Positions 1 to 45,700 of a DNA stretch of 45,700 nt are shown here, piece by piece; the first letter of the stretch is position 1, and the number at the start of each line of letters is the position of its first letter. Under the pieces are notes generated by a model. It worked only from the letters and a program-made list of their open reading frames with translations. It was not told the origin of the DNA and made no database searches. The stretch covers positions 1 to 45,700 of IMG/VR virus record IMGVR_UViG_3300037153_000305. One strand, given 5' to 3'. The position numbers and the translations under genes are program-made. The stretch comes from a virus.

Positions 1-85
1 CGGCACTCGCGACGATGTGAATAGTGAGTCGTGACAGGGGACTTGCATCAGGTCGCCAATCACATACCACTTCACGTTCTCAGCA
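1..85. other. host flank left of the prophage
   Basis: This is host sequence upstream of the original tRNA-Arg gene. It probably contains the ancestral tRNA promoter: TTGCAT at 43-48 and TACCAC at 65-70 are separated by 16 bp and end 15 bp before the tRNA 5' end. The match is weak. No coding sequence is visible. Confidence 0.4.
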
Positions 86-127
86 GTGCCTGTAGCTCAA
101 CTGGATAGAGCTTCTGACTTCGGATCA
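86..127 (+). pseudogene. orphan 5' half of host tRNA-Arg (TCG)
   Basis: The acceptor strand GTGCCTG (86-92), a four-pair D stem (GCTC/GAGC, 95-111) and the anticodon arm TCTGA-CTTCGGA-TCA are intact, and then the sequence leaves the tRNA. No T arm or 3' acceptor strand follows. Joined to 45589-45620 it would give a fully canonical tRNA-Arg with anticodon TCG, so this is the host half left behind at attL after integration. It should not yield a functional tRNA. Confidence 0.88.
113..127 (+). other. attL core
   Basis: The sequence TCTGACTTCGGATCA is identical to 45574-45588. It covers the anticodon stem-loop of tRNA-Arg. The sequences on either side differ between the two ends, which marks the limits of strand exchange. 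Confidence 0.9.
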
Positions 128-128
128 A

Positions 129-138
129 CGGGGCCCCG
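129..138. repeat. 10-bp perfect palindrome next to attL
   Basis: CGGGGCCCCG lies one base inside the phage side of attL. It may be an integrase or excisionase arm site or part of a terminator for the leftward operon. There is no T-run to support a terminator. Confidence 0.3.
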
Positions 139-170
139 ACAGGTGAAATGGTCCCTGGAAACGGGTAATG

Positions 171-332
171 CTACGGCTTTTGAATAATTCCGATCACCTC
201 GATCGGCCTATCCCAATCGGGCTCGAGTTGGAAGGATCGCAGGCAATTGGCGCATTTAACGAGCAGGACTTTTCGCGTCGCCCGGTTCTCGTGATCACAG
301 ATCGGACAGATCCAGGCTTTCGGCTTTCTCAT
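171..332 (-). CDS. 53-aa zinc-ribbon protein, last gene before attL
   Basis: Reading leftward from ATG at 332, a 53-codon frame ends with TAG at 171. It contains two CxxC knuckles (C9/C12 and C27/C30) spaced by 14 residues, the pattern of a small zinc ribbon. Its ATG overlaps the TGA of the giant upstream gene (ATGA at 329-332), so it is probably translationally coupled and expressed late. It is the gene closest to the attachment site. The function is unknown: a late regulator or a virion-associated small protein are both possible. It is below common gene-calling length, and the coupling plus paired cysteines are the support. Confidence 0.7.
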   Translation of the reverse strand: MRKPKAWICPICDHENRATRKVLLVKCANCLRSFQLEPDWDRPIEVIGIIQKP

Positions 333-3300
333 GCGGCGGCTGCGGCGATTTGCTGGCGGAGCTCGTCTACGTTCGGTGCCCGATTCACCGCGCCTGTCCT
401 TCGGCCATTAAGTAGATCCTGCAGCCGGATTTTCTCAGGGACCTGGAGGGTTTTGCTTTGCCAAATCTTCTGGATCAGGATGGTCCGAATCTGGTCGCGC
501 TCGTCCGGTTTCGCGAGGTCCCAAACTTTCATTCCGTCTTCGGCGCTCAGTTTCTTGACCTGGTATTGGAACGGCGTGAGCGGCAGCGAATTAAAAAGCC
601 GGTTGAGCTCGTCCGGGCGAATCTTGCCGGAGGCGAGCCCTGCCTGGAGGTTCGCCTGCCATTCCGGATCCTGCTCTTTCATATCGCGCATCAGCGTTGA
701 AATGAATTTGGAATGCTCGGCTTGCTCCGCGGTCCTTGCGCCACGCGGCATCGTGTCTTGCATCAGCTCGCTGGCCCGGAGCTGAGCTGCCGTCATGGTG
801 AGCTCGCGTTTTGCCGGCACGAATCCGAAATAAGGCAGCACCTGTTGCATCACGCTGGGGTGCGCTTCGAGCAATCGCATATGGCCGGTCACACTAAACG
901 GCGTCGCGGTCCGGAGCGTGTATTTCGCGATATCGGCGGCCTTTTGCACGAGCGGATCGTCGTCGTTATAGATCTTGGTGCCCCAGAAATCCGAGTTGTT
1001 AAACAAATCATATCCCCAACTGAACATTGGGTTGAGTTTATGAGTGAAACTTCGCGCCATCTTCTTCAAGTTCGGAACATCGTGCCAATCGCTCATCAGA
1101 TCCTTGAGATAAGTGGGCAATGAAAGCCGCTCCGGATTTCCGTTGCGATCTAGTCGTCCCGTTCGCGGCGTTAGCATGTCGCGCCAATCCTGGGGCGCCT
1201 GGCCGGTGTTGAGGTAATTCATGACCGATCCAATGCCGCCCGCGACCAGCGGAAGCGCAGCCAGGTAAGCCATCCGCGGCGTGACGATTTCGCCGCCTCG
1301 GGCAATGCGTCCGGGCGTCTGGAGCGTTTCGCGGATCCCGCCACCGAGCGATCGATACTTGCCGTATTGCCAGCCATACGCCCGGAAACCCAGTAACGCG
1401 ATATCGCGCATCGCCCGGTTGTAAAAGAGATTGTCGTACGTCATTTGCCCCATGCGATCCTCGACCGCGTCGGCGGCCCGAGCCATCGCCGCGCGGACCT
1501 GGTGGATATCGGCGTTCGGTCCCAGCCGGCGCATGTAAAACTCTGCGAGCTCGGCGAACGCGCCCAGCTTTTGTCTGGGCACCAGAAATTCCAGGATTGG
1601 CCGCATCATTTGTTCGCTCAAGGCAAATGGCAGCTGCAACGGCGTCCCGGCCCAGCGTTTCACTCCGCCCTCGTGCCAGGCCCGGATCATGTTGCGCGTG
1701 ATCTGCGTTTTCCAGAACGGATCCGTGGTTGCCCGGAGACCGCCTTTGACGGCAAGCTCTGCGATCTGGTTCACCAGCGCTTCGCCTTTCGGCGATAGCT
1801 GGTAATCGCGTCCCAGCACTTTCACTTTGCCGGCCCAAAGCGGATCGACCATTGCGGTCTGGACGGCTTTCCCGGTGTAATACTTCGCCACGGGCGCCAG
1901 GGGCGCGGCTGCCATGCGACCCAGGGCTTTCAAGATCCTGCCTTCGCCCAGATAATTGAGTCCCAGAGCAAACGTGCTCACGGCTTGCTCGATCGTGGTA
2001 AAGCCGGCGTGAAACGCACTGAACCCCAGCTGCAGCCCGTTCAGGATGTTGCTGGACGTCCGCAGCGCCCGGACGATTCCGAACCGCTGCAAGCCCGGCG
2101 AAAGATAATTATCCACCACCTGCGCAGCGCCTTCGGGACTGTACCAATGGCCCAGGATCACCATGCCGTTTACTGGGATCTCTTTGGCGCCGGCGCCCAG
2201 GACCAGGTTCGGCCGAATCTCTTCGAGCCCGTGAATCTCCGGGTGATCGCCGATAAATTTCTTTACCCTAGAATAAATGTCAGGTGCCACGCGCTGCATT
2301 TCGCCCGGCGCGTGAAGATATGCCTCCAACATCACCGCGGCTTTCTCGTCTTTGGTCCGGATATACTTCCGAAAATTCGGTGTCCCGGTCGCCGTCGGCG
2401 ATCCCGGCGGACCGCCGGCCCGCAAATCTGCCAGGTTACGGAGCTGGTTCTCGATCTCGCTGCGGCCACCGAGCTTCGGGCTCTTGGCGTCATGAGCGAT
2501 CCGATCGATCCATCCGTATCGTTCCTGGAGAGCGTGCCCCAGCTCGTGCCAATACACCGACAGCGGACCGGCAAATCGTGTTTTGATCGGGCCCTGGCCG
2601 CCAGTGGTGCCAGCGTGATATTCGCCCCAGCGCATCCCGGGCAGTTTCGCAAGGCGCTCGTGTTTGACGCCCAGTTTATCCAGAATCTCCACGGTTTTTA
2701 CCCGCATCTGTTCGTCGTAGGCTTCCGGTACCGTCACGAAGGGCGGCCCGTGCACGGTGCTCGTGGGGTCGTCCACCTGGCGCCAGCCTTCCGGCGGTTT
2801 CTCGTATGCATAAACAAACTTGCGAGCGCCGATCCGTTTCATTTCGGCCATGATATCTTTGCCCGCGATAAACCGATTGACCTCGTGCAGTTTCGTGAGG
2901 AGCAGGTCCACCGGGTTATCGCTCACCGGTCGCAGACCGGCTTTCAATCCGTCCACGAAATATTCCAGGGTGCGTTGTTTCATGAATCCGCGGGAACCCA
3001 GCAACGGCCGATGGCTCAGCACGTCGGCGAACACCCGGTTGGCCGCCTCCGGATCCTCCCACAGGTGCGGGAAATAATCCGTGATCAATTTCCGGAGCGC
3101 GTTTGGATCCACTCGGTGCACTTCGTTCACGGCGTCTTTGAGGATCTGGTCAAATTGCCCTTTCAATTTCTGGTCGGCCGGCGAGAGATTGGATCCGCCG
3201 CGCTCGCTGAAATCAATGAACTGATAATTCCGCGGGAGCGGACGGGCCGGGTCGTACGTCCACGATCGCTGGACTGGACTCCGATCGAAGTTGCTTCGCG

Positions 3301-6232
3301 CGTCTGCCAGCGCGTGATCCGCGCGCGCTTCTAGCTGGGCGCTTCGCGCGTTGTAATGCCGGATCGCGTTGGCCGTCATGCCGGCCGCGGCGTCGATCGT
3401 TTGCGGTGCAAACAGTTTCCGGATCCCGAGTGTTTTCTGTTTCCACCAGCTCGATAGAGGGCCTGGCGCTTTCGCGATCGCCGGCGAGCTCGGCGGCTGC
3501 GGACTCGGCGGCGCTGCGGGCCAACGCCTCGCTTTCGGTGCAGTTGTGCCGGACGCCTGGATCCGCTCTGGCTCTTCGTTTCCGGAGAAGTTTAGTGGAC
3601 CCTTGGATGGAAAGACATGGTTATGTGGGCCTGGTCCGGTTTCACGCCGGCGCTTCTGCCATTCGCTTAGCGTTTCCATCACCTTGTCGCGAGTCGCGCG
3701 TAGGTCGTTGGTGATATCCTCGAATTTATTGCGGTCCGGTTCGCCGCGGCCGATCCGGTCTAGGATGCGGTTCCACCACTCTTTCAATTTTGCGGTGACA
3801 CGGTTGAAAAGGTTATCGTTGACGGCTTGCCGGAATCTGCCCGGGTCTCGGAGCGCATCCTTGACCACATCCGCAGTGATTTCATGTAGATATCGGTTCG
3901 GATGATAACCCAATTCCCCGAGCCGGGCCTCGTAGTGCGCTGACTTTTCGAGGGCCAGGTTCTGCTTCACGTGGTTCGCTAACTTCTGGTAGAGATCCGG
4001 AGCGGAGCTTCGTAAGTAATGGCCAAATTCATGCGCTGCCACGTCCAGGACCGGTTCCTGGCCCAGCATATTGGCGTCAAGTAGTACTTCGTTCGTACCT
4101 CGGACGTGCAGCCCGTTCGCGCTTGAATTTTGGCCGTCGGTCCTCCGGTACCAAACCGGTTCGCCTCCATTTGCGCGGATCAGCGCTTCTACCTTCGCGA
4201 TTGTCCGCCCGGCGGCGGATCCGAGTCGATCAGCTCCTCCAGTTGCCCTGGGCTCATACCTGACACGTTCAAGGATGGCTGGGTATCCTTTGTCGATGAA
4301 GTATTGCTTGGCAGCTTGGAGGGCAGGGGTGAGCTTTTCTCCTTTAAGGGATTTGAAGTTTGCTCTCGCTGCATCGTTAAAAGCATAAGTCCGCTGAAAG
4401 TGCGGGTCAACCGAGAATCCGGGCGGTGCTGGCTCGGGATAAGGTCCCTCATATTTCGGATAATTGAAATCAAAGGTTGCTTGCGCTTTCTTCGCTTCGG
4501 CGGCGCTCTGCGCTTTTGCTCGGGCTATCCCTTCGGCGCTGATCCCTTCCTCTAGTTGCTCGCCGCGAAGATTAAACGGGATCTCGCTTGAGGAAATTAA
4601 TTCTCCCGTGCCTGGCGGCGGCTCATTTGAGCTGGCCGCAAATCCTTCCGCTTCATATCCCGTGCTCGCTGGGTTGCCGTAGTGTTCTTTTCCACTCATC
4701 AGGCGCTTCTCGATCACGGCGAAAAATTGCTGGGGCGTTTCGATGTTAAATCCGTAATCGCGCAGGCTGGTGACCAACCGATCCAGCTCGGGCGCCTTGC
4801 TCGAGAAAAGTTTTCGGTACTGGCTCGGTTTCAACATCGTCCTTGCGATCTCCTGGATCCGGCGTAGTTCGCCGCGCCAGGGCGCTCTGGCATTGCTGCC
4901 GATCGCCGGGAGAGATCCCGCGGCTTTCACCGCCTCGATGATCTCCGGACCCGCCTCCGCGCCTGCGCCGTGGAGCTGGTTCTCCATTTCTGCTTCGTGC
5001 TCGCGCCGGGCAGCGAGCTCCTCGGGAGATTCCGTCGGCTTCGCGGCTGCGACTGGCTCCTCTTCGGCCGGCGACGGCTCTTCCACGGCCGGTTGTTCCA
5101 CCGGCTGGGCGATCAAGTCACGCGCTTCGCGCGGCGTCATGCCGGCCATTTGTTCGTCCGTCACGCCGCGCGCCCGTAGGGCGTCCTGGATCCGCAACTT
5201 CTCGCCCATGGAAATGACCGCCCAGGCGTTCTCCAGCCGCCCGCGTTCGTCCTCGCGCAATTGCGCGTTCTTTAAATCCTGGCGGAGTTTAGCGAGCTCG
5301 CCCGCGATCGCAGGCCGATCTTCGTCCGGAGTCGCCTCGATCATTTGCTCCCGTTCACGGATCGAATCCTGGATCTGCTCGATCTCCAGTTCTCCAGGCG
5401 TCTGGATTTTCGCCGGCGTCGTCAACGGACCGGGCGTTACTTCTTCCGGCTCGAAGTCGATCGCTGGCTCGGGTGGCTGTAATTGTGTTTCGCCGCCTGG
5501 TGATGGCTCTTGCTCTGATGCAAGTGCTCCGGGAGTTTCCCCGGGTTGTCGAAGTGGTGGGCTTTCACCCATGAATGGCCGAACTTCGCGTTCAGGTACT
5601 CGCGTTGGGCTTGTGATCGTGCTGGCATATGGTTCTCCTCCTATTGCGTGTTTCGCGGCGCCGGAGGTAAATCCGAGCGTCGCGGCGCCCTGGGTTGCGA
5701 TGGCAACCTTGGCTTTAAAATCAGGCGCGTTTTGGAACGCTTTCCAGATATCCGGTAATTGGCTGGCCATTTGCGCGGCGAACGTCGCGCTCACCGCTCG
5801 AGCTGCGATCGGCGGCAGATCTGTCAGGCCCGTCGCGGCCAGGAGCGCCAGGTTCTCCGGCTCCGCCAGGCTGGAGGCAAATTCGCCGCCTCCCTCGATC
5901 ACGCCTTCGGCCGCCTGTCGGACCTTGGATTCTTTTGGGAGCAGTTTACGCGCGGCCAGGATCGGAGGGCCGTACGAAAGACCGGTCTCCACCGCCTTTT
6001 TCACGCCGGCCTGTAGAGCTCCGGAAGTCATCGGTCCGCGAAAATCGCCGCTCGGTTCCGGCAACTCCATCGGACCTCCGACGTGGCCGATGCCGGTTGT
6101 CCAATCCGGGTCCGGCTCGAAATCAATCGTGGCCGTGGAAGCCTGTGGCGGCGTCTGGTCCGGCTCGAAATCTATCGTGGTGGCTTCCCCGGAGACATTG
6201 TCTGGTTCAAAATCGATGGCGGGAGCGGCCAT
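329..6232 (-). CDS. giant polyvalent virion/ejection protein with two HExxH motifs
   Basis: It has 1967 residues from ATG at 6232, four bases after the preceding stop. A longer upstream frame exists but its extra 74 residues are Arg-rich shadow of the neighbouring gene. The N-terminus has the motif IDFEPD at residues 6-11, 20-25 and 36-41, and IDFEPE at 258-263. Two zinc-peptidase-like motifs follow, HEFGH (734-738) and HELGH (1229-1233). The last 550 residues are helical with Ala/Gly-rich hydrophobic stretches. Giant proteins at the end of podovirus late operons are typically internal virion proteins ejected with DNA, or polyvalent proteins. That role is inferred; protease activity is suggested only by the motifs. 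Confidence 0.8.
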   Translation of the reverse strand: MAAPAIDFEPDNVSGEATTIDFEPDQTPPQASTATIDFEPDPDWTTGIGHVGGPMELPEPSGDFRGPMTSGALQAGVKKAVETGLSYGPPILAARKLLPKESKVRQAAEGVIEGGGEFASSLAEPENLALLAATGLTDLPPIAARAVSATFAAQMASQLPDIWKAFQNAPDFKAKVAIATQGAATLGFTSGAAKHAIGGEPYASTITSPTRVPEREVRPFMGESPPLRQPGETPGALASEQEPSPGGETQLQPPEPAIDFEPEEVTPGPLTTPAKIQTPGELEIEQIQDSIREREQMIEATPDEDRPAIAGELAKLRQDLKNAQLREDERGRLENAWAVISMGEKLRIQDALRARGVTDEQMAGMTPREARDLIAQPVEQPAVEEPSPAEEEPVAAAKPTESPEELAARREHEAEMENQLHGAGAEAGPEIIEAVKAAGSLPAIGSNARAPWRGELRRIQEIARTMLKPSQYRKLFSSKAPELDRLVTSLRDYGFNIETPQQFFAVIEKRLMSGKEHYGNPASTGYEAEGFAASSNEPPPGTGELISSSEIPFNLRGEQLEEGISAEGIARAKAQSAAEAKKAQATFDFNYPKYEGPYPEPAPPGFSVDPHFQRTYAFNDAARANFKSLKGEKLTPALQAAKQYFIDKGYPAILERVRYEPRATGGADRLGSAAGRTIAKVEALIRANGGEPVWYRRTDGQNSSANGLHVRGTNEVLLDANMLGQEPVLDVAAHEFGHYLRSSAPDLYQKLANHVKQNLALEKSAHYEARLGELGYHPNRYLHEITADVVKDALRDPGRFRQAVNDNLFNRVTAKLKEWWNRILDRIGRGEPDRNKFEDITNDLRATRDKVMETLSEWQKRRRETGPGPHNHVFPSKGPLNFSGNEEPERIQASGTTAPKARRWPAAPPSPQPPSSPAIAKAPGPLSSWWKQKTLGIRKLFAPQTIDAAAGMTANAIRHYNARSAQLEARADHALADARSNFDRSPVQRSWTYDPARPLPRNYQFIDFSERGGSNLSPADQKLKGQFDQILKDAVNEVHRVDPNALRKLITDYFPHLWEDPEAANRVFADVLSHRPLLGSRGFMKQRTLEYFVDGLKAGLRPVSDNPVDLLLTKLHEVNRFIAGKDIMAEMKRIGARKFVYAYEKPPEGWRQVDDPTSTVHGPPFVTVPEAYDEQMRVKTVEILDKLGVKHERLAKLPGMRWGEYHAGTTGGQGPIKTRFAGPLSVYWHELGHALQERYGWIDRIAHDAKSPKLGGRSEIENQLRNLADLRAGGPPGSPTATGTPNFRKYIRTKDEKAAVMLEAYLHAPGEMQRVAPDIYSRVKKFIGDHPEIHGLEEIRPNLVLGAGAKEIPVNGMVILGHWYSPEGAAQVVDNYLSPGLQRFGIVRALRTSSNILNGLQLGFSAFHAGFTTIEQAVSTFALGLNYLGEGRILKALGRMAAAPLAPVAKYYTGKAVQTAMVDPLWAGKVKVLGRDYQLSPKGEALVNQIAELAVKGGLRATTDPFWKTQITRNMIRAWHEGGVKRWAGTPLQLPFALSEQMMRPILEFLVPRQKLGAFAELAEFYMRRLGPNADIHQVRAAMARAADAVEDRMGQMTYDNLFYNRAMRDIALLGFRAYGWQYGKYRSLGGGIRETLQTPGRIARGGEIVTPRMAYLAALPLVAGGIGSVMNYLNTGQAPQDWRDMLTPRTGRLDRNGNPERLSLPTYLKDLMSDWHDVPNLKKMARSFTHKLNPMFSWGYDLFNNSDFWGTKIYNDDDPLVQKAADIAKYTLRTATPFSVTGHMRLLEAHPSVMQQVLPYFGFVPAKRELTMTAAQLRASELMQDTMPRGARTAEQAEHSKFISTLMRDMKEQDPEWQANLQAGLASGKIRPDELNRLFNSLPLTPFQYQVKKLSAEDGMKVWDLAKPDERDQIRTILIQKIWQSKTLQVPEKIRLQDLLNGRRTGAVNRAPNVDELRQQIAAAAA

Positions 6233-6236
6233 GGTT

Positions 6237-7145
6237 TCACGGGATTTGTTTGTAACCAGCGGCGATCGCGGTCTGGAGCTGCGCGGCCGGGATCCAGCCT
6301 GTGGTTCCGTCCGGGTGTTGTACGTGCACTTTGGCAGATGGCGCTGCGGAGATGGACGGCGCTCCGCCTCCTCCCTGTGGGACGGGACTCGGAGGTGCCT
6401 GTGCCGCCGGCGACGCCGGACCGGGCGTAGGCGTCGGCGTAGCCCCTGGTCCACTGAACCAGCTGGCCGGGTTGTACCACTGCGCGCCGCCGGATCCGCC
6501 GGGCGCCGGCGTGGGGCTCGGCTTCGGTTTCAAGGCATTGGCAGTCGCCATTTTGGCCGGATCGATCAGGGTCGGTTTCATGTCCTTCCCGCCGGTCATG
6601 AAATACTGACCGGTCTCCGGGTCGTAGCGGATCTCGCCCGGTGCAGGGATTCGCTCCCATTGTTGCGGGCTCTTTTGGAAAATGCTGAACGGTGTAAACT
6701 GCGGTCCGCCTGGCTCCGGCGCGATTGTTCTGGTGGTCGGGTTGTCGAACACCTGCAGCTCTTTTCTCGGGTCCATTCGGTTCTCGTAATACTTGGCGTG
6801 CGCTTCGTTGAGCCGGTGTTCGTCCGCTTGTTTCTGCATGGTCACGTACATTTGCAACGCCCCCTGGAGTCCGGCCGCGGCCGCGGCCCGGTGCGTTTTG
6901 CTCACCGCCAGGTAGCGCTCGTAAGATTTCTGATCGAGGATGGTCCGTTTCGGTTTGTCCGGGTTATTCGGGTCCCCCGTGTCGGTCGGGTCCGGCGTCA
7001 TGTGCAGCGCTTCCATGAGCTGATCGGCTTGCTCGGCCTGCTGGTTCATCATTTGCCAGCGCTGCAGCGCGTCTCCTAAGTTGCTTAGGCCTTGAAAAAT
7101 GTAGGAGCCGCCCTGGTACGTTTGACCTCCGCTGTTAAATGGCAT
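6237..7145 (-). CDS. putative internal/minor virion protein
   Basis: It has 302 residues. The N-terminus is Gln/Met-rich and helical (residues 1-130). The middle (about 205-265) is a Pro/Gly/Thr linker. The last 30 residues (HPDGTTGWIPAAQL followed by an AAGY motif) match a short C-terminal module often seen in phage virion proteins, where a Gly-Lys/Thr-Gly strand is followed by an Ala-rich helix ending in GY. The start overlaps the previous stop (TAATG at 7143-7147). It sits between the 78-aa protein and the giant polyvalent protein, so it is probably part of the internal or ejection module. No enzyme motif is seen. Confidence 0.6.
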   Translation of the reverse strand: MPFNSGGQTYQGGSYIFQGLSNLGDALQRWQMMNQQAEQADQLMEALHMTPDPTDTGDPNNPDKPKRTILDQKSYERYLAVSKTHRAAAAAGLQGALQMYVTMQKQADEHRLNEAHAKYYENRMDPRKELQVFDNPTTRTIAPEPGGPQFTPFSIFQKSPQQWERIPAPGEIRYDPETGQYFMTGGKDMKPTLIDPAKMATANALKPKPSPTPAPGGSGGAQWYNPASWFSGPGATPTPTPGPASPAAQAPPSPVPQGGGGAPSISAAPSAKVHVQHPDGTTGWIPAAQLQTAIAAGYKQIP

Positions 7146-7381
7146 TATTCGTCGTTCTCCCTTCTCACTTTTTCACTGGCTCGTTCCTTTTGCATCGTGA
7201 GCCATTCTGCCACCTGACCCAATCGCGCGAACCAATTCCCACTTCCAAGATTGCAGCTCACCGTGCCGATCTCTCCCCCGTCGTCGCGGGTAGCAAAAAT
7301 TTGAATGGTATCGAAATGTTCGCCCAACTCGTCCACCGCCTTCTGTACACGTTCTAAATCTTCCTCCTGATCCTTGGTCAT
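7145..7381 (-). CDS. small hypothetical protein, late operon
   Basis: It has 78 residues, is strongly charged, and has acidic helices at both ends around a short beta segment (residues 25-55). It overlaps its upstream neighbour by four bases (7378-7381) and its downstream neighbour through TAATG. No family is recognised and there are no membrane segments or cysteine pairs. Its position among internal virion proteins suggests a small structural or chaperone role, which is inference only. Confidence 0.55.
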   Translation of the reverse strand: MTKDQEEDLERVQKAVDELGEHFDTIQIFATRDDGGEIGTVSCNLGSGNWFARLGQVAEWLTMQKERASEKVRRENDE

Positions 7382-7980
7382 ATCCCTGCTCCGTCCGGGT
7401 TCAATAACTGCCGCAAATACGCAGCGAACGGGTTGGGTCGTTGCAACATGGCCAGCGCTTGTTGCGTTCCCTGCTGTCCTTGCTGAGCCATCTTGTTGCC
7501 CACTTGGGCGATCGCGCTTCCAATCTTCTCGCCGGCGGTCGGCGTGGTTAGGGCCTTGGCGTAATCGCCCCAGGTCCCCATCTGGGCCGGGTTGGATCCG
7601 CCCGGAATCGCCGGGGACGGAGCGGATTTCATATTGTTATAACTGGCAATCGATCCAGTCTCAGTCTGGCCCTGATACGGGAAATTCGTGGCCCATTTCC
7701 GGTTTGTCGTCGCGATGTCGATCCCTTTGACGCCCGGACCGTAATCAGTTAGTTGCACCGGCACCACCTGGTCGCCCACGGTCCGGTTCACCCATTGGCC
7801 GATCATTTTCTTGTCGCCCGTTGCGCCCGTCACGTACGGCGCTTTGCCGGACAGATACCATTCGATGGGATACATCGGCGCACCGCTCGCCGTGGCCCAG
7901 CCACCTTCCATGCTCGGATCGCCCTGGCCTGGCGTATACGCGCTCAATGGCAGAGCCCCGAGTAAATCGCCCAGGTTCAT
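7378..7980 (-). CDS. RlpA-like double-psi beta-barrel virion protein (putative)
   Basis: It has 200 residues. Residues 28-90 resemble the double-psi beta-barrel of RlpA-type proteins: a WATASG segment (28-33), then a VPVQLTDYGPG segment (73-83) followed by KGIDIA, which parallels the usual DxGP...IDLS signature. In RlpA and expansin-like proteins this fold binds or cuts peptidoglycan. The C-terminal 70 residues are Gln/Ala-rich and helical. In the late operon, next to internal virion proteins, it could help cell-wall penetration during DNA entry. The fold call is by eye; catalysis is not established. Confidence 0.5.
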   Translation of the reverse strand: MNLGDLLGALPLSAYTPGQGDPSMEGGWATASGAPMYPIEWYLSGKAPYVTGATGDKKMIGQWVNRTVGDQVVPVQLTDYGPGVKGIDIATTNRKWATNFPYQGQTETGSIASYNNMKSAPSPAIPGGSNPAQMGTWGDYAKALTTPTAGEKIGSAIAQVGNKMAQQGQQGTQQALAMLQRPNPFAAYLRQLLNPDGAGI

Positions 7981-8948
7981 GCTGCTCTCCTTCCCGGCAA
8001 CGCCGTTAGATATTTCCGGGGCGTCAATGTCGGAATCTCAGTAAACTCGGCCTCGATCGCCGGCGCGATCACCCGCCGGATCCCGGACCTGGTTTTCAAC
8101 ACCGCATCGGGTTGGCGTTTCTCCACGTCCTGGGCGATCGGAAACTCAAACTCGCGGTTGCTTCCCCTGTATTTGAATCGGCTGATCGGGATCCCGCCCT
8201 TGGTCCTGCGCCCGGTCGGCCTTATATCTGTTTTCAGCCGGCGATCGCTCCAGGGGATCGCGCTAATTATCGATCCGAGCAAGCTCCCGATTCCGCCAAT
8301 GCTCCCGCTGCTCTTGTTCGCCCCTGCGATTGACTGCGCGGCGGCTGCGTTCTGGTTACTCGAGAACAGATCGCTCGCATAAGCCAGGATCGGATTGGTG
8401 ACTTTCGAGAAACTGCTTACGCCGGTCTGCTCGGTATTAAGCACGTTGCCTAGCGCGGTGGTATCGATTCCTTGTTGTCCGGTTGTTAGTTCATTGGTCA
8501 AACCTGAGACTGAACTGGACAGGCCCAACGCCTGCCCCAGCGCGGTTTGAAACCGTTGTTGCCGGGCAGTGTCCCTGTTTAATAATTCAGTGCCTAACGC
8601 TTGGTTACCATGCGCGTTCCCTTGTGCCGCTTCGATCGCGCGTGTTGACTGTGACACATCGTGGGCTTGCTCAGGGGTCAACTCGCCACCGCTCTGCAGA
8701 ATGGGAAGTAAACTGGAATAAATCCCTTGCTGGCTGGAAATGAGCGGGCTCAGGTTTTGAGTAAGCGTTTTCTTTAACCCTGTAGTGTCACCGAGCATCC
8801 CGAGCGCGAAGGGATAGGCCGCCGCAAGTAGTGGATCTTTCTGCGTGAACTTTAAATATTGGTTTTCCTGCCCTTTGTAGCCGTAGCCGAAAATCTGGCT
8901 CAGCTCGTCGGTCAAATTTCTCTGTGGTATATCAGGTCCGCCGCCCAT
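7977..8948 (-). CDS. virion protein with C-terminal S74-like (intramolecular chaperone) segment
   Basis: It has 323 residues. Residues 1-230 are Gln/Ala/Ser-rich helical sequence typical of podovirus internal proteins. From residue 234 the sequence SDRRLKTDIRPTG begins a Peptidase_S74-like domain: the Ser-Asp-Arg-Arg-Leu-Lys start (S234, K239), an ISRFKYRG strand and an AQDVEKRQPDAV helix (272-283). In tail spikes this domain folds trimers and cleaves itself at the Ser. Here it is attached to a helical protein rather than a beta-rich fibre. The start overlaps the previous stop (TAATG at 8946-8950). Self-cleavage is plausible, not shown. Confidence 0.65.
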   Translation of the reverse strand: MGGGPDIPQRNLTDELSQIFGYGYKGQENQYLKFTQKDPLLAAAYPFALGMLGDTTGLKKTLTQNLSPLISSQQGIYSSLLPILQSGGELTPEQAHDVSQSTRAIEAAQGNAHGNQALGTELLNRDTARQQRFQTALGQALGLSSSVSGLTNELTTGQQGIDTTALGNVLNTEQTGVSSFSKVTNPILAYASDLFSSNQNAAAAQSIAGANKSSGSIGGIGSLLGSIISAIPWSDRRLKTDIRPTGRRTKGGIPISRFKYRGSNREFEFPIAQDVEKRQPDAVLKTRSGIRRVIAPAIEAEFTEIPTLTPRKYLTALPGRRAA

Positions 8949-9325
8949 TATTTCACTCCTCGCTTTGCTAGTTCAGTGATTCTTCTGCTTGAATAACTTC
9001 TCAGCCGGCCGTCGTTACGCCGGCAAAAACAAATCTTCGGGAGCGCGGTCCACGGCAAAGCGTCCGCGATCGTTCGGGTGCTGCCTACTGCCATCCGGAT
9101 AAACCAGGCGGGCTCCTGTTCCTTCGCTTCGTCCGGGGCCAGGTCGATGATCTTGGCCATGATAAACAGGTCCGGCATCGAGATCAGGATCCCAGTCAAC
9201 GTGTACTCATCGTAGTCCTCAACAAACTTGGTCATACCGTACTGTTTGTAACGGAGCATCGCGATCTCGATCGCTCGCAGTTTCCTGGGTCGCAGGGTGC
9301 GGATGGTGCGCTGGGACGTGATCAT
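8948..9325 (-). CDS. hypothetical late protein
   Basis: It has 125 residues from ATG at 9325, which overlaps the stop of the protease gene as ATGA (9322-9325). A start 48 bases further upstream would overlap that gene much more and is less likely. The N-terminal 35 residues are basic, and a hydrophobic stretch lies near residues 44-58. Two cysteines lie near the C-terminus (CFC). No known domain is recognised. It lies between the zinc protease and the S74-like protein, in the virion-protein part of the operon. Confidence 0.55.
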   Translation of the reverse strand: MITSQRTIRTLRPRKLRAIEIAMLRYKQYGMTKFVEDYDEYTLTGILISMPDLFIMAKIIDLAPDEAKEQEPAWFIRMAVGSTRTIADALPWTALPKICFCRRNDGRLRSYSSRRITELAKRGVK

Positions 9326-9969
9326 GGTCGGCGTGGTGGTTTTCGCGGGGTTGGCAGGCGAGAGAACGGGCATAGGCCAGGGGGCGGCGTCACCGGGACA
9401 CCTGGGGAGAAAAACGAATTAAGATCCAGGATCGCGCGATCGGCGTCCTGTAATATGCAAGCCGGATATCTTTCGTAGCCAGTCCACATGATCGCAGCCG
9501 GATTGTGATTCGCGGGATGCGGCAGGCCGAAGGTGTGCCCGAGCTCGTGACCGCTCCCGCCGATCGCGCGGCATTGTGTCCAGTTGTGACGGTTGGCGAT
9601 TCCCATGAGAGAGGCGATGTCGTCGCCGGAGAGCAGGGCGATCCCGCTATCGGTGTTTCGGGCCTTAGTTCCGCCGGCGCGTTGGCCAGGGTTCGGCAAC
9701 GTGTCCACGTAAAGCATGTAACTGTCGAGCGGTTGGCTCCAGTGAACGCCGGCCAGGTCGCCGTCCACCGGATTATTCGGAAACCAGGCGGCTTCGTGGG
9801 TCGAGTGATAGACCGTGACGATTGGGTTCGCGAGCGTGAACGTCTTGCCGTTCATCTGCCATTTATACCAGGCCTGCAGATGTTTCGCGCAATTCTCAAT
9901 CGCCTGGGTGCCGATCTCTTCCTTGTCCGCCGGCACGATATAAATGAAATGGACCTTATGATCGTTCAC
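9322..9969 (-). CDS. metzincin-type zinc metalloprotease
   Basis: It has 215 residues with a GTG start at 9969 overlapping the nozzle gene stop. Residues 141-151 read HELGHTFGLPH, a full metzincin zinc site (HExxHxxGxxH; His141, His145, His151, catalytic Glu142). IMWTG at 160-164 fits the Met-turn that metzincins need below the active site. An upstream beta-rich part (residues 45-90) is consistent with the family. The C-terminal 25 residues are Pro/Arg-rich. No signal peptide is seen, so it probably acts in the cytoplasm or in the virion. The substrate is unknown; maturation of virion proteins or degradation of a cell-surface barrier are options. Confidence 0.75.
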   Translation of the reverse strand: MNDHKVHFIYIVPADKEEIGTQAIENCAKHLQAWYKWQMNGKTFTLANPIVTVYHSTHEAAWFPNNPVDGDLAGVHWSQPLDSYMLYVDTLPNPGQRAGGTKARNTDSGIALLSGDDIASLMGIANRHNWTQCRAIGGSGHELGHTFGLPHPANHNPAAIMWTGYERYPACILQDADRAILDLNSFFSPGVPVTPPPGLCPFSRLPTPRKPPRRP

Positions 9970-11747
9970 GCCAGCGTCTTGAATCCTTCCCTGGTTGAGA
10001 TCCCTTCCACGCTCACGGCCACGATATCCAACTCGCCATTAGTGTTCTCGACCTCGATCGAGCACCACCGTCCGTTTTGCCGGATCTGGAATGGCTCAAG
10101 CGTTTGCTGTTTGTTGCCGATAAAGACCGTCGCCGTCGGGTTCAGGAAATCGATCGGGCCATCCGGATACTCCTCGAAATTCTCGATCGCAAACTCCGAA
10201 TCGTCGCCCACGCTGTAATCTTCCCGCATCGGCTGGTCCGGGTCGTCTGTCTCCGGGTTGAAATCGCTCTTGCCGAAAAGGTAAAAACGCCGGCGATCTT
10301 TGGTGATCGTCCCCAGTGGTTTGGTCTCGTTAAATCCGTCCACTACTCCGGTCACCGTGGCCTGCGGATCGTAGCTCCGGATGGCGAGCTGTGCCCGTTG
10401 AAACCGGTTGAACGTATCCGGCCGACCGTAACCGCGGCTGGCCCAGCGTTCCCGGACCGGGATGGAATCGTTATTGATCTGGTCCTCCAGGCCCTCATAC
10501 ATCAGGTAAACCCGGCTGGCCTGGTAATCGATCCCGAACAATCGTTTCCGGCCGTCGTACAGGGTGACCAGTAAATTGTTAATCCGAAAAGTCTCATCAT
10601 CCCACCGGTCCCCTGCGCTATGCCATTCCCGCGATGGCGTGTGAAGCACCGCGATCGCGTTGCAGCCGCCTTTACGGTTGTCGATCGGGAAAGCGAAATA
10701 AGCGTACTCCTCCAGTGTCGCGCTGCAGGCCCATAAGCCGGCCTCATTCCAATTAATCCGATCGAAGAACGGTTGGATCTGCCAGCTCACCGGGGTCGGG
10801 CCTACGGCGATCTGGTCCTGAATCACCTCGGAGATCGCGAAGATCCCAGCGCCGGACCGGGAACTAAACATCACTTCGCGGCCGATCATGACTGGTAGGC
10901 GGATCGACGTGGATCCATGGCTCCCGCTTAACAATCGCTGGCTCATTTGAAAGGGGTCCACGGCGAAGTTTTGCATTAGATGGATCGATTGGTCCATGAA
11001 CACGATGGCCGCGGAGTTGAAATACGGAAGCACACTCGTGATCGCGTCACCTTCGCCAGCGTTAATCCGAAAGACTCCAAGGAAATCGTCGTACTCGCTG
11101 TAGTCCTCGGTCTCGGTCTGAATGATCCGGTTGCGTTCTGGATAGGAGAAATAGCCAGGGTCGTAAAGCAGGATTCTGTCCTGAAAGGGCACGCCCATGA
11201 TGCTGGCCGGGATCACGGTTTTAGTGCCCGAAGCCGCTACAGGATCAAAGGTATGTCCCACCGCGTTGCTTCCGTCCCACACCAGTGGTCCTCCGAAAGT
11301 GAATGGAAACCGGAGCAACATCACCTTGTCGAAAGCCTGCGTAAAATGGACAAGCGACGTGATGCTGCCAGTATTTTGCCCGGCGGCCAGGCCGATCTGT
11401 TTTGGGTCCTTACCGTATTGGAGTTGCCAGATATGGTCCGCTTCCGCGGTGGCGATCAACATCACTTCGTCGCCGTTCGGATTACTATAAATCGCGGAGC
11501 CGATAATCCGGTTTTCAAAAGGCGGATTGAAATCCCCTGGGTCCAGTGTGCCTGGCCTGGGCAGCCATGCGTTGCCGATCAATCGCGTGTTCTCGCCGAC
11601 GGAGATGTAGCCCGGTGGAATCTCGCCCCGGTTGGATCCATCAGGCCGCGGCATATAGATCCCTTTCCAGGGGTTACCGGGCGATGGGTCGCCGTCCGTG
11701 AGCGGCTGCGTGTCGCGACTTCCGAATGCGCCCCAACGATTTCCCAT
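9966..11747 (-). CDS. tail nozzle / tubular protein B-like beta-propeller
   Basis: It has 593 residues, acidic and beta-rich, with repeated segments in which a parameter-value-like strand is followed by an aromatic-Gly turn (such as VWDGSNAVGHTF and RLFGIDYQASRVY). Length, composition and place after the adaptors fit the P22 gp10 / T7 gp12 class of stabilisation or nozzle proteins, which form the distal tube of short tails. The N-terminal PGYISVGENTRLIGNAWLPR stretch resembles the strand that starts these proteins. Assignment rests on length, context and overall look, not on a diagnostic motif. It ends as GTGA with the metzincin gene. Confidence 0.6.
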   Translation of the reverse strand: MGNRWGAFGSRDTQPLTDGDPSPGNPWKGIYMPRPDGSNRGEIPPGYISVGENTRLIGNAWLPRPGTLDPGDFNPPFENRIIGSAIYSNPNGDEVMLIATAEADHIWQLQYGKDPKQIGLAAGQNTGSITSLVHFTQAFDKVMLLRFPFTFGGPLVWDGSNAVGHTFDPVAASGTKTVIPASIMGVPFQDRILLYDPGYFSYPERNRIIQTETEDYSEYDDFLGVFRINAGEGDAITSVLPYFNSAAIVFMDQSIHLMQNFAVDPFQMSQRLLSGSHGSTSIRLPVMIGREVMFSSRSGAGIFAISEVIQDQIAVGPTPVSWQIQPFFDRINWNEAGLWACSATLEEYAYFAFPIDNRKGGCNAIAVLHTPSREWHSAGDRWDDETFRINNLLVTLYDGRKRLFGIDYQASRVYLMYEGLEDQINNDSIPVRERWASRGYGRPDTFNRFQRAQLAIRSYDPQATVTGVVDGFNETKPLGTITKDRRRFYLFGKSDFNPETDDPDQPMREDYSVGDDSEFAIENFEEYPDGPIDFLNPTATVFIGNKQQTLEPFQIRQNGRWCSIEVENTNGELDIVAVSVEGISTREGFKTLA

Positions 11748-11753
11748 AGGCTT

Positions 11754-12065
11754 CTATCCTGGTTTCTCTCCTGTGATCCACACGCTCACTTCGCCCGGCG
11801 TGCCGCTGGGCGTCATTATATCCAAGCCGCCTTCCATCGGGATCGAGCTGTCGAATACGATGATCATGGGTTTTCCGTCAGTCGGGACTGTGAGTGTGAA
11901 ATCCGGCACCACTGTTTTAGGCGAACCGGCCTTGTCCTGGATCCGGAGTTTCCAGGTTGTCCCTGCGTTCCTACAAGCAATCACGACCTGTTTCAGGTGT
12001 CCCATTTCCGCGAAGGGAAATGTGTCGTTGGTCGTGATCCTTACGCCTCGGCCTATTTTAGCCAT
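11754..12065 (-). CDS. small beta-rich virion protein (hypothetical)
   Basis: It has 103 residues, almost entirely predicted strands with Val/Ile/Thr alternation, ending in Gly-Lys-Pro-Gly. No signal peptide, cysteine pair or enzyme motif is present. It lies six bases before the nozzle gene start and after a basic 68-aa protein. Small beta proteins here in podovirus genomes are often tail or fibre accessory proteins, which is the best guess. Confidence 0.55.
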   Translation of the reverse strand: MAKIGRGVRITTNDTFPFAEMGHLKQVVIACRNAGTTWKLRIQDKAGSPKTVVPDFTLTVPTDGKPMIIVFDSSIPMEGGLDIMTPSGTPGEVSVWITGEKPG

Positions 12066-12071
12066 TTCCTT

Positions 12072-12278
12072 TTACCTTAAGATTCCCTGCACTCGTTTGC
12101 CTTCGTCGCGGAGCACGTCGATCAGGATCCGCGATACCACGTGAATGTCGCGTGTGTCCACCTGTGGGTTCTTTAAGTGCGCCTCCAGTTTATCCGCCAT
12201 CTCGATCAACGACTGCGCGTGTACCGGATGTTGTTTCCCTTTGCTCTTGCGCTTCGGCTTCTGGTTTGTCTTAGCCAT
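12072..12278 (-). CDS. 68-aa basic protein
   Basis: The first 17 residues are almost all Lys/Arg/Gln/Ser, followed by an amphipathic helical region (residues 22-66). It overlaps the end of the endolysin-like gene by eight bases. The basic tail suggests nucleic-acid or membrane contact, but nothing identifies a function. Confidence 0.5.
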   Translation of the reverse strand: MAKTNQKPKRKSKGKQHPVHAQSLIEMADKLEAHLKNPQVDTRDIHVVSRILIDVLRDEGKRVQGILR

Positions 12279-12816
12279 GATTCAATTCAACCTCCTCCGC
12301 CTTCTGCCAGGTCGCCCGGATCCGGACCGGCAAATTCACTCCGAGCACCTTCCAAACGTCTGGATTGCAGTCCAGGCCGGCGCCGTTGCGGATATTTCTC
12401 CGATGCGGCATCGTATCGAGCACCCTGGCGATCACACCGTGTCCGTTCGCTTTCACCAGGACCGGTTGCCGGTGCGCGGCGGAGAGCGAGCCCCAGGTCT
12501 CGATGAGATCCTCGGGAGGCAACGCGACAGCCGGCCCGCTTCCCATGACGGTCGAATCCTTCCAATAGCCAATCCCGTTATCTCCGACCCTGAAACATTC
12601 TTCGTCGCTTTTCCCCTGACCCTTGCACAACCGAAACGCGGCCACGTCCGCCGGGTCGGCGAAGCTGGTGGCGATCACCGGGTGCACGCCTTCTGGCAAT
12701 TCTTCCGGGCCCTGGATCAGCTCGGTAAACGCGGCCTGGCTAAGCGGGCCCCAGGCTCCGTCCTGTTTCACGCCCAGGATTCCCTGGATCGCCTGGATCT
12801 GCGTTTTTCTGGTCAT
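12271..12816 (-). CDS. putative endolysin / peptidoglycan-binding protein
   Basis: It has 181 residues. Residues 5-35 look like a PG_binding_1 helical module (IQAIQGILGVKQDGAWGP), the usual cell-wall anchor of lysins. The remainder (about 45-170) has a Cys pair and a beta-rich C-terminal part with VLDTMP and NGAGLDCNP segments that could be a double-psi-barrel-like fold. No classical lysozyme Glu, amidase zinc site or CHAP Cys/His arrangement is clear. It directly follows spanin-like and holin-like genes, so the lysis cassette position supports the call. The catalytic class is unresolved. Confidence 0.5.
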   Translation of the reverse strand: MTRKTQIQAIQGILGVKQDGAWGPLSQAAFTELIQGPEELPEGVHPVIATSFADPADVAAFRLCKGQGKSDEECFRVGDNGIGYWKDSTVMGSGPAVALPPEDLIETWGSLSAAHRQPVLVKANGHGVIARVLDTMPHRRNIRNGAGLDCNPDVWKVLGVNLPVRIRATWQKAEEVELNHG

Positions 12817-12971
12817 ATCAGATAACGAAAATTTCCCTTCTTCATCCGGACCGCTTTCGACAATGCGGTGCGGTTCTTGTGCCCGGCTTCCATGCGGGCG
12901 TGCTTGGTGAGCTTGAGCCAGTATCGGGCGATCGGGTCGCGCTCCAGCTCTTTATCTTTGCCATTCCTCAT
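12813..12971 (-). CDS. 52-aa basic protein in lysis cassette
   Basis: Start ATG at 12971 overlaps the upstream stop as ATGA, and its own stop overlaps the endolysin-like start as ATGA. It is rich in Lys/Arg (a KLTKHARMEAGHKNR segment) with no membrane segment. The function is unknown; the tight coupling on both sides argues that it is translated. Confidence 0.55.
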   Translation of the reverse strand: MRNGKDKELERDPIARYWLKLTKHARMEAGHKNRTALSKAVRMKKGNFRYLI

Positions 12972-13357
12972 AGTCCCAGCGCTCCCGCTTTGAGATAGAG
13001 AAACGCCGCCGCGCTGAGCACCATCGCGCCGATGATCCCCCACTGGATCAGGATCTGGTTGCGTTGTTTCTCGATCTTCACTTCGCTATTCTTCTCCGCG
13101 TCTTTCCAGGCGTCCCGCTCGGCGGCGATCCCGTCGATCTTCGTCTGGAGCCCGGCCGCTTCCTGGTGCGCCTTCGCGAGATCATCTTTCTGCTCGAGCA
13201 TGATCTTCTTCCGGTCCTCGCCGAGCTGGATCAGATGTTTCACCGTGGCCTGGATCTCGCCCCAGCTGAGCTTGGAGATGTCCTCGTCACTTGGTGCTTG
13301 GGCCTGCAGCGCCGCGGCCGCCATGGCCAGGATTAGTATTAGAGCGACTCGTTTCAT
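12968..13357 (-). CDS. i-spanin-like protein: signal peptide, coiled coil, C-terminal membrane segment
   Basis: It has 129 residues. Residues 1-21 are a Sec-type signal peptide ending Ala-Gln-Ala. Residues 35-100 are a charged heptad-rich coiled coil. Residues 101-127 form one transmembrane helix (IQWGIIGAMVLSAAAFLYL). This gives a periplasmic coiled coil anchored at its C-terminal end, the reverse of classical Rz. Its gene overlaps a downstream-encoded basic protein and follows a lipoprotein gene, so it is probably half of a spanin-type system linking inner and outer membranes during lysis. The assignment is by topology and context. Confidence 0.55.
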   Translation of the reverse strand: MKRVALILILAMAAAALQAQAPSDEDISKLSWGEIQATVKHLIQLGEDRKKIMLEQKDDLAKAHQEAAGLQTKIDGIAAERDAWKDAEKNSEVKIEKQRNQILIQWGIIGAMVLSAAAFLYLKAGALGL

Positions 13358-13572
13358 GGACCGACCTTCGGTTTATGCGTTTCAAGCCAGCGATCGATCA
13401 AGACCGCTTTCCGGTCCTCCCGGTCGCCGATCTCCAGGGCTTGCTGGTTCTTGGCAGCCGCTCCTGATACCGCGGCCTGGACCGGGGCCACGCTCGGCGC
13501 CGCCACGTAAGTGGTCTTTGCGCACCCGCTCAGGATTGCAAACAGACCGCCGGTTAAAATGATTGCTCTCAT
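13354..13572 (-). CDS. small lipoprotein, o-spanin candidate
   Basis: It has 72 residues with a short hydrophobic signal and lipobox LSGC, acylated Cys17. The mature part is Ala/Gln/Val-rich, then charged. It is coupled by ATGA to the coiled-coil membrane gene and to the holin-like gene. A small lipoprotein beside a coiled-coil inner-membrane protein is the classic two-component spanin layout (Rz/Rz1 type). Outer-membrane location is inferred from the lipobox and the absence of an Asp at +2 (the +2 residue is Ala). Confidence 0.6.
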   Translation of the reverse strand: MRAIILTGGLFAILSGCAKTTYVAAPSVAPVQAAVSGAAAKNQQALEIGDREDRKAVLIDRWLETHKPKVGP

Positions 13573-13862
13573 GGTTGTTGTTTAGTTGGTTCTAATGGTT
13601 TGGCGTCGCCCTCGCCTGATTTGATCCGGGTAACGACGGATGCGGTCTTGCTTGCCGTGTATGGCAACATGCAAAAGGTCCCGATCGCGATCAGGGTGCC
13701 AGCGTCGGGGAGATTCCCCTCATGCGTGATCTGGTAATAAACGGACGCGGCGATCGACCATGCGAAAAGGATTTCGCTGACGAATCGCCCCATCGATCCG
13801 CTCCCGTCGTCCTCGCTCGCGGTCTGTCTTAGAAATCCGTGTTTTGCTAGTTCGGGTGTCAT
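13569..13862 (-). CDS. putative holin, two membrane segments
   Basis: It has 97 residues from ATG at 13862, preceded by a purine-rich AGAAGAGAGA. This start also gives ATGA coupling to the gene before it; the ATG 33 bases upstream has no such support. Two hydrophobic helices (about residues 32-49 and 58-79) are separated by a short loop, with a charged C-terminal tail. Size, topology and its place first in a cassette with lipoprotein, coiled-coil membrane protein and cell-wall protein fit a class II holin. There is no sequence-specific marker. Confidence 0.55.
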   Translation of the reverse strand: MTPELAKHGFLRQTASEDDGSGSMGRFVSEILFAWSIAASVYYQITHEGNLPDAGTLIAIGTFCMLPYTASKTASVVTRIKSGEGDAKPLEPTKQQP

Positions 13863-14632
13863 TCTCTCTTCTTCTCTATTCCTTGGTTGTGGCAACGAAG
13901 TCGGGACAGGCTAAACGGCCAGTACAAGAGCAACACTGAAGGCACGTGAGTCATTTCTACTGGGCCCAGCTGGTGCACGTTAGTCGGGAACGCTTGCAGA
14001 TTGGTCTTGATCGCTTCGTCGTCCGGGTTGTTGGTGTAAAGCACGTCACCGTTATGGTTCACCAAGTCCGATTTGAACGTGGCGGTGATCACCCGCGAAT
14101 CCGGCGTGGGCCTGGTAAGCCGGATCATCAGCAATGTGGCGTATCCGCCAGCGCCGGCGGGGTTCTGTGGCAGATGGATCTGGCAACCGTCGTCCCGGCC
14201 GCGGGCCCGGACCGTAGGGCCTTCGATAATTTGGACGTTGCCAGTCACATCGGTGAGCTCGTTCTTAGGCCGCCAGAAATTCGCGTTGGAAGTCCCGATC
14301 CCGGCGTCGCTCGAGACTAGCTTGCTCCGGCCGCGAGTCTGGCCGTCTGGGTGGCCCGCTCCGAAGTTGGTGTATCCGATAAACGAGGTCCCGGTCTCTC
14401 GGTCCGTTAAGCCGATAGTGTAGCGATCGTACCGCAAGGTAAAATCGCCGCCGATCGTTTCGGTGAGCCCGCTCGGGTCGTCGTCGTTCGCGGCTTTGGT
14501 GAGGGACAGAAACAAGGCCAATCGTAAATCGGTCCACCCCGGCGCCTGGAATGGTTGGACCCGGCCGGCGCGGACGTTAAAGATCTCCGTCTTATCGGTC
14601 CCGCCTTTGTTATAGATTTCTGCGTCCGCCAT
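13859..14632 (-). CDS. putative minor virion protein
   Basis: It has 257 residues from ATG at 14632, with GAGG seven bases upstream. A longer frame upstream is Arg/Ser-rich shadow. It is a mixed alpha/beta sequence with a low-complexity-free N-terminus (IYNKGGTDKTEIFNV) and no signal peptide. It lies between the second adaptor gene and the lysis cassette, a place for tail or head-tail accessory proteins. No family is recognised. Confidence 0.55.
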   Translation of the reverse strand: MADAEIYNKGGTDKTEIFNVRAGRVQPFQAPGWTDLRLALFLSLTKAANDDDPSGLTETIGGDFTLRYDRYTIGLTDRETGTSFIGYTNFGAGHPDGQTRGRSKLVSSDAGIGTSNANFWRPKNELTDVTGNVQIIEGPTVRARGRDDGCQIHLPQNPAGAGGYATLLMIRLTRPTPDSRVITATFKSDLVNHNGDVLYTNNPDDEAIKTNLQAFPTNVHQLGPVEMTHVPSVLLLYWPFSLSRLRCHNQGIEKKRE

Positions 14633-14636
14633 CGCG

Positions 14637-14789
14637 TTACCTCGAGAAATAAGTTTCGTGCTCGAAATAGCAGTCGCCGATCGTGATCTGGCCGACCAAC
14701 TCTTCGATCGGACCAAGCGGCATCGCCTCGAAATCCTGGATCGCAAACGCGTCCACCACGAAATAAGTGCCTTTCAAAAATCGAATCAT
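14637..14789 (-). CDS. 50-aa hypothetical protein
   Basis: A short frame runs from ATG at 14789 to TAA at 14637 and encodes 50 residues (MIRFLKGTYFVVDAF start). A strong Shine-Dalgarno GGGAGGT lies six bases upstream, the best in the neighbourhood. It fills the gap between two annotated genes with three-base and four-base spacers. It is acidic and aromatic-rich with one Cys and no membrane segment. Too short for most gene callers, it is supported by spacing and ribosome site. Confidence 0.65.
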   Translation of the reverse strand: MIRFLKGTYFVVDAFAIQDFEAMPLGPIEELVGQITIGDCYFEHETYFSR

Positions 14790-14792
14790 GTT

Positions 14793-16298
14793 TTACCTCC
14801 CGTAACGCGTCTTGGGCGCTTGCTGGTCCGTGAGCGGATCGAACTGTGGCGCCAGGATCCGGCCAGCCGTCGCGGCTGTCTCGGCCGGCACCTTGGCTTC
14901 TTCGCCGTCGCCCTTGTCGGTCTGGCCTTGCTCCGCCATCACGTCGGCCAGCATCCCGCGCTCCACCTGGTCCAGTAGCCAGAACGGAAACGACACAGTC
15001 TCCCAATTTGTTGAGCCCGGCGGCACCGTGAGCGCGGCCAGGCCCATGGTGTCCTGGGATGAAAAATCGAGCGCCGGCGCCGCGGCATCGAATTGCGAGC
15101 TGATCCCGGTAAAGAAAGCATCCTGCGCTTGCGCGGCCGACATGGCTGCCACCAGGCCGGCCAGGATCTGCGGCCCCGAGTCGAGCGGCATCGAGGTGTA
15201 TTGGACCAGGTGCTCCGCGTCGTCCGAGCCGTGAAATACAAGTTGATACGTGGCGCCCGAGATCACCTGGCCTTCGGAGATACTGAGCCGGGTCACCTGC
15301 GGCGTGCCCAGGGACGATCCGGTCGGCATGATGTATGGCTGGACCTGGGTGACCGGGAACGGATACAGGATCAGGCCGGTCCCTGGATTGTAACCGGATA
15401 CGCCATTCACGAACACCGAAGCGTGCGCGAGCCGGATCGATTTCGTGGTGGGATTGTAAGTAATCGTAAACCCGCTCAGCCCCACCTGGCCAAGTAAATC
15501 GGCCACGAGCAAAGCACCTATGTCGTCGATCGTCTTGATCCCGTCGCCGTTCTCCGCCACCTGGCCGATGATGGCGCCGGTTGAGTCGAGGATCTGTATG
15601 TCGAATTCGCTAAATGCCGGTGGCGGATCCGGGAGCGTCGCCAGGCTGCTCGCGCTGAGCGTTCGGTTGATAAAGATATCCAGGATCTCCGTTTGCCCTG
15701 GCAGCCCTGCGTTGCCCAGCGTGCGCTCTGCTGTGATTTCTACTGTGAGCGGCGGCGGTTGGGTGATACTGTCGCCGGCCGGGTCGTGGCCCACGTTACC
15801 GTTGGTCTTACTCTTGTAACATTCCCCGGTCACCAGCGAATACGCGAGCTCGTCTTTGGCATAGATTCTATTACTGTCCCACGGCGTGGCGGTGAACTGC
15901 GGGCAGGGCGAGAGATATTTAATCCAGACGCTTGGACCGTGTCTGAATCCGACGTGGATCCCGTTCTCGAGCAACCGAAACGGCGTATCAATCGGCCAGG
16001 GCGTGGTGGTAGGATCCAGTAGGTAAACCTTGAGCACCCGGCCGTAGGTGAGCCGCGACACCACGCTTCCCGGCGGCCCGGCATTGTCGTCGTAAGGCAC
16101 GATGTGGGTCACTGGCACCGGGACTTGTTTGATCTTGGTCCAGTCCGGCCAGTCCTGCGCGTCGTACAACCGGCGAACCCAGCCGTTGGCATAGGTGGCC
16201 AGGGCGTCCGCCTGGTCCTGGAGAAAATCGCGGGTAGGATCCATGCCCATCTTGTAGGCCACGTCCCATAGCACTTGTTGGAATTTTACGTTTCTCAT
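14793..16298 (-). CDS. neck/adaptor protein, paralogue of 23633-24913
   Basis: It has 501 residues from ATG at 16298, four bases after the preceding stop. The opening MRNVKFQQVLWDVAYKMGMD is closely matched by the other copy (MRTVTFQSVFQGVLRRHGLD), and both continue with Pro-Thr and a helical segment. Both carry a YAKDELAYS/TGECY-type segment. In short-tailed phages the adaptor (P22 gp4, T7 gp11 class) forms the ring under the portal. This copy has an extra beta-rich C-terminal half (about residues 200-450) not present in the other, so it may do a different job such as fibre attachment. Confidence 0.6.
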   Translation of the reverse strand: MRNVKFQQVLWDVAYKMGMDPTRDFLQDQADALATYANGWVRRLYDAQDWPDWTKIKQVPVPVTHIVPYDDNAGPPGSVVSRLTYGRVLKVYLLDPTTTPWPIDTPFRLLENGIHVGFRHGPSVWIKYLSPCPQFTATPWDSNRIYAKDELAYSLVTGECYKSKTNGNVGHDPAGDSITQPPPLTVEITAERTLGNAGLPGQTEILDIFINRTLSASSLATLPDPPPAFSEFDIQILDSTGAIIGQVAENGDGIKTIDDIGALLVADLLGQVGLSGFTITYNPTTKSIRLAHASVFVNGVSGYNPGTGLILYPFPVTQVQPYIMPTGSSLGTPQVTRLSISEGQVISGATYQLVFHGSDDAEHLVQYTSMPLDSGPQILAGLVAAMSAAQAQDAFFTGISSQFDAAAPALDFSSQDTMGLAALTVPPGSTNWETVSFPFWLLDQVERGMLADVMAEQGQTDKGDGEEAKVPAETAATAGRILAPQFDPLTDQQAPKTRYGR

Positions 16299-16302
16299 GG
16301 CG

Positions 16303-16638
16303 TCATTGCTGGGCTGGGGGTGTGGCTTTGGCCATGTCGTTAAAGTGATTAACGACAGTCCTAGGCACGCGAAATTGTGCGCCTTCTGCTTTAATTTTCG
16401 CATCGTCGGGGATGGAGTACTTAAACTGCGCTTCCATGGCTTTATAGGTCTTGACCCAATCGGCGCCCACCAGCGTGGAATCGTCCTTGGCAGCTTTCCG
16501 CCGCGGCGCTGGTGCGCTCGGCGCGGCGCGCCGGTGCGTGGCCCGGTGCGTCGATCGTCGCGCTAGCGGTTTCACTTCCAATGTGCAGCTCACGGTCGCG
16601 AGAGCGAGAAACAAGGCTACGTATGTTCTCCATTTCAT
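16303..16638 (-). CDS. lipoprotein, second lysis-like pair
   Basis: It has 111 residues from ATG at 16638, coupled by ATGA to the coiled-coil membrane gene. A hydrophobic signal ends in TVSC (Cys18), a slightly weak lipobox. A basic Arg/Pro/Ala-rich linker (30-60) leads to a compact C-terminal domain that ends in a VNHFNDMAKA helix. It is paired with a membrane coiled-coil protein, like an o-spanin with its i-spanin. It could instead be an exclusion or adhesion lipoprotein. Confidence 0.55.
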   Translation of the reverse strand: MKWRTYVALFLALATVSCTLEVKPLARRSTHRATHRRAAPSAPAPRRKAAKDDSTLVGADWVKTYKAMEAQFKYSIPDDAKIKAEGAQFRVPRTVVNHFNDMAKATPPAQQ

Positions 16639-17012
16639 TTGTTGCCGTTGTGTTGTTGTTTGAGATCGTGCACGTCGGTTTCGATCCGGCTGATCTGCGA
16701 GGCCATCACGTCGATCTTGGCCAGCTGCGATTCGGCCTTGTCCAGGCGTTGCTCGTGGCGGGCCAGGGCCGATATATTGTTCTCGATCTTGCTCCCATAG
16801 GAGTCGTGGATCCGGTCCGCGGCCGTGGCTTCTGTCCGCCATTTCTCCCACTCATCATTCTTCTGCGCGTTCCTTCCCATGCCCACCAGTAGGCCGCCGG
16901 TCCAAAACAAGGCCTGGATGAACGCCCCGAGCACGTATGGAGCAAGTCCGTGCCACCATTTTCTGTTTCCATTTTCGTGTATGTGCATTCCTGGAAGTGA
17001 GAGTGCTACCAT
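16635..17012 (-). CDS. membrane-anchored coiled-coil protein, i-spanin-like
   Basis: It has 125 residues. One transmembrane segment at about residues 24-42 (LAPYVLGAFIQALFWTGGLL) is followed by a charged coiled coil to the C-terminus. This N-in, C-out layout is the usual Rz/i-spanin or holin-associated topology. It overlaps the beta-helix gene end by seven bases and the lipoprotein gene by four. A start at an internal ATG (16988) is possible. It makes a second candidate spanin pair, separate from 12968-13572. Confidence 0.55.
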   Translation of the reverse strand: MVALSLPGMHIHENGNRKWWHGLAPYVLGAFIQALFWTGGLLVGMGRNAQKNDEWEKWRTEATAADRIHDSYGSKIENNISALARHEQRLDKAESQLAKIDVMASQISRIETDVHDLKQQHNGNK

Positions 17013-18811
17013 GGTTTGTGCGCTCGGCGGCGCGGTTCAGGCCGGACCGGTGGAGGCGCGATCGTGGCCGTTGCGGTAGGGGTCGCGGTGGGTGTGGAGG
17101 TAGGTGTGGCAGTAGGTGTGGCCGTCGCCGTAGCCGTAGCCGTAGGACTCGCTGTAGGCGTAGGTGTCGGCGTACCTGTGCAGGGATTACCGCTCACAAG
17201 CGGATGAGGGTAGCAATACGGAACGTAGCCCGGTAGCTGAGTGTTCTGGAAGTAGTCAATCCCCTCGATCGATGCGATCTTAAGATAATCCGCGTTGTTG
17301 TAATTGATGTTTTGGCCGTTATCGAGATTGACGTTGTTAAACGAATACAGAGGTTCCGGATTCGATCCTGGATAAGCCGGAGAAGCTCGGTTGATGTGAC
17401 CACCCCAGCCCCGTCCGCATTGGTCGAGGTAATTCAGCGGCTTAACTATCTCGGCGGTTTGCCCCGCCGACCATCCAGTTGGGAATCCTACGTTGTATAA
17501 AAACAACGTGTTCGCGTTGTTCCCTGTGATTCCGGCGGATTGCCCGCTACTACGTCTAACCACGTATCCCTGCCATTGGTCCGTGATCCAGCCGGGGCTG
17601 CCGGGAAATGTTACCTGTCCATTTGATCCCGCTGTTAGCACTCCGCTCGCAAACACGAACGTCGAATGATTGTCCACATGAGTTCCATCGGATTCAGTGG
17701 CCATCAGGTCCCAGGTCTGGCCGGGGATTCCGTTGACGGTGAAATAGGGACTATTCCAGTCCAGGCCCATTCTGTAACAGGCAATGTCAATCGCCTCTCC
17801 GTTTCCTGTGCCGATGGTTTTATGGTTGTTGTCGAACGTGTTGTTATACCAATAGGCGCTACCTGTATCCGAGCCGTCCATGGTCTTGTTACTGTCATTC
17901 CAATGGAAGTCGTTGCTGTAAACCTCGTAAGCCCTGCCGCCACGGCCGTTTCCTTGTCTCCCTGTGCCGTGACAGACCAGGACCGCACCAACGACTGTGC
18001 CCGGAGCTGGCGGCCCTAGCGTTGTCTCGCCATGGAGATGGTTGTATCGGAAAACGGTTTTACCGCCCCACACGATATCGCCGCCGTGCTTGATCCAGTT
18101 ATCTTCTACGAAGAAGAACTGTGGCCCGCCAAAATTGACCGGGTTTTCAAAAGCGGCGTCGCCCTGGTCTCCCGCTCGGCCCGGCCCGTTTTGGATTACT
18201 CCATGTTCGCAGACTGAAACGTTGTGATCGAAGACGCCGTAGTTATAGGCGGTATTCCAAATGATGTTAGCCACCACGTTAATCGGACCGAAATAGCAAT
18301 GGTCCACTCTTACCGGCGTGGTTGGAGCATTGATCGTGCTCCCGTTTCCATCTACTCCAATTTGGATTACGGACGCGGACTGCGGATTCGCTCCGCTTGC
18401 TAGAAATGAGATTCCTGTTATCCGGACCAGGGCCCCGGTCGTGGTATTGATCTGAATTAATTGATGAGTCTGATTATCGATAATCTTGGAATTATCGACG
18501 TGAGTCCCCGGCGGGGGATCCCCTTGGAATGGCTGCTTGCATACTCCAGCGTTTGCCCAACTTCCTCCGCCACAGTGAGGGTCCGCGGTGCTGCTTCCTT
18601 GAAGCGTTATAGCTTTGGTGATGGTTAGCGTTCCGCTCCAGGTATATGACACGCCTGGAGTGTTAGGGATCGTGATGGTATCGCCATTAGCGGCGAAATT
18701 GTTATGAATGGATTGAACGTCGGCTAGCGATCCGTCGGAATTCCAGGTGACCGCGTACGCGTATCCGGTAACGAATAACAGGATCGAGGTTATGACGATC
18801 CACTTACTCAT
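17006..18811 (-). CDS. secreted parallel beta-helix protein
   Basis: It has 601 residues. Residues 1-20 are a Sec signal peptide ending AYA before VTWNSDG. The body (about 25-540) is Asn/Gly/Val-rich with repeated short strands (IDNQTHQLIQINTTTGALV), the texture of pectate-lyase-like right-handed beta-helices used by tail spikes and polysaccharide-degrading enzymes. The last 60 residues are a Pro-Thr/Ala-Thr tail ending in basic residues (RPEPRRRAHKPW). No catalytic triad can be assigned. It is coupled to the LamG-like gene before it and the membrane coiled-coil gene after it. Confidence 0.7.
   Translation of the reverse strand: MSKWIVITSILLFVTGYAYAVTWNSDGSLADVQSIHNNFAANGDTITIPNTPGVSYTWSGTLTITKAITLQGSSTADPHCGGGSWANAGVCKQPFQGDPPPGTHVDNSKIIDNQTHQLIQINTTTGALVRITGISFLASGANPQSASVIQIGVDGNGSTINAPTTPVRVDHCYFGPINVVANIIWNTAYNYGVFDHNVSVCEHGVIQNGPGRAGDQGDAAFENPVNFGGPQFFFVEDNWIKHGGDIVWGGKTVFRYNHLHGETTLGPPAPGTVVGAVLVCHGTGRQGNGRGGRAYEVYSNDFHWNDSNKTMDGSDTGSAYWYNNTFDNNHKTIGTGNGEAIDIACYRMGLDWNSPYFTVNGIPGQTWDLMATESDGTHVDNHSTFVFASGVLTAGSNGQVTFPGSPGWITDQWQGYVVRRSSGQSAGITGNNANTLFLYNVGFPTGWSAGQTAEIVKPLNYLDQCGRGWGGHINRASPAYPGSNPEPLYSFNNVNLDNGQNINYNNADYLKIASIEGIDYFQNTQLPGYVPYCYPHPLVSGNPCTGTPTPTPTASPTATATATATPTATPTSTPTATPTATATIAPPPVRPEPRRRAHKPW
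17055..17180. repeat. hexamer-like repeats encoding a Pro/Thr/Ala tail
   Basis: Degenerate 6-bp units related to CCGTAG and GGTGTG (plus strand) run through the 3' end of the beta-helix gene. On the coding strand they are read as alternating Thr-Ala and Thr-Pro. The CCGTAG unit is the same hexamer that builds the long tract at 37594-37890. Confidence 0.7.
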
Positions 18812-19962
18812 GGCGAAATCGTGGTGGTCCCACTTCCGCTAATTACGGTTGTGCCCGAGCCCGAGATCGTGCTGGTGGTCGAGCCCGGCGGGGAGATCGG
18901 ATTCTCGCTGCCGAGCGTGTAGAAGGTGCTCGGCGAATTTTGATTGTTATACTCGGTCGTAATCCAGTCCGCGCTCCTGGCCGTGGCGGAAAAGCGCACC
19001 TCGTCCAGGTCGCCATCGTAATCGTTGCCGCCGCCCAGGTTATCCGTTCCGACGTTAGCACTATAACCCACCGCGGCGGCGATCGTGCTCGCGGTCGTTG
19101 CGACCAGGGAGCCGCCCACATACATCTTGATACTGGTCCCGTCCCAGGTGGCGCAAATATATTTCCATCCAGTCGTGGCCACGCTCGGATCCTTTGCTTC
19201 GTCGCCGCCCCAGATCGCCACGAAAAACTGCGGCTGCGTAAAGCCGTTATCTTTGTAGCCGATGTGCGGCCCGTTGTTCGCGCTCCCGCCCCACATCGCT
19301 GCGAAATCGTCGCCGCCGGCGTAACCGCCCGCGATGTTAGTCCACATGGATACGGTCCAGGCTGTGTCCACCGGGATGTCGGTGGCGTTGGCAATCGAAA
19401 AGTTCTGGTGAGTCGCCCGGACCAGGTGCATGGCGCCGTCCATCTGTCCAGCCACGGCCGTCGGCGTGCCGGATCCGGTCCCGTCGTTCCCGCCTGTAGC
19501 GTCCGTGAGAGAAAGAGTCGTACCGTCTTTTAGGTGATAAACCGCCTTATAATTGCTATCCCAGGTCGAACTCGAGCTACCATCACTGCTAAGCCCAGAG
19601 TCCCCGTACGCCATGTAGATGATCGTGTTACTCGAGTGCGAGACCGTCGGCACCTTCACCCAAAACACGCACTCGCCGGTAGACGCGTTGTATCGCTCCA
19701 GCTCGTAATTCAACGGCGTGGTCAGACCTGAATCCGAGTACCATCGGATATCGTATCCGTTCGAGTTAGCTACGTGCCCGCCGTTGCCGATCGTCTTTAA
19801 GCTGGCGTCCGTGGTGTTAAACAGGACCGGAAAATTAAGCGAATCGCTCCCGCCGCATTTGCTCGAGTCGATCGTGACCGATCGATAATAAGTGAACGCT
19901 CCGAAAGCGTTGCTCGCCCACAGTAGCGCGACTAAAATTAAGGTGTGGGTTGATCTATCCAT
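18808..19962 (-). CDS. secreted DUF2341/LamG-like adhesin
   Basis: It has 384 residues. Residues 1-22 form a signal peptide (ending ASNAFGA). Residues 25-125 resemble DUF2341 (YRSVTIDSSKCGG start, FPVLFN, DIRWYSDSG, WVKVPTVSHSS, IYMAYGD). Residues 135-345 look like a concanavalin-like LamG domain (KAVYHLKDGTTLSLTDATG, AWTVSMWTN, GDLDEVRFS). These domains bind carbohydrate or surface polymers. The end is a low-complexity Ser/Thr/Gly repeat (SGSGTTVISGSGTT). In this context it is a host-contact protein, but export suggests it may work on the surface of the lysogen or in the envelope. Confidence 0.72.
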   Translation of the reverse strand: MDRSTHTLILVALLWASNAFGAFTYYRSVTIDSSKCGGSDSLNFPVLFNTTDASLKTIGNGGHVANSNGYDIRWYSDSGLTTPLNYELERYNASTGECVFWVKVPTVSHSSNTIIYMAYGDSGLSSDGSSSSTWDSNYKAVYHLKDGTTLSLTDATGGNDGTGSGTPTAVAGQMDGAMHLVRATHQNFSIANATDIPVDTAWTVSMWTNIAGGYAGGDDFAAMWGGSANNGPHIGYKDNGFTQPQFFVAIWGGDEAKDPSVATTGWKYICATWDGTSIKMYVGGSLVATTASTIAAAVGYSANVGTDNLGGGNDYDGDLDEVRFSATARSADWITTEYNNQNSPSTFYTLGSENPISPPGSTTSTISGSGTTVISGSGTTTISP

Positions 19963-22900
19963 GATATTACAGCTCTGTTAGTTCCACTGAACGAAGTTCC
20001 GCCGCTAAAGCTCACTCCGATCTTTGTCGCGGCGCTGGAATCAAATCCGCTGGAAGCAGCCGGCACGATCGTCCAGGCCGCGGCGTTGTTAAAAAGACCG
20101 GTAGTAGCGAGGTTATGCTGGGCTTTGATGAAACCGGCCACCACGGCTGAGGTGCCGCTTCCCACGGACCTGAAAACAACCGTGAGATCGAAGGTTCCTG
20201 TATCAGCCGCCGCGGTCCCGGCTCCGAAAGTAAAAGTTAAACGTGCGGCGTCGAGCGTGCTTGCGGTGGTCCCAATTCTCACGGTTACGACTGAGGTCGC
20301 GGTCCCGGCCGCCGTCTTGGCCATGTCAAAACTGCAATGGTAAACACCTTTCGCCTTGAAATCGCCGGCGCCCACTGATATAGCCGATCCGGTCAGATAG
20401 GTGTCACTGGCAAATCCGGTCTGGTCCGCGGTGCTGGCGTTGTTAATTCCGGTCGCCTGGGCCGTAACGTTGGTGCTATCGCTGATCCATTGATATCCGA
20501 GCGTCCCAGCCGTAGCTGGAATTGTGTAGGTCGAGGAGACGAAGTTAGAGCCGTTGCCCCGTAGGAACTGCCCGTTCGCGGCTGCTCCGCCGATCTGAAA
20601 TCCAGTCCCCGCGTTCACGGTGCCGCCGGCGATCGTGAGCGTGCCGTTTAACTTCGTGTTACCGTTGCCCACCCATAGCGCGTAAGGGTTCGTGATAACC
20701 GCAGATCCGCTCACCGCCGGCGCATCCTCAATGTAAAGCGTGGCCGCGTTCGTGATCGTGACCGCTGACGAATCGGTGATGGTCGGCTTATAAATCGAGA
20801 CCTTGTTAAAGCCTTTCGCGGTAGTGACGTTTGTTGTCCCGGTTACGGTCGTGGTGTTAGCCGCAACTTTTACATCGTCCAAGACTGCGGATGCTCCAGA
20901 CGCGATCGTTCGGGCTTCGTTGAAATTGTGAGCGCCCGTCCACGCCGGCGCGATTGCCTGGTCCAGGGCTGGGGCCCCGTCCGCTCGGGTCGTGTTGGTG
21001 GAAGTTCCGTTTACGGCCGCGAGACCTACTAACGCGGTTGGATTCGCTGTCCCTGGCGAAGCCGTCCAGTTGATCCCGTCTGAGATAAGCCTGTTGCCGG
21101 CCGTTCCTGGGGCTGCGTAGGTCTCGGTCGAATTGGTGTATTTCCCTCCGTCGCTTTTAAGGATCTTCCCGCTGGTCGCGGCGGAGTTGCCCGCCCAAAA
21201 ACCCTGGCCTGCTTCGATGATGCCGGCGCCGGGATCCGTCGTGTTATTGACCGCAAACCCTCCCGAAGCAAACAACCTGGCCTTTTCTGCCACCGATCCG
21301 GCGTTGTTAAGCCGGAAAACCATGTAAGACGTTCGCGTCGCATCGGTAACATCGCTCCAGGCGGTCTGGATTTGTCCCTGGATTCGCCCCAGCGTGGTTG
21401 AACTCTCGGCCTTGAAATCGTATCCCGTTCCAAGCCCCGCTGCCGGGCTGCCGGTAGTGTTATGCGTTGCTGCGACAATCGTGGTCACAGCGTTGTTGGT
21501 CGCGTCGTCGGTTGTCAGCGAGATGTTACCGCCTCCGATCGTTAGTTGGCCGCCGACCGTAAGGGCGTCTGTTGAATCATTATAGGTGAGCCCTGCGTCA
21601 CCTGCGAAAGCGCCTGTCTTGTTATATTGGACCTGAGTGTCCGAACCGCCTGGCGGGCTCCCGCCGCCCCCACCGGTGGCGTTGAGCGTGTTGCCGCTCA
21701 TGGATAAATTCGTTCCCAGCGTGATCTCCTGGGCCGGTCCGTTACTCCCGGATCCGGTCCCTAGCAGTTTTGAAGCTGCGCTTATACCGATGTTGCCCGG
21801 ATAGGTGTTGATGAGCTCCGTGATGGTTCCGTTATTGGACAACATCAAGCCATCTGTCCTGGCTACGCCATCCTTCTTGATCACCGCGCTGGAAGCTTGC
21901 TGGAGATCGAAGTTGACTGATCCTGTTGAATTTCGGGTGATGGCTACGTTGTGCAGCTCCACCACACTGGAGGCACCGCTGGCGTTCACCGCCACATTCG
22001 TGCCCGTAGAATTGATGGCCGTAAGCGAGCCGTCTCTGAACAGGACCGTCCCGTTCGCCACGTTGATGTTGCGAGCTGCCGGATTCGGCGAACCATCCGC
22101 ATAGAAATCGCAATTCCGAAAAGTGAATGTTCCGCCTTGTCCGCAAAACAAAGTGTCGAACTGGCTTTGCAGGTTCGCGTTTTCCATTACCAGACCGGTC
22201 GTACCCGGCTTGTTCAGATAAATGCAGTCCGAGTTTCCGATGAGTTTTATCCCTGCCGCGTATGCCGAAGTGAAAGCCGCGCTACCTCCGCCAACACCGA
22301 ATACGGCCCCGGTGGCCGCCAGGTTCTGAACGGTCAGACCGTAGACGGCGCTAGCCGTGGATGGCTCCAGTACCGCTCGCGTAGTTCCGACTGAGCCGGT
22401 AATGATCGTATAATCAGGACCTGCTCCTATAAGAGTTACGCCTGCCGGGATCACGAGCGGCGTAGCGCCCTGCCCGAATGTCCCAGGGCCTACGTAAACT
22501 ATGTCTCCGGCCGACACCTTTGAAAACGCCGTGGGTATATCCGCGCATGGCCGAGCCAGGTTGCCTTTCGCGCAAGTCACGTTGAGGCCATTAGTTTGGT
22601 CCACCCAAATCTGGCCGCCCACCGGAAGATTATTTTGCGCAATGCCAGTCAAGGACCCGGAGATATTAGAGAAGCTCGGCTGCGCCTTGGTGAAGATCCC
22701 GTTGCTCATTCCTGTCAGAAAATTGTTGGGCGCACCCGAATCCGGGATAACTGTCCAACTACCGCTTCCGCCGATACTCACCTGGAAGATTGAGCTTGTC
22801 GGGATATTGGTTGTGCTAAATCGGATCTGCTTTGTCGGATCCGATGTGTCGGATATGTAAAATTTGTTGGCTTGCGCCAGTACGTTATTGCTCCCGTCCA

Positions 22901-23636
22901 ACGTTAAGACAGCCGTTCCGCCAAACGCGCCTGAGTTATTAAACTGCAACTGCGCGTTGCTGCCCCCAGGAGTTCCGCCGCCGCCGGTGGCCGATAGCGT
23001 GCCACCGCTCAGCGTGAGATTTGCGCCAACAGCGATCTCTTCCATTGGCCCGGAGCTGGCGGTCGATCGACCTATTAGCTTCCCGGTATTCATACCGGTC
23101 TGTGCCAGGGCCAGTAGTCCGTTGATATCAGAGAACAGCGGCTGTGCGAACGTCAACAGGCCGCCGGACCCGATTCCAGTTGCAAACTGATGCGCCGGAG
23201 CTGTAGATGGGACGACGGTCACTGAGTCCGCGCTGGGGGCGACGTTAAGCGTTCTCACAGTTGCCGTACTAAAGGCGCCAAGGCTGATTTGGACCTTCTT
23301 GGTGGCGTCAACCACGTCGGCCCAGGTAAACCTCGAGCCGGTACGGAATGTGACTGTGTTGCCGTCGTAGGTCGCGAACGGGATCCCGCCAAAGGTCAGC
23401 GAGTTATTAAATTGGAGTTGCGTATTGGTGCCCCCTGGTGTCCCGCCGCCGCCAGCGCCTCCGCCGCAGTTGGTAGTCACGTCGGTACAATCAAGATCAA
23501 ACGAGGCACTATTAGAGTGCGGTGGTTTGATGATCTTATGCGTGACGGTGTCCTGGGTGATCGTACGAGTCCCGGCGCGGGCGACAACCAGCAGGCCACA
23601 CGCAATGGCCATCGAGAGCAAGATAGTTTTCTTCAT
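19938..23636 (-). CDS. 1232-aa tail-fibre-like protein with signal peptide
   Basis: Start ATG at 23636 overlaps the adaptor stop as ATGA; an ATG 15 bases upstream is less well placed. Residues 1-21 are a Sec signal (MKKTILLSMAIACGLLVVARA). Three copies of a fibre module (GGTNTQLQFNNSLTFGG-like) occur near 65-100, 221-255 and 655-695. A pectate-lyase-like beta-helix segment lies about 340-590 (VGPGTFGQGATPLVIPAGV). The C-terminal 130 residues look like a trimeric beta head. Size and modules are those of a phage tail fibre or an adhesin. The signal peptide is odd for a virion protein. It overlaps the LamG gene by 25 bases. Confidence 0.75.
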   Translation of the reverse strand: MKKTILLSMAIACGLLVVARAGTRTITQDTVTHKIIKPPHSNSASFDLDCTDVTTNCGGGAGGGGTPGGTNTQLQFNNSLTFGGIPFATYDGNTVTFRTGSRFTWADVVDATKKVQISLGAFSTATVRTLNVAPSADSVTVVPSTAPAHQFATGIGSGGLLTFAQPLFSDINGLLALAQTGMNTGKLIGRSTASSGPMEEIAVGANLTLSGGTLSATGGGGTPGGSNAQLQFNNSGAFGGTAVLTLDGSNNVLAQANKFYISDTSDPTKQIRFSTTNIPTSSIFQVSIGGSGSWTVIPDSGAPNNFLTGMSNGIFTKAQPSFSNISGSLTGIAQNNLPVGGQIWVDQTNGLNVTCAKGNLARPCADIPTAFSKVSAGDIVYVGPGTFGQGATPLVIPAGVTLIGAGPDYTIITGSVGTTRAVLEPSTASAVYGLTVQNLAATGAVFGVGGGSAAFTSAYAAGIKLIGNSDCIYLNKPGTTGLVMENANLQSQFDTLFCGQGGTFTFRNCDFYADGSPNPAARNINVANGTVLFRDGSLTAINSTGTNVAVNASGASSVVELHNVAITRNSTGSVNFDLQQASSAVIKKDGVARTDGLMLSNNGTITELINTYPGNIGISAASKLLGTGSGSNGPAQEITLGTNLSMSGNTLNATGGGGGSPPGGSDTQVQYNKTGAFAGDAGLTYNDSTDALTVGGQLTIGGGNISLTTDDATNNAVTTIVAATHNTTGSPAAGLGTGYDFKAESSTTLGRIQGQIQTAWSDVTDATRTSYMVFRLNNAGSVAEKARLFASGGFAVNNTTDPGAGIIEAGQGFWAGNSAATSGKILKSDGGKYTNSTETYAAPGTAGNRLISDGINWTASPGTANPTALVGLAAVNGTSTNTTRADGAPALDQAIAPAWTGAHNFNEARTIASGASAVLDDVKVAANTTTVTGTTNVTTAKGFNKVSIYKPTITDSSAVTITNAATLYIEDAPAVSGSAVITNPYALWVGNGNTKLNGTLTIAGGTVNAGTGFQIGGAAANGQFLRGNGSNFVSSTYTIPATAGTLGYQWISDSTNVTAQATGINNASTADQTGFASDTYLTGSAISVGAGDFKAKGVYHCSFDMAKTAAGTATSVVTVRIGTTASTLDAARLTFTFGAGTAAADTGTFDLTVVFRSVGSGTSAVVAGFIKAQHNLATTGLFNNAAAWTIVPAASSGFDSSAATKIGVSFSGGTSFSGTNRAVISWIDQPTP

Positions 23637-24913
23637 GTTACCTGAACCCAATGCTTGTCATTATTTAGAGAGTCGTAGTCCGCCGGGCGCACCTGGCCGG
23701 GATCGGATGCGTCGGACGGCCCTGTCACGAGCTGCCAGGTCTGTCGGGACCGTACACCGCTCAACGTGATCACCAGCTCGACCAGAGAGCCGGGCAGCCA
23801 GTTGCGTGTCGCAAGTCCTTCCAGGGTGTGCGGGGAGCCCAGCAACGAGCTGATCTCCGGATGAAATTCCCAAACCACCTGGGACCGCGTCGGCGTGGGC
23901 GGCACCACGTAATCCTGCTCGCACACATCGCTCAATGTGGTCACGGTGCTTCCGCTCCACGGCTGCGAAACGCAGACGCCACGGCGCCACCAGGGTGACC
24001 AGAAAAGATTATAGTAATACGTCTGTCCCTGGGCCTGGAGCGCGTCGATCTCGGTTTCGAGGTACGCGGCGGCTTCGGATTCGGCGAGTTGGGCTCGCGC
24101 CAGGCGCACTTGTTCGTCGCCTTCCCTGAACGTTTCCCGCAAACAATCCGCGTATGCGCCGGCTTCCACGAAAGCCGCCAGCGCCTCGAGCATCGGCTCG
24201 ATTGCCCAAAAATTCTGGTTGGTCGGATCCTGGTTTACGGTCGGTCCCAGGGCGCGGTAACACTCGCCAGTTTCCGGAAAAAACACCCTTTCGCCGGCTT
24301 CGTTCGTTTTCCCTGGGATATACGGGAAGATCGTAAACTTCGGCGGGGGCAGCATGTAATGGACGAACACGGTCGGTCCCGGTCCGCCGTACACGTCGAT
24401 CCCTTTCTCGCTCGGCCGGAATGGCAGGCCACAGAATCCGCAGCCGGCCAGGCGCGGATTGGCCCGGTAAATGCCTAGGACCTGGCCGATCGTGCGCCGG
24501 CACGTCTGGTCCAGCTCGATAAAAGTGTCCACTGGCGTTAGCGGATCGAAATACGTGGTGTTCGTGGGAAGCGTTCCCACCGGCGGGTCGCTCGGCGCGG
24601 TCGATTTGACCTTGTAATAACCCTGGTCCGACAACTGGATGATCGGGGTCCCGATGTAGAAAAATTCGTCCGGCGCTCCGTTGTCGCCCACGCGTAGGAA
24701 TTGCCGGGTATTATTCCAGATCGATCGAAACGCCCGTTCCTCCGTGTGACTGAACTCCTGGAAGTCCCATTGTTTCAGCCCGTATCCGGCCCGGCGGCTG
24801 ATCTTCTCGGCGATCGCCTCTCCGGTATCCATGGTGATCGCGTCCCCGGTCGGATCCAGGCCATGCCGGCGCAGCACACCCTGGAAAACGGACTGGAAAG
24901 TAACGGTCCGCAC
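23633..24913 (-). CDS. neck/adaptor protein (gp4/tubular A-like)
   Basis: It has 426 residues with a GTG start at 24913 and AGGAG seven bases upstream. Helical N-terminus, then segments for ring formation, and Cys-rich patches (CRRTIGQVLG, CGFCGLPF). It shares its opening with 14793-16298, so the two are paralogues or arose from a duplication. Placed just after the head genes, it is the better candidate for the true portal adaptor. No signal peptide. The name is by context and length. Confidence 0.6.
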   Translation of the reverse strand: MRTVTFQSVFQGVLRRHGLDPTGDAITMDTGEAIAEKISRRAGYGLKQWDFQEFSHTEERAFRSIWNNTRQFLRVGDNGAPDEFFYIGTPIIQLSDQGYYKVKSTAPSDPPVGTLPTNTTYFDPLTPVDTFIELDQTCRRTIGQVLGIYRANPRLAGCGFCGLPFRPSEKGIDVYGGPGPTVFVHYMLPPPKFTIFPYIPGKTNEAGERVFFPETGECYRALGPTVNQDPTNQNFWAIEPMLEALAAFVEAGAYADCLRETFREGDEQVRLARAQLAESEAAAYLETEIDALQAQGQTYYYNLFWSPWWRRGVCVSQPWSGSTVTTLSDVCEQDYVVPPTPTRSQVVWEFHPEISSLLGSPHTLEGLATRNWLPGSLVELVITLSGVRSRQTWQLVTGPSDASDPGQVRPADYDSLNNDKHWVQVT

Positions 24914-24924
24914 CCTTAGCTCCT

Positions 24925-25407
24925 TTACTGATCGAATCCCTGGATGTTGGCCGCGGCGTTCGTGTTCCCGGCGCCGCCGGATGGCAATGTCACGGTGATC
25001 GCCGTATTCACGGCGCTCGCAGGAATCGGATTATCGAAATTGACGATTAGCGGAGTGGCCTGAGCGGTTACGCCAGCCGGAAATACGAATGTGTACGTGA
25101 GCGTCCCGGTCACGAGCCCCGTCACGGTGGCGTTGACCACCAGGGCCACAGTCGATCCGGCGGCGGTGAGCTGGAAACCGGTGATGTAATTGGTCCTGCC
25201 GGCGACTGCGCCCAGGGTCGCCGCGGCGGAGCTCGCCGCTACGTTCCCGCTGGCGCCGGTCTTAAAGTTGGCTCCGGTTGGGATCGTCGAAGCCACACGC
25301 ACGTTGGCCGGCCGCGTCGGGGGATTGATCACGGTAACGTTCGGATTGTCCGCGTACGCGTTGGCTGCGATCGCGGCTGTCAAAATAAGGGTGATAAACT
25401 TCGTCAT
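24925..25407 (-). CDS. small secreted protein, head/tail boundary
   Basis: It has 160 residues and a strong ribosome site (AGGAG five bases before ATG). Residues 1-19 are a Sec signal ending AYA before DNPNVTV. The mature part is Ala/Thr/Val-rich and beta, without cysteines. It is flanked by head and adaptor genes and is the first of four consecutive or near-consecutive late genes with signal peptides. The function is unknown; a secreted adhesin, fibre partner or envelope protein are options. Confidence 0.65.
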   Translation of the reverse strand: MTKFITLILTAAIAANAYADNPNVTVINPPTRPANVRVASTIPTGANFKTGASGNVAASSAAATLGAVAGRTNYITGFQLTAAGSTVALVVNATVTGLVTGTLTYTFVFPAGVTAQATPLIVNFDNPIPASAVNTAITVTLPSGGAGNTNAAANIQGFDQ

Positions 25408-25958
25408 GGGTTCTCCTGGATTAGTGTTAAAACCTCCGGCGCCGGCTGTTTCATGGGCTCAAAATTGGGGGCCAGCGCAGAATGTCCGGCATCATCGTGG
25501 CCTCCTCTAAACGCCGTCGGCGGATCTCCCGCCGCACCATTTGCCGGCGCCGAAATGGGTCGGTCCAGGTGTCTGGACTTTTTGAATCCTTGGACCCGAT
25601 GAAGCCGTGGCGCCGGCGCCGGTACCCGGCACTCGGGCGTTTTCTTCAACGTGTCGTTCAGAAAATCTTTATCTTTCCAGCAATCCTCGCCGTACTTGGC
25701 GCGTGCGGCGAAATAGAGATCCGGATCGATGCAGGCCTTCCATTGGCCCAGGCCTTCCACGAATCGCGTGCTGCACCGGGAGGTGTAACGCGCAATCCGG
25801 TTTTGGGCGAAGATCCCGAACTGGACCTGGCCCTGGAGCACTTGGATCCGACGCTCCCGGTATTCTGCCCAATGCCGGCCTGAACAGAGCTCGTTCAGGA
25901 CGGACTTGGAAAGAAATGGCGCCAGGATTTCCAACCTCTCGGTGGCTTGGCTTTCCAT
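25404..25958 (-). CDS. head-proximal hypothetical protein
   Basis: It has 184 residues. The first 100 are helical with several Cys/Trp (LCSGRHWAEYRERR). The rest is Pro/Ala-rich and basic. It lies between the decoration-like protein and the secreted protein. Head completion or adaptor accessory roles fit the place, but there is no motif to prove it. Confidence 0.5.
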   Translation of the reverse strand: MESQATERLEILAPFLSKSVLNELCSGRHWAEYRERRIQVLQGQVQFGIFAQNRIARYTSRCSTRFVEGLGQWKACIDPDLYFAARAKYGEDCWKDKDFLNDTLKKTPECRVPAPAPRLHRVQGFKKSRHLDRPISAPANGAAGDPPTAFRGGHDDAGHSALAPNFEPMKQPAPEVLTLIQENP

Positions 25959-25993
25959 CCTGGCGCCTGTAATTCTTCGGTGAAGGGTTTCGT

Positions 25994-26473
25994 TTACTTC
26001 GTGAGCGTGGTCGCCGGTTGCGCGAGACTGAGATCCTTCGGAGTCGTCAGTTTCACGAACACGTGCAGCTCGCCCTTTTTCAGGTTCACCAGAGACTTCG
26101 CCGCCATACTGTTGAAGTTGATGGCAAAGTTCTGAGCCACTGCGTACGGACCGCCCAGGGCCGCCGCGAATTGCTCGGCCGCGATGAACGATCCGTTCTT
26201 ATTCACCTGTTTGGCGGTAAACCAGCGGGTGGCGCTGCCCGTATCGCCCACGTCGACCGTGGTCGAGTTAAAGGCCGCGTCGCTGGGATCCTCAAACGGC
26301 GTGATCAAACGGGCCGCCGATTTCTCGATGACCGCGTCCACCGGCAACGGATAATTAACGACTTGCGCCGTGTTCGCCGTTGCCTGGGTCAGATCGTTGG
26401 CCGTCAACACCGCTAAATGGGTGAAGTCGTGCCCGGTCCGCTCGTTGTTACTTAATGGGATTAGCTTTGGCAT
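25994..26473 (-). CDS. putative capsid decoration / head protein
   Basis: It has 159 residues, mostly beta strands, preceded by a purine-rich GAGAGAGAAAAAG. It sits directly after the major capsid gene, 25 bases away, which is the usual place of decoration or cement proteins. No signal peptide and no cysteines. Family not recognised. Confidence 0.5.
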   Translation of the reverse strand: MPKLIPLSNNERTGHDFTHLAVLTANDLTQATANTAQVVNYPLPVDAVIEKSAARLITPFEDPSDAAFNSTTVDVGDTGSATRWFTAKQVNKNGSFIAAEQFAAALGGPYAVAQNFAINFNSMAAKSLVNLKKGELHVFVKLTTPKDLSLAQPATTLTK

Positions 26474-26498
26474 ATCTTAATCTTTTTCTCTCTCTTTC

Positions 26499-27485
26499 TT
26501 AGGTGGCTGCGATTTTGAAATGCCCGCGCGGATCGCCAAACTCGTACCCGAGAATGGAGTCGATCAGCCCGCTCATCCCGCCGCCTTGGAACGGCAGCGG
26601 CGTATGCTCGCAATACATGAGCGGCCGCATCTTCATGTATTCCATGTTGAGCCCGTATCCCCATTTCTGGTCCTCGATGAAGGGGACCAGCACGATCTCG
26701 AACGTTCCGAAGTCGCCCTCGAACACGTCGATCCCGTAGCCCGCGTATTTGCGGCTATCCAACGCCTCCTGGGTGGTGCGGACCACCGTGGTGAAGTTGG
26801 CCTTGTTTGGCGAATATTTGCCGAAGTAGGTCGAGATCTGCACCTTCAACGAGCTGCCGGCAAACAGCACCAGATCGGTGGTTTGCCCCAGATTGTCGAA
26901 GCGGCTTTTCATGATGCTGATCAGCTGCGCTTCGTCGTTCAGGTTGGCAAGCGTCCCGGTGTAGATCTGCGCCGTCGGCGTCCGATAGGTGGACTTGATT
27001 GTGGTCAACGCATCGCTCCAGGCGAGCGTCCCGTCGTTAACCACTCGGGCGATCCCGAGCATCTTGGCTCCTACGGTTCCGGTGTCATCGGCGCTATCTT
27101 GGCTCGAGAGCAGGACGGTTTCCACGTCCCTCTTTTGCTCGAGCACTTTCTTCGTGACCTGTTGGTCGTACTTGCCGAAGTTGCCCGCGGCTTTATTCAC
27201 GCGCTGGGCGATTTTGCTCACCCTGGGTGTGCGATTGAATTCCTGGGCACGGTTAAATAGCTTGTCCTCCTGGTCGCCCTCGAACGTGATCACGTCCTGG
27301 TTCTCAGGTGGCGGCGTCGTGTTACGGTTGCCCATCTGGGTGACGGGCCACTGGAAGAACATATTTTCTAGCGTGTCTCCCTTGCGCAGACGCGATGTGA
27401 ACGGCGTATTCCGCACGTCCGCTAAAATTAAAGCATCACTCAGGTCCTCGCGTACGACCTGATTTTGCGTGGTTACTGCTGGCAA
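26499..27485 (-). CDS. major capsid protein, SU10/DUF5309-like HK97 fold
   Basis: It has 328 residues. The N-terminal segment (REDLSDALILADVRNTPFTS) followed by a MFFQWPVTQ strand is typical of the SU10/DUF5309 branch of HK97-fold capsid proteins, which begin with a helix and a threonine-phenylalanine-threonine loop. Start is TTG at 27485 with GAGG a few bases upstream; the next Met is at about residue 41, which would cut into the conserved start, so the TTG is preferred. It forms the head shell. It lies after the scaffold and before the decoration-like protein. Family assignment is by eye; length fits. Confidence 0.85.
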   Translation of the reverse strand: MPAVTTQNQVVREDLSDALILADVRNTPFTSRLRKGDTLENMFFQWPVTQMGNRNTTPPPENQDVITFEGDQEDKLFNRAQEFNRTPRVSKIAQRVNKAAGNFGKYDQQVTKKVLEQKRDVETVLLSSQDSADDTGTVGAKMLGIARVVNDGTLAWSDALTTIKSTYRTPTAQIYTGTLANLNDEAQLISIMKSRFDNLGQTTDLVLFAGSSLKVQISTYFGKYSPNKANFTTVVRTTQEALDSRKYAGYGIDVFEGDFGTFEIVLVPFIEDQKWGYGLNMEYMKMRPLMYCEHTPLPFQGGGMSGLIDSILGYEFGDPRGHFKIAAT

Positions 27486-27522
27486 TTTGCCTCAGTTATT
27501 CCCTTTCTTGATTGACTGCGTT

Positions 27523-28809
27523 TCATACCAGAGCGGGTTGTCGTCCTCCCTGGGCCTGGGACTGTTGCCGGGACCGGCTGGCTCTGATCAATCCGAGTAA
27601 GCCTTCCTCCGTCCCGCCTGTCTCGATGGCCTTGTCTCTGGCTTCTTTGAGTTCCCCGTCACTCGCTCCACTTCCCCGCTCTTTGCGTCCGGCTCCGGTC
27701 TCCACCGATCGGGCCCTGGTCGCTCCTGGCGCCGGCGTAAAACGCGGTGCGTTCAGGATCTTCTCAGCCGCTTTGCTCAACGGTTTCCCGTTGATCCTGG
27801 TCGGTTTCTCCTTGCCTTTGGCCGGGGTCGGTTTCCTTCCGGTCACCGTCCTGCCAATCCAGATCAGAAAATCTGGGAATCGCTTTACCTCCGGCAGATC
27901 TCGCAAGATCATGGCCGCTTCACGGCTCTCCGGGCTGTCCTCGAACAGTTCCGGATAAAGCCGGACTGCTTCCTTGCTGTAAACGATCGCTTGCTGAAGC
28001 CATTGCTGTTTCCTGGGCACGCCTTCATCGAGCACGTCCTCGGCTGCCCGCTTAAAATTGCGGACTGATTCCGGGCTCATATCCTCGGTCAGCACATTGC
28101 CGTCCGGATCTTTCTCGCCTTTCTCGGCGCCGTCCGTGTGATCTTCCGCCCAGCGTTTGGCTCGTTTCCATTGCGTGATGGCGGCCTGCAGCTGCGCTTC
28201 GGTCATTACGTCCGGTAATGGATCGTGGAAGGTCGGGGCGACTGCTCTTGGCGGTTGCGCCTCGAGCTGTTGCACCCTGGCCTCAAGCCGTCCGATGTAC
28301 GTGGTCGCCTCGGCTAATTCCCTGGTGCGGGTTCGCAATTTCTTGCGACCGTCCAGTACCTGGGCCTTGGCGTCCGTAGGCCAATCCTCGTTGATTGGCC
28401 GCTCGGTCTCGGGTTGTTCCTCATTGGCTTCGCCTTCTTCTTCCTGCTCGGATTCGGCGCCCTGCGCTTCCTCTTCGCCGTCGGTTTCAGCTTCGCCGTC
28501 GCCTTCCGTTTCAGCTTGCTCCTGGCCATCGGCTTGCTCCGCTCCGGGCTCTTCGCCCTCGGCTTGCTCGCCCTCGGGCTCCTCAGCGCCTGCCTGGCCA
28601 GCGGTAGTCCCGGCGATAATGTCCGCCGGCACGTCCAGACCTTGCAGGATCGTTTTGAGGCGATCCGGATTTTTGACCAGGGGAATCTCGTCCCGGTTTG
28701 GTCGTTCGATCGTTTCGCCAGCTCCGTTTTCGGGTGGCGGTTGCGATGGTGTTCGTGATGTGGGTTGTTCAGACTCGCCTGTCCCCGCGGCGCCCTGCGC
28801 TCGTTTCAT
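27523..28809 (-). CDS. scaffolding protein (acidic)
   Basis: It has 428 residues and a very strong ribosome site (CGGAGGAG eight bases before ATG). Residues about 75-130 are an acidic Glu/Gly/Gln tract with few other residues. A helical coiled-coil section follows (about 145-190) and the C-terminus is basic. This acidic-helical-basic layout directly before the capsid gene is that of head scaffolds that leave the shell before packaging. No protease motif is seen within it. Confidence 0.75.
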   Translation of the reverse strand: MKRAQGAAGTGESEQPTSRTPSQPPPENGAGETIERPNRDEIPLVKNPDRLKTILQGLDVPADIIAGTTAGQAGAEEPEGEQAEGEEPGAEQADGQEQAETEGDGEAETDGEEEAQGAESEQEEEGEANEEQPETERPINEDWPTDAKAQVLDGRKKLRTRTRELAEATTYIGRLEARVQQLEAQPPRAVAPTFHDPLPDVMTEAQLQAAITQWKRAKRWAEDHTDGAEKGEKDPDGNVLTEDMSPESVRNFKRAAEDVLDEGVPRKQQWLQQAIVYSKEAVRLYPELFEDSPESREAAMILRDLPEVKRFPDFLIWIGRTVTGRKPTPAKGKEKPTRINGKPLSKAAEKILNAPRFTPAPGATRARSVETGAGRKERGSGASDGELKEARDKAIETGGTEEGLLGLIRASRSRQQSQAQGGRQPALV

Positions 28810-29041
28810 GGAATAACTCCTCCGATGATGGAAAAACCGGTTGCTGATGCGGTCGCGATCCCTGATCGCGGATGCGTTTGGAAACGGACCTTCCGTTTCA
28901 CGGGCTCAACCGATAAGAACGGCCTCATTGATCGAGGCGTTTATCGGGCCGTGAGCGGCCTGGCAAGGCCCTGCCGTTGGGACCGGCGTCGAGTGTCGGC
29001 GACCGGCGGCGAACGTCGGCTAAATTGCCGGTTTCAGGGCT
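28810..29041 (-). promoter_or_regulatory. structured untranslated leader upstream of scaffold and capsid genes
   Basis: This is the only sizeable gene-free stretch in the late operon. It holds three hairpins in about 95 bases. 28854-28870 is a 7-bp stem (CGCGATC/GATCGCG). 28881-28899 is an 8-bp stem (GAAACGGA/TCCGTTTC). 28911-28946 is a two-part stem (CGATAA/TTATCG outside GCCTC/GAGGC). The first two have the same three-base loop, AGG on the transcribed strand. No T-run follows, so a terminator is unlikely. An RNA processing or stability element, or a promoter region for the head genes, fits better. Confidence 0.6.
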
Positions 29042-29218
29042 TCACGATCCGCCCAATTGATCAGGTTGTTCGTCTGAAATTACCGGACGACTTTCAGGCT
29101 GCTCGGGATCAGATATTGGCCTGGGCAGCAATTTCAGGATCCGCAGCTCCAGGTCGTCGATCTGTTTATGCCAGATCGCTCGGTGATGTGCGCTCCATCC
29201 GTCGGGACACGCGGTCAT
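29042..29218 (-). CDS. 58-aa hypothetical protein
   Basis: Start ATG at 29218 has AAGGA about nine bases upstream; an ATG 18 bases earlier is possible but lacks one. The protein has a helical HKQIDDLELRILKLL segment and an acidic Pro-rich tail. It overlaps the previous gene by 53 bases, in another frame. No domain recognised. It is the last gene before the structured leader. Confidence 0.5.
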   Translation of the reverse strand: MTACPDGWSAHHRAIWHKQIDDLELRILKLLPRPISDPEQPESRPVISDEQPDQLGGS

Positions 29219-29519
29219 TAACTTTTCCTTCCGCACTCTTCCCCAGCAATGTCAGGCCCGCGTTACGCCGGGCTACCAACTCCTCCCGGAGCACGCGCAG
29301 ATGCTTGGCGCCGGCGACATACGCGGTCGTCTGATACGGTTCGCCGATCTGCTCAGCGGCTTCCTCGTTCGCGTTCGCTTCCGCGGTGTCGATCAGCTGA
29401 TGCAACGCTCGCCAGATCGGATTGGCCTCGTCCACCGCCAGCGCCAGGTTCAGCTGCGTTTCCGTGAGGTCGGGTTCACGTCTCACCACAATCGTTATCT
29501 TCGGATGCCACCAGCTCAT
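29166..29519 (-). CDS. hypothetical protein, portal-side gene
   Basis: It has 117 residues. Helical (LALAVDEANPIWRALHQLIDTAE), with a basic C-terminus. It begins one base after the small Cys/His protein stop and overlaps its downstream neighbour. No recognised family. It may be a head or packaging accessory. Confidence 0.55.
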   Translation of the reverse strand: MSWWHPKITIVVRREPDLTETQLNLALAVDEANPIWRALHQLIDTAEANANEEAAEQIGEPYQTTAYVAGAKHLRVLREELVARRNAGLTLLGKSAEGKVNDRVSRRMERTSPSDLA

Positions 29520-29520
29520 T

Positions 29521-29784
29521 TTAAGCGCCTACGTGGTAACTTTCCGCGTTCGCGTTCCGCCATTTGCCCTTGCCTTTTCTTCTCATCTGTTCCCGGGCGA
29601 TTACGTTATTCATCCGCCTATGTTTCTCGCAGTACATGGCTGTGACCCTGTCCGAATGACACCGTCGGCATTTCCGGCCCACCGTGTTTATTGCGCGGAT
29701 TAAACGGTTCCATTGCGCTGGCTCAGTCAACGGCTGGCCGCTTACCATCTGCGCGGTTGCTCCGGTTGCTTGTAGGTTGCTCAT
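29521..29784 (-). CDS. small zinc-binding protein (CxxC...CxxH)
   Basis: It has 87 residues from ATG at 29784, coupled as ATGA to the preceding gene; a longer frame upstream is shadow. Residues about 45-65 read CRRCHSDRVTAMYCEKH, a CxxC-x9-CxxH pattern common in small phage zinc-finger proteins. The C-terminus is basic. It may bind nucleic acid. Function not known. Confidence 0.65.
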   Translation of the reverse strand: MSNLQATGATAQMVSGQPLTEPAQWNRLIRAINTVGRKCRRCHSDRVTAMYCEKHRRMNNVIAREQMRRKGKGKWRNANAESYHVGA

Positions 29785-30014
29785 TGCTTCCACCAGTCGG
29801 CTGGATCTTCTTCTTTCTCCTGGAGCGCGATATCCAGTAACTGCCGCTCGAGGTACGTGTTCACATTGCGCCAGTAGTCCGACCAATTCTTCATCGCTCT
29901 CAGGTGGGTCTCCAGGTCCTGGATCTCCCGGCGTTGCCTGTGTATGATCGCCAGGCACCAGACGTACTCCACGGCTAATACCAAAAGCAAAACGGCCAGC
30001 GGTCCGGGCGTCAT
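29781..30014 (-). CDS. 77-aa membrane-anchored protein
   Basis: One N-terminal hydrophobic segment (residues 4-24) is followed by a helical charged region to the C-terminus (REIQDLETHLRAMKNW). It starts one base after the portal stop and ends overlapping the zinc-finger gene. The layout resembles small phage membrane proteins found near the portal; the function is unknown. Confidence 0.6.
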   Translation of the reverse strand: MTPGPLAVLLLVLAVEYVWCLAIIHRQRREIQDLETHLRAMKNWSDYWRNVNTYLERQLLDIALQEKEEDPADWWKQ

Positions 30015-30015
30015 T

Positions 30016-32211
30016 TTAATACTCTCCGCCGCCGCCTGTCGGTGGTTGTCCGGTCATGAGCTGTGGCGCTTGTTTCCTGGCAAACGTTCGGGTTTGCAGC
30101 GCCCGGCCGATTCCCGGATTTTGCTGGTATTGCTGGATCTGGTTCATGAAGAATTGTGCCCGGTTCATCAGGATCTGTTGCGTATCCGGGTTGGCCATCA
30201 ACCTGGCTCGCATGGCCGGGTTCTGGCTTTGTAAGGTCGCCTGAAGCAGCGTCTGCAGCCGGAGCTGATGGTTCCCAAACATCGGCAACGGCGATTCGAT
30301 CCCGTTAAAGGCTCGGCTCACCGCGTCGAGCTCGTCGGCTTTCTCTTTCTCCATGGCCGCCGGCGAAACTTCGCTGGCTTTGACCGCGTCCGCGGCGTCC
30401 GGATCGATCGCTTCCAGTGCCATGTCGAACAACAGGCCTTCCTGTTTGAACATGAGCGCCTGGGCGATCAGCCCAAACTTCTTCTCGGCGTAATCTTCGT
30501 CCAGCATCCGGATGTCGATCGTGGCCCGGATCTCGTGCTTGCCCTGGATCTCCGCCTTGGAAACGTGGAACGGCCGTTGCAACGGGCCCACCACTTCGGC
30601 CACTTCTTCGTCCAGCTCGTATTGCTGCATCAGCTGGAAAATCATGTCGATCGCCTGGACAGCCACCGCCAGGGTGTCCCCGGACACTTCCTCGCGGTAA
30701 AGCTGTTTCTTTGCCGGGTCGAGGTCGTTCCCGAAAAGCGGGTACCGATTCTCCAGGCGCATCATCACCGCTTCCATTACCTGGACCGGCGTGGAATCGA
30801 TCGGCGGCAGCGGACCCCAATCCACTTTCGCCCGGCCGACCCCCAGGATCGCTCCCGGCCGGTAAGAACCTTTCACCGCGGCCACCTTGTTCTGGGGCAC
30901 GATCATCGGCGGCCGGTGCACGATGCTGGTGCGATCGCTCAGCCCGTCCTGCTGGCGTTTAATGTCCTGCTCGTCGGTGTACGCCTCCTCCACGATTCCC
31001 ACGGCGTCCAGCAACCGTCGGCCTTCCGTGCGCCGGGCCCAGCATACTGCCGGATAAAATCCATGGTCGTACGGACCGGGGCCATGTTTCGCCCACAGGT
31101 TCTTGCCCTTTTTATCTTTCACCAGCGGATTAAATTCCGTGGTCAACAGGATCGGCGTCCCTTCCATGGTCGCTTTGTAATGGAATTTATAGATCTGGAT
31201 CAGGTCCCGTTTGCTGCCGGGCGTGGTGCCCGAATGGAAAATTCCCTGGTCGAGGAGGCTCGGGCTGGGCGACTGGCCTTTGGCGGTCTTGATCGCCTGG
31301 TCCACGAACTCCGGATCGTAATTTTCTGTCTCGATCCGGTCCCGTAGCTCGGTCTCGCTCAGCCACTCGTGCATGTCGAGGAACCAGCGACCTTGCTGGA
31401 GATCGCACGTCTCGCTCGGCCACAGCGCGTCCACCACCGGTTTCAGCGCGCACAGGTACGGTTTGTTCTGGAACGGCGTGGCCACCGGCAGCTTGGCATT
31501 CCGGACCGTCCGGAGATCCCTCACGATTTTGCGTGCTTCCGGCCGGCTCACGATTGGCGAAAGCTCCTGCACGAGGGTGGTGAGCGCGTCCTCCTGCGCC
31601 GGATCCAGAATCGCGTCCAAGAGCCACAGCCAATTGTCCGGGTCCTCGCCCCCCTGGCCCTGAATGATCTGGTCCAGATCGTTCAGGTTAATGTCCACGT
31701 ATTCCAGACGCCTGGATTGCTCCCAGCCGACGGTCAGCAGACCGATCCCGTAGCCGTGCCACCAGTTGAACGCCTGGGGAATTTCGCGCACTTGTTCGGC
31801 ACACATATGATTGTTGAGCCGCCACTGGAGCAGTTTCGTAGCTTTATTGCTCTCACCTGATTGCACCAGCGGCCGGATCGATTGCGCCTGGAACTTCGCT
31901 TTGAAATAGGCGTACTTGCTCACCATCACATGGTCGCGTACCAGCGTGGCCACGGTCCGGATCCTGGCGTCCGCGGCGCCTTCCCAGGGGAAACAATCCT
32001 CCTCATCCCGGACCGCCTGGCCGTTGACGACTCTCCATTTTCGGCCGTCGATCGATTGGCCGGGCCACCGGGCCGCCCACCATTCCCTGGCTTGTTGCAT
32101 TCGTTGGTGGAACCAGGCCGCGTCGGTTTGCCCGAGTTGGATTTCTTCCACGATTTTCTCGATCTCCGGCTCGTCCGATCCGAGCTCGATGTTGGGTTTG
32201 TCGTCCTTCAC
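30016..32211 (-). CDS. portal protein
   Basis: It has 731 residues with a GTG start at 32211. The long helical protein with a Trp-rich N-terminus (AAWFHQRMQQAREWW), a central segment ALGVGRAKVDWGPLPP-like wing and a Met/Gln-rich C-terminus is typical of podovirus and SU10-type portals. It forms the dodecameric ring through which DNA enters and leaves the head. The terminase lies upstream and the scaffold and capsid downstream, exactly the order expected. No barrel-to-crown truncation is evident. Confidence 0.85.
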   Translation of the reverse strand: MKDDKPNIELGSDEPEIEKIVEEIQLGQTDAAWFHQRMQQAREWWAARWPGQSIDGRKWRVVNGQAVRDEEDCFPWEGAADARIRTVATLVRDHVMVSKYAYFKAKFQAQSIRPLVQSGESNKATKLLQWRLNNHMCAEQVREIPQAFNWWHGYGIGLLTVGWEQSRRLEYVDINLNDLDQIIQGQGGEDPDNWLWLLDAILDPAQEDALTTLVQELSPIVSRPEARKIVRDLRTVRNAKLPVATPFQNKPYLCALKPVVDALWPSETCDLQQGRWFLDMHEWLSETELRDRIETENYDPEFVDQAIKTAKGQSPSPSLLDQGIFHSGTTPGSKRDLIQIYKFHYKATMEGTPILLTTEFNPLVKDKKGKNLWAKHGPGPYDHGFYPAVCWARRTEGRRLLDAVGIVEEAYTDEQDIKRQQDGLSDRTSIVHRPPMIVPQNKVAAVKGSYRPGAILGVGRAKVDWGPLPPIDSTPVQVMEAVMMRLENRYPLFGNDLDPAKKQLYREEVSGDTLAVAVQAIDMIFQLMQQYELDEEVAEVVGPLQRPFHVSKAEIQGKHEIRATIDIRMLDEDYAEKKFGLIAQALMFKQEGLLFDMALEAIDPDAADAVKASEVSPAAMEKEKADELDAVSRAFNGIESPLPMFGNHQLRLQTLLQATLQSQNPAMRARLMANPDTQQILMNRAQFFMNQIQQYQQNPGIGRALQTRTFARKQAPQLMTGQPPTGGGGEY

Positions 32212-32236
32212 TTCTACTTCGTTTGTTCTCTCCTTC

Positions 32237-32452
32237 TTACGTTGTTGTCTTGGTTTCCAGTTTGCCTAGCACATCCCGTTGGACTTCTGCGGCGTTGTAA
32301 AGTGCGCGCCCCGTTCCCAGGTGGTAAGCCTTGATAATTTGCAGGGCCAAAAGATTGGATAATTTTCGCTCCGAGATCCCGTTTTCCTGGAGCCATTGCT
32401 GTAGTTCCCCATAGCGCAGGATCGGTTTCGGCGGCGGGGTGATAGCGCTCAC
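32237..32452 (-). CDS. 71-aa winged-HTH-like protein, small terminase candidate
   Basis: Residues 12-60 (YGELQQWLQENGISERKLSN followed by a helix and a GTGRALYNAAEVQRD wing) resemble a MerR/excisionase-type DNA-binding fold. It lies 25 bases before the portal, in the packaging cluster where no other small terminase subunit is evident. That makes it a candidate DNA-recognition subunit, but it is short for one, so this is weak inference. It overlaps the previous gene by four bases. Confidence 0.45.
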   Translation of the reverse strand: MSAITPPPKPILRYGELQQWLQENGISERKLSNLLALQIIKAYHLGTGRALYNAAEVQRDVLGKLETKTTT

Positions 32453-32709
32453 GGCGTGATGATCCTTCGCTCCTCTTCCGGTGGCTGTGGCACCGGCGAC
32501 GGCGCTTGCTCGATCTCGACGGCATCCTTGCTCAGGAGCAGGTGGCCGCCATGGATATTGTGTTTGATGTAGCCGATTAATTTCCTGGCCTGTTTCGGGT
32601 TCAACATCACCTCCCGCACCCGGCCTTTGCCTTTCTCCACGGTGCCGATGAACACCCGGATCCCGAGCAATTCCACTTCGATCGCTTCGCCGTTTGTCGT
32701 CATGGTCAT
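32449..32709 (-). CDS. 86-aa hypothetical protein
   Basis: It is a beta/alpha protein (EVELLGIRVFIGTVEKGKGR, then a Lys/His-rich helix) with a Pro/Glu-rich tail. Start ATG at 32709 overlaps the previous stop as ATGA; a second ATG lies six bases in. No family recognised. Confidence 0.55.
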   Translation of the reverse strand: MTMTTNGEAIEVELLGIRVFIGTVEKGKGRVREVMLNPKQARKLIGYIKHNIHGGHLLLSKDAVEIEQAPSPVPQPPEEERRIITP

Positions 32710-33056
32710 TTCTCAGGCGTTTGCATTTCCGCCTGGGGATTCATCGTCGCCGGCGCCGTTGGATCGGCCTTGTCCAGCAGTTCACCCCTGCGATGCGAAT
32801 CGCTTAAAGCCAGTTCGTATCGCTGTTTCTCTTGCTCAAGCTGCCGACGCAGGTCTGTGTTCTCTTCCAATAAGACCTGGACTCTTGGTTCCAGTTCCCC
32901 GCGCTGCTCAATGTAGGCATCTTCACGCACTAGCTCGCCCCACTCCCGAATGGCGCGAGTGATATGAATATCTAAATCCATTACGTTTCCGCCGTTGCCA
33001 GCCTGTATGGCAGCTTTACAGCGCTCTTTAATCTCGTGTAGTCTCTCCGTGTCCAC
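32706..33056 (-). CDS. coiled-coil protein upstream of the portal cluster
   Basis: It has 116 residues with a GTG start at 33056. Residues about 45-85 are a charged heptad repeat (VLLEENTDLRRQLEQEK). It could be a scaffold-like or small terminase-like oligomer, but nothing fixes this. A 54-base gap separates it from the terminase stop and holds a 12-codon ATG frame behind a GGAGG site that may be a leader or noise. Confidence 0.5.
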   Translation of the reverse strand: MDTERLHEIKERCKAAIQAGNGGNVMDLDIHITRAIREWGELVREDAYIEQRGELEPRVQVLLEENTDLRRQLEQEKQRYELALSDSHRRGELLDKADPTAPATMNPQAEMQTPEK

Positions 33057-33110
33057 ATTTAGCCATGTTTCACTTCCTCCACGTAGGGTTCAGTGTCCTA
33101 ATCATAAATT

Positions 33111-35258
33111 TCAGTAGCTCCCTCCTCCGCTCCACGCGTAAGCGGTGTCGCCAAGGTATTGCAGCTCGGCCAGGGCCGCGTAGCGCAGAACGTCCACAGG
33201 ATCTTTACAGGCGCCGTGTTGCTTATCTTTGCCGGTCCATTCCCGCAGCGAATAAATGACGTTGGGACATTCACGCGAGATAAACAGCTTCGGCTCGTTG
33301 GCTCGGGCCAGGGTGGCCGAATACTTGCCGCGCTCCACGTTGGTGTCGTAATCAAGCATGTCGTTGATTAACCCGGTTCCTTCCTCGATCTCTTTCCCGC
33401 TCGCGGCCATGAAATCCATGCCCAGGTCGTTCATTTCGTTGATCAACGTGGTGGACCCTTCCTTGGTCTGCGTGGGGCTGTTGCCATAACGCGAATCCAT
33501 CCAACGCTCCGAGATCTCTTCGCCGGCAATCGCTTCCTTCGTAGCCTGGTCGATGGTGGTCGTCCTGGATCCGGACCGTCCAAAACGTTCCCGGACCGAT
33601 TGTTTCCGCCAAAAGAGTTGCTCGGTCTGTTTCGGATCCGGCTCTTTGGTCTCCTTTTCTTCGGGGCGCCCCTCGCATCGTAGGATCTCCCGCTTGTAAC
33701 GGTCCAGGCCGAATCCAAACGGCGCCTGGGCCGGCCCGCGTACGCCGTCGGCCGGTTGTCCTGGCAAAGTCCACGGCCCTGGGTCGCCTATCCCTGGGAT
33801 GTATGCGCTCGGGCCTTTGTGTCCCGTGCTTGGCCATTCCCGGTAAACAAACCACCGGCCGCGCGGATCGATCCGGACCCAAATCATAAACCAATTCCGG
33901 CCGGGACACGGATCCACGATCATGTAGTTCGTGCCGGCTTTGTGCACCTGGTCCGGCTCCACGCAATGCCAGAGATCGTTGAATTTCGGGAATTGCTGGG
34001 CGCTCCCGGCCTGCAAGATCCCGTAAACGCGGCTCAGGATCTTGGATCGGGTAGCGCCCTGGTAAAGTTTGTAGAAACGTTCCTTCCCGAATTTCACCAG
34101 GCGCTTGGTCCGCTGAAATTCTTTGAGCGCCTTGTCGTAGCCGTAATACGGATTATCGGTGATGTGGAAGTAAACGATGTTCGCCTTCTGGTTCCCGTCG
34201 GAGCCTGGGCCGGCGATCTTGATCCGCGGCACCTTCTCGTAACCGACAATCTCGAAATTGTTTTCAGCCGGCGAGCCGGGTTCTTCCGGCTCCTTTTTGG
34301 TGATGGGATTACCATGGTGAAGCGAACTGTCTCCGGCTGAAATTGCTTGAGCGGGCGAGGGCGCCTGATCCCGGTTACCATCAGTCGCAAGACCTCCTCT
34401 CGACATATCGGACTGCTCGTTACCGCTCAAATTCTTGGGTCGTTTCACCGGCAACATTTCCGCCGGCACTTCCACAATCGTTTTCGCACCGCGCTCGTAC
34501 TCGTTCACCATCACGCTGTAGTTTTCGTCGATCGAAGTGAAGGTAACGATGATGATTCCGGCGCGGTCGCCCATACGGCCGCGGAGCGTCTTTAAGAGCT
34601 TGACGTTTCGCGCTTCGTCCAGCCAGATCGCGTCGAGCTGGTCGCCTTCCACGTTCTCAATGTCTTGCTCGTAATTCTTAAACCAATGCTGTGCGCCGTT
34701 CGGCAGCACGAAAGTTTCTTCTGTGAATCCGCCTTTCTGGCCATAGCTCACGTTGAGGATCCCGCCCTTCTTCGTCTTGCCGGATCCGGCCATCATCCGT
34801 TTGATCTCGATGGGCAGATACTTCGCGAAGAGCGGTTGTTGCCTGGCTCGCGAGATCGGGCCCGTATCGGCAAAGCTCCAGGTCCTGGCGCCTTCCACTT
34901 CCCAAAGCACCTTCATCATTTTCTTGGCCGCATACTCAGATTTGCTCGAGCGGTTCGATCCCGCGATCCAAATCTCGGAGCGGCCCTCGATCGCGATGGA
35001 AAACGGCTGCGGCCCGGAGTAACCGATCTTCTTTAACCGTTCATGGCCCAGGATCACCTGGTGCCCGTCACAAAGCAGATCATCCACCACATGCCAGATC
35101 TCCGGCTCAAACCCGTTCTTGAACGAATCCAATCGCTCGAGCTGCATCGCTACCGCGCGTTCCGTGATCCATTTCTCGATCCTAGGCCGGCCATCCGGCA
35201 GGTCGGCCCACTCCACCGGTGGCAACGGCAAAATCGGATGCGGCTCGAGCCCGGTCAT
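33111..35258 (-). CDS. terL: terminase large subunit
   Basis: It has 715 residues from ATG at 35258, overlapping the previous stop (TAATG). The ATPase part has a Walker A at about 100-107 (GSNRSSKS, with Ser in place of the usual Gly before Ser-Lys) and a Walker B at 208-216 (LDAIWLDEA). The nuclease part has the metal-binding Asp449 in IVDPCPGRNW. It drives DNA into the head and cuts the concatemer. A 58-residue low-complexity insertion (about 278-335) separates the two domains. The overall call is secure; the insertion may be a flexible linker. Confidence 0.9.
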   Translation of the reverse strand: MTGLEPHPILPLPPVEWADLPDGRPRIEKWITERAVAMQLERLDSFKNGFEPEIWHVVDDLLCDGHQVILGHERLKKIGYSGPQPFSIAIEGRSEIWIAGSNRSSKSEYAAKKMMKVLWEVEGARTWSFADTGPISRARQQPLFAKYLPIEIKRMMAGSGKTKKGGILNVSYGQKGGFTEETFVLPNGAQHWFKNYEQDIENVEGDQLDAIWLDEARNVKLLKTLRGRMGDRAGIIIVTFTSIDENYSVMVNEYERGAKTIVEVPAEMLPVKRPKNLSGNEQSDMSRGGLATDGNRDQAPSPAQAISAGDSSLHHGNPITKKEPEEPGSPAENNFEIVGYEKVPRIKIAGPGSDGNQKANIVYFHITDNPYYGYDKALKEFQRTKRLVKFGKERFYKLYQGATRSKILSRVYGILQAGSAQQFPKFNDLWHCVEPDQVHKAGTNYMIVDPCPGRNWFMIWVRIDPRGRWFVYREWPSTGHKGPSAYIPGIGDPGPWTLPGQPADGVRGPAQAPFGFGLDRYKREILRCEGRPEEKETKEPDPKQTEQLFWRKQSVRERFGRSGSRTTTIDQATKEAIAGEEISERWMDSRYGNSPTQTKEGSTTLINEMNDLGMDFMAASGKEIEEGTGLINDMLDYDTNVERGKYSATLARANEPKLFISRECPNVIYSLREWTGKDKQHGACKDPVDVLRYAALAELQYLGDTAYAWSGGGSY

Positions 35259-35494
35259 TACTTGTTTCGCTCCTCCAACATGGCGTCTGCATACAGAAAG
35301 CACACTTCCGCTATCTTGGCCTTGTATGTGTCAAAGTCCTGATCCGGATCTGGTTTTATCGATAGAATCGCTATCAGGGCTTTGGCCGCGAAATAATCGC
35401 GCAACGTCATGCCATGCTGGACCGGCATCGGGAACTGGCCCGGCGAGGTGCTCGGCCCTGGAAACGCAGGCGGGTTGTTCCCGTTCGCGCTCAT
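35258..35494 (-). CDS. 78-aa phage small protein (TLRDYFAAKAL motif)
   Basis: Start ATG at 35494 gives ATGA coupling. The segment GMTLRDYFAAKALIAIL with a C-terminal ADAMLEERNK is a pattern that recurs in small proteins of many phages near the replication and packaging genes. The N-terminus is Pro/Gly-rich. Role unknown. It is coupled to the terminase gene, so a link to packaging or DNA handling is possible. Confidence 0.6.
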   Translation of the reverse strand: MSANGNNPPAFPGPSTSPGQFPMPVQHGMTLRDYFAAKALIAILSIKPDPDQDFDTYKAKIAEVCFLYADAMLEERNK

Positions 35495-35814
35495 AACTCC
35501 AGCCTGTGTAGCAAGGCTACAAGGCACGAATGGTGCTGCTCAGCAACCGCGCGCGCCTGCTTTATCTGCAGGACCAGTGAGCTTCTGGGGTATCCGTCCT
35601 TCTCAGGTTCCATTGGAACTGCTGCGCTGTTCTCTGGCCCCAGGACCGGATCCAGGCGCGCATACAATTGTTCAATGATCGCCGTTCCTTCATTCAGTTC
35701 TCTGTGCAGAAGCGTGATCTCGTCCTCTATTCGCGAGGTCTGCGTTACTCCACAATCCCTGCCTTCGGTATCGGCGGTCGCTTGCTGTCTAAGTGGTGCT
35801 TTGTAGCTAATCAT
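35491..35814 (-). CDS. 107-aa helical hypothetical protein
   Basis: It has helical segments (EDEITLLHRELNEGTAIIEQL and a C-terminal LVLQIKQARAVAEQHH), a loop near the middle and one Cys close to each end. It overlaps the ParB stop and the following start as ATGA. No family recognised. Confidence 0.5.
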   Translation of the reverse strand: MISYKAPLRQQATADTEGRDCGVTQTSRIEDEITLLHRELNEGTAIIEQLYARLDPVLGPENSAAVPMEPEKDGYPRSSLVLQIKQARAVAEQHHSCLVALLHRLEL

Positions 35815-37259
35815 TTTTTGTTTCCTTTCTTCCTAGGGTTTTTGCCATTTTTGACGACTTTTGCATCCGGCGACGGCGACGGCGACGACATCTGTTTCTC
35901 GAGCTTTTTCAGGTCAACGCCGTAGTGTTTGCAAAGTCCCGCGAAACTCGGATCCCAACGGCCATCGTAGTAAAGCTCGTACCCCGTATGTTCCGGCACC
36001 AGGATCTCCACCAGGATTCCGCCGATCTTCCGATCGATCAGGTCCTTCGCCTTAACTTTTTGGATGTGCGGCGCGTAACTCTTTTCGTCGATCCACTCGA
36101 TCAAAAATTTCCAGGGAAACTTCGGCTTATTCCTGCGCGCGGCCTGGACCAGGAACTCCCTTGCTTCCTTCGCCACCGGCTTCATTTGCTCGGCCTTATC
36201 CGCTTTTTCCCGTCTTTCCTGCCGTTCTTTCGGCAGTCCGCCTCGGCTCCAGATCTTGCCGTTCTTCTTCGCGGCCGCATTAGCGTCGGCTTTCTGGTAA
36301 ACTTCGATCGGCTTAAACCTGGCGTCGCAAGTGAGAATCGGCCGCGGCGCGTGCTTGCCCATCAGCGCCTTGTAAGTGCCGGTATCGTCGAAGTCGTAAC
36401 ACCAATCGCTCCCTTGAACGAATCCCTGGTTTCTTCCGGTCTCCTTGTACGAGAGCACCGTCTGGCCTGCTTTCCTTGCCTTAGATGCGACCTCCTCCCA
36501 ATTTTTCTTAGCTGCGAAGAGTTGCGCTTGCTCCTCTACTAGCTCTTTTGTGGCGCGAAATGGGAGTGTCCCCTTCTCGTTGCGCTCTCCGCCCCAAATC
36601 CCCATTTCATCTTCCAGGGCATCGGTTTCCCGGCTACCGGCGTTCTTAGGGGCGATCACTCTTACCAGGCGCTCCTGGAGCTCCGGGTTCTCCACTTTAG
36701 CGACTAGCGCCGCGTGGCTCTGTGGCAATCGGCCGTCGTTGATCGCTTCTCTCGCAAGGCCCGGTAGTTTCAAAAGTGTGAGGACTTCGTAAACCGTCGA
36801 TCGTTTCCGGCCCACACGTTCCGCCAGGTGCTCGATCGCTTTCTCCCGTTTCATCCCGTCTTTTTCGTACTGCTCGAGCAACTGCTGGTATTTCTCGGCG
36901 CGTTGCATGGCAGGGAGATCTTCGCGTTGATCGTTCTCGATTGTCTGCAGCTCGATCACTTCGCGATCGCTCGCGTTCCGGCGCACGATAAACGGCACCT
37001 TCGGCAATTTCGCCGTGAGCGCCGCTTTGAGCCTGCGTTCGCCGGCGATCAATTCCCAGCCCGTCTGGGTGGTCCGCACGATTAACGGCTGGATCACGCC
37101 ATGAGATCGCACGCTATCCACTAGCTCGCCCAGATCGGCTTGCTCGATCGTCCGGTTAAACGGCGATCGACGGATTAGATGCGGATCCTCGTAAAGCACC
37201 GTCGGCTCGTCCGCGTGGCCGTTCGGCGCGTCTGCTATTGTCGTTTGTTTTTGGTTCAT
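35811..37259 (-). CDS. parB: ParB-like nuclease/partition protein
   Basis: It has 482 residues. Residues about 37-85 form the ParB N-terminal domain with the GERR motif at 73-76 (CTP/phosphate-binding box). A HTH follows at about 138-168 (AIEHLAERVGRKRSTVYEVL). The C-terminal 250 residues are a helical and beta extension not in chromosomal ParB. No ParA is encoded nearby. ParB-like proteins in phages act in DNA segregation, transcription control or as CTP-dependent nucleases. The gene lies between the replication and packaging modules. Confidence 0.8.
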   Translation of the reverse strand: MNQKQTTIADAPNGHADEPTVLYEDPHLIRRSPFNRTIEQADLGELVDSVRSHGVIQPLIVRTTQTGWELIAGERRLKAALTAKLPKVPFIVRRNASDREVIELQTIENDQREDLPAMQRAEKYQQLLEQYEKDGMKREKAIEHLAERVGRKRSTVYEVLTLLKLPGLAREAINDGRLPQSHAALVAKVENPELQERLVRVIAPKNAGSRETDALEDEMGIWGGERNEKGTLPFRATKELVEEQAQLFAAKKNWEEVASKARKAGQTVLSYKETGRNQGFVQGSDWCYDFDDTGTYKALMGKHAPRPILTCDARFKPIEVYQKADANAAAKKNGKIWSRGGLPKERQERREKADKAEQMKPVAKEAREFLVQAARRNKPKFPWKFLIEWIDEKSYAPHIQKVKAKDLIDRKIGGILVEILVPEHTGYELYYDGRWDPSFAGLCKHYGVDLKKLEKQMSSPSPSPDAKVVKNGKNPRKKGNKK

Positions 37260-37269
37260 AGAGTTTTTC

Positions 37270-37923
37270 CTAGAATGGGCATTTGCCCAGATCCGCGATG
37301 AAGGTGCGTTTTAAGGACGCGATTTTATTTCCGTCACCAACTACCGGCTCATGGAGCGCAACGATCCACCACCTTTCTCCTTTCCACTTCGTAGGGTCCA
37401 TCGACCCGTGAAGCGCGTGTCGACTGCAAATTTTTAACGGACCTTCGACCTGCTGAATTTTCCCAACTTCGGCTCGATCGCCGCTTCCCCCGTTTGATGG
37501 CGATCCTTCCATGTTGGATCGCCAAAAGCACAGCACAGCTTTACGAATTTTTGTGCTCCAACCCTTCAACAGCTCCGACCAATATTTTTTTGCGTCGCCG
37601 TAGCCGTAGCCGTAGCCGTAGCCGTCGCCGTAGCCGTAGCCGTAGCCGTAGCCGTAGCCGTAGCCGTAGCCGTAGCCGTCGCCGTCGCCGTAGCCGTCGC
37701 CGTAGCCGTAGCCGTAGCCGTAGCCGTAGCCGTAGCCGTAGCCGTAGCCGTAGCCGTCGCCGTAGCCGTAGCCGTAGCCGTCGCAGTAGCCGTAGCCGTT
37801 GCCGTCGCCGTAGCCGTAGCCGTAGCCGTCGCCGTAGCCGTAGCCGTAGCCGTCGCAGTAGCCGTAGCCGTTGCCGTCGCCGTCGCCGTACTGGGTTGTT
37901 ATTTCCAGGGTTCCTTTTGCCAC
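37270..37923 (-). CDS. Gly-Tyr repeat protein
   Basis: GTG at 37923 with GGAGG four bases before it is the likely start; a longer frame upstream has no supported start. Residues about 12-110 are a tract of Gly-Tyr, Gly-Asp and a few Gly-Asn/Cys-Asp units. The C-terminal 110 residues form a compact domain with CSRHALHGSM, KWKGERWWIVALHEP and a SLKRT end. Similar C-terminal domains with variable G-Y/G-D tracts occur in phages and metagenomes as far as I recall. The role is unknown; the tract may be flexible or aggregating. It overlaps the DUF6948-like gene by 25 bases. Confidence 0.65.
   Translation of the reverse strand: MAKGTLEITTQYGDGDGNGYGYCDGYGYGYGDGYGYGYGDGNGYGYCDGYGYGYGDGYGYGYGYGYGYGYGYGYGDGYGDGDGYGYGYGYGYGYGYGYGDGYGYGYGYGDAKKYWSELLKGWSTKIRKAVLCFWRSNMEGSPSNGGSGDRAEVGKIQQVEGPLKICSRHALHGSMDPTKWKGERWWIVALHEPVVGDGNKIASLKRTFIADLGKCPF
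37594..37890. repeat. CCGTAG hexanucleotide tract with a 72-bp higher-order repeat
   Basis: Nearly 300 bases consist of 6-bp units, mainly CCGTAG with CCGTCG, CCGTTG and GCAGTA variants on the plus strand. A 72-bp block repeats within it: the marker TCGCAGTAGC occurs at 37781 and again 72 bp later at 37853. All units keep the coding frame of the minus-strand gene, so changes in copy number are tolerated in steps of two residues. Confidence 0.9.
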
Positions 37924-38201
37924 TTTTCCTCCGCCTCCTCGGAGACCTCCATGATGCTGGTGACGTTTTGGAGCGTGATCGCCGGAATTGCGGGCCCGAT
38001 TCTGCAATTCGCGCTGGGCCCTGGATTAGCCAGGCCTAGCACGCCTTTAATATCGGCGGACCAGTACACGCACATCCGTGCTCGCTTTAGCCGGATTGTT
38101 TTCTTCGTTGTGGGTTCGCCGTAACCGAAGAACACACCGCGATGCGCAGTGGTCACGATTAACGGCTCTTCTTTATTGGTTTGTTGCTTTGTTTTGTTCA
38201 T
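37899..38201 (-). CDS. DUF6948-like protein
   Basis: It has 100 residues with AAGGA about eight bases before ATG. It contains HRGVFFGYGEPTTKK, ARMCVYWSADIKGVLGLA, GPSANCRIGP and VTSIMEVSEEAEEKW, a family of small phage and host proteins that I recall as DUF6948. No function is known for the family. It is followed by the Gly-Tyr repeat protein, an arrangement I believe recurs elsewhere. Confidence 0.65.
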   Translation of the reverse strand: MNKTKQQTNKEEPLIVTTAHRGVFFGYGEPTTKKTIRLKRARMCVYWSADIKGVLGLANPGPSANCRIGPAIPAITLQNVTSIMEVSEEAEEKWQKEPWK

Positions 38202-38205
38202 ACTT

Positions 38206-39717
38206 TCATTCCTTTGCCTCCGTGGCGTTGAAGATCTCTTTGATGCCGGCCAGCGCCTGGGCTTCGGCGTCCTGGTCTTTTGCCTGCCGCTCGTCCAGAC
38301 GATTGGAATACAGCGGTCGCTCTTCGTCCTGACTCTCGAATTTGGCGTATTCCTTGGTAAATCTCAGCTTCACGGTCCCCACCGGTCCGCGGCGTTGCTT
38401 GGCGATAATCAGCTCGGTGTATCGGAGAAATTCCGGCACGCTCATTTCGTATTTCTCGGCCAGGTCTCGCATGTGATCGTCGCCCTTGGCGTAGTAGCTC
38501 GGCCGGTAAAGCAGCCCCACAAAGTGCGCTTCCTGCTCCATGCTGCCGCTCTCCCGTAGGTCCGCCAGTTGCGGCCGGTTGCTATGGCGTTTTTCCACTT
38601 CCCGGTTCAACTGCGCCAGAACCACGATCGGCACCTGCAGTTCTTTCGCGGTTTGACTGATCCCCTGGGCGATCTCGTTTAACTCTTGCTCACGGCTGGA
38701 TTGCGCTCGCCTACTGGTCGAGCACATCCGCTGGATGTAATCGATGATGATTAACCTCACTCCCAGCTTCCTCACGGCGCGCCTGGCTCGGGCGCGAAAC
38801 TCGAAAATGGACAGCGTGCTTTTATCGTCGATGTATATCGGCGCCGGTTTCACAACTTCGGTCCCCTCCAGGTGCAGGCGTTCGCGTTCTTCTTTCTCGA
38901 AAAATCCGTCGCGCAACCGGATCAAGTCGATCTCGGAGCGACGGCATAGGATCACTTCCGTGAGCTCGTGCGCCGTCATTTCCACGGAGAAAATCGACAC
39001 CGGATGCTGGCTCTCAGCGTTGTCGATTGCGACGTGCTCGGCGAACTCGGTTCCCAGGGAGCTCTTCCCCATGGCTGGCCTGGCCGCAACGTAGTAGGTC
39101 CGACCTTTCTGAAATCCTCCGGTCATTCGATCCAGGTCAGCGAATCCGGTCGAGATCCCGATCGGGTGCCCCCGCCGGCGCCAGACCGCATCGATCGAGT
39201 CCAGGACTTCCTGCACGCCGTCGCCGATCCGCTTCAAGGATTCTTGGATCCGACCGGTTTGGCCGATCTCGATCGTTCGGGCCTGCAACTCCTCCAGTAT
39301 CTTCTCCGTATCGGTGCTCTCGTCGTACGCTTGCCGTGCCGCGTTCGTGGCCGACGCGATCATTTCACGGCGGATCCATTTTTCCCGGACAATCTCCACG
39401 TAGTAATCCACGTTCGCGGCCGTTGGCACGTACGTGAAGAGCTCGGTCACGTATGCCGCTCCACCCAGCCCTTGGAGAAGTCCGTCGTTCCGGAGCTGCT
39501 GGGTAAAGGTGATCAGATCGATCGGAATTTTCTGCGTCTTGCTCTTGGTAATGGCATGGAAAAGCGTCTGGTGTGCCGGAATGTAAAACGCTGTCGCGTC
39601 CACGGATTCTTGCACGTCCTCGATTACGCTTTCCCCGCCCAGCATCATACTGGCGATCACGCCCATTTCCGCTTCCGGACTGTGCGGCGATTGTTGGTGG
39701 ATCTCTGGAGCTTTCAT
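38206..39717 (-). CDS. dnaB: replicative DNA helicase, DnaB family
   Basis: It has 503 residues. N-terminal DnaB domain (about 8-115), linker, then a RecA-like core with Walker A ARPAMGKS at 212-219 and a Walker B-type RLIIIDYIQRM near 322-332. The DnaB H4-like segment (about 370-400, QLNREVEKRHSN...DLRESGSMEQEA) is present. It unwinds the fork in a 5'-3' direction and depends on a loader, which is the likely role of the neighbouring initiator. It overlaps that gene as ATGA. It brings no polymerase or primase with it, so the phage relies on host enzymes. Confidence 0.92.
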   Translation of the reverse strand: MKAPEIHQQSPHSPEAEMGVIASMMLGGESVIEDVQESVDATAFYIPAHQTLFHAITKSKTQKIPIDLITFTQQLRNDGLLQGLGGAAYVTELFTYVPTAANVDYYVEIVREKWIRREMIASATNAARQAYDESTDTEKILEELQARTIEIGQTGRIQESLKRIGDGVQEVLDSIDAVWRRRGHPIGISTGFADLDRMTGGFQKGRTYYVAARPAMGKSSLGTEFAEHVAIDNAESQHPVSIFSVEMTAHELTEVILCRRSEIDLIRLRDGFFEKEERERLHLEGTEVVKPAPIYIDDKSTLSIFEFRARARRAVRKLGVRLIIIDYIQRMCSTSRRAQSSREQELNEIAQGISQTAKELQVPIVVLAQLNREVEKRHSNRPQLADLRESGSMEQEAHFVGLLYRPSYYAKGDDHMRDLAEKYEMSVPEFLRYTELIIAKQRRGPVGTVKLRFTKEYAKFESQDEERPLYSNRLDERQAKDQDAEAQALAGIKEIFNATEAKE

Positions 39718-40790
39718 GAGACGATGGTCCTGAGCTCAAATTCGCCGAAGCGTTTCCAATATTTCTGCTGGAGATCTTCCCCGAGCTCGTAAAAGCTGGC
39801 TGGCAGTCGCACGCCGGCGTCGTAGAGCCATTTGAAAAATTCCTGCCACCGCGGCGGGTTAGGCTTTTTCGCCGGTTTATCAGCCAGGCGCCGTTTCACC
39901 CCAAACTCCGGCGCGTATTTTCGGATCTTGTCGAGCTCTCCGTTGAAGTCCCGGAGAAACGTGGTGAGCTCTTGCTTGCGCTTGGTTTTTTGAAAAACCG
40001 GATGCTCCTCGGGCAAGGTAAACCAGATCCGGATCAGCTGAACGTCCGGTGCGTGGATCGGGGTGATATCGAAAAGCAGCTGCTCTTCCTCGTACGACCA
40101 TTTTCTTTTGGCCCGGCCAAAAAGCGAATGGAGAAAAGCCTTGGCTTGCTGGAAATCCAGATCTCTCTGTCCCCCTTCAAGGGGGACGGTAGGGGGTATA
40201 TATGCCTCTGCCTCTGCATGGGCTAACAACTGCTTACCAGTGCTAACGGGTGCTAACGGGTGCTTATCATTTCCACTAGGCAAATCGGGTTCTTGCTCCG
40301 GCGTACACCCTTCGGTGCTAACGCCGCGGACTTCCGCGGACTTCCGCGGACAAGTACCCTTCTCGCTGCTAACCCTGCTAACAGGTGCTAACGGGTGCTT
40401 ACCAGTGCTAAGGCGTTGCTCCTTTTCCTTCCGGCGCTTGTTTTTCATCAGGTCGCGCATGTATGCGTTGCGGCCTTCTGTGTCCCTGAGATTGCGGTAA
40501 TGCTCGTAGTTGACGATCCGCCAGCCCCAATTCCGATCCGAGTCGATCAGCACCAGCCTGGCCCCGTTGCACTTTTTAGACCGGCTCTCCGGATCCGCTT
40601 CCATCAGCTCGCCGATCTTTGCGATCACGGTTTCAATCGGCCACCTGGTGACGGCCGCGATCGCGCCATATGTCATGTCCACCACGCCATGGCGATCGGC
40701 CAGGATGCACATATCGTTGAAGATCACCCGTCGCATTGGATCTTCTGCGATCGAGGAATCAAACTGCTGGCGAAAGCTCTTGGAGAACAT
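39714..40790 (-). CDS. replication initiator / helicase loader-like protein
   Basis: It has 358 residues. The N-terminal 100 residues resemble winged-helix DnaD/replisome-organiser proteins (MRRVIFNDMCILADRHGV, then a WPIETVIAKIGELMEAD helix). The middle (about 125-200) is poorly conserved and is encoded by the iteron array, giving chance repeats such as KHPLAPVS twice. The C-terminal 150 residues are helical and may contact DnaB. Gene order (initiator then helicase) and an origin inside the gene parallel lambda O/P. No AAA+ motif is visible. Confidence 0.65.
   Translation of the reverse strand: MFSKSFRQQFDSSIAEDPMRRVIFNDMCILADRHGVVDMTYGAIAAVTRWPIETVIAKIGELMEADPESRSKKCNGARLVLIDSDRNWGWRIVNYEHYRNLRDTEGRNAYMRDLMKNKRRKEKEQRLSTGKHPLAPVSRVSSEKGTCPRKSAEVRGVSTEGCTPEQEPDLPSGNDKHPLAPVSTGKQLLAHAEAEAYIPPTVPLEGGQRDLDFQQAKAFLHSLFGRAKRKWSYEEEQLLFDITPIHAPDVQLIRIWFTLPEEHPVFQKTKRKQELTTFLRDFNGELDKIRKYAPEFGVKRRLADKPAKKPNPPRWQEFFKWLYDAGVRLPASFYELGEDLQQKYWKRFGEFELRTIVS
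40169..40187. repeat. 9-bp inverted repeat beside the origin
   Basis: GTCCCCCTT and AAGGGGGAC flank a single C, forming a perfect 19-bp near-palindrome. It is followed within 10 bases by AT-rich TATATATG. It lies at the edge of the iteron region and may be a structural element of the origin. Confidence 0.6.
40221..40415. repeat. iteron array, candidate phage replication origin
   Basis: Eleven imperfect copies of a 10-bp unit (TGCTAACGGG) start at 40221, 40231, 40241, 40251, 40261, 40316, 40367, 40376, 40386, 40396 and 40406. Between the two blocks are three copies of CCGCGGA-type direct repeats (40324-40352). The 10-bp period does not keep the codon frame, so selection is on the DNA. A 9-bp inverted repeat and AT-rich stretch lie just left. 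The array sits inside the initiator gene, as in lambda O. Confidence 0.8.
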
Positions 40791-40792
40791 TT

Positions 40793-41233
40793 TTACCAGC
40801 GCCCCGGAAATCGCGGGGTGCGTCCCTCCAGTTTGTAAAGGCCCTCAGCGTTGGGGTCCGGCCGGGCTTTGAATTTCATCAGCGGCCGGAAATTTGCGTT
40901 GTTGGGTACGCGAACACGCACGAGCTCTTCGCTCTCTGGCTTTTTCGCCTGGAGGATGTGAGGGTTCGGGAAGATCCGGACCACCACCAGGTCGATCGGT
41001 TCGTCAGCTAGCGGCGCCGCGCCGTTTTTTTCAAGGCAGGACGAGCAATCTAAATCCGGAGATCCAAGTTTCCGCAGCAACTGATCGAGCGCCGATTGTG
41101 AGATTAGGATGGCGCGGCCCTCTTTTTTCCAATCGGTTTTTTTGAGGCTCTTACTACGAAAATGCTCGAGCACGTTTCGCGAGAGCGCTAAACGCTCGGT
41201 CAACAATGCTTCCGAATACCAGGGCGTGGTCAT
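40793..41233 (-). CDS. early hypothetical protein
   Basis: It has 146 residues. The N-terminal 50 are helical (WYSEALLTERLALSRNVL), with HTH-like character. The C-terminal half is beta, with a VRVPNNANF segment and an RFPGRW end. Two Cys (CSSC) lie near the middle. It is coupled to the previous gene by ATGA and lies two bases before the initiator. It may bind DNA in early control or assist replication, which is inference. Confidence 0.55.
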   Translation of the reverse strand: MTTPWYSEALLTERLALSRNVLEHFRSKSLKKTDWKKEGRAILISQSALDQLLRKLGSPDLDCSSCLEKNGAAPLADEPIDLVVVRIFPNPHILQAKKPESEELVRVRVPNNANFRPLMKFKARPDPNAEGLYKLEGRTPRFPGRW

Positions 41234-42063
41234 GATCTATTAGCCGCAAAATTCCGAGCGTCATTATCAGTTGAATGGCCGGCCGGCCTTTGGCCGGGCC
41301 CATCCCCCCCCCGGGGGTGTCCGGACGCCTGGACTTGTTCGGGATCCGCGGCCGATTCCGGACCGCGATCCGTATCGAAAGCCGTAACATGACTTGGATT
41401 TACCTGGGCATCCGTATCAGAACGTTCTGATTCGGGATCAGTCCGCGGCGACAGCATGCAATCGGCTTCTCTATTTTCGATCACGTCCACTCTTGCCGAC
41501 GCCGCGTCTATTACAGATTCTTTTCGCCCACCCAAACCGGTTTCGGGGACCTCTTTTTCCGGTTCCATTTCTTTTTTGAGCTCAGTGGTCATGGCCAGGA
41601 AAGCTCCGAATATGTCCACGCGCTCTGTGTGTTCAGTGCGGGACGTGGGCTTGCCGTCCTCGAGCGCCTGCACGTCGTAGAGCATCTTGATCGCGAGCGC
41701 TATTGACTGCGCCGGCAGCGCGTCTGGATACATCTCCAGACGGTCCAACTGCTGATGGATCACGCGTCTGGCCTTCGGTGCGATCGTGGTACGTCGACCT
41801 TCATCGATCTCCGAGGCGTGAGAGTCTGCAATCGCGATCACTGTGGCTTTGTGCACCTGCAGCACTTTCGCAATCCACGCGATTGGCCGGCACTCCTTCA
41901 ACAGCTGAACAATCGCCTCTTTCTTGGTCGGCGGGCAGCGCTCAGCCGTGTAAATACCGTGCTTCTCTTCTTCATTCGTTATTTCGGAGATCACATCATC
42001 GGGAAAAAGAAAAACGCCGCTAGGATCCTTTGGCTGGGGCAGGGCGAGCACCGGTGCGGGCAT
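41230..42063 (-). CDS. early HTH-like protein with a disordered tail
   Basis: It has 277 residues. Residues about 45-85 (KKEAIVQLLKECRPIAWIAKVLQVHKATVIAI in part) resemble a helix-turn-helix of the homeodomain-like or resolvase type. A helical middle (about 95-165) is followed by a charged, Pro/Asp-rich tail of about 80 residues. The tail is encoded over a C9-G5 run at 41304-41317. It may be an early regulator or a terminase-small-like protein. No closer family is evident. Confidence 0.5.
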   Translation of the reverse strand: MPAPVLALPQPKDPSGVFLFPDDVISEITNEEEKHGIYTAERCPPTKKEAIVQLLKECRPIAWIAKVLQVHKATVIAIADSHASEIDEGRRTTIAPKARRVIHQQLDRLEMYPDALPAQSIALAIKMLYDVQALEDGKPTSRTEHTERVDIFGAFLAMTTELKKEMEPEKEVPETGLGGRKESVIDAASARVDVIENREADCMLSPRTDPESERSDTDAQVNPSHVTAFDTDRGPESAADPEQVQASGHPRGGDGPGQRPAGHSTDNDARNFAANRS

Positions 42064-42084
42064 GAGTGATTGCCTTTACAACGT

Positions 42085-42381
42085 TTAGGTTTTAGCCCGA
42101 GCCTCCTCCGCAAAAAAAAGAGCGGTATTTGCATCCCACTCCTTTATCGCCGACAACGGCACTCGAAGGCCGTTGTCCAGAGGTTTATGCGCGCGCAGCC
42201 TCCCAGTCCTGATTGCCTGCAGCACGCTGCGCTTTGTCATTTGGCGGCGCTCGGCGATCGTCTGCGGCTTGAACATCGGCTCGAACGAGGCGAGCTCATA
42301 AATCTTATCGATTAATTCGCCGCGGCTTTTGTTCTTCACCTCGGATTCAATCTCTTCGCGCGATTTGCCGACCAGATTCAT
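42085..42381 (-). CDS. excisionase-like winged HTH
   Basis: It has 98 residues from ATG at 42381, coupled as ATGA to the preceding gene. Residues about 40-85 (TIAERRQMTKRSVLQAIRTG then LRVPLSAIKEW) match the HTH_17/MerR-like fold of excisionases and recombination directionality factors. It sits in the early leftward operon, which is opened on induction, so it is a fair candidate for the prophage excision factor. It could also be an early transcription regulator. Confidence 0.6.
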   Translation of the reverse strand: MNLVGKSREEIESEVKNKSRGELIDKIYELASFEPMFKPQTIAERRQMTKRSVLQAIRTGRLRAHKPLDNGLRVPLSAIKEWDANTALFFAEEARAKT

Positions 42382-42527
42382 TTGAATTTGAGAACGATGT
42401 ACTCGGGCCTGGAGGCTCGACGCCGGAAACGATCGCGAATTCGGACCATCCAATGCCTTTTAGGGATACGCCGTTTCGCGTGAGCAAAAAAAAGAGCCAG
42501 GTTATCGCTGATAGTCGGCAGGGTCAT
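42378..42527 (-). CDS. 49-aa basic early protein
   Basis: Start ATG at 42527 is coupled as ATGA. The protein has an ALFFAHAKRRIPKRHWMVR segment and is strongly basic. The same ALFFA string, over an identical 14-bp run GCAAAAAAAAGAGC, occurs near the C-terminus of the next gene. No fold recognised. Confidence 0.5.
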   Translation of the reverse strand: MTLPTISDNLALFFAHAKRRIPKRHWMVRIRDRFRRRASRPEYIVLKFK

Positions 42528-42727
42528 GGGTAAATGCGCTCGGCTTTCAGTAGGGCGATCCCGCGAATGGCATGCGCCGCGAGTTGAATTGCATCCTCGC
42601 GATCCCAGGCGCGCCAATTGCCTATGGGTACATAAATAAGCCGCCGGTCCGGTGTGAATCGGCCGCGGCTCACGGCCCAGATCGGCTTCACGGGCCGCCA
42701 ATCACAGCTGAGCAAGAGATCACGCAT
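42524..42727 (-). CDS. 67-aa early hypothetical protein
   Basis: Start ATG at 42727 has AGGAG seven bases upstream; an ATG 33 bases earlier lacks a site. The protein is rich in Arg/Trp/Ala with RLIYVPIGNWRAWDREDAIQ, then an Ala-rich helix. No domain recognised. It is coupled to the next gene by ATGA. Confidence 0.55.
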   Translation of the reverse strand: MRDLLLSCDWRPVKPIWAVSRGRFTPDRRLIYVPIGNWRAWDREDAIQLAAHAIRGIALLKAERIYP

Positions 42728-42899
42728 GTGCTGGCTCCTGATTCTCGGACCTAGCCTCATCGAGTTTCTCGGTAATCTGCCGCTCAGCGCGGACAGCTTT
42801 CTCAGCCAATTGCAAGTCGCGCGACAATTTCAGACCGCGCACAAGAGGGAGAATCTGTTCCCCAATTTCGGTCTCGATCTCTACGGTGATTGCTTTCAA
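42720..42899 (-). CDS. first early gene, 59-aa protein with TTG start
   Basis: A frame of 59 codons runs from TTG at 42899 (TGAGG four bases upstream) to TGA at 42720, and overlaps the next start by eight bases. An in-frame TGA lies just before the TTG, so no longer form is possible. The protein is helical and charged (LSRDLQLAEKAVRAERQITE). It is the first gene of the leftward operon after the switch. Because of its length and rare start it is easily missed. It could be an anti-repressor or Cro-like, but there is no HTH to support this. Confidence 0.55.
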   Translation of the reverse strand: MKAITVEIETEIGEQILPLVRGLKLSRDLQLAEKAVRAERQITEKLDEARSENQEPAHA

Positions 42900-43002
42900 G
42901 TCGCCTCATTCTGCATTTGTAATGAATACCATGCAAGCAAAATTTTGCAGTTTGACAAAAATTGTCAGATAACCGAGCTTGCCCGAACTCGGAGAAAGAT
43001 TT
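42900..43002. promoter_or_regulatory. immunity switch between repressor and early operon
   Basis: These 103 bases are AT-rich against the surroundings and separate divergent genes. A perfect palindrome GCAAAATTTTGC lies at 42937-42948. A 6-3-6 inverted repeat TGACAA-AAA-TTGTCA lies at 42953-42967. The second overlaps a consensus -35, TTGACA (42952-42957), in the rightward direction, though no clear -10 follows at 17 bp. TGCAT and ATGCA flank 14 bases on the left. These are the likely operators for the repressor and the two divergent promoters. Confidence 0.65.
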
Positions 43003-43416
43003 GTGAGCAGGTTTTCTAACGCTTTAGCCGTCGCCCTGGATCAGCTTGGCTGGACACGCAGGGGATTCAGCCGCATCAGTGGTATACCCGAGAGCCAGGT
43101 AAGCAAATATGCTCGTGGCCTTATAGGAGCCGGCGCCGGCGTCCTGGAGACGATCGCGCGGCAGTTACCGGAGGCCCAGCGAGCGAGCGTAGTCACAGCA
43201 TGGCTGCGCGATCATTTACCTGAGACCGCTAGGGGCTTGGTCGAGATCAGAACGCCCGCGGGAACTGTCGCCGAAGAACCGCAGATCGTTCTCGAGCCGG
43301 AATTACAAAGGGCCATGCATTACCTTGCTGAAATGGCACGACACCACCGCGAGATCGCCGATCTGCTTATCGGCTTGTCGAAGAGTCTGCAAGGAGACAG
43401 GATACGAAAACAATGA
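43003..43416 (+). CDS. Xre-family prophage repressor
   Basis: It has 137 residues. GTG at 43003 has GGAG eight bases upstream and is preferred to the TTG 24 bases earlier. Residues about 12-40 form a helix-turn-helix (LGWTRRGFSRISGIPESQVS). No LexA/S24 peptidase domain is present, so inactivation on induction would need an anti-repressor or another route rather than RecA-stimulated self-cleavage. It faces the early operon and probably represses it by the palindromes in the switch. It is coupled by ATGA to a lipoprotein gene. Confidence 0.8.
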   Translation: MSRFSNALAVALDQLGWTRRGFSRISGIPESQVSKYARGLIGAGAGVLETIARQLPEAQRASVVTAWLRDHLPETARGLVEIRTPAGTVAEEPQIVLEPELQRAMHYLAEMARHHREIADLLIGLSKSLQGDRIRKQ

Positions 43417-43907
43417 AAGCATTAACCATAATTGCGGTCCTCGCACTGATCAGTGGATTAACTGGATGCGCCAACTCCGGTCCCTCACGCGAAAGCCTCA
43501 TGAGCACTCTCGAAGAAATCGCGCGCCAAAAAGCGATCGCAGCTTTCGGCCCCGAACAATGCTGGACACCGGAACAGCGCGCGGCGTTTCGCGCAGCCGT
43601 GATGGAATCTCAGCTTCAGGCACAACGAGAGCTTGATTCCGAACGCCAACAGCGGGCTGCAGTCGCCGCGGCGAGAATTGGCCAGGGATTACAACAAGCC
43701 GGTGAGCAAATTGCCTCATCCCAAACCGACCCGCTCATCCTCTACAAAATGAACGCGCAACGCAGCACGTTCAGTAGCGGCTATCGATCCTGGCAGAACT
43801 CCAATGGAAGCTCTGGGTCCTACGTGCCTTATCTTGGAGGCAATGGCGGCACGATCTTCAATAGTGACGGCAGCAGCACCACCATCGATCCTCAAATCGG
43901 CCGTTAA
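43413..43907 (+). CDS. lysogenically expressed lipoprotein
   Basis: It has 164 residues. Signal with lipobox LTGC, Cys19, Ala at +2. Central helical Gln/Arg/Glu-rich region (about 60-100), and a Ser/Gly/Asn-rich C-terminus with YVPYLGG. It shares a start/stop overlap (ATGA) with the repressor, so it is probably made in the lysogen. Lipoproteins in this place in other phages block re-infection (for instance phage Cor/Llp types) or alter the surface. No sequence match to those is claimed. A long GC-rich spacer weakens its own ribosome site. Confidence 0.7.
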   Translation: MKALTIIAVLALISGLTGCANSGPSRESLMSTLEEIARQKAIAAFGPEQCWTPEQRAAFRAAVMESQLQAQRELDSERQQRAAVAAARIGQGLQQAGEQIASSQTDPLILYKMNAQRSTFSSGYRSWQNSNGSSGSYVPYLGGNGGTIFNSDGSSTTIDPQIGR

Positions 43908-44311
43908 GGCGTGGGTCGATCTTGGCCTAATTTCGTGGTGATCCGAGGCGTTAACGAACGCATTTCACGATCGTTTTCCGCGTGCTGGAAGCTCATCGAT
44001 AATTCTTCCATGTCCATCTCTTGGAGAACACCAATTTGATTTCGTCGCTCCAAGAGCTGGTTTCGCCGTTCCATTAGCGCGTTCGACCGGTGAATCGCGT
44101 CGATCTCGGCTCGTTGATTAAGAAGAAATCGTTCACGCGCGCGCGTATTTTCGTCGCGCTGCTCTTGAGCATCCGCCGCGGACTCATACGTGGCATCCGG
44201 AACAAAATCTATGGATGCCGGATTGGGTCGGCTCACGACCGAATTTGTAACGAGACTTCCAATTATTCCGCCGATAACAACTGCGATTAGAACCATGACA
44301 AAAGTTTTCAC
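43904..44311 (-). CDS. membrane-anchored coiled-coil protein between repressor unit and integrase
   Basis: It has 135 residues. Residues 4-26 form one membrane segment. Periplasmic or cytoplasmic charged coiled coil (about 48-110) follows. It contains IDFVPD at 34-39, like the IDFEPD repeats in the giant protein. Its stop and that of the convergent lipoprotein share the bases TTAA (43904-43907). It may be an accessory for integrase or an exclusion factor. Function not known. Confidence 0.6.
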   Translation of the reverse strand: MKTFVMVLIAVVIGGIIGSLVTNSVVSRPNPASIDFVPDATYESAADAQEQRDENTRARERFLLNQRAEIDAIHRSNALMERRNQLLERRNQIGVLQEMDMEELSMSFQHAENDREMRSLTPRITTKLGQDRPTP

Positions 44312-44330
44312 ATTGGCTGGACTACAGCGA

Positions 44331-45476
44331 TCACGCTACAACCTCGAATCGCGATGAGGAAGGAAAATCTTCCAGACGCACAGATCCTCCAACTTTCGCC
44401 AGGTCCGCTTGTTCCGCGGTCGCGTCCGTGTCGCAGAAAACTTCCGTATAAATTTCCTGAATCAATTTTCCGCCGTCTCGATGGCCTTGCCATTCCGCGA
44501 TCCGCTTCGGCAGAATGCCGGCGTCGTGCAACCGCTTGATTAACATCGCTCGCAGCCCGCGCTGCGTAAATCGCGACAGCTTCAATTCATCGCATGCGGC
44601 GCGCAATTCTTTGCCTGCTTCTATCACTTCAAACACCCGATCGTTCTGTCTCGCTTGCTCCAGGCGTGCCAGCAGCGGACCTAGCCAGTTAAAAATCGGC
44701 ACCCAAAATTCCACACCGGTCTTACGCCGGACGAAGCGCATCTTACCATCTCGCACGTCCGCCCATTGTAACGAGCTCGCCTCAGCCTGGCCAACGCCGG
44801 CGCGACCTAGGAAATCCAGAAAATCAGCCTTTTCATCTCCACTGGCCCGGCGCACCTCGGTGATGACCGCTTCAAATTGCACCCAGGTAGGAATCTTCCG
44901 GCGGACTGCGTCCGGCCGTTTCCTGCGAATCTCCGCGCGCACAAATGGGTGGTTCCGTTCCTCCAGTAACGAGTCCGCCACCGCTAGATCGAACATCTGC
45001 CGAAGCCAGAGACGATAGTGATTAAAAGTGCGTGTCCGCCATTCGCGTGTCGCAGACCGCGCGTTCAGCCAGGTCTGTACGTCACCCGGTCGAATCGATT
45101 GGGCCGGCGTCGTCAATGGAACGTGGAACGTCGCCCTGAACGCTTTCGCAAACGATCGATCATTCTTCGCGCGACCCTGTCCCTTCCGGCTCGCCAGGAA
45201 ACGAGTCACCAGCTCATCAATCGTCACGTCGCCCTGCATCACCTCGCCATTGATAATTTCCTCGATCTTCTTCTTGGCTTTCACCTTCGCGACTGATTCA
45301 ATGGTCGTTTGCAGAGAAATTAAATGATCCCGACCACGGTGTTGAACTCGCACATGAAAATTGCCCGCATGAAATCGCCGGAACACTCGACGGCGTCGGC
45401 CGCCCGCGTAAATCGTAAAACTCATGGAAACCGTGTTACGGCTTTTGTCGCGGTACGTCAAGGCCTGAATCGACAT
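44331..45476 (-). CDS. int: tyrosine integrase with variant active site
   Basis: It has 381 residues. Arm- and core-binding part about 1-190, catalytic part about 195-345. Nucleophile Tyr343 (EIYTEVF) and His332 (QGHRDGGKL) and second Arg309 (QRGLRAM) align with the family, and Lys252 is a possible beta-hairpin Lys. The first catalytic Arg is replaced by Gly229 in AGVGQAEASSL, and the His of HxxR is Arg306. It adjoins attR and should recombine at tRNA-Arg. From memory, similar GxGQAE, QRxLR and GHxDGGKLI signatures occur in Verrucomicrobiota integrases, so this may be a lineage variant rather than a defect. Start could also be the ATG at 45425. Confidence 0.88.
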   Translation of the reverse strand: MSIQALTYRDKSRNTVSMSFTIYAGGRRRRVFRRFHAGNFHVRVQHRGRDHLISLQTTIESVAKVKAKKKIEEIINGEVMQGDVTIDELVTRFLASRKGQGRAKNDRSFAKAFRATFHVPLTTPAQSIRPGDVQTWLNARSATREWRTRTFNHYRLWLRQMFDLAVADSLLEERNHPFVRAEIRRKRPDAVRRKIPTWVQFEAVITEVRRASGDEKADFLDFLGRAGVGQAEASSLQWADVRDGKMRFVRRKTGVEFWVPIFNWLGPLLARLEQARQNDRVFEVIEAGKELRAACDELKLSRFTQRGLRAMLIKRLHDAGILPKRIAEWQGHRDGGKLIQEIYTEVFCDTDATAEQADLAKVGGSVRLEDFPSSSRFEVVA

Positions 45477-45547
45477 ATTTTCAGCATATCATCATCCCGT
45501 GATTTAGCTCGCTACGCTAGGAGATATCAGAGATTCCAAGCGATTTT
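45477..45547. promoter_or_regulatory. phage-supplied stretch between integrase and tRNA
   Basis: These 71 bases precede the tRNA 5' end on the plus strand and the integrase start on the minus strand. They must hold the promoter that now drives the restored tRNA, because the host promoter is stranded at the left end. No strong -35/-10 pair is obvious by eye. Confidence 0.4.
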
Positions 45548-45620
45548 GTGCCTGTGGTGTAACGGATATCACATCTGACTTCGGATCAGAAGGTTGGGGG
45601 TTCGAATCCCTCCAGGCACG
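45548..45620 (+). tRNA. tRNA-Arg (TCG), hybrid of phage 5' half and host 3' half
   Basis: Cloverleaf by eye: acceptor GTGCCTG/CAGGCAC, D stem GTG/CAC with conserved A14, G18G19 and A21, anticodon arm TCTGA-CTTCGGA-TCAGA with anticodon TCG, variable AGGTT, T arm GGGGG-TTCGAAT-CCCTC (one G-T), discriminator G. CCA is not encoded. The 5' part up to 45573 differs from the host half at 86-112 in its D arm, so integration replaced that arm. It reads CGA codons (wobble U34 may cover others). Confidence 0.93.
45574..45588 (+). other. attR core
   Basis: TCTGACTTCGGATCA, identical to 113-127, lying in the anticodon arm of the intact tRNA. Together the two give a 45,461-bp excision product. Confidence 0.9.
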
Positions 45621-45651
45621 AATCATCACTTCACTGGTGCCACGATGATTC
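45620..45651 (+). terminator. hairpin after the tRNA
   Basis: GAATCATC (45620-45627) and GATGATTC (45644-45651) form an 8-bp stem with a 16-base loop at the tRNA 3' end. No T-run follows, so it may be a processing or weak termination element. Confidence 0.35.
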
Positions 45652-45700
45652 TGATTGCAGGCAAATATGATTCTCACTCGGAAGCGTGCGTTGCTTCCAT
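45621..45700. other. host flank right of the prophage
   Basis: This is host sequence downstream of the tRNA. Apart from the hairpin I see no feature in these 80 bases. Confidence 0.6.

Follow-up and report, generated by a model that had tools for sequence, protein, structure and literature searches.

Late-operon proteins of fibre and lectin type with predicted Sec export in a short-tailed phage

Four late genes of an apparently temperate, short-tailed phage begin with Sec-type leaders. As the best explanation, we propose that they encode receptor-binding or adhesin proteins that would be made late, exported by Sec, held in the periplasm and freed with the progeny at lysis, with docking of the fibre on the tail as the favoured last step. 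We put the chances of this reading at about even. At the level of the sequence, the leaders, their conservation, the late-operon position, the fibre-type domains in relatives and the loss and gain of leaders are established.

The phage and its four leader-bearing genes

The stretch of DNA analysed, here called the window, is an entire IMG/VR record of 45.7 kb. Its minus strand carries nearly all genes, in the order terminase, portal, scaffold, head protein, a slot with the exported genes, second adaptor, and nozzle-like and ejection-type genes. The major head protein (26499-27485, minus strand; phrog_1328, E=7e-31) identifies the structural cluster and places the phage in the Ss1-like podovirus lineage; it is 25% identical to the major head protein of Cronobacter phage Ss1. 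Ss1-like podoviruses share the capsid lineage and the gene order with the window, but in their aquatic relatives the slot genes are mostly leaderless, and the tail fibre gene of Ss1 does not appear with the signal-peptide-like controls described below. The phage is probably temperate, since an integrase-like gene (44331-45476) and a tRNA-Arg (45547) are present. Its closest relatives are environmental contigs with terminases 56-63% identical. The named genomes matched by the terminase are mostly Verrucomicrobiota (Opitutae, Verrucomicrobiales, Pontiellaceae, Pedosphaera); relatives were found in 12 of 388 Verrucomicrobiota genomes and, besides the genome at the centre of the search, in 0 of 295 Bacteroidota genomes. 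Because the terminase relatives mostly fall in Verrucomicrobiota, a verrucomicrobial host is likely. A near-exact match to the tRNA was absent from the six genomes searched for a host.

The preliminary description had assigned Sec-type leaders to 24925-25407, 19938-23636, 18808-19962 and 17006-18811, all on the minus strand, and both the open reading frames and their starts were confirmed. By inspection, all four leaders have a positive n-region, a hydrophobic core and an A-x-A-like cleavage site near residue 20; none of the core virion genes of the window has a leader. For scoring, 33 E. coli signal peptides served to build a home-made matrix (leave-one-out median 17.9, 10th percentile 7.9). 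The leaders of 24925 (17.3), 18808 (13.4) and 17006 (6.5) score as genuine signal peptides do or close to it, and that of 19938 scores 2.7. No window gene that lacks a leader, lipobox and membrane anchor scored above -2. Among 101 control proteins from T7, phage Ss1 and an E. coli chromosome segment, five exceeded 2: ZraP and YjaH, which are genuinely exported, ZraS, a membrane protein, T7 gp14, an ejected virion protein, and a doubtful Ss1 ORF. The observed score was reached by 1 (24925), 308 (19938), 1 (18808) and 12 (17006) of 4000 whole-protein shuffles. Taken alone, the 19938 leader is thus not significant by this scorer; it scores low because the scorer penalises Arg near the cut, and its homologues, at 10.9 (L327), 9.8 (L325) and 6.6 (L330), support it as a probable signal peptide. 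Neither 18808 nor 17006 has an alternative start within 45 codons that would give a leaderless form. Oxidative folding was considered as a reason for export and rejected, as cysteine is not raised in the mature parts (0.76% vs 0.78% and 0.67%). The window holds further products overlooked in the preliminary description: 12968-13357, with a leader and a C-terminal membrane segment, and lipoproteins at 16303-16638, near 13572 and at 43413-43907.

The block opens with the gene of a small exported protein of 160 aa (24925-25407; signal peptide of 19 aa, 25351-25407), for which cleavage is predicted between MTKFITLILTAAIAANAYA and D. Its mature part is predicted to be beta-rich and starts with a motif common to relatives, NVxVxNPxxxPVxV. 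A tblastn search against phages gave no match. Its AlphaFold (AF2) model, with a pLDDT of 52, is too poor to interpret; a Foldseek match of this model to a Curvibacter phage protein is a lead only. Next comes a head-tail-adaptor-like structural protein, adaptor A (23633-24913, minus strand), whose putative function is deduced from its position and which has homologues in 18 of 23 relatives searched. Its stop overlaps the start of the fibre gene by 4 nt (ATGA): the reading frame 19938-23651 begins with a TTG codon, and it is the ATG at 23636 that overlaps the stop of the adaptor. The fibre-type protein itself (1232 aa) has a DUF5907 repeat and a leader of 21 aa (23574-23636; ARA before G), with predicted cleavage between MKKTILLSMAIACGLLVVARA and G. 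It matches DUF5907 of Pfam weakly and no PHROG, so that its probable fibre nature is read from this match, its homologues, the shared N-terminus, the repeats and the position. Its C-terminal type differs from that of the phrog_11393-type relatives and is common to contig G001.

The third protein (18808-19962, 384 aa) combines DUF2341 with a LamG lectin-type domain behind a leader of 21 aa (19900-19962; predicted cleavage between MDRSTHTLILVALLWASNAFG and A). Pfam gives Laminin_G_3 with E=3e-17 and DUF2341 with E=1e-10 (63.6 and 42.2 bits against gathering cut-offs of 27.6 and 23.4). The fourth (17006-18811, 601 aa) is of adhesin type, with a leader of 20 aa (18752-18811; predicted cleavage between MSKWIVITSILLFVTGYAYA and V), a Pro/Thr-rich linker and a basic C-terminus, PRRRAHKPW, to which PRRRGHRPF corresponds in its leader-bearing L327 homologue. 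It has no Pfam or PDB match, and the AlphaFold model of its mature part (4 sequences, pLDDT 37) is too poor to interpret. Among the domains that had been ascribed to three of the genes, LamG/DUF2341 stands and the fibre assignment draws on the weak DUF5907 match and homologues, but a beta-helix is not upheld: in the 17006 family it appears as a sub-threshold match in the L394 homologue. The PDB searches gave no match, nor did tblastn against phages with 17006, 18808 and the 19938 C-terminus or against plasmids with the L327 homologue of 17006.

Downstream, a protein with a membrane segment and a coiled coil (16635-17012, minus strand) is holin- or inner-spanin-like, with weak matches to phrog_1296 holin and DUF7365; its gene overlaps that of 17006 by 7 nt and has a counterpart at the same place in L327 and L191. 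It is followed by an outer-spanin-like lipoprotein (16303-16638, minus strand) with a lipobox, MKWRTYVALFLALATVSC, which has a homologue in L191 (25%, e-8) and a lipoprotein at the same place in L327. Adaptor-like protein B (14793-16298, minus strand), a paralogue of adaptor A, closes the slot; relatives match both paralogues. Along the block, gene ends overlap by 4, 25, 4, 7 and 4 nt, and only 11 nt lie before the adaptor. An overlap between the fibre start and the adaptor stop is present in five of five genomes, with 4 nt in the window, G725, G003 and G727 and 1 nt in G726. A sigma-70 pattern scan found no promoter-like site at the starts of the exported genes. Because of the overlapping gene ends and the fibre/adaptor overlap, the exported proteins are probably produced late, together with the virion parts, instead of being expressed as cargo from a promoter of their own.

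Conservation and loss of the leaders

Following the preliminary description, the syntenic place was checked across relatives, and leaders are conserved there: on three proteins in L327, and in other relatives on the fibre or the small protein. The block of L327 (contig G726) is fully syntenic, with adaptor A, three large genes, a holin-like membrane protein, a lipoprotein and adaptor B. Leaders are found on each of the three large products: one of 1555 aa, 49% identical to 19938 over 702 aa; one of 395 aa, which replaces the LamG gene in place and is unrelated to it; and one of 576 aa, 32% identical to 17006 (42% over the aligned part). Between 17006 and this homologue, 1 of 20 leader residues is identical vs 173 of 420 (41%) in the mature parts. 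The property of the leader is kept and its letters are not, as is characteristic of signal peptides that are retained for their function.

In the fibre family, six of six members have a leader (window, G726, G725, G003, G727, G001). The small protein keeps its leader in four of four relatives; at the same locus this holds for G001, G002 and G004, and outside this locus L087 encodes a leader-bearing homologue, 51% identical. In L342, proteins of 746, 488 and 553 aa after the adaptor have leaders, and single signal-peptide fibres occur in L341, L207, L193 and L239 as well as in the cut-off L340 and L325. Counted over every relative that was fetched, a score above 6 is reached by 16 of the 103 slot genes with 300 aa or more vs 4 of 841 core genes (Fisher p=4e-13), counts that include related sequences and depend on the home-made scorer; the four core genes all look like false starts. 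In the terminase tree, the leader bearers fall into several separate groups. Exported slot genes occur in only 10 of 70 related loci, which means that export is not required in the family. The slot of L184 (6342-7619), L186 and L189 is filled with leaderless spikes, and these may serve the same role as the exported proteins. The leaders of G725, G003, G726 and G727 have long hydrophobic cores, and such leaders may be membrane anchors in some homologues.

Judged by the homologues, the export tag is present on some versions of the same proteins and absent from others. A leaderless homologue of 17006, 66% identical, is encoded by L393, a tailed phage of another kind (terminase phrog_15, portal phrog_21, head phrog_1005), and starts MTFNSDGS where the mature window protein has VTWNSDGS. 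Leaderless LamG homologues in L168 (49%) and L170 start MAFTYY and MNFSYY vs mature AFTYY, and L169 retains the leader. In L393 as in L168 and L170 a stop lies just upstream. Because the leaderless homologues begin exactly at the mature N-terminus, the leader behaves as a removable module. A frameshift hiding it was rejected, as the regions upstream of the L393, L168 and L170 homologues have no leader in any of the frames.

Cultured relatives and alternative explanations

Among the fibre homologues, those of G003 and G727 match phrog_11393, and their C-terminal domain led to two cultured phages, Xanthomonas phage PBR31 and Burkholderia phage BcepC6B. PBR31 gp35 has a predicted signal peptide, MKKLIALFSLFCTSAFG before A (score 20.4), and BcepC6B gp19 another, MKKLIAILLAVPALALG before A (13.0). 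Together with the leader-bearing L330 and L187 proteins, both match phrog_11393 'tail fiber protein' (5e-14 to 1e-15). Both phages are podophages with an integrase gene, and gp19 and gp35 lie directly before holin, endolysin and spanin genes, so that fibre type, signal peptide and position are as in the window. Unlike the window, each has a single small exported fibre adjoining a separate leaderless fibre or spike, and neither was found among the capsid relatives of the window. In the searched passages of the PBR31 paper, a signal peptide is given for the esterase/deacetylase gp40 only, and the gp35 leader goes unmentioned (PMC10975493). A C-terminal domain, SLTAGDWDVxG...ARRVR, is shared by the exported fibres of G003, G727, G014, PBR31 gp35 and BcepC6B gp19. 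The fibres of Pectobacterium phage CB5 (CB5_53) and Klebsiella phage KpV74 (KpV74_48) have it too (33-46% identical), but with a different N-terminus and no signal peptide, in whose place the exported fibres have one. Virion mass spectrometry was looked for in the CB5 paper and is not present there.

For the last step, two outcomes have to be weighed. The mature N-terminal ~48 aa of the fibre are up to 58% identical, and the C-terminal 150 aa are of different types across five genomes; between window and G726 the values are 28/48 (58%) vs 40/135 (30%). A conserved N-terminus with a swapped C-terminus is the usual plan of a virion-anchored fibre and hints at one here. Because of this plan, the coupling to the adaptor and the leaderless spikes in the slot of relatives, docking is favoured. 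In the main rival explanation, which we regard as possible but doubtful, the exported adhesins would never enter virions and would instead bind host surface glycans freely, both in the periplasm and in the lysate, blocking superinfection of the dying cell and keeping progeny off debris. Free action gains from the missing N-terminal part of the CB5 and KpV74 fibres and from the separate leaderless fibre or spike in BcepC6B and PBR31, as an exported fibre then need not be the virion fibre. It also agrees with a signal peptide joined to a receptor-type C-terminal domain with no known virion anchor, with the signal peptide on PBR31 gp40 (PMC10975493), and with exported genes lying directly before lysis-type genes in the window, L327, L169, PBR31 and BcepC6B. 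A decoy, however, should share the binding domain of the virion fibre, and neither gp18/gp19 of BcepC6B nor gp34/gp35 of PBR31 do so; free masking would leave the conserved mature N-terminus without a role, and no leaderless fibre was found in the slots of the window, L327 and L342. For the window lineage, docking is thus plausible and slightly ahead of free action, at low certainty.

The remaining alternatives concern the leaders themselves. An uncleaved leader in most members, tethering a periplasmic adhesin to the inner membrane for lysis control or a block to DNA entry, is improbable: hydrophobic stretches of ~19-22 residues in L325, L187 and L330 would suit it, but the window leaders have short cores and A-x-A-like sites, those of 24925, 18808, 17006, L342, L341, PBR31 and BcepC6B are ordinary short signal peptides, and the leaderless homologues begin exactly at the predicted cut. 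A little less probable still is lysogenic-conversion cargo, with surface adhesins expressed from the prophage, comparable to lambda Lom. The probably temperate phage fits this idea, as do the Pro/Thr-rich repeats of the L394 homologue, typical of cell-surface proteins, and the position of lambda lom, which lies among tail genes and is exported and lysogen-expressed (PMC12309495). Against it stand the overlaps of 4, 25, 4 and 7 nt between gene ends, the gap of only 11 nt ahead of the adaptor, the lack of a promoter-like site in the sigma-70 scan, and a content that is swapped while position and leaders persist. Display by the lysogen, as the preliminary description had suggested, is unlikely for the same reason, as the gene ends overlap within a packed structural/lysis operon and the gene starts lack a promoter-like site. 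Very improbable, finally, is that the leaders are functionless products of chance or decay on ordinary fibres assembled in the cytoplasm. The leaderless proteins of L393, L168 and L170 do indicate that the mature protein works without a leader somewhere, but leaders persist where three large genes have diverged to 32-49% identity, where genes have been replaced and across separate TerL lineages, at 16/103 slot vs 4/841 core genes.

Proposed route and significance

In the proposed route, the adhesins would be made late, in a translationally coupled operon with the capsid and the head-tail adaptor and directly before the spanin-like pair. The leader would take them across the inner membrane via host Sec and then be removed, and they would accumulate in the periplasm during the filling of virions in the cytoplasm. 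The exported adhesins would encounter the progeny when the envelope is breached by holin and spanins, and both would leave together. The fibre 19938-23636 would attach to the tail, during lysis or afterwards, by means of its conserved mature N-terminus. Attachment is also possible for the LamG, 17006 and 24925 proteins, which may alternatively bind glycans in free form. That export takes place in the real host, that the proteins are stored in the periplasm and how the route ends is what we infer. The inner membrane is opened by holin lesions at lysis, and soluble fibres of T4 and P22 join particles in vitro; the claim that exported fibres cannot be added in the usual way was therefore too strong. 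Enzymes released on lysis, another earlier suggestion, need no signal peptide: release at lysis cannot alone explain one, because lysis frees cytoplasmic proteins as well. The proposed route is weakened by the home-made scorer, the weak 19938 leader, the possible anchors, the missing N-terminal part of the CB5 and KpV74 fibres and the 10/70 loci.

Tail fibres are already known, and exported proteins are also known to be encoded between phage tail genes. The morons of this type, lambda Lom among them, share this location with the window proteins, but Lom is an outer-membrane barrel expressed by the lysogen (PMC12309495), whereas the window encodes lectin- and fibre-type proteins within a tightly packed late operon. 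Lysis proteins that phages export (SAR endolysins, spanins) are also late and Sec-dependent and adjoin the exported adhesins in the genome, but no lysis domain was found in the four window proteins. For verrucophage P8625, SignalP found no signal peptides (PMC4642752). The earlier statement that no described phage system built on exported fibres was known agrees with the open literature searched, in which we found neither a report of exported tail fibres nor a description of a recurrent exported fibre-/lectin-type set in the late operon of short-tailed phages.

Pipelines label such proteins 'tail fiber', and they would thereby enter host-range and receptor predictions as virion parts, a role that is putative. 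The cultured members BcepC6B and PBR31 make a direct test possible. Assembly of tailed phages is, by the textbook, entirely cytoplasmic. That the virions of a class of tailed phages are finished outside the cytoplasm, with Sec-exported fibres maturing in the periplasm and being fitted to tails at lysis, is a tentative proposal that we hold to be rather unlikely. Conserved exported fibres in several lineages would imply either such an extracytoplasmic late step of virion assembly or unrecognised secreted receptor binders that manage exclusion and debris.

Borders of the slot and the reading of its leaders

The exported-adhesin slot is bounded by two adaptor-like paralogues, A (window 23633-24913) and B (window 14793-16298), both of which are retained in near relatives. 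A leaderless alternative for this slot is present in the relative G002: there, adaptor A and a fibre-like extension form one direct fusion without a signal peptide (L186:8195-10825). Predicted leaders have to be read with caution. Using our home-made scorer, gp14 of the control phage T7, an ejected virion protein encoded by gene 14 (L085:27728-28318), reached 4.3, which is signal-peptide-like. An ejection protein whose N-terminus is hydrophobic can thus look as if it carried a leader.

Portal and terminase genes in relatives

The portal gene of several close relatives no longer lies before the head protein gene; it has been relocated to a site after adaptor B or between the head protein and adaptor A (L184:986-3154, L186:2264-4492, L189:4245-6497, L330:7543-9696). 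The relocated portals are still 57-58% identical to that of the window. On contig G726, which carries the syntenic locus L327, one in-frame TAA was reported in the portal reading frame (G726:C1:12554-15667). Both the portal ORF (1041 aa) and the terminase ORF (884 aa) of G726 are unusually long. An error, an insertion or recoding might account for the TAA and the long ORFs.

Lysis-like genes, repeats and the C-terminal end of 17006-18811

A second lysis-like group (window 12968-13572) exists in addition to the pair at 16303-17012. One member has a signal peptide and a C-terminal membrane segment, the other is a lipoprotein (MRAIILTGGLFAILSGCAK).

Within gene 39714-40790, 10-nt repeats with a unit like GTGCTAACGG form two clusters (window 40220-40429). 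ORF 37270-38007 contains 12/18-nt tandem repeats (window 37527-37956) translated as Gly-Tyr-Asp repeats, which in part resemble those in the Pro/Thr-rich region of 17006-18811. In the latter protein and in its counterpart at L327:17090-18820, a Pro/Thr-rich linker precedes a conserved basic C-terminal end, PRRRAHKPW and PRRRGHRPF, respectively. Linker and basic end are both absent from the leaderless homologue in L393, a different tailed phage. In 17006-18811 and its L327 counterpart, they possibly constitute a docking or sorting tail.
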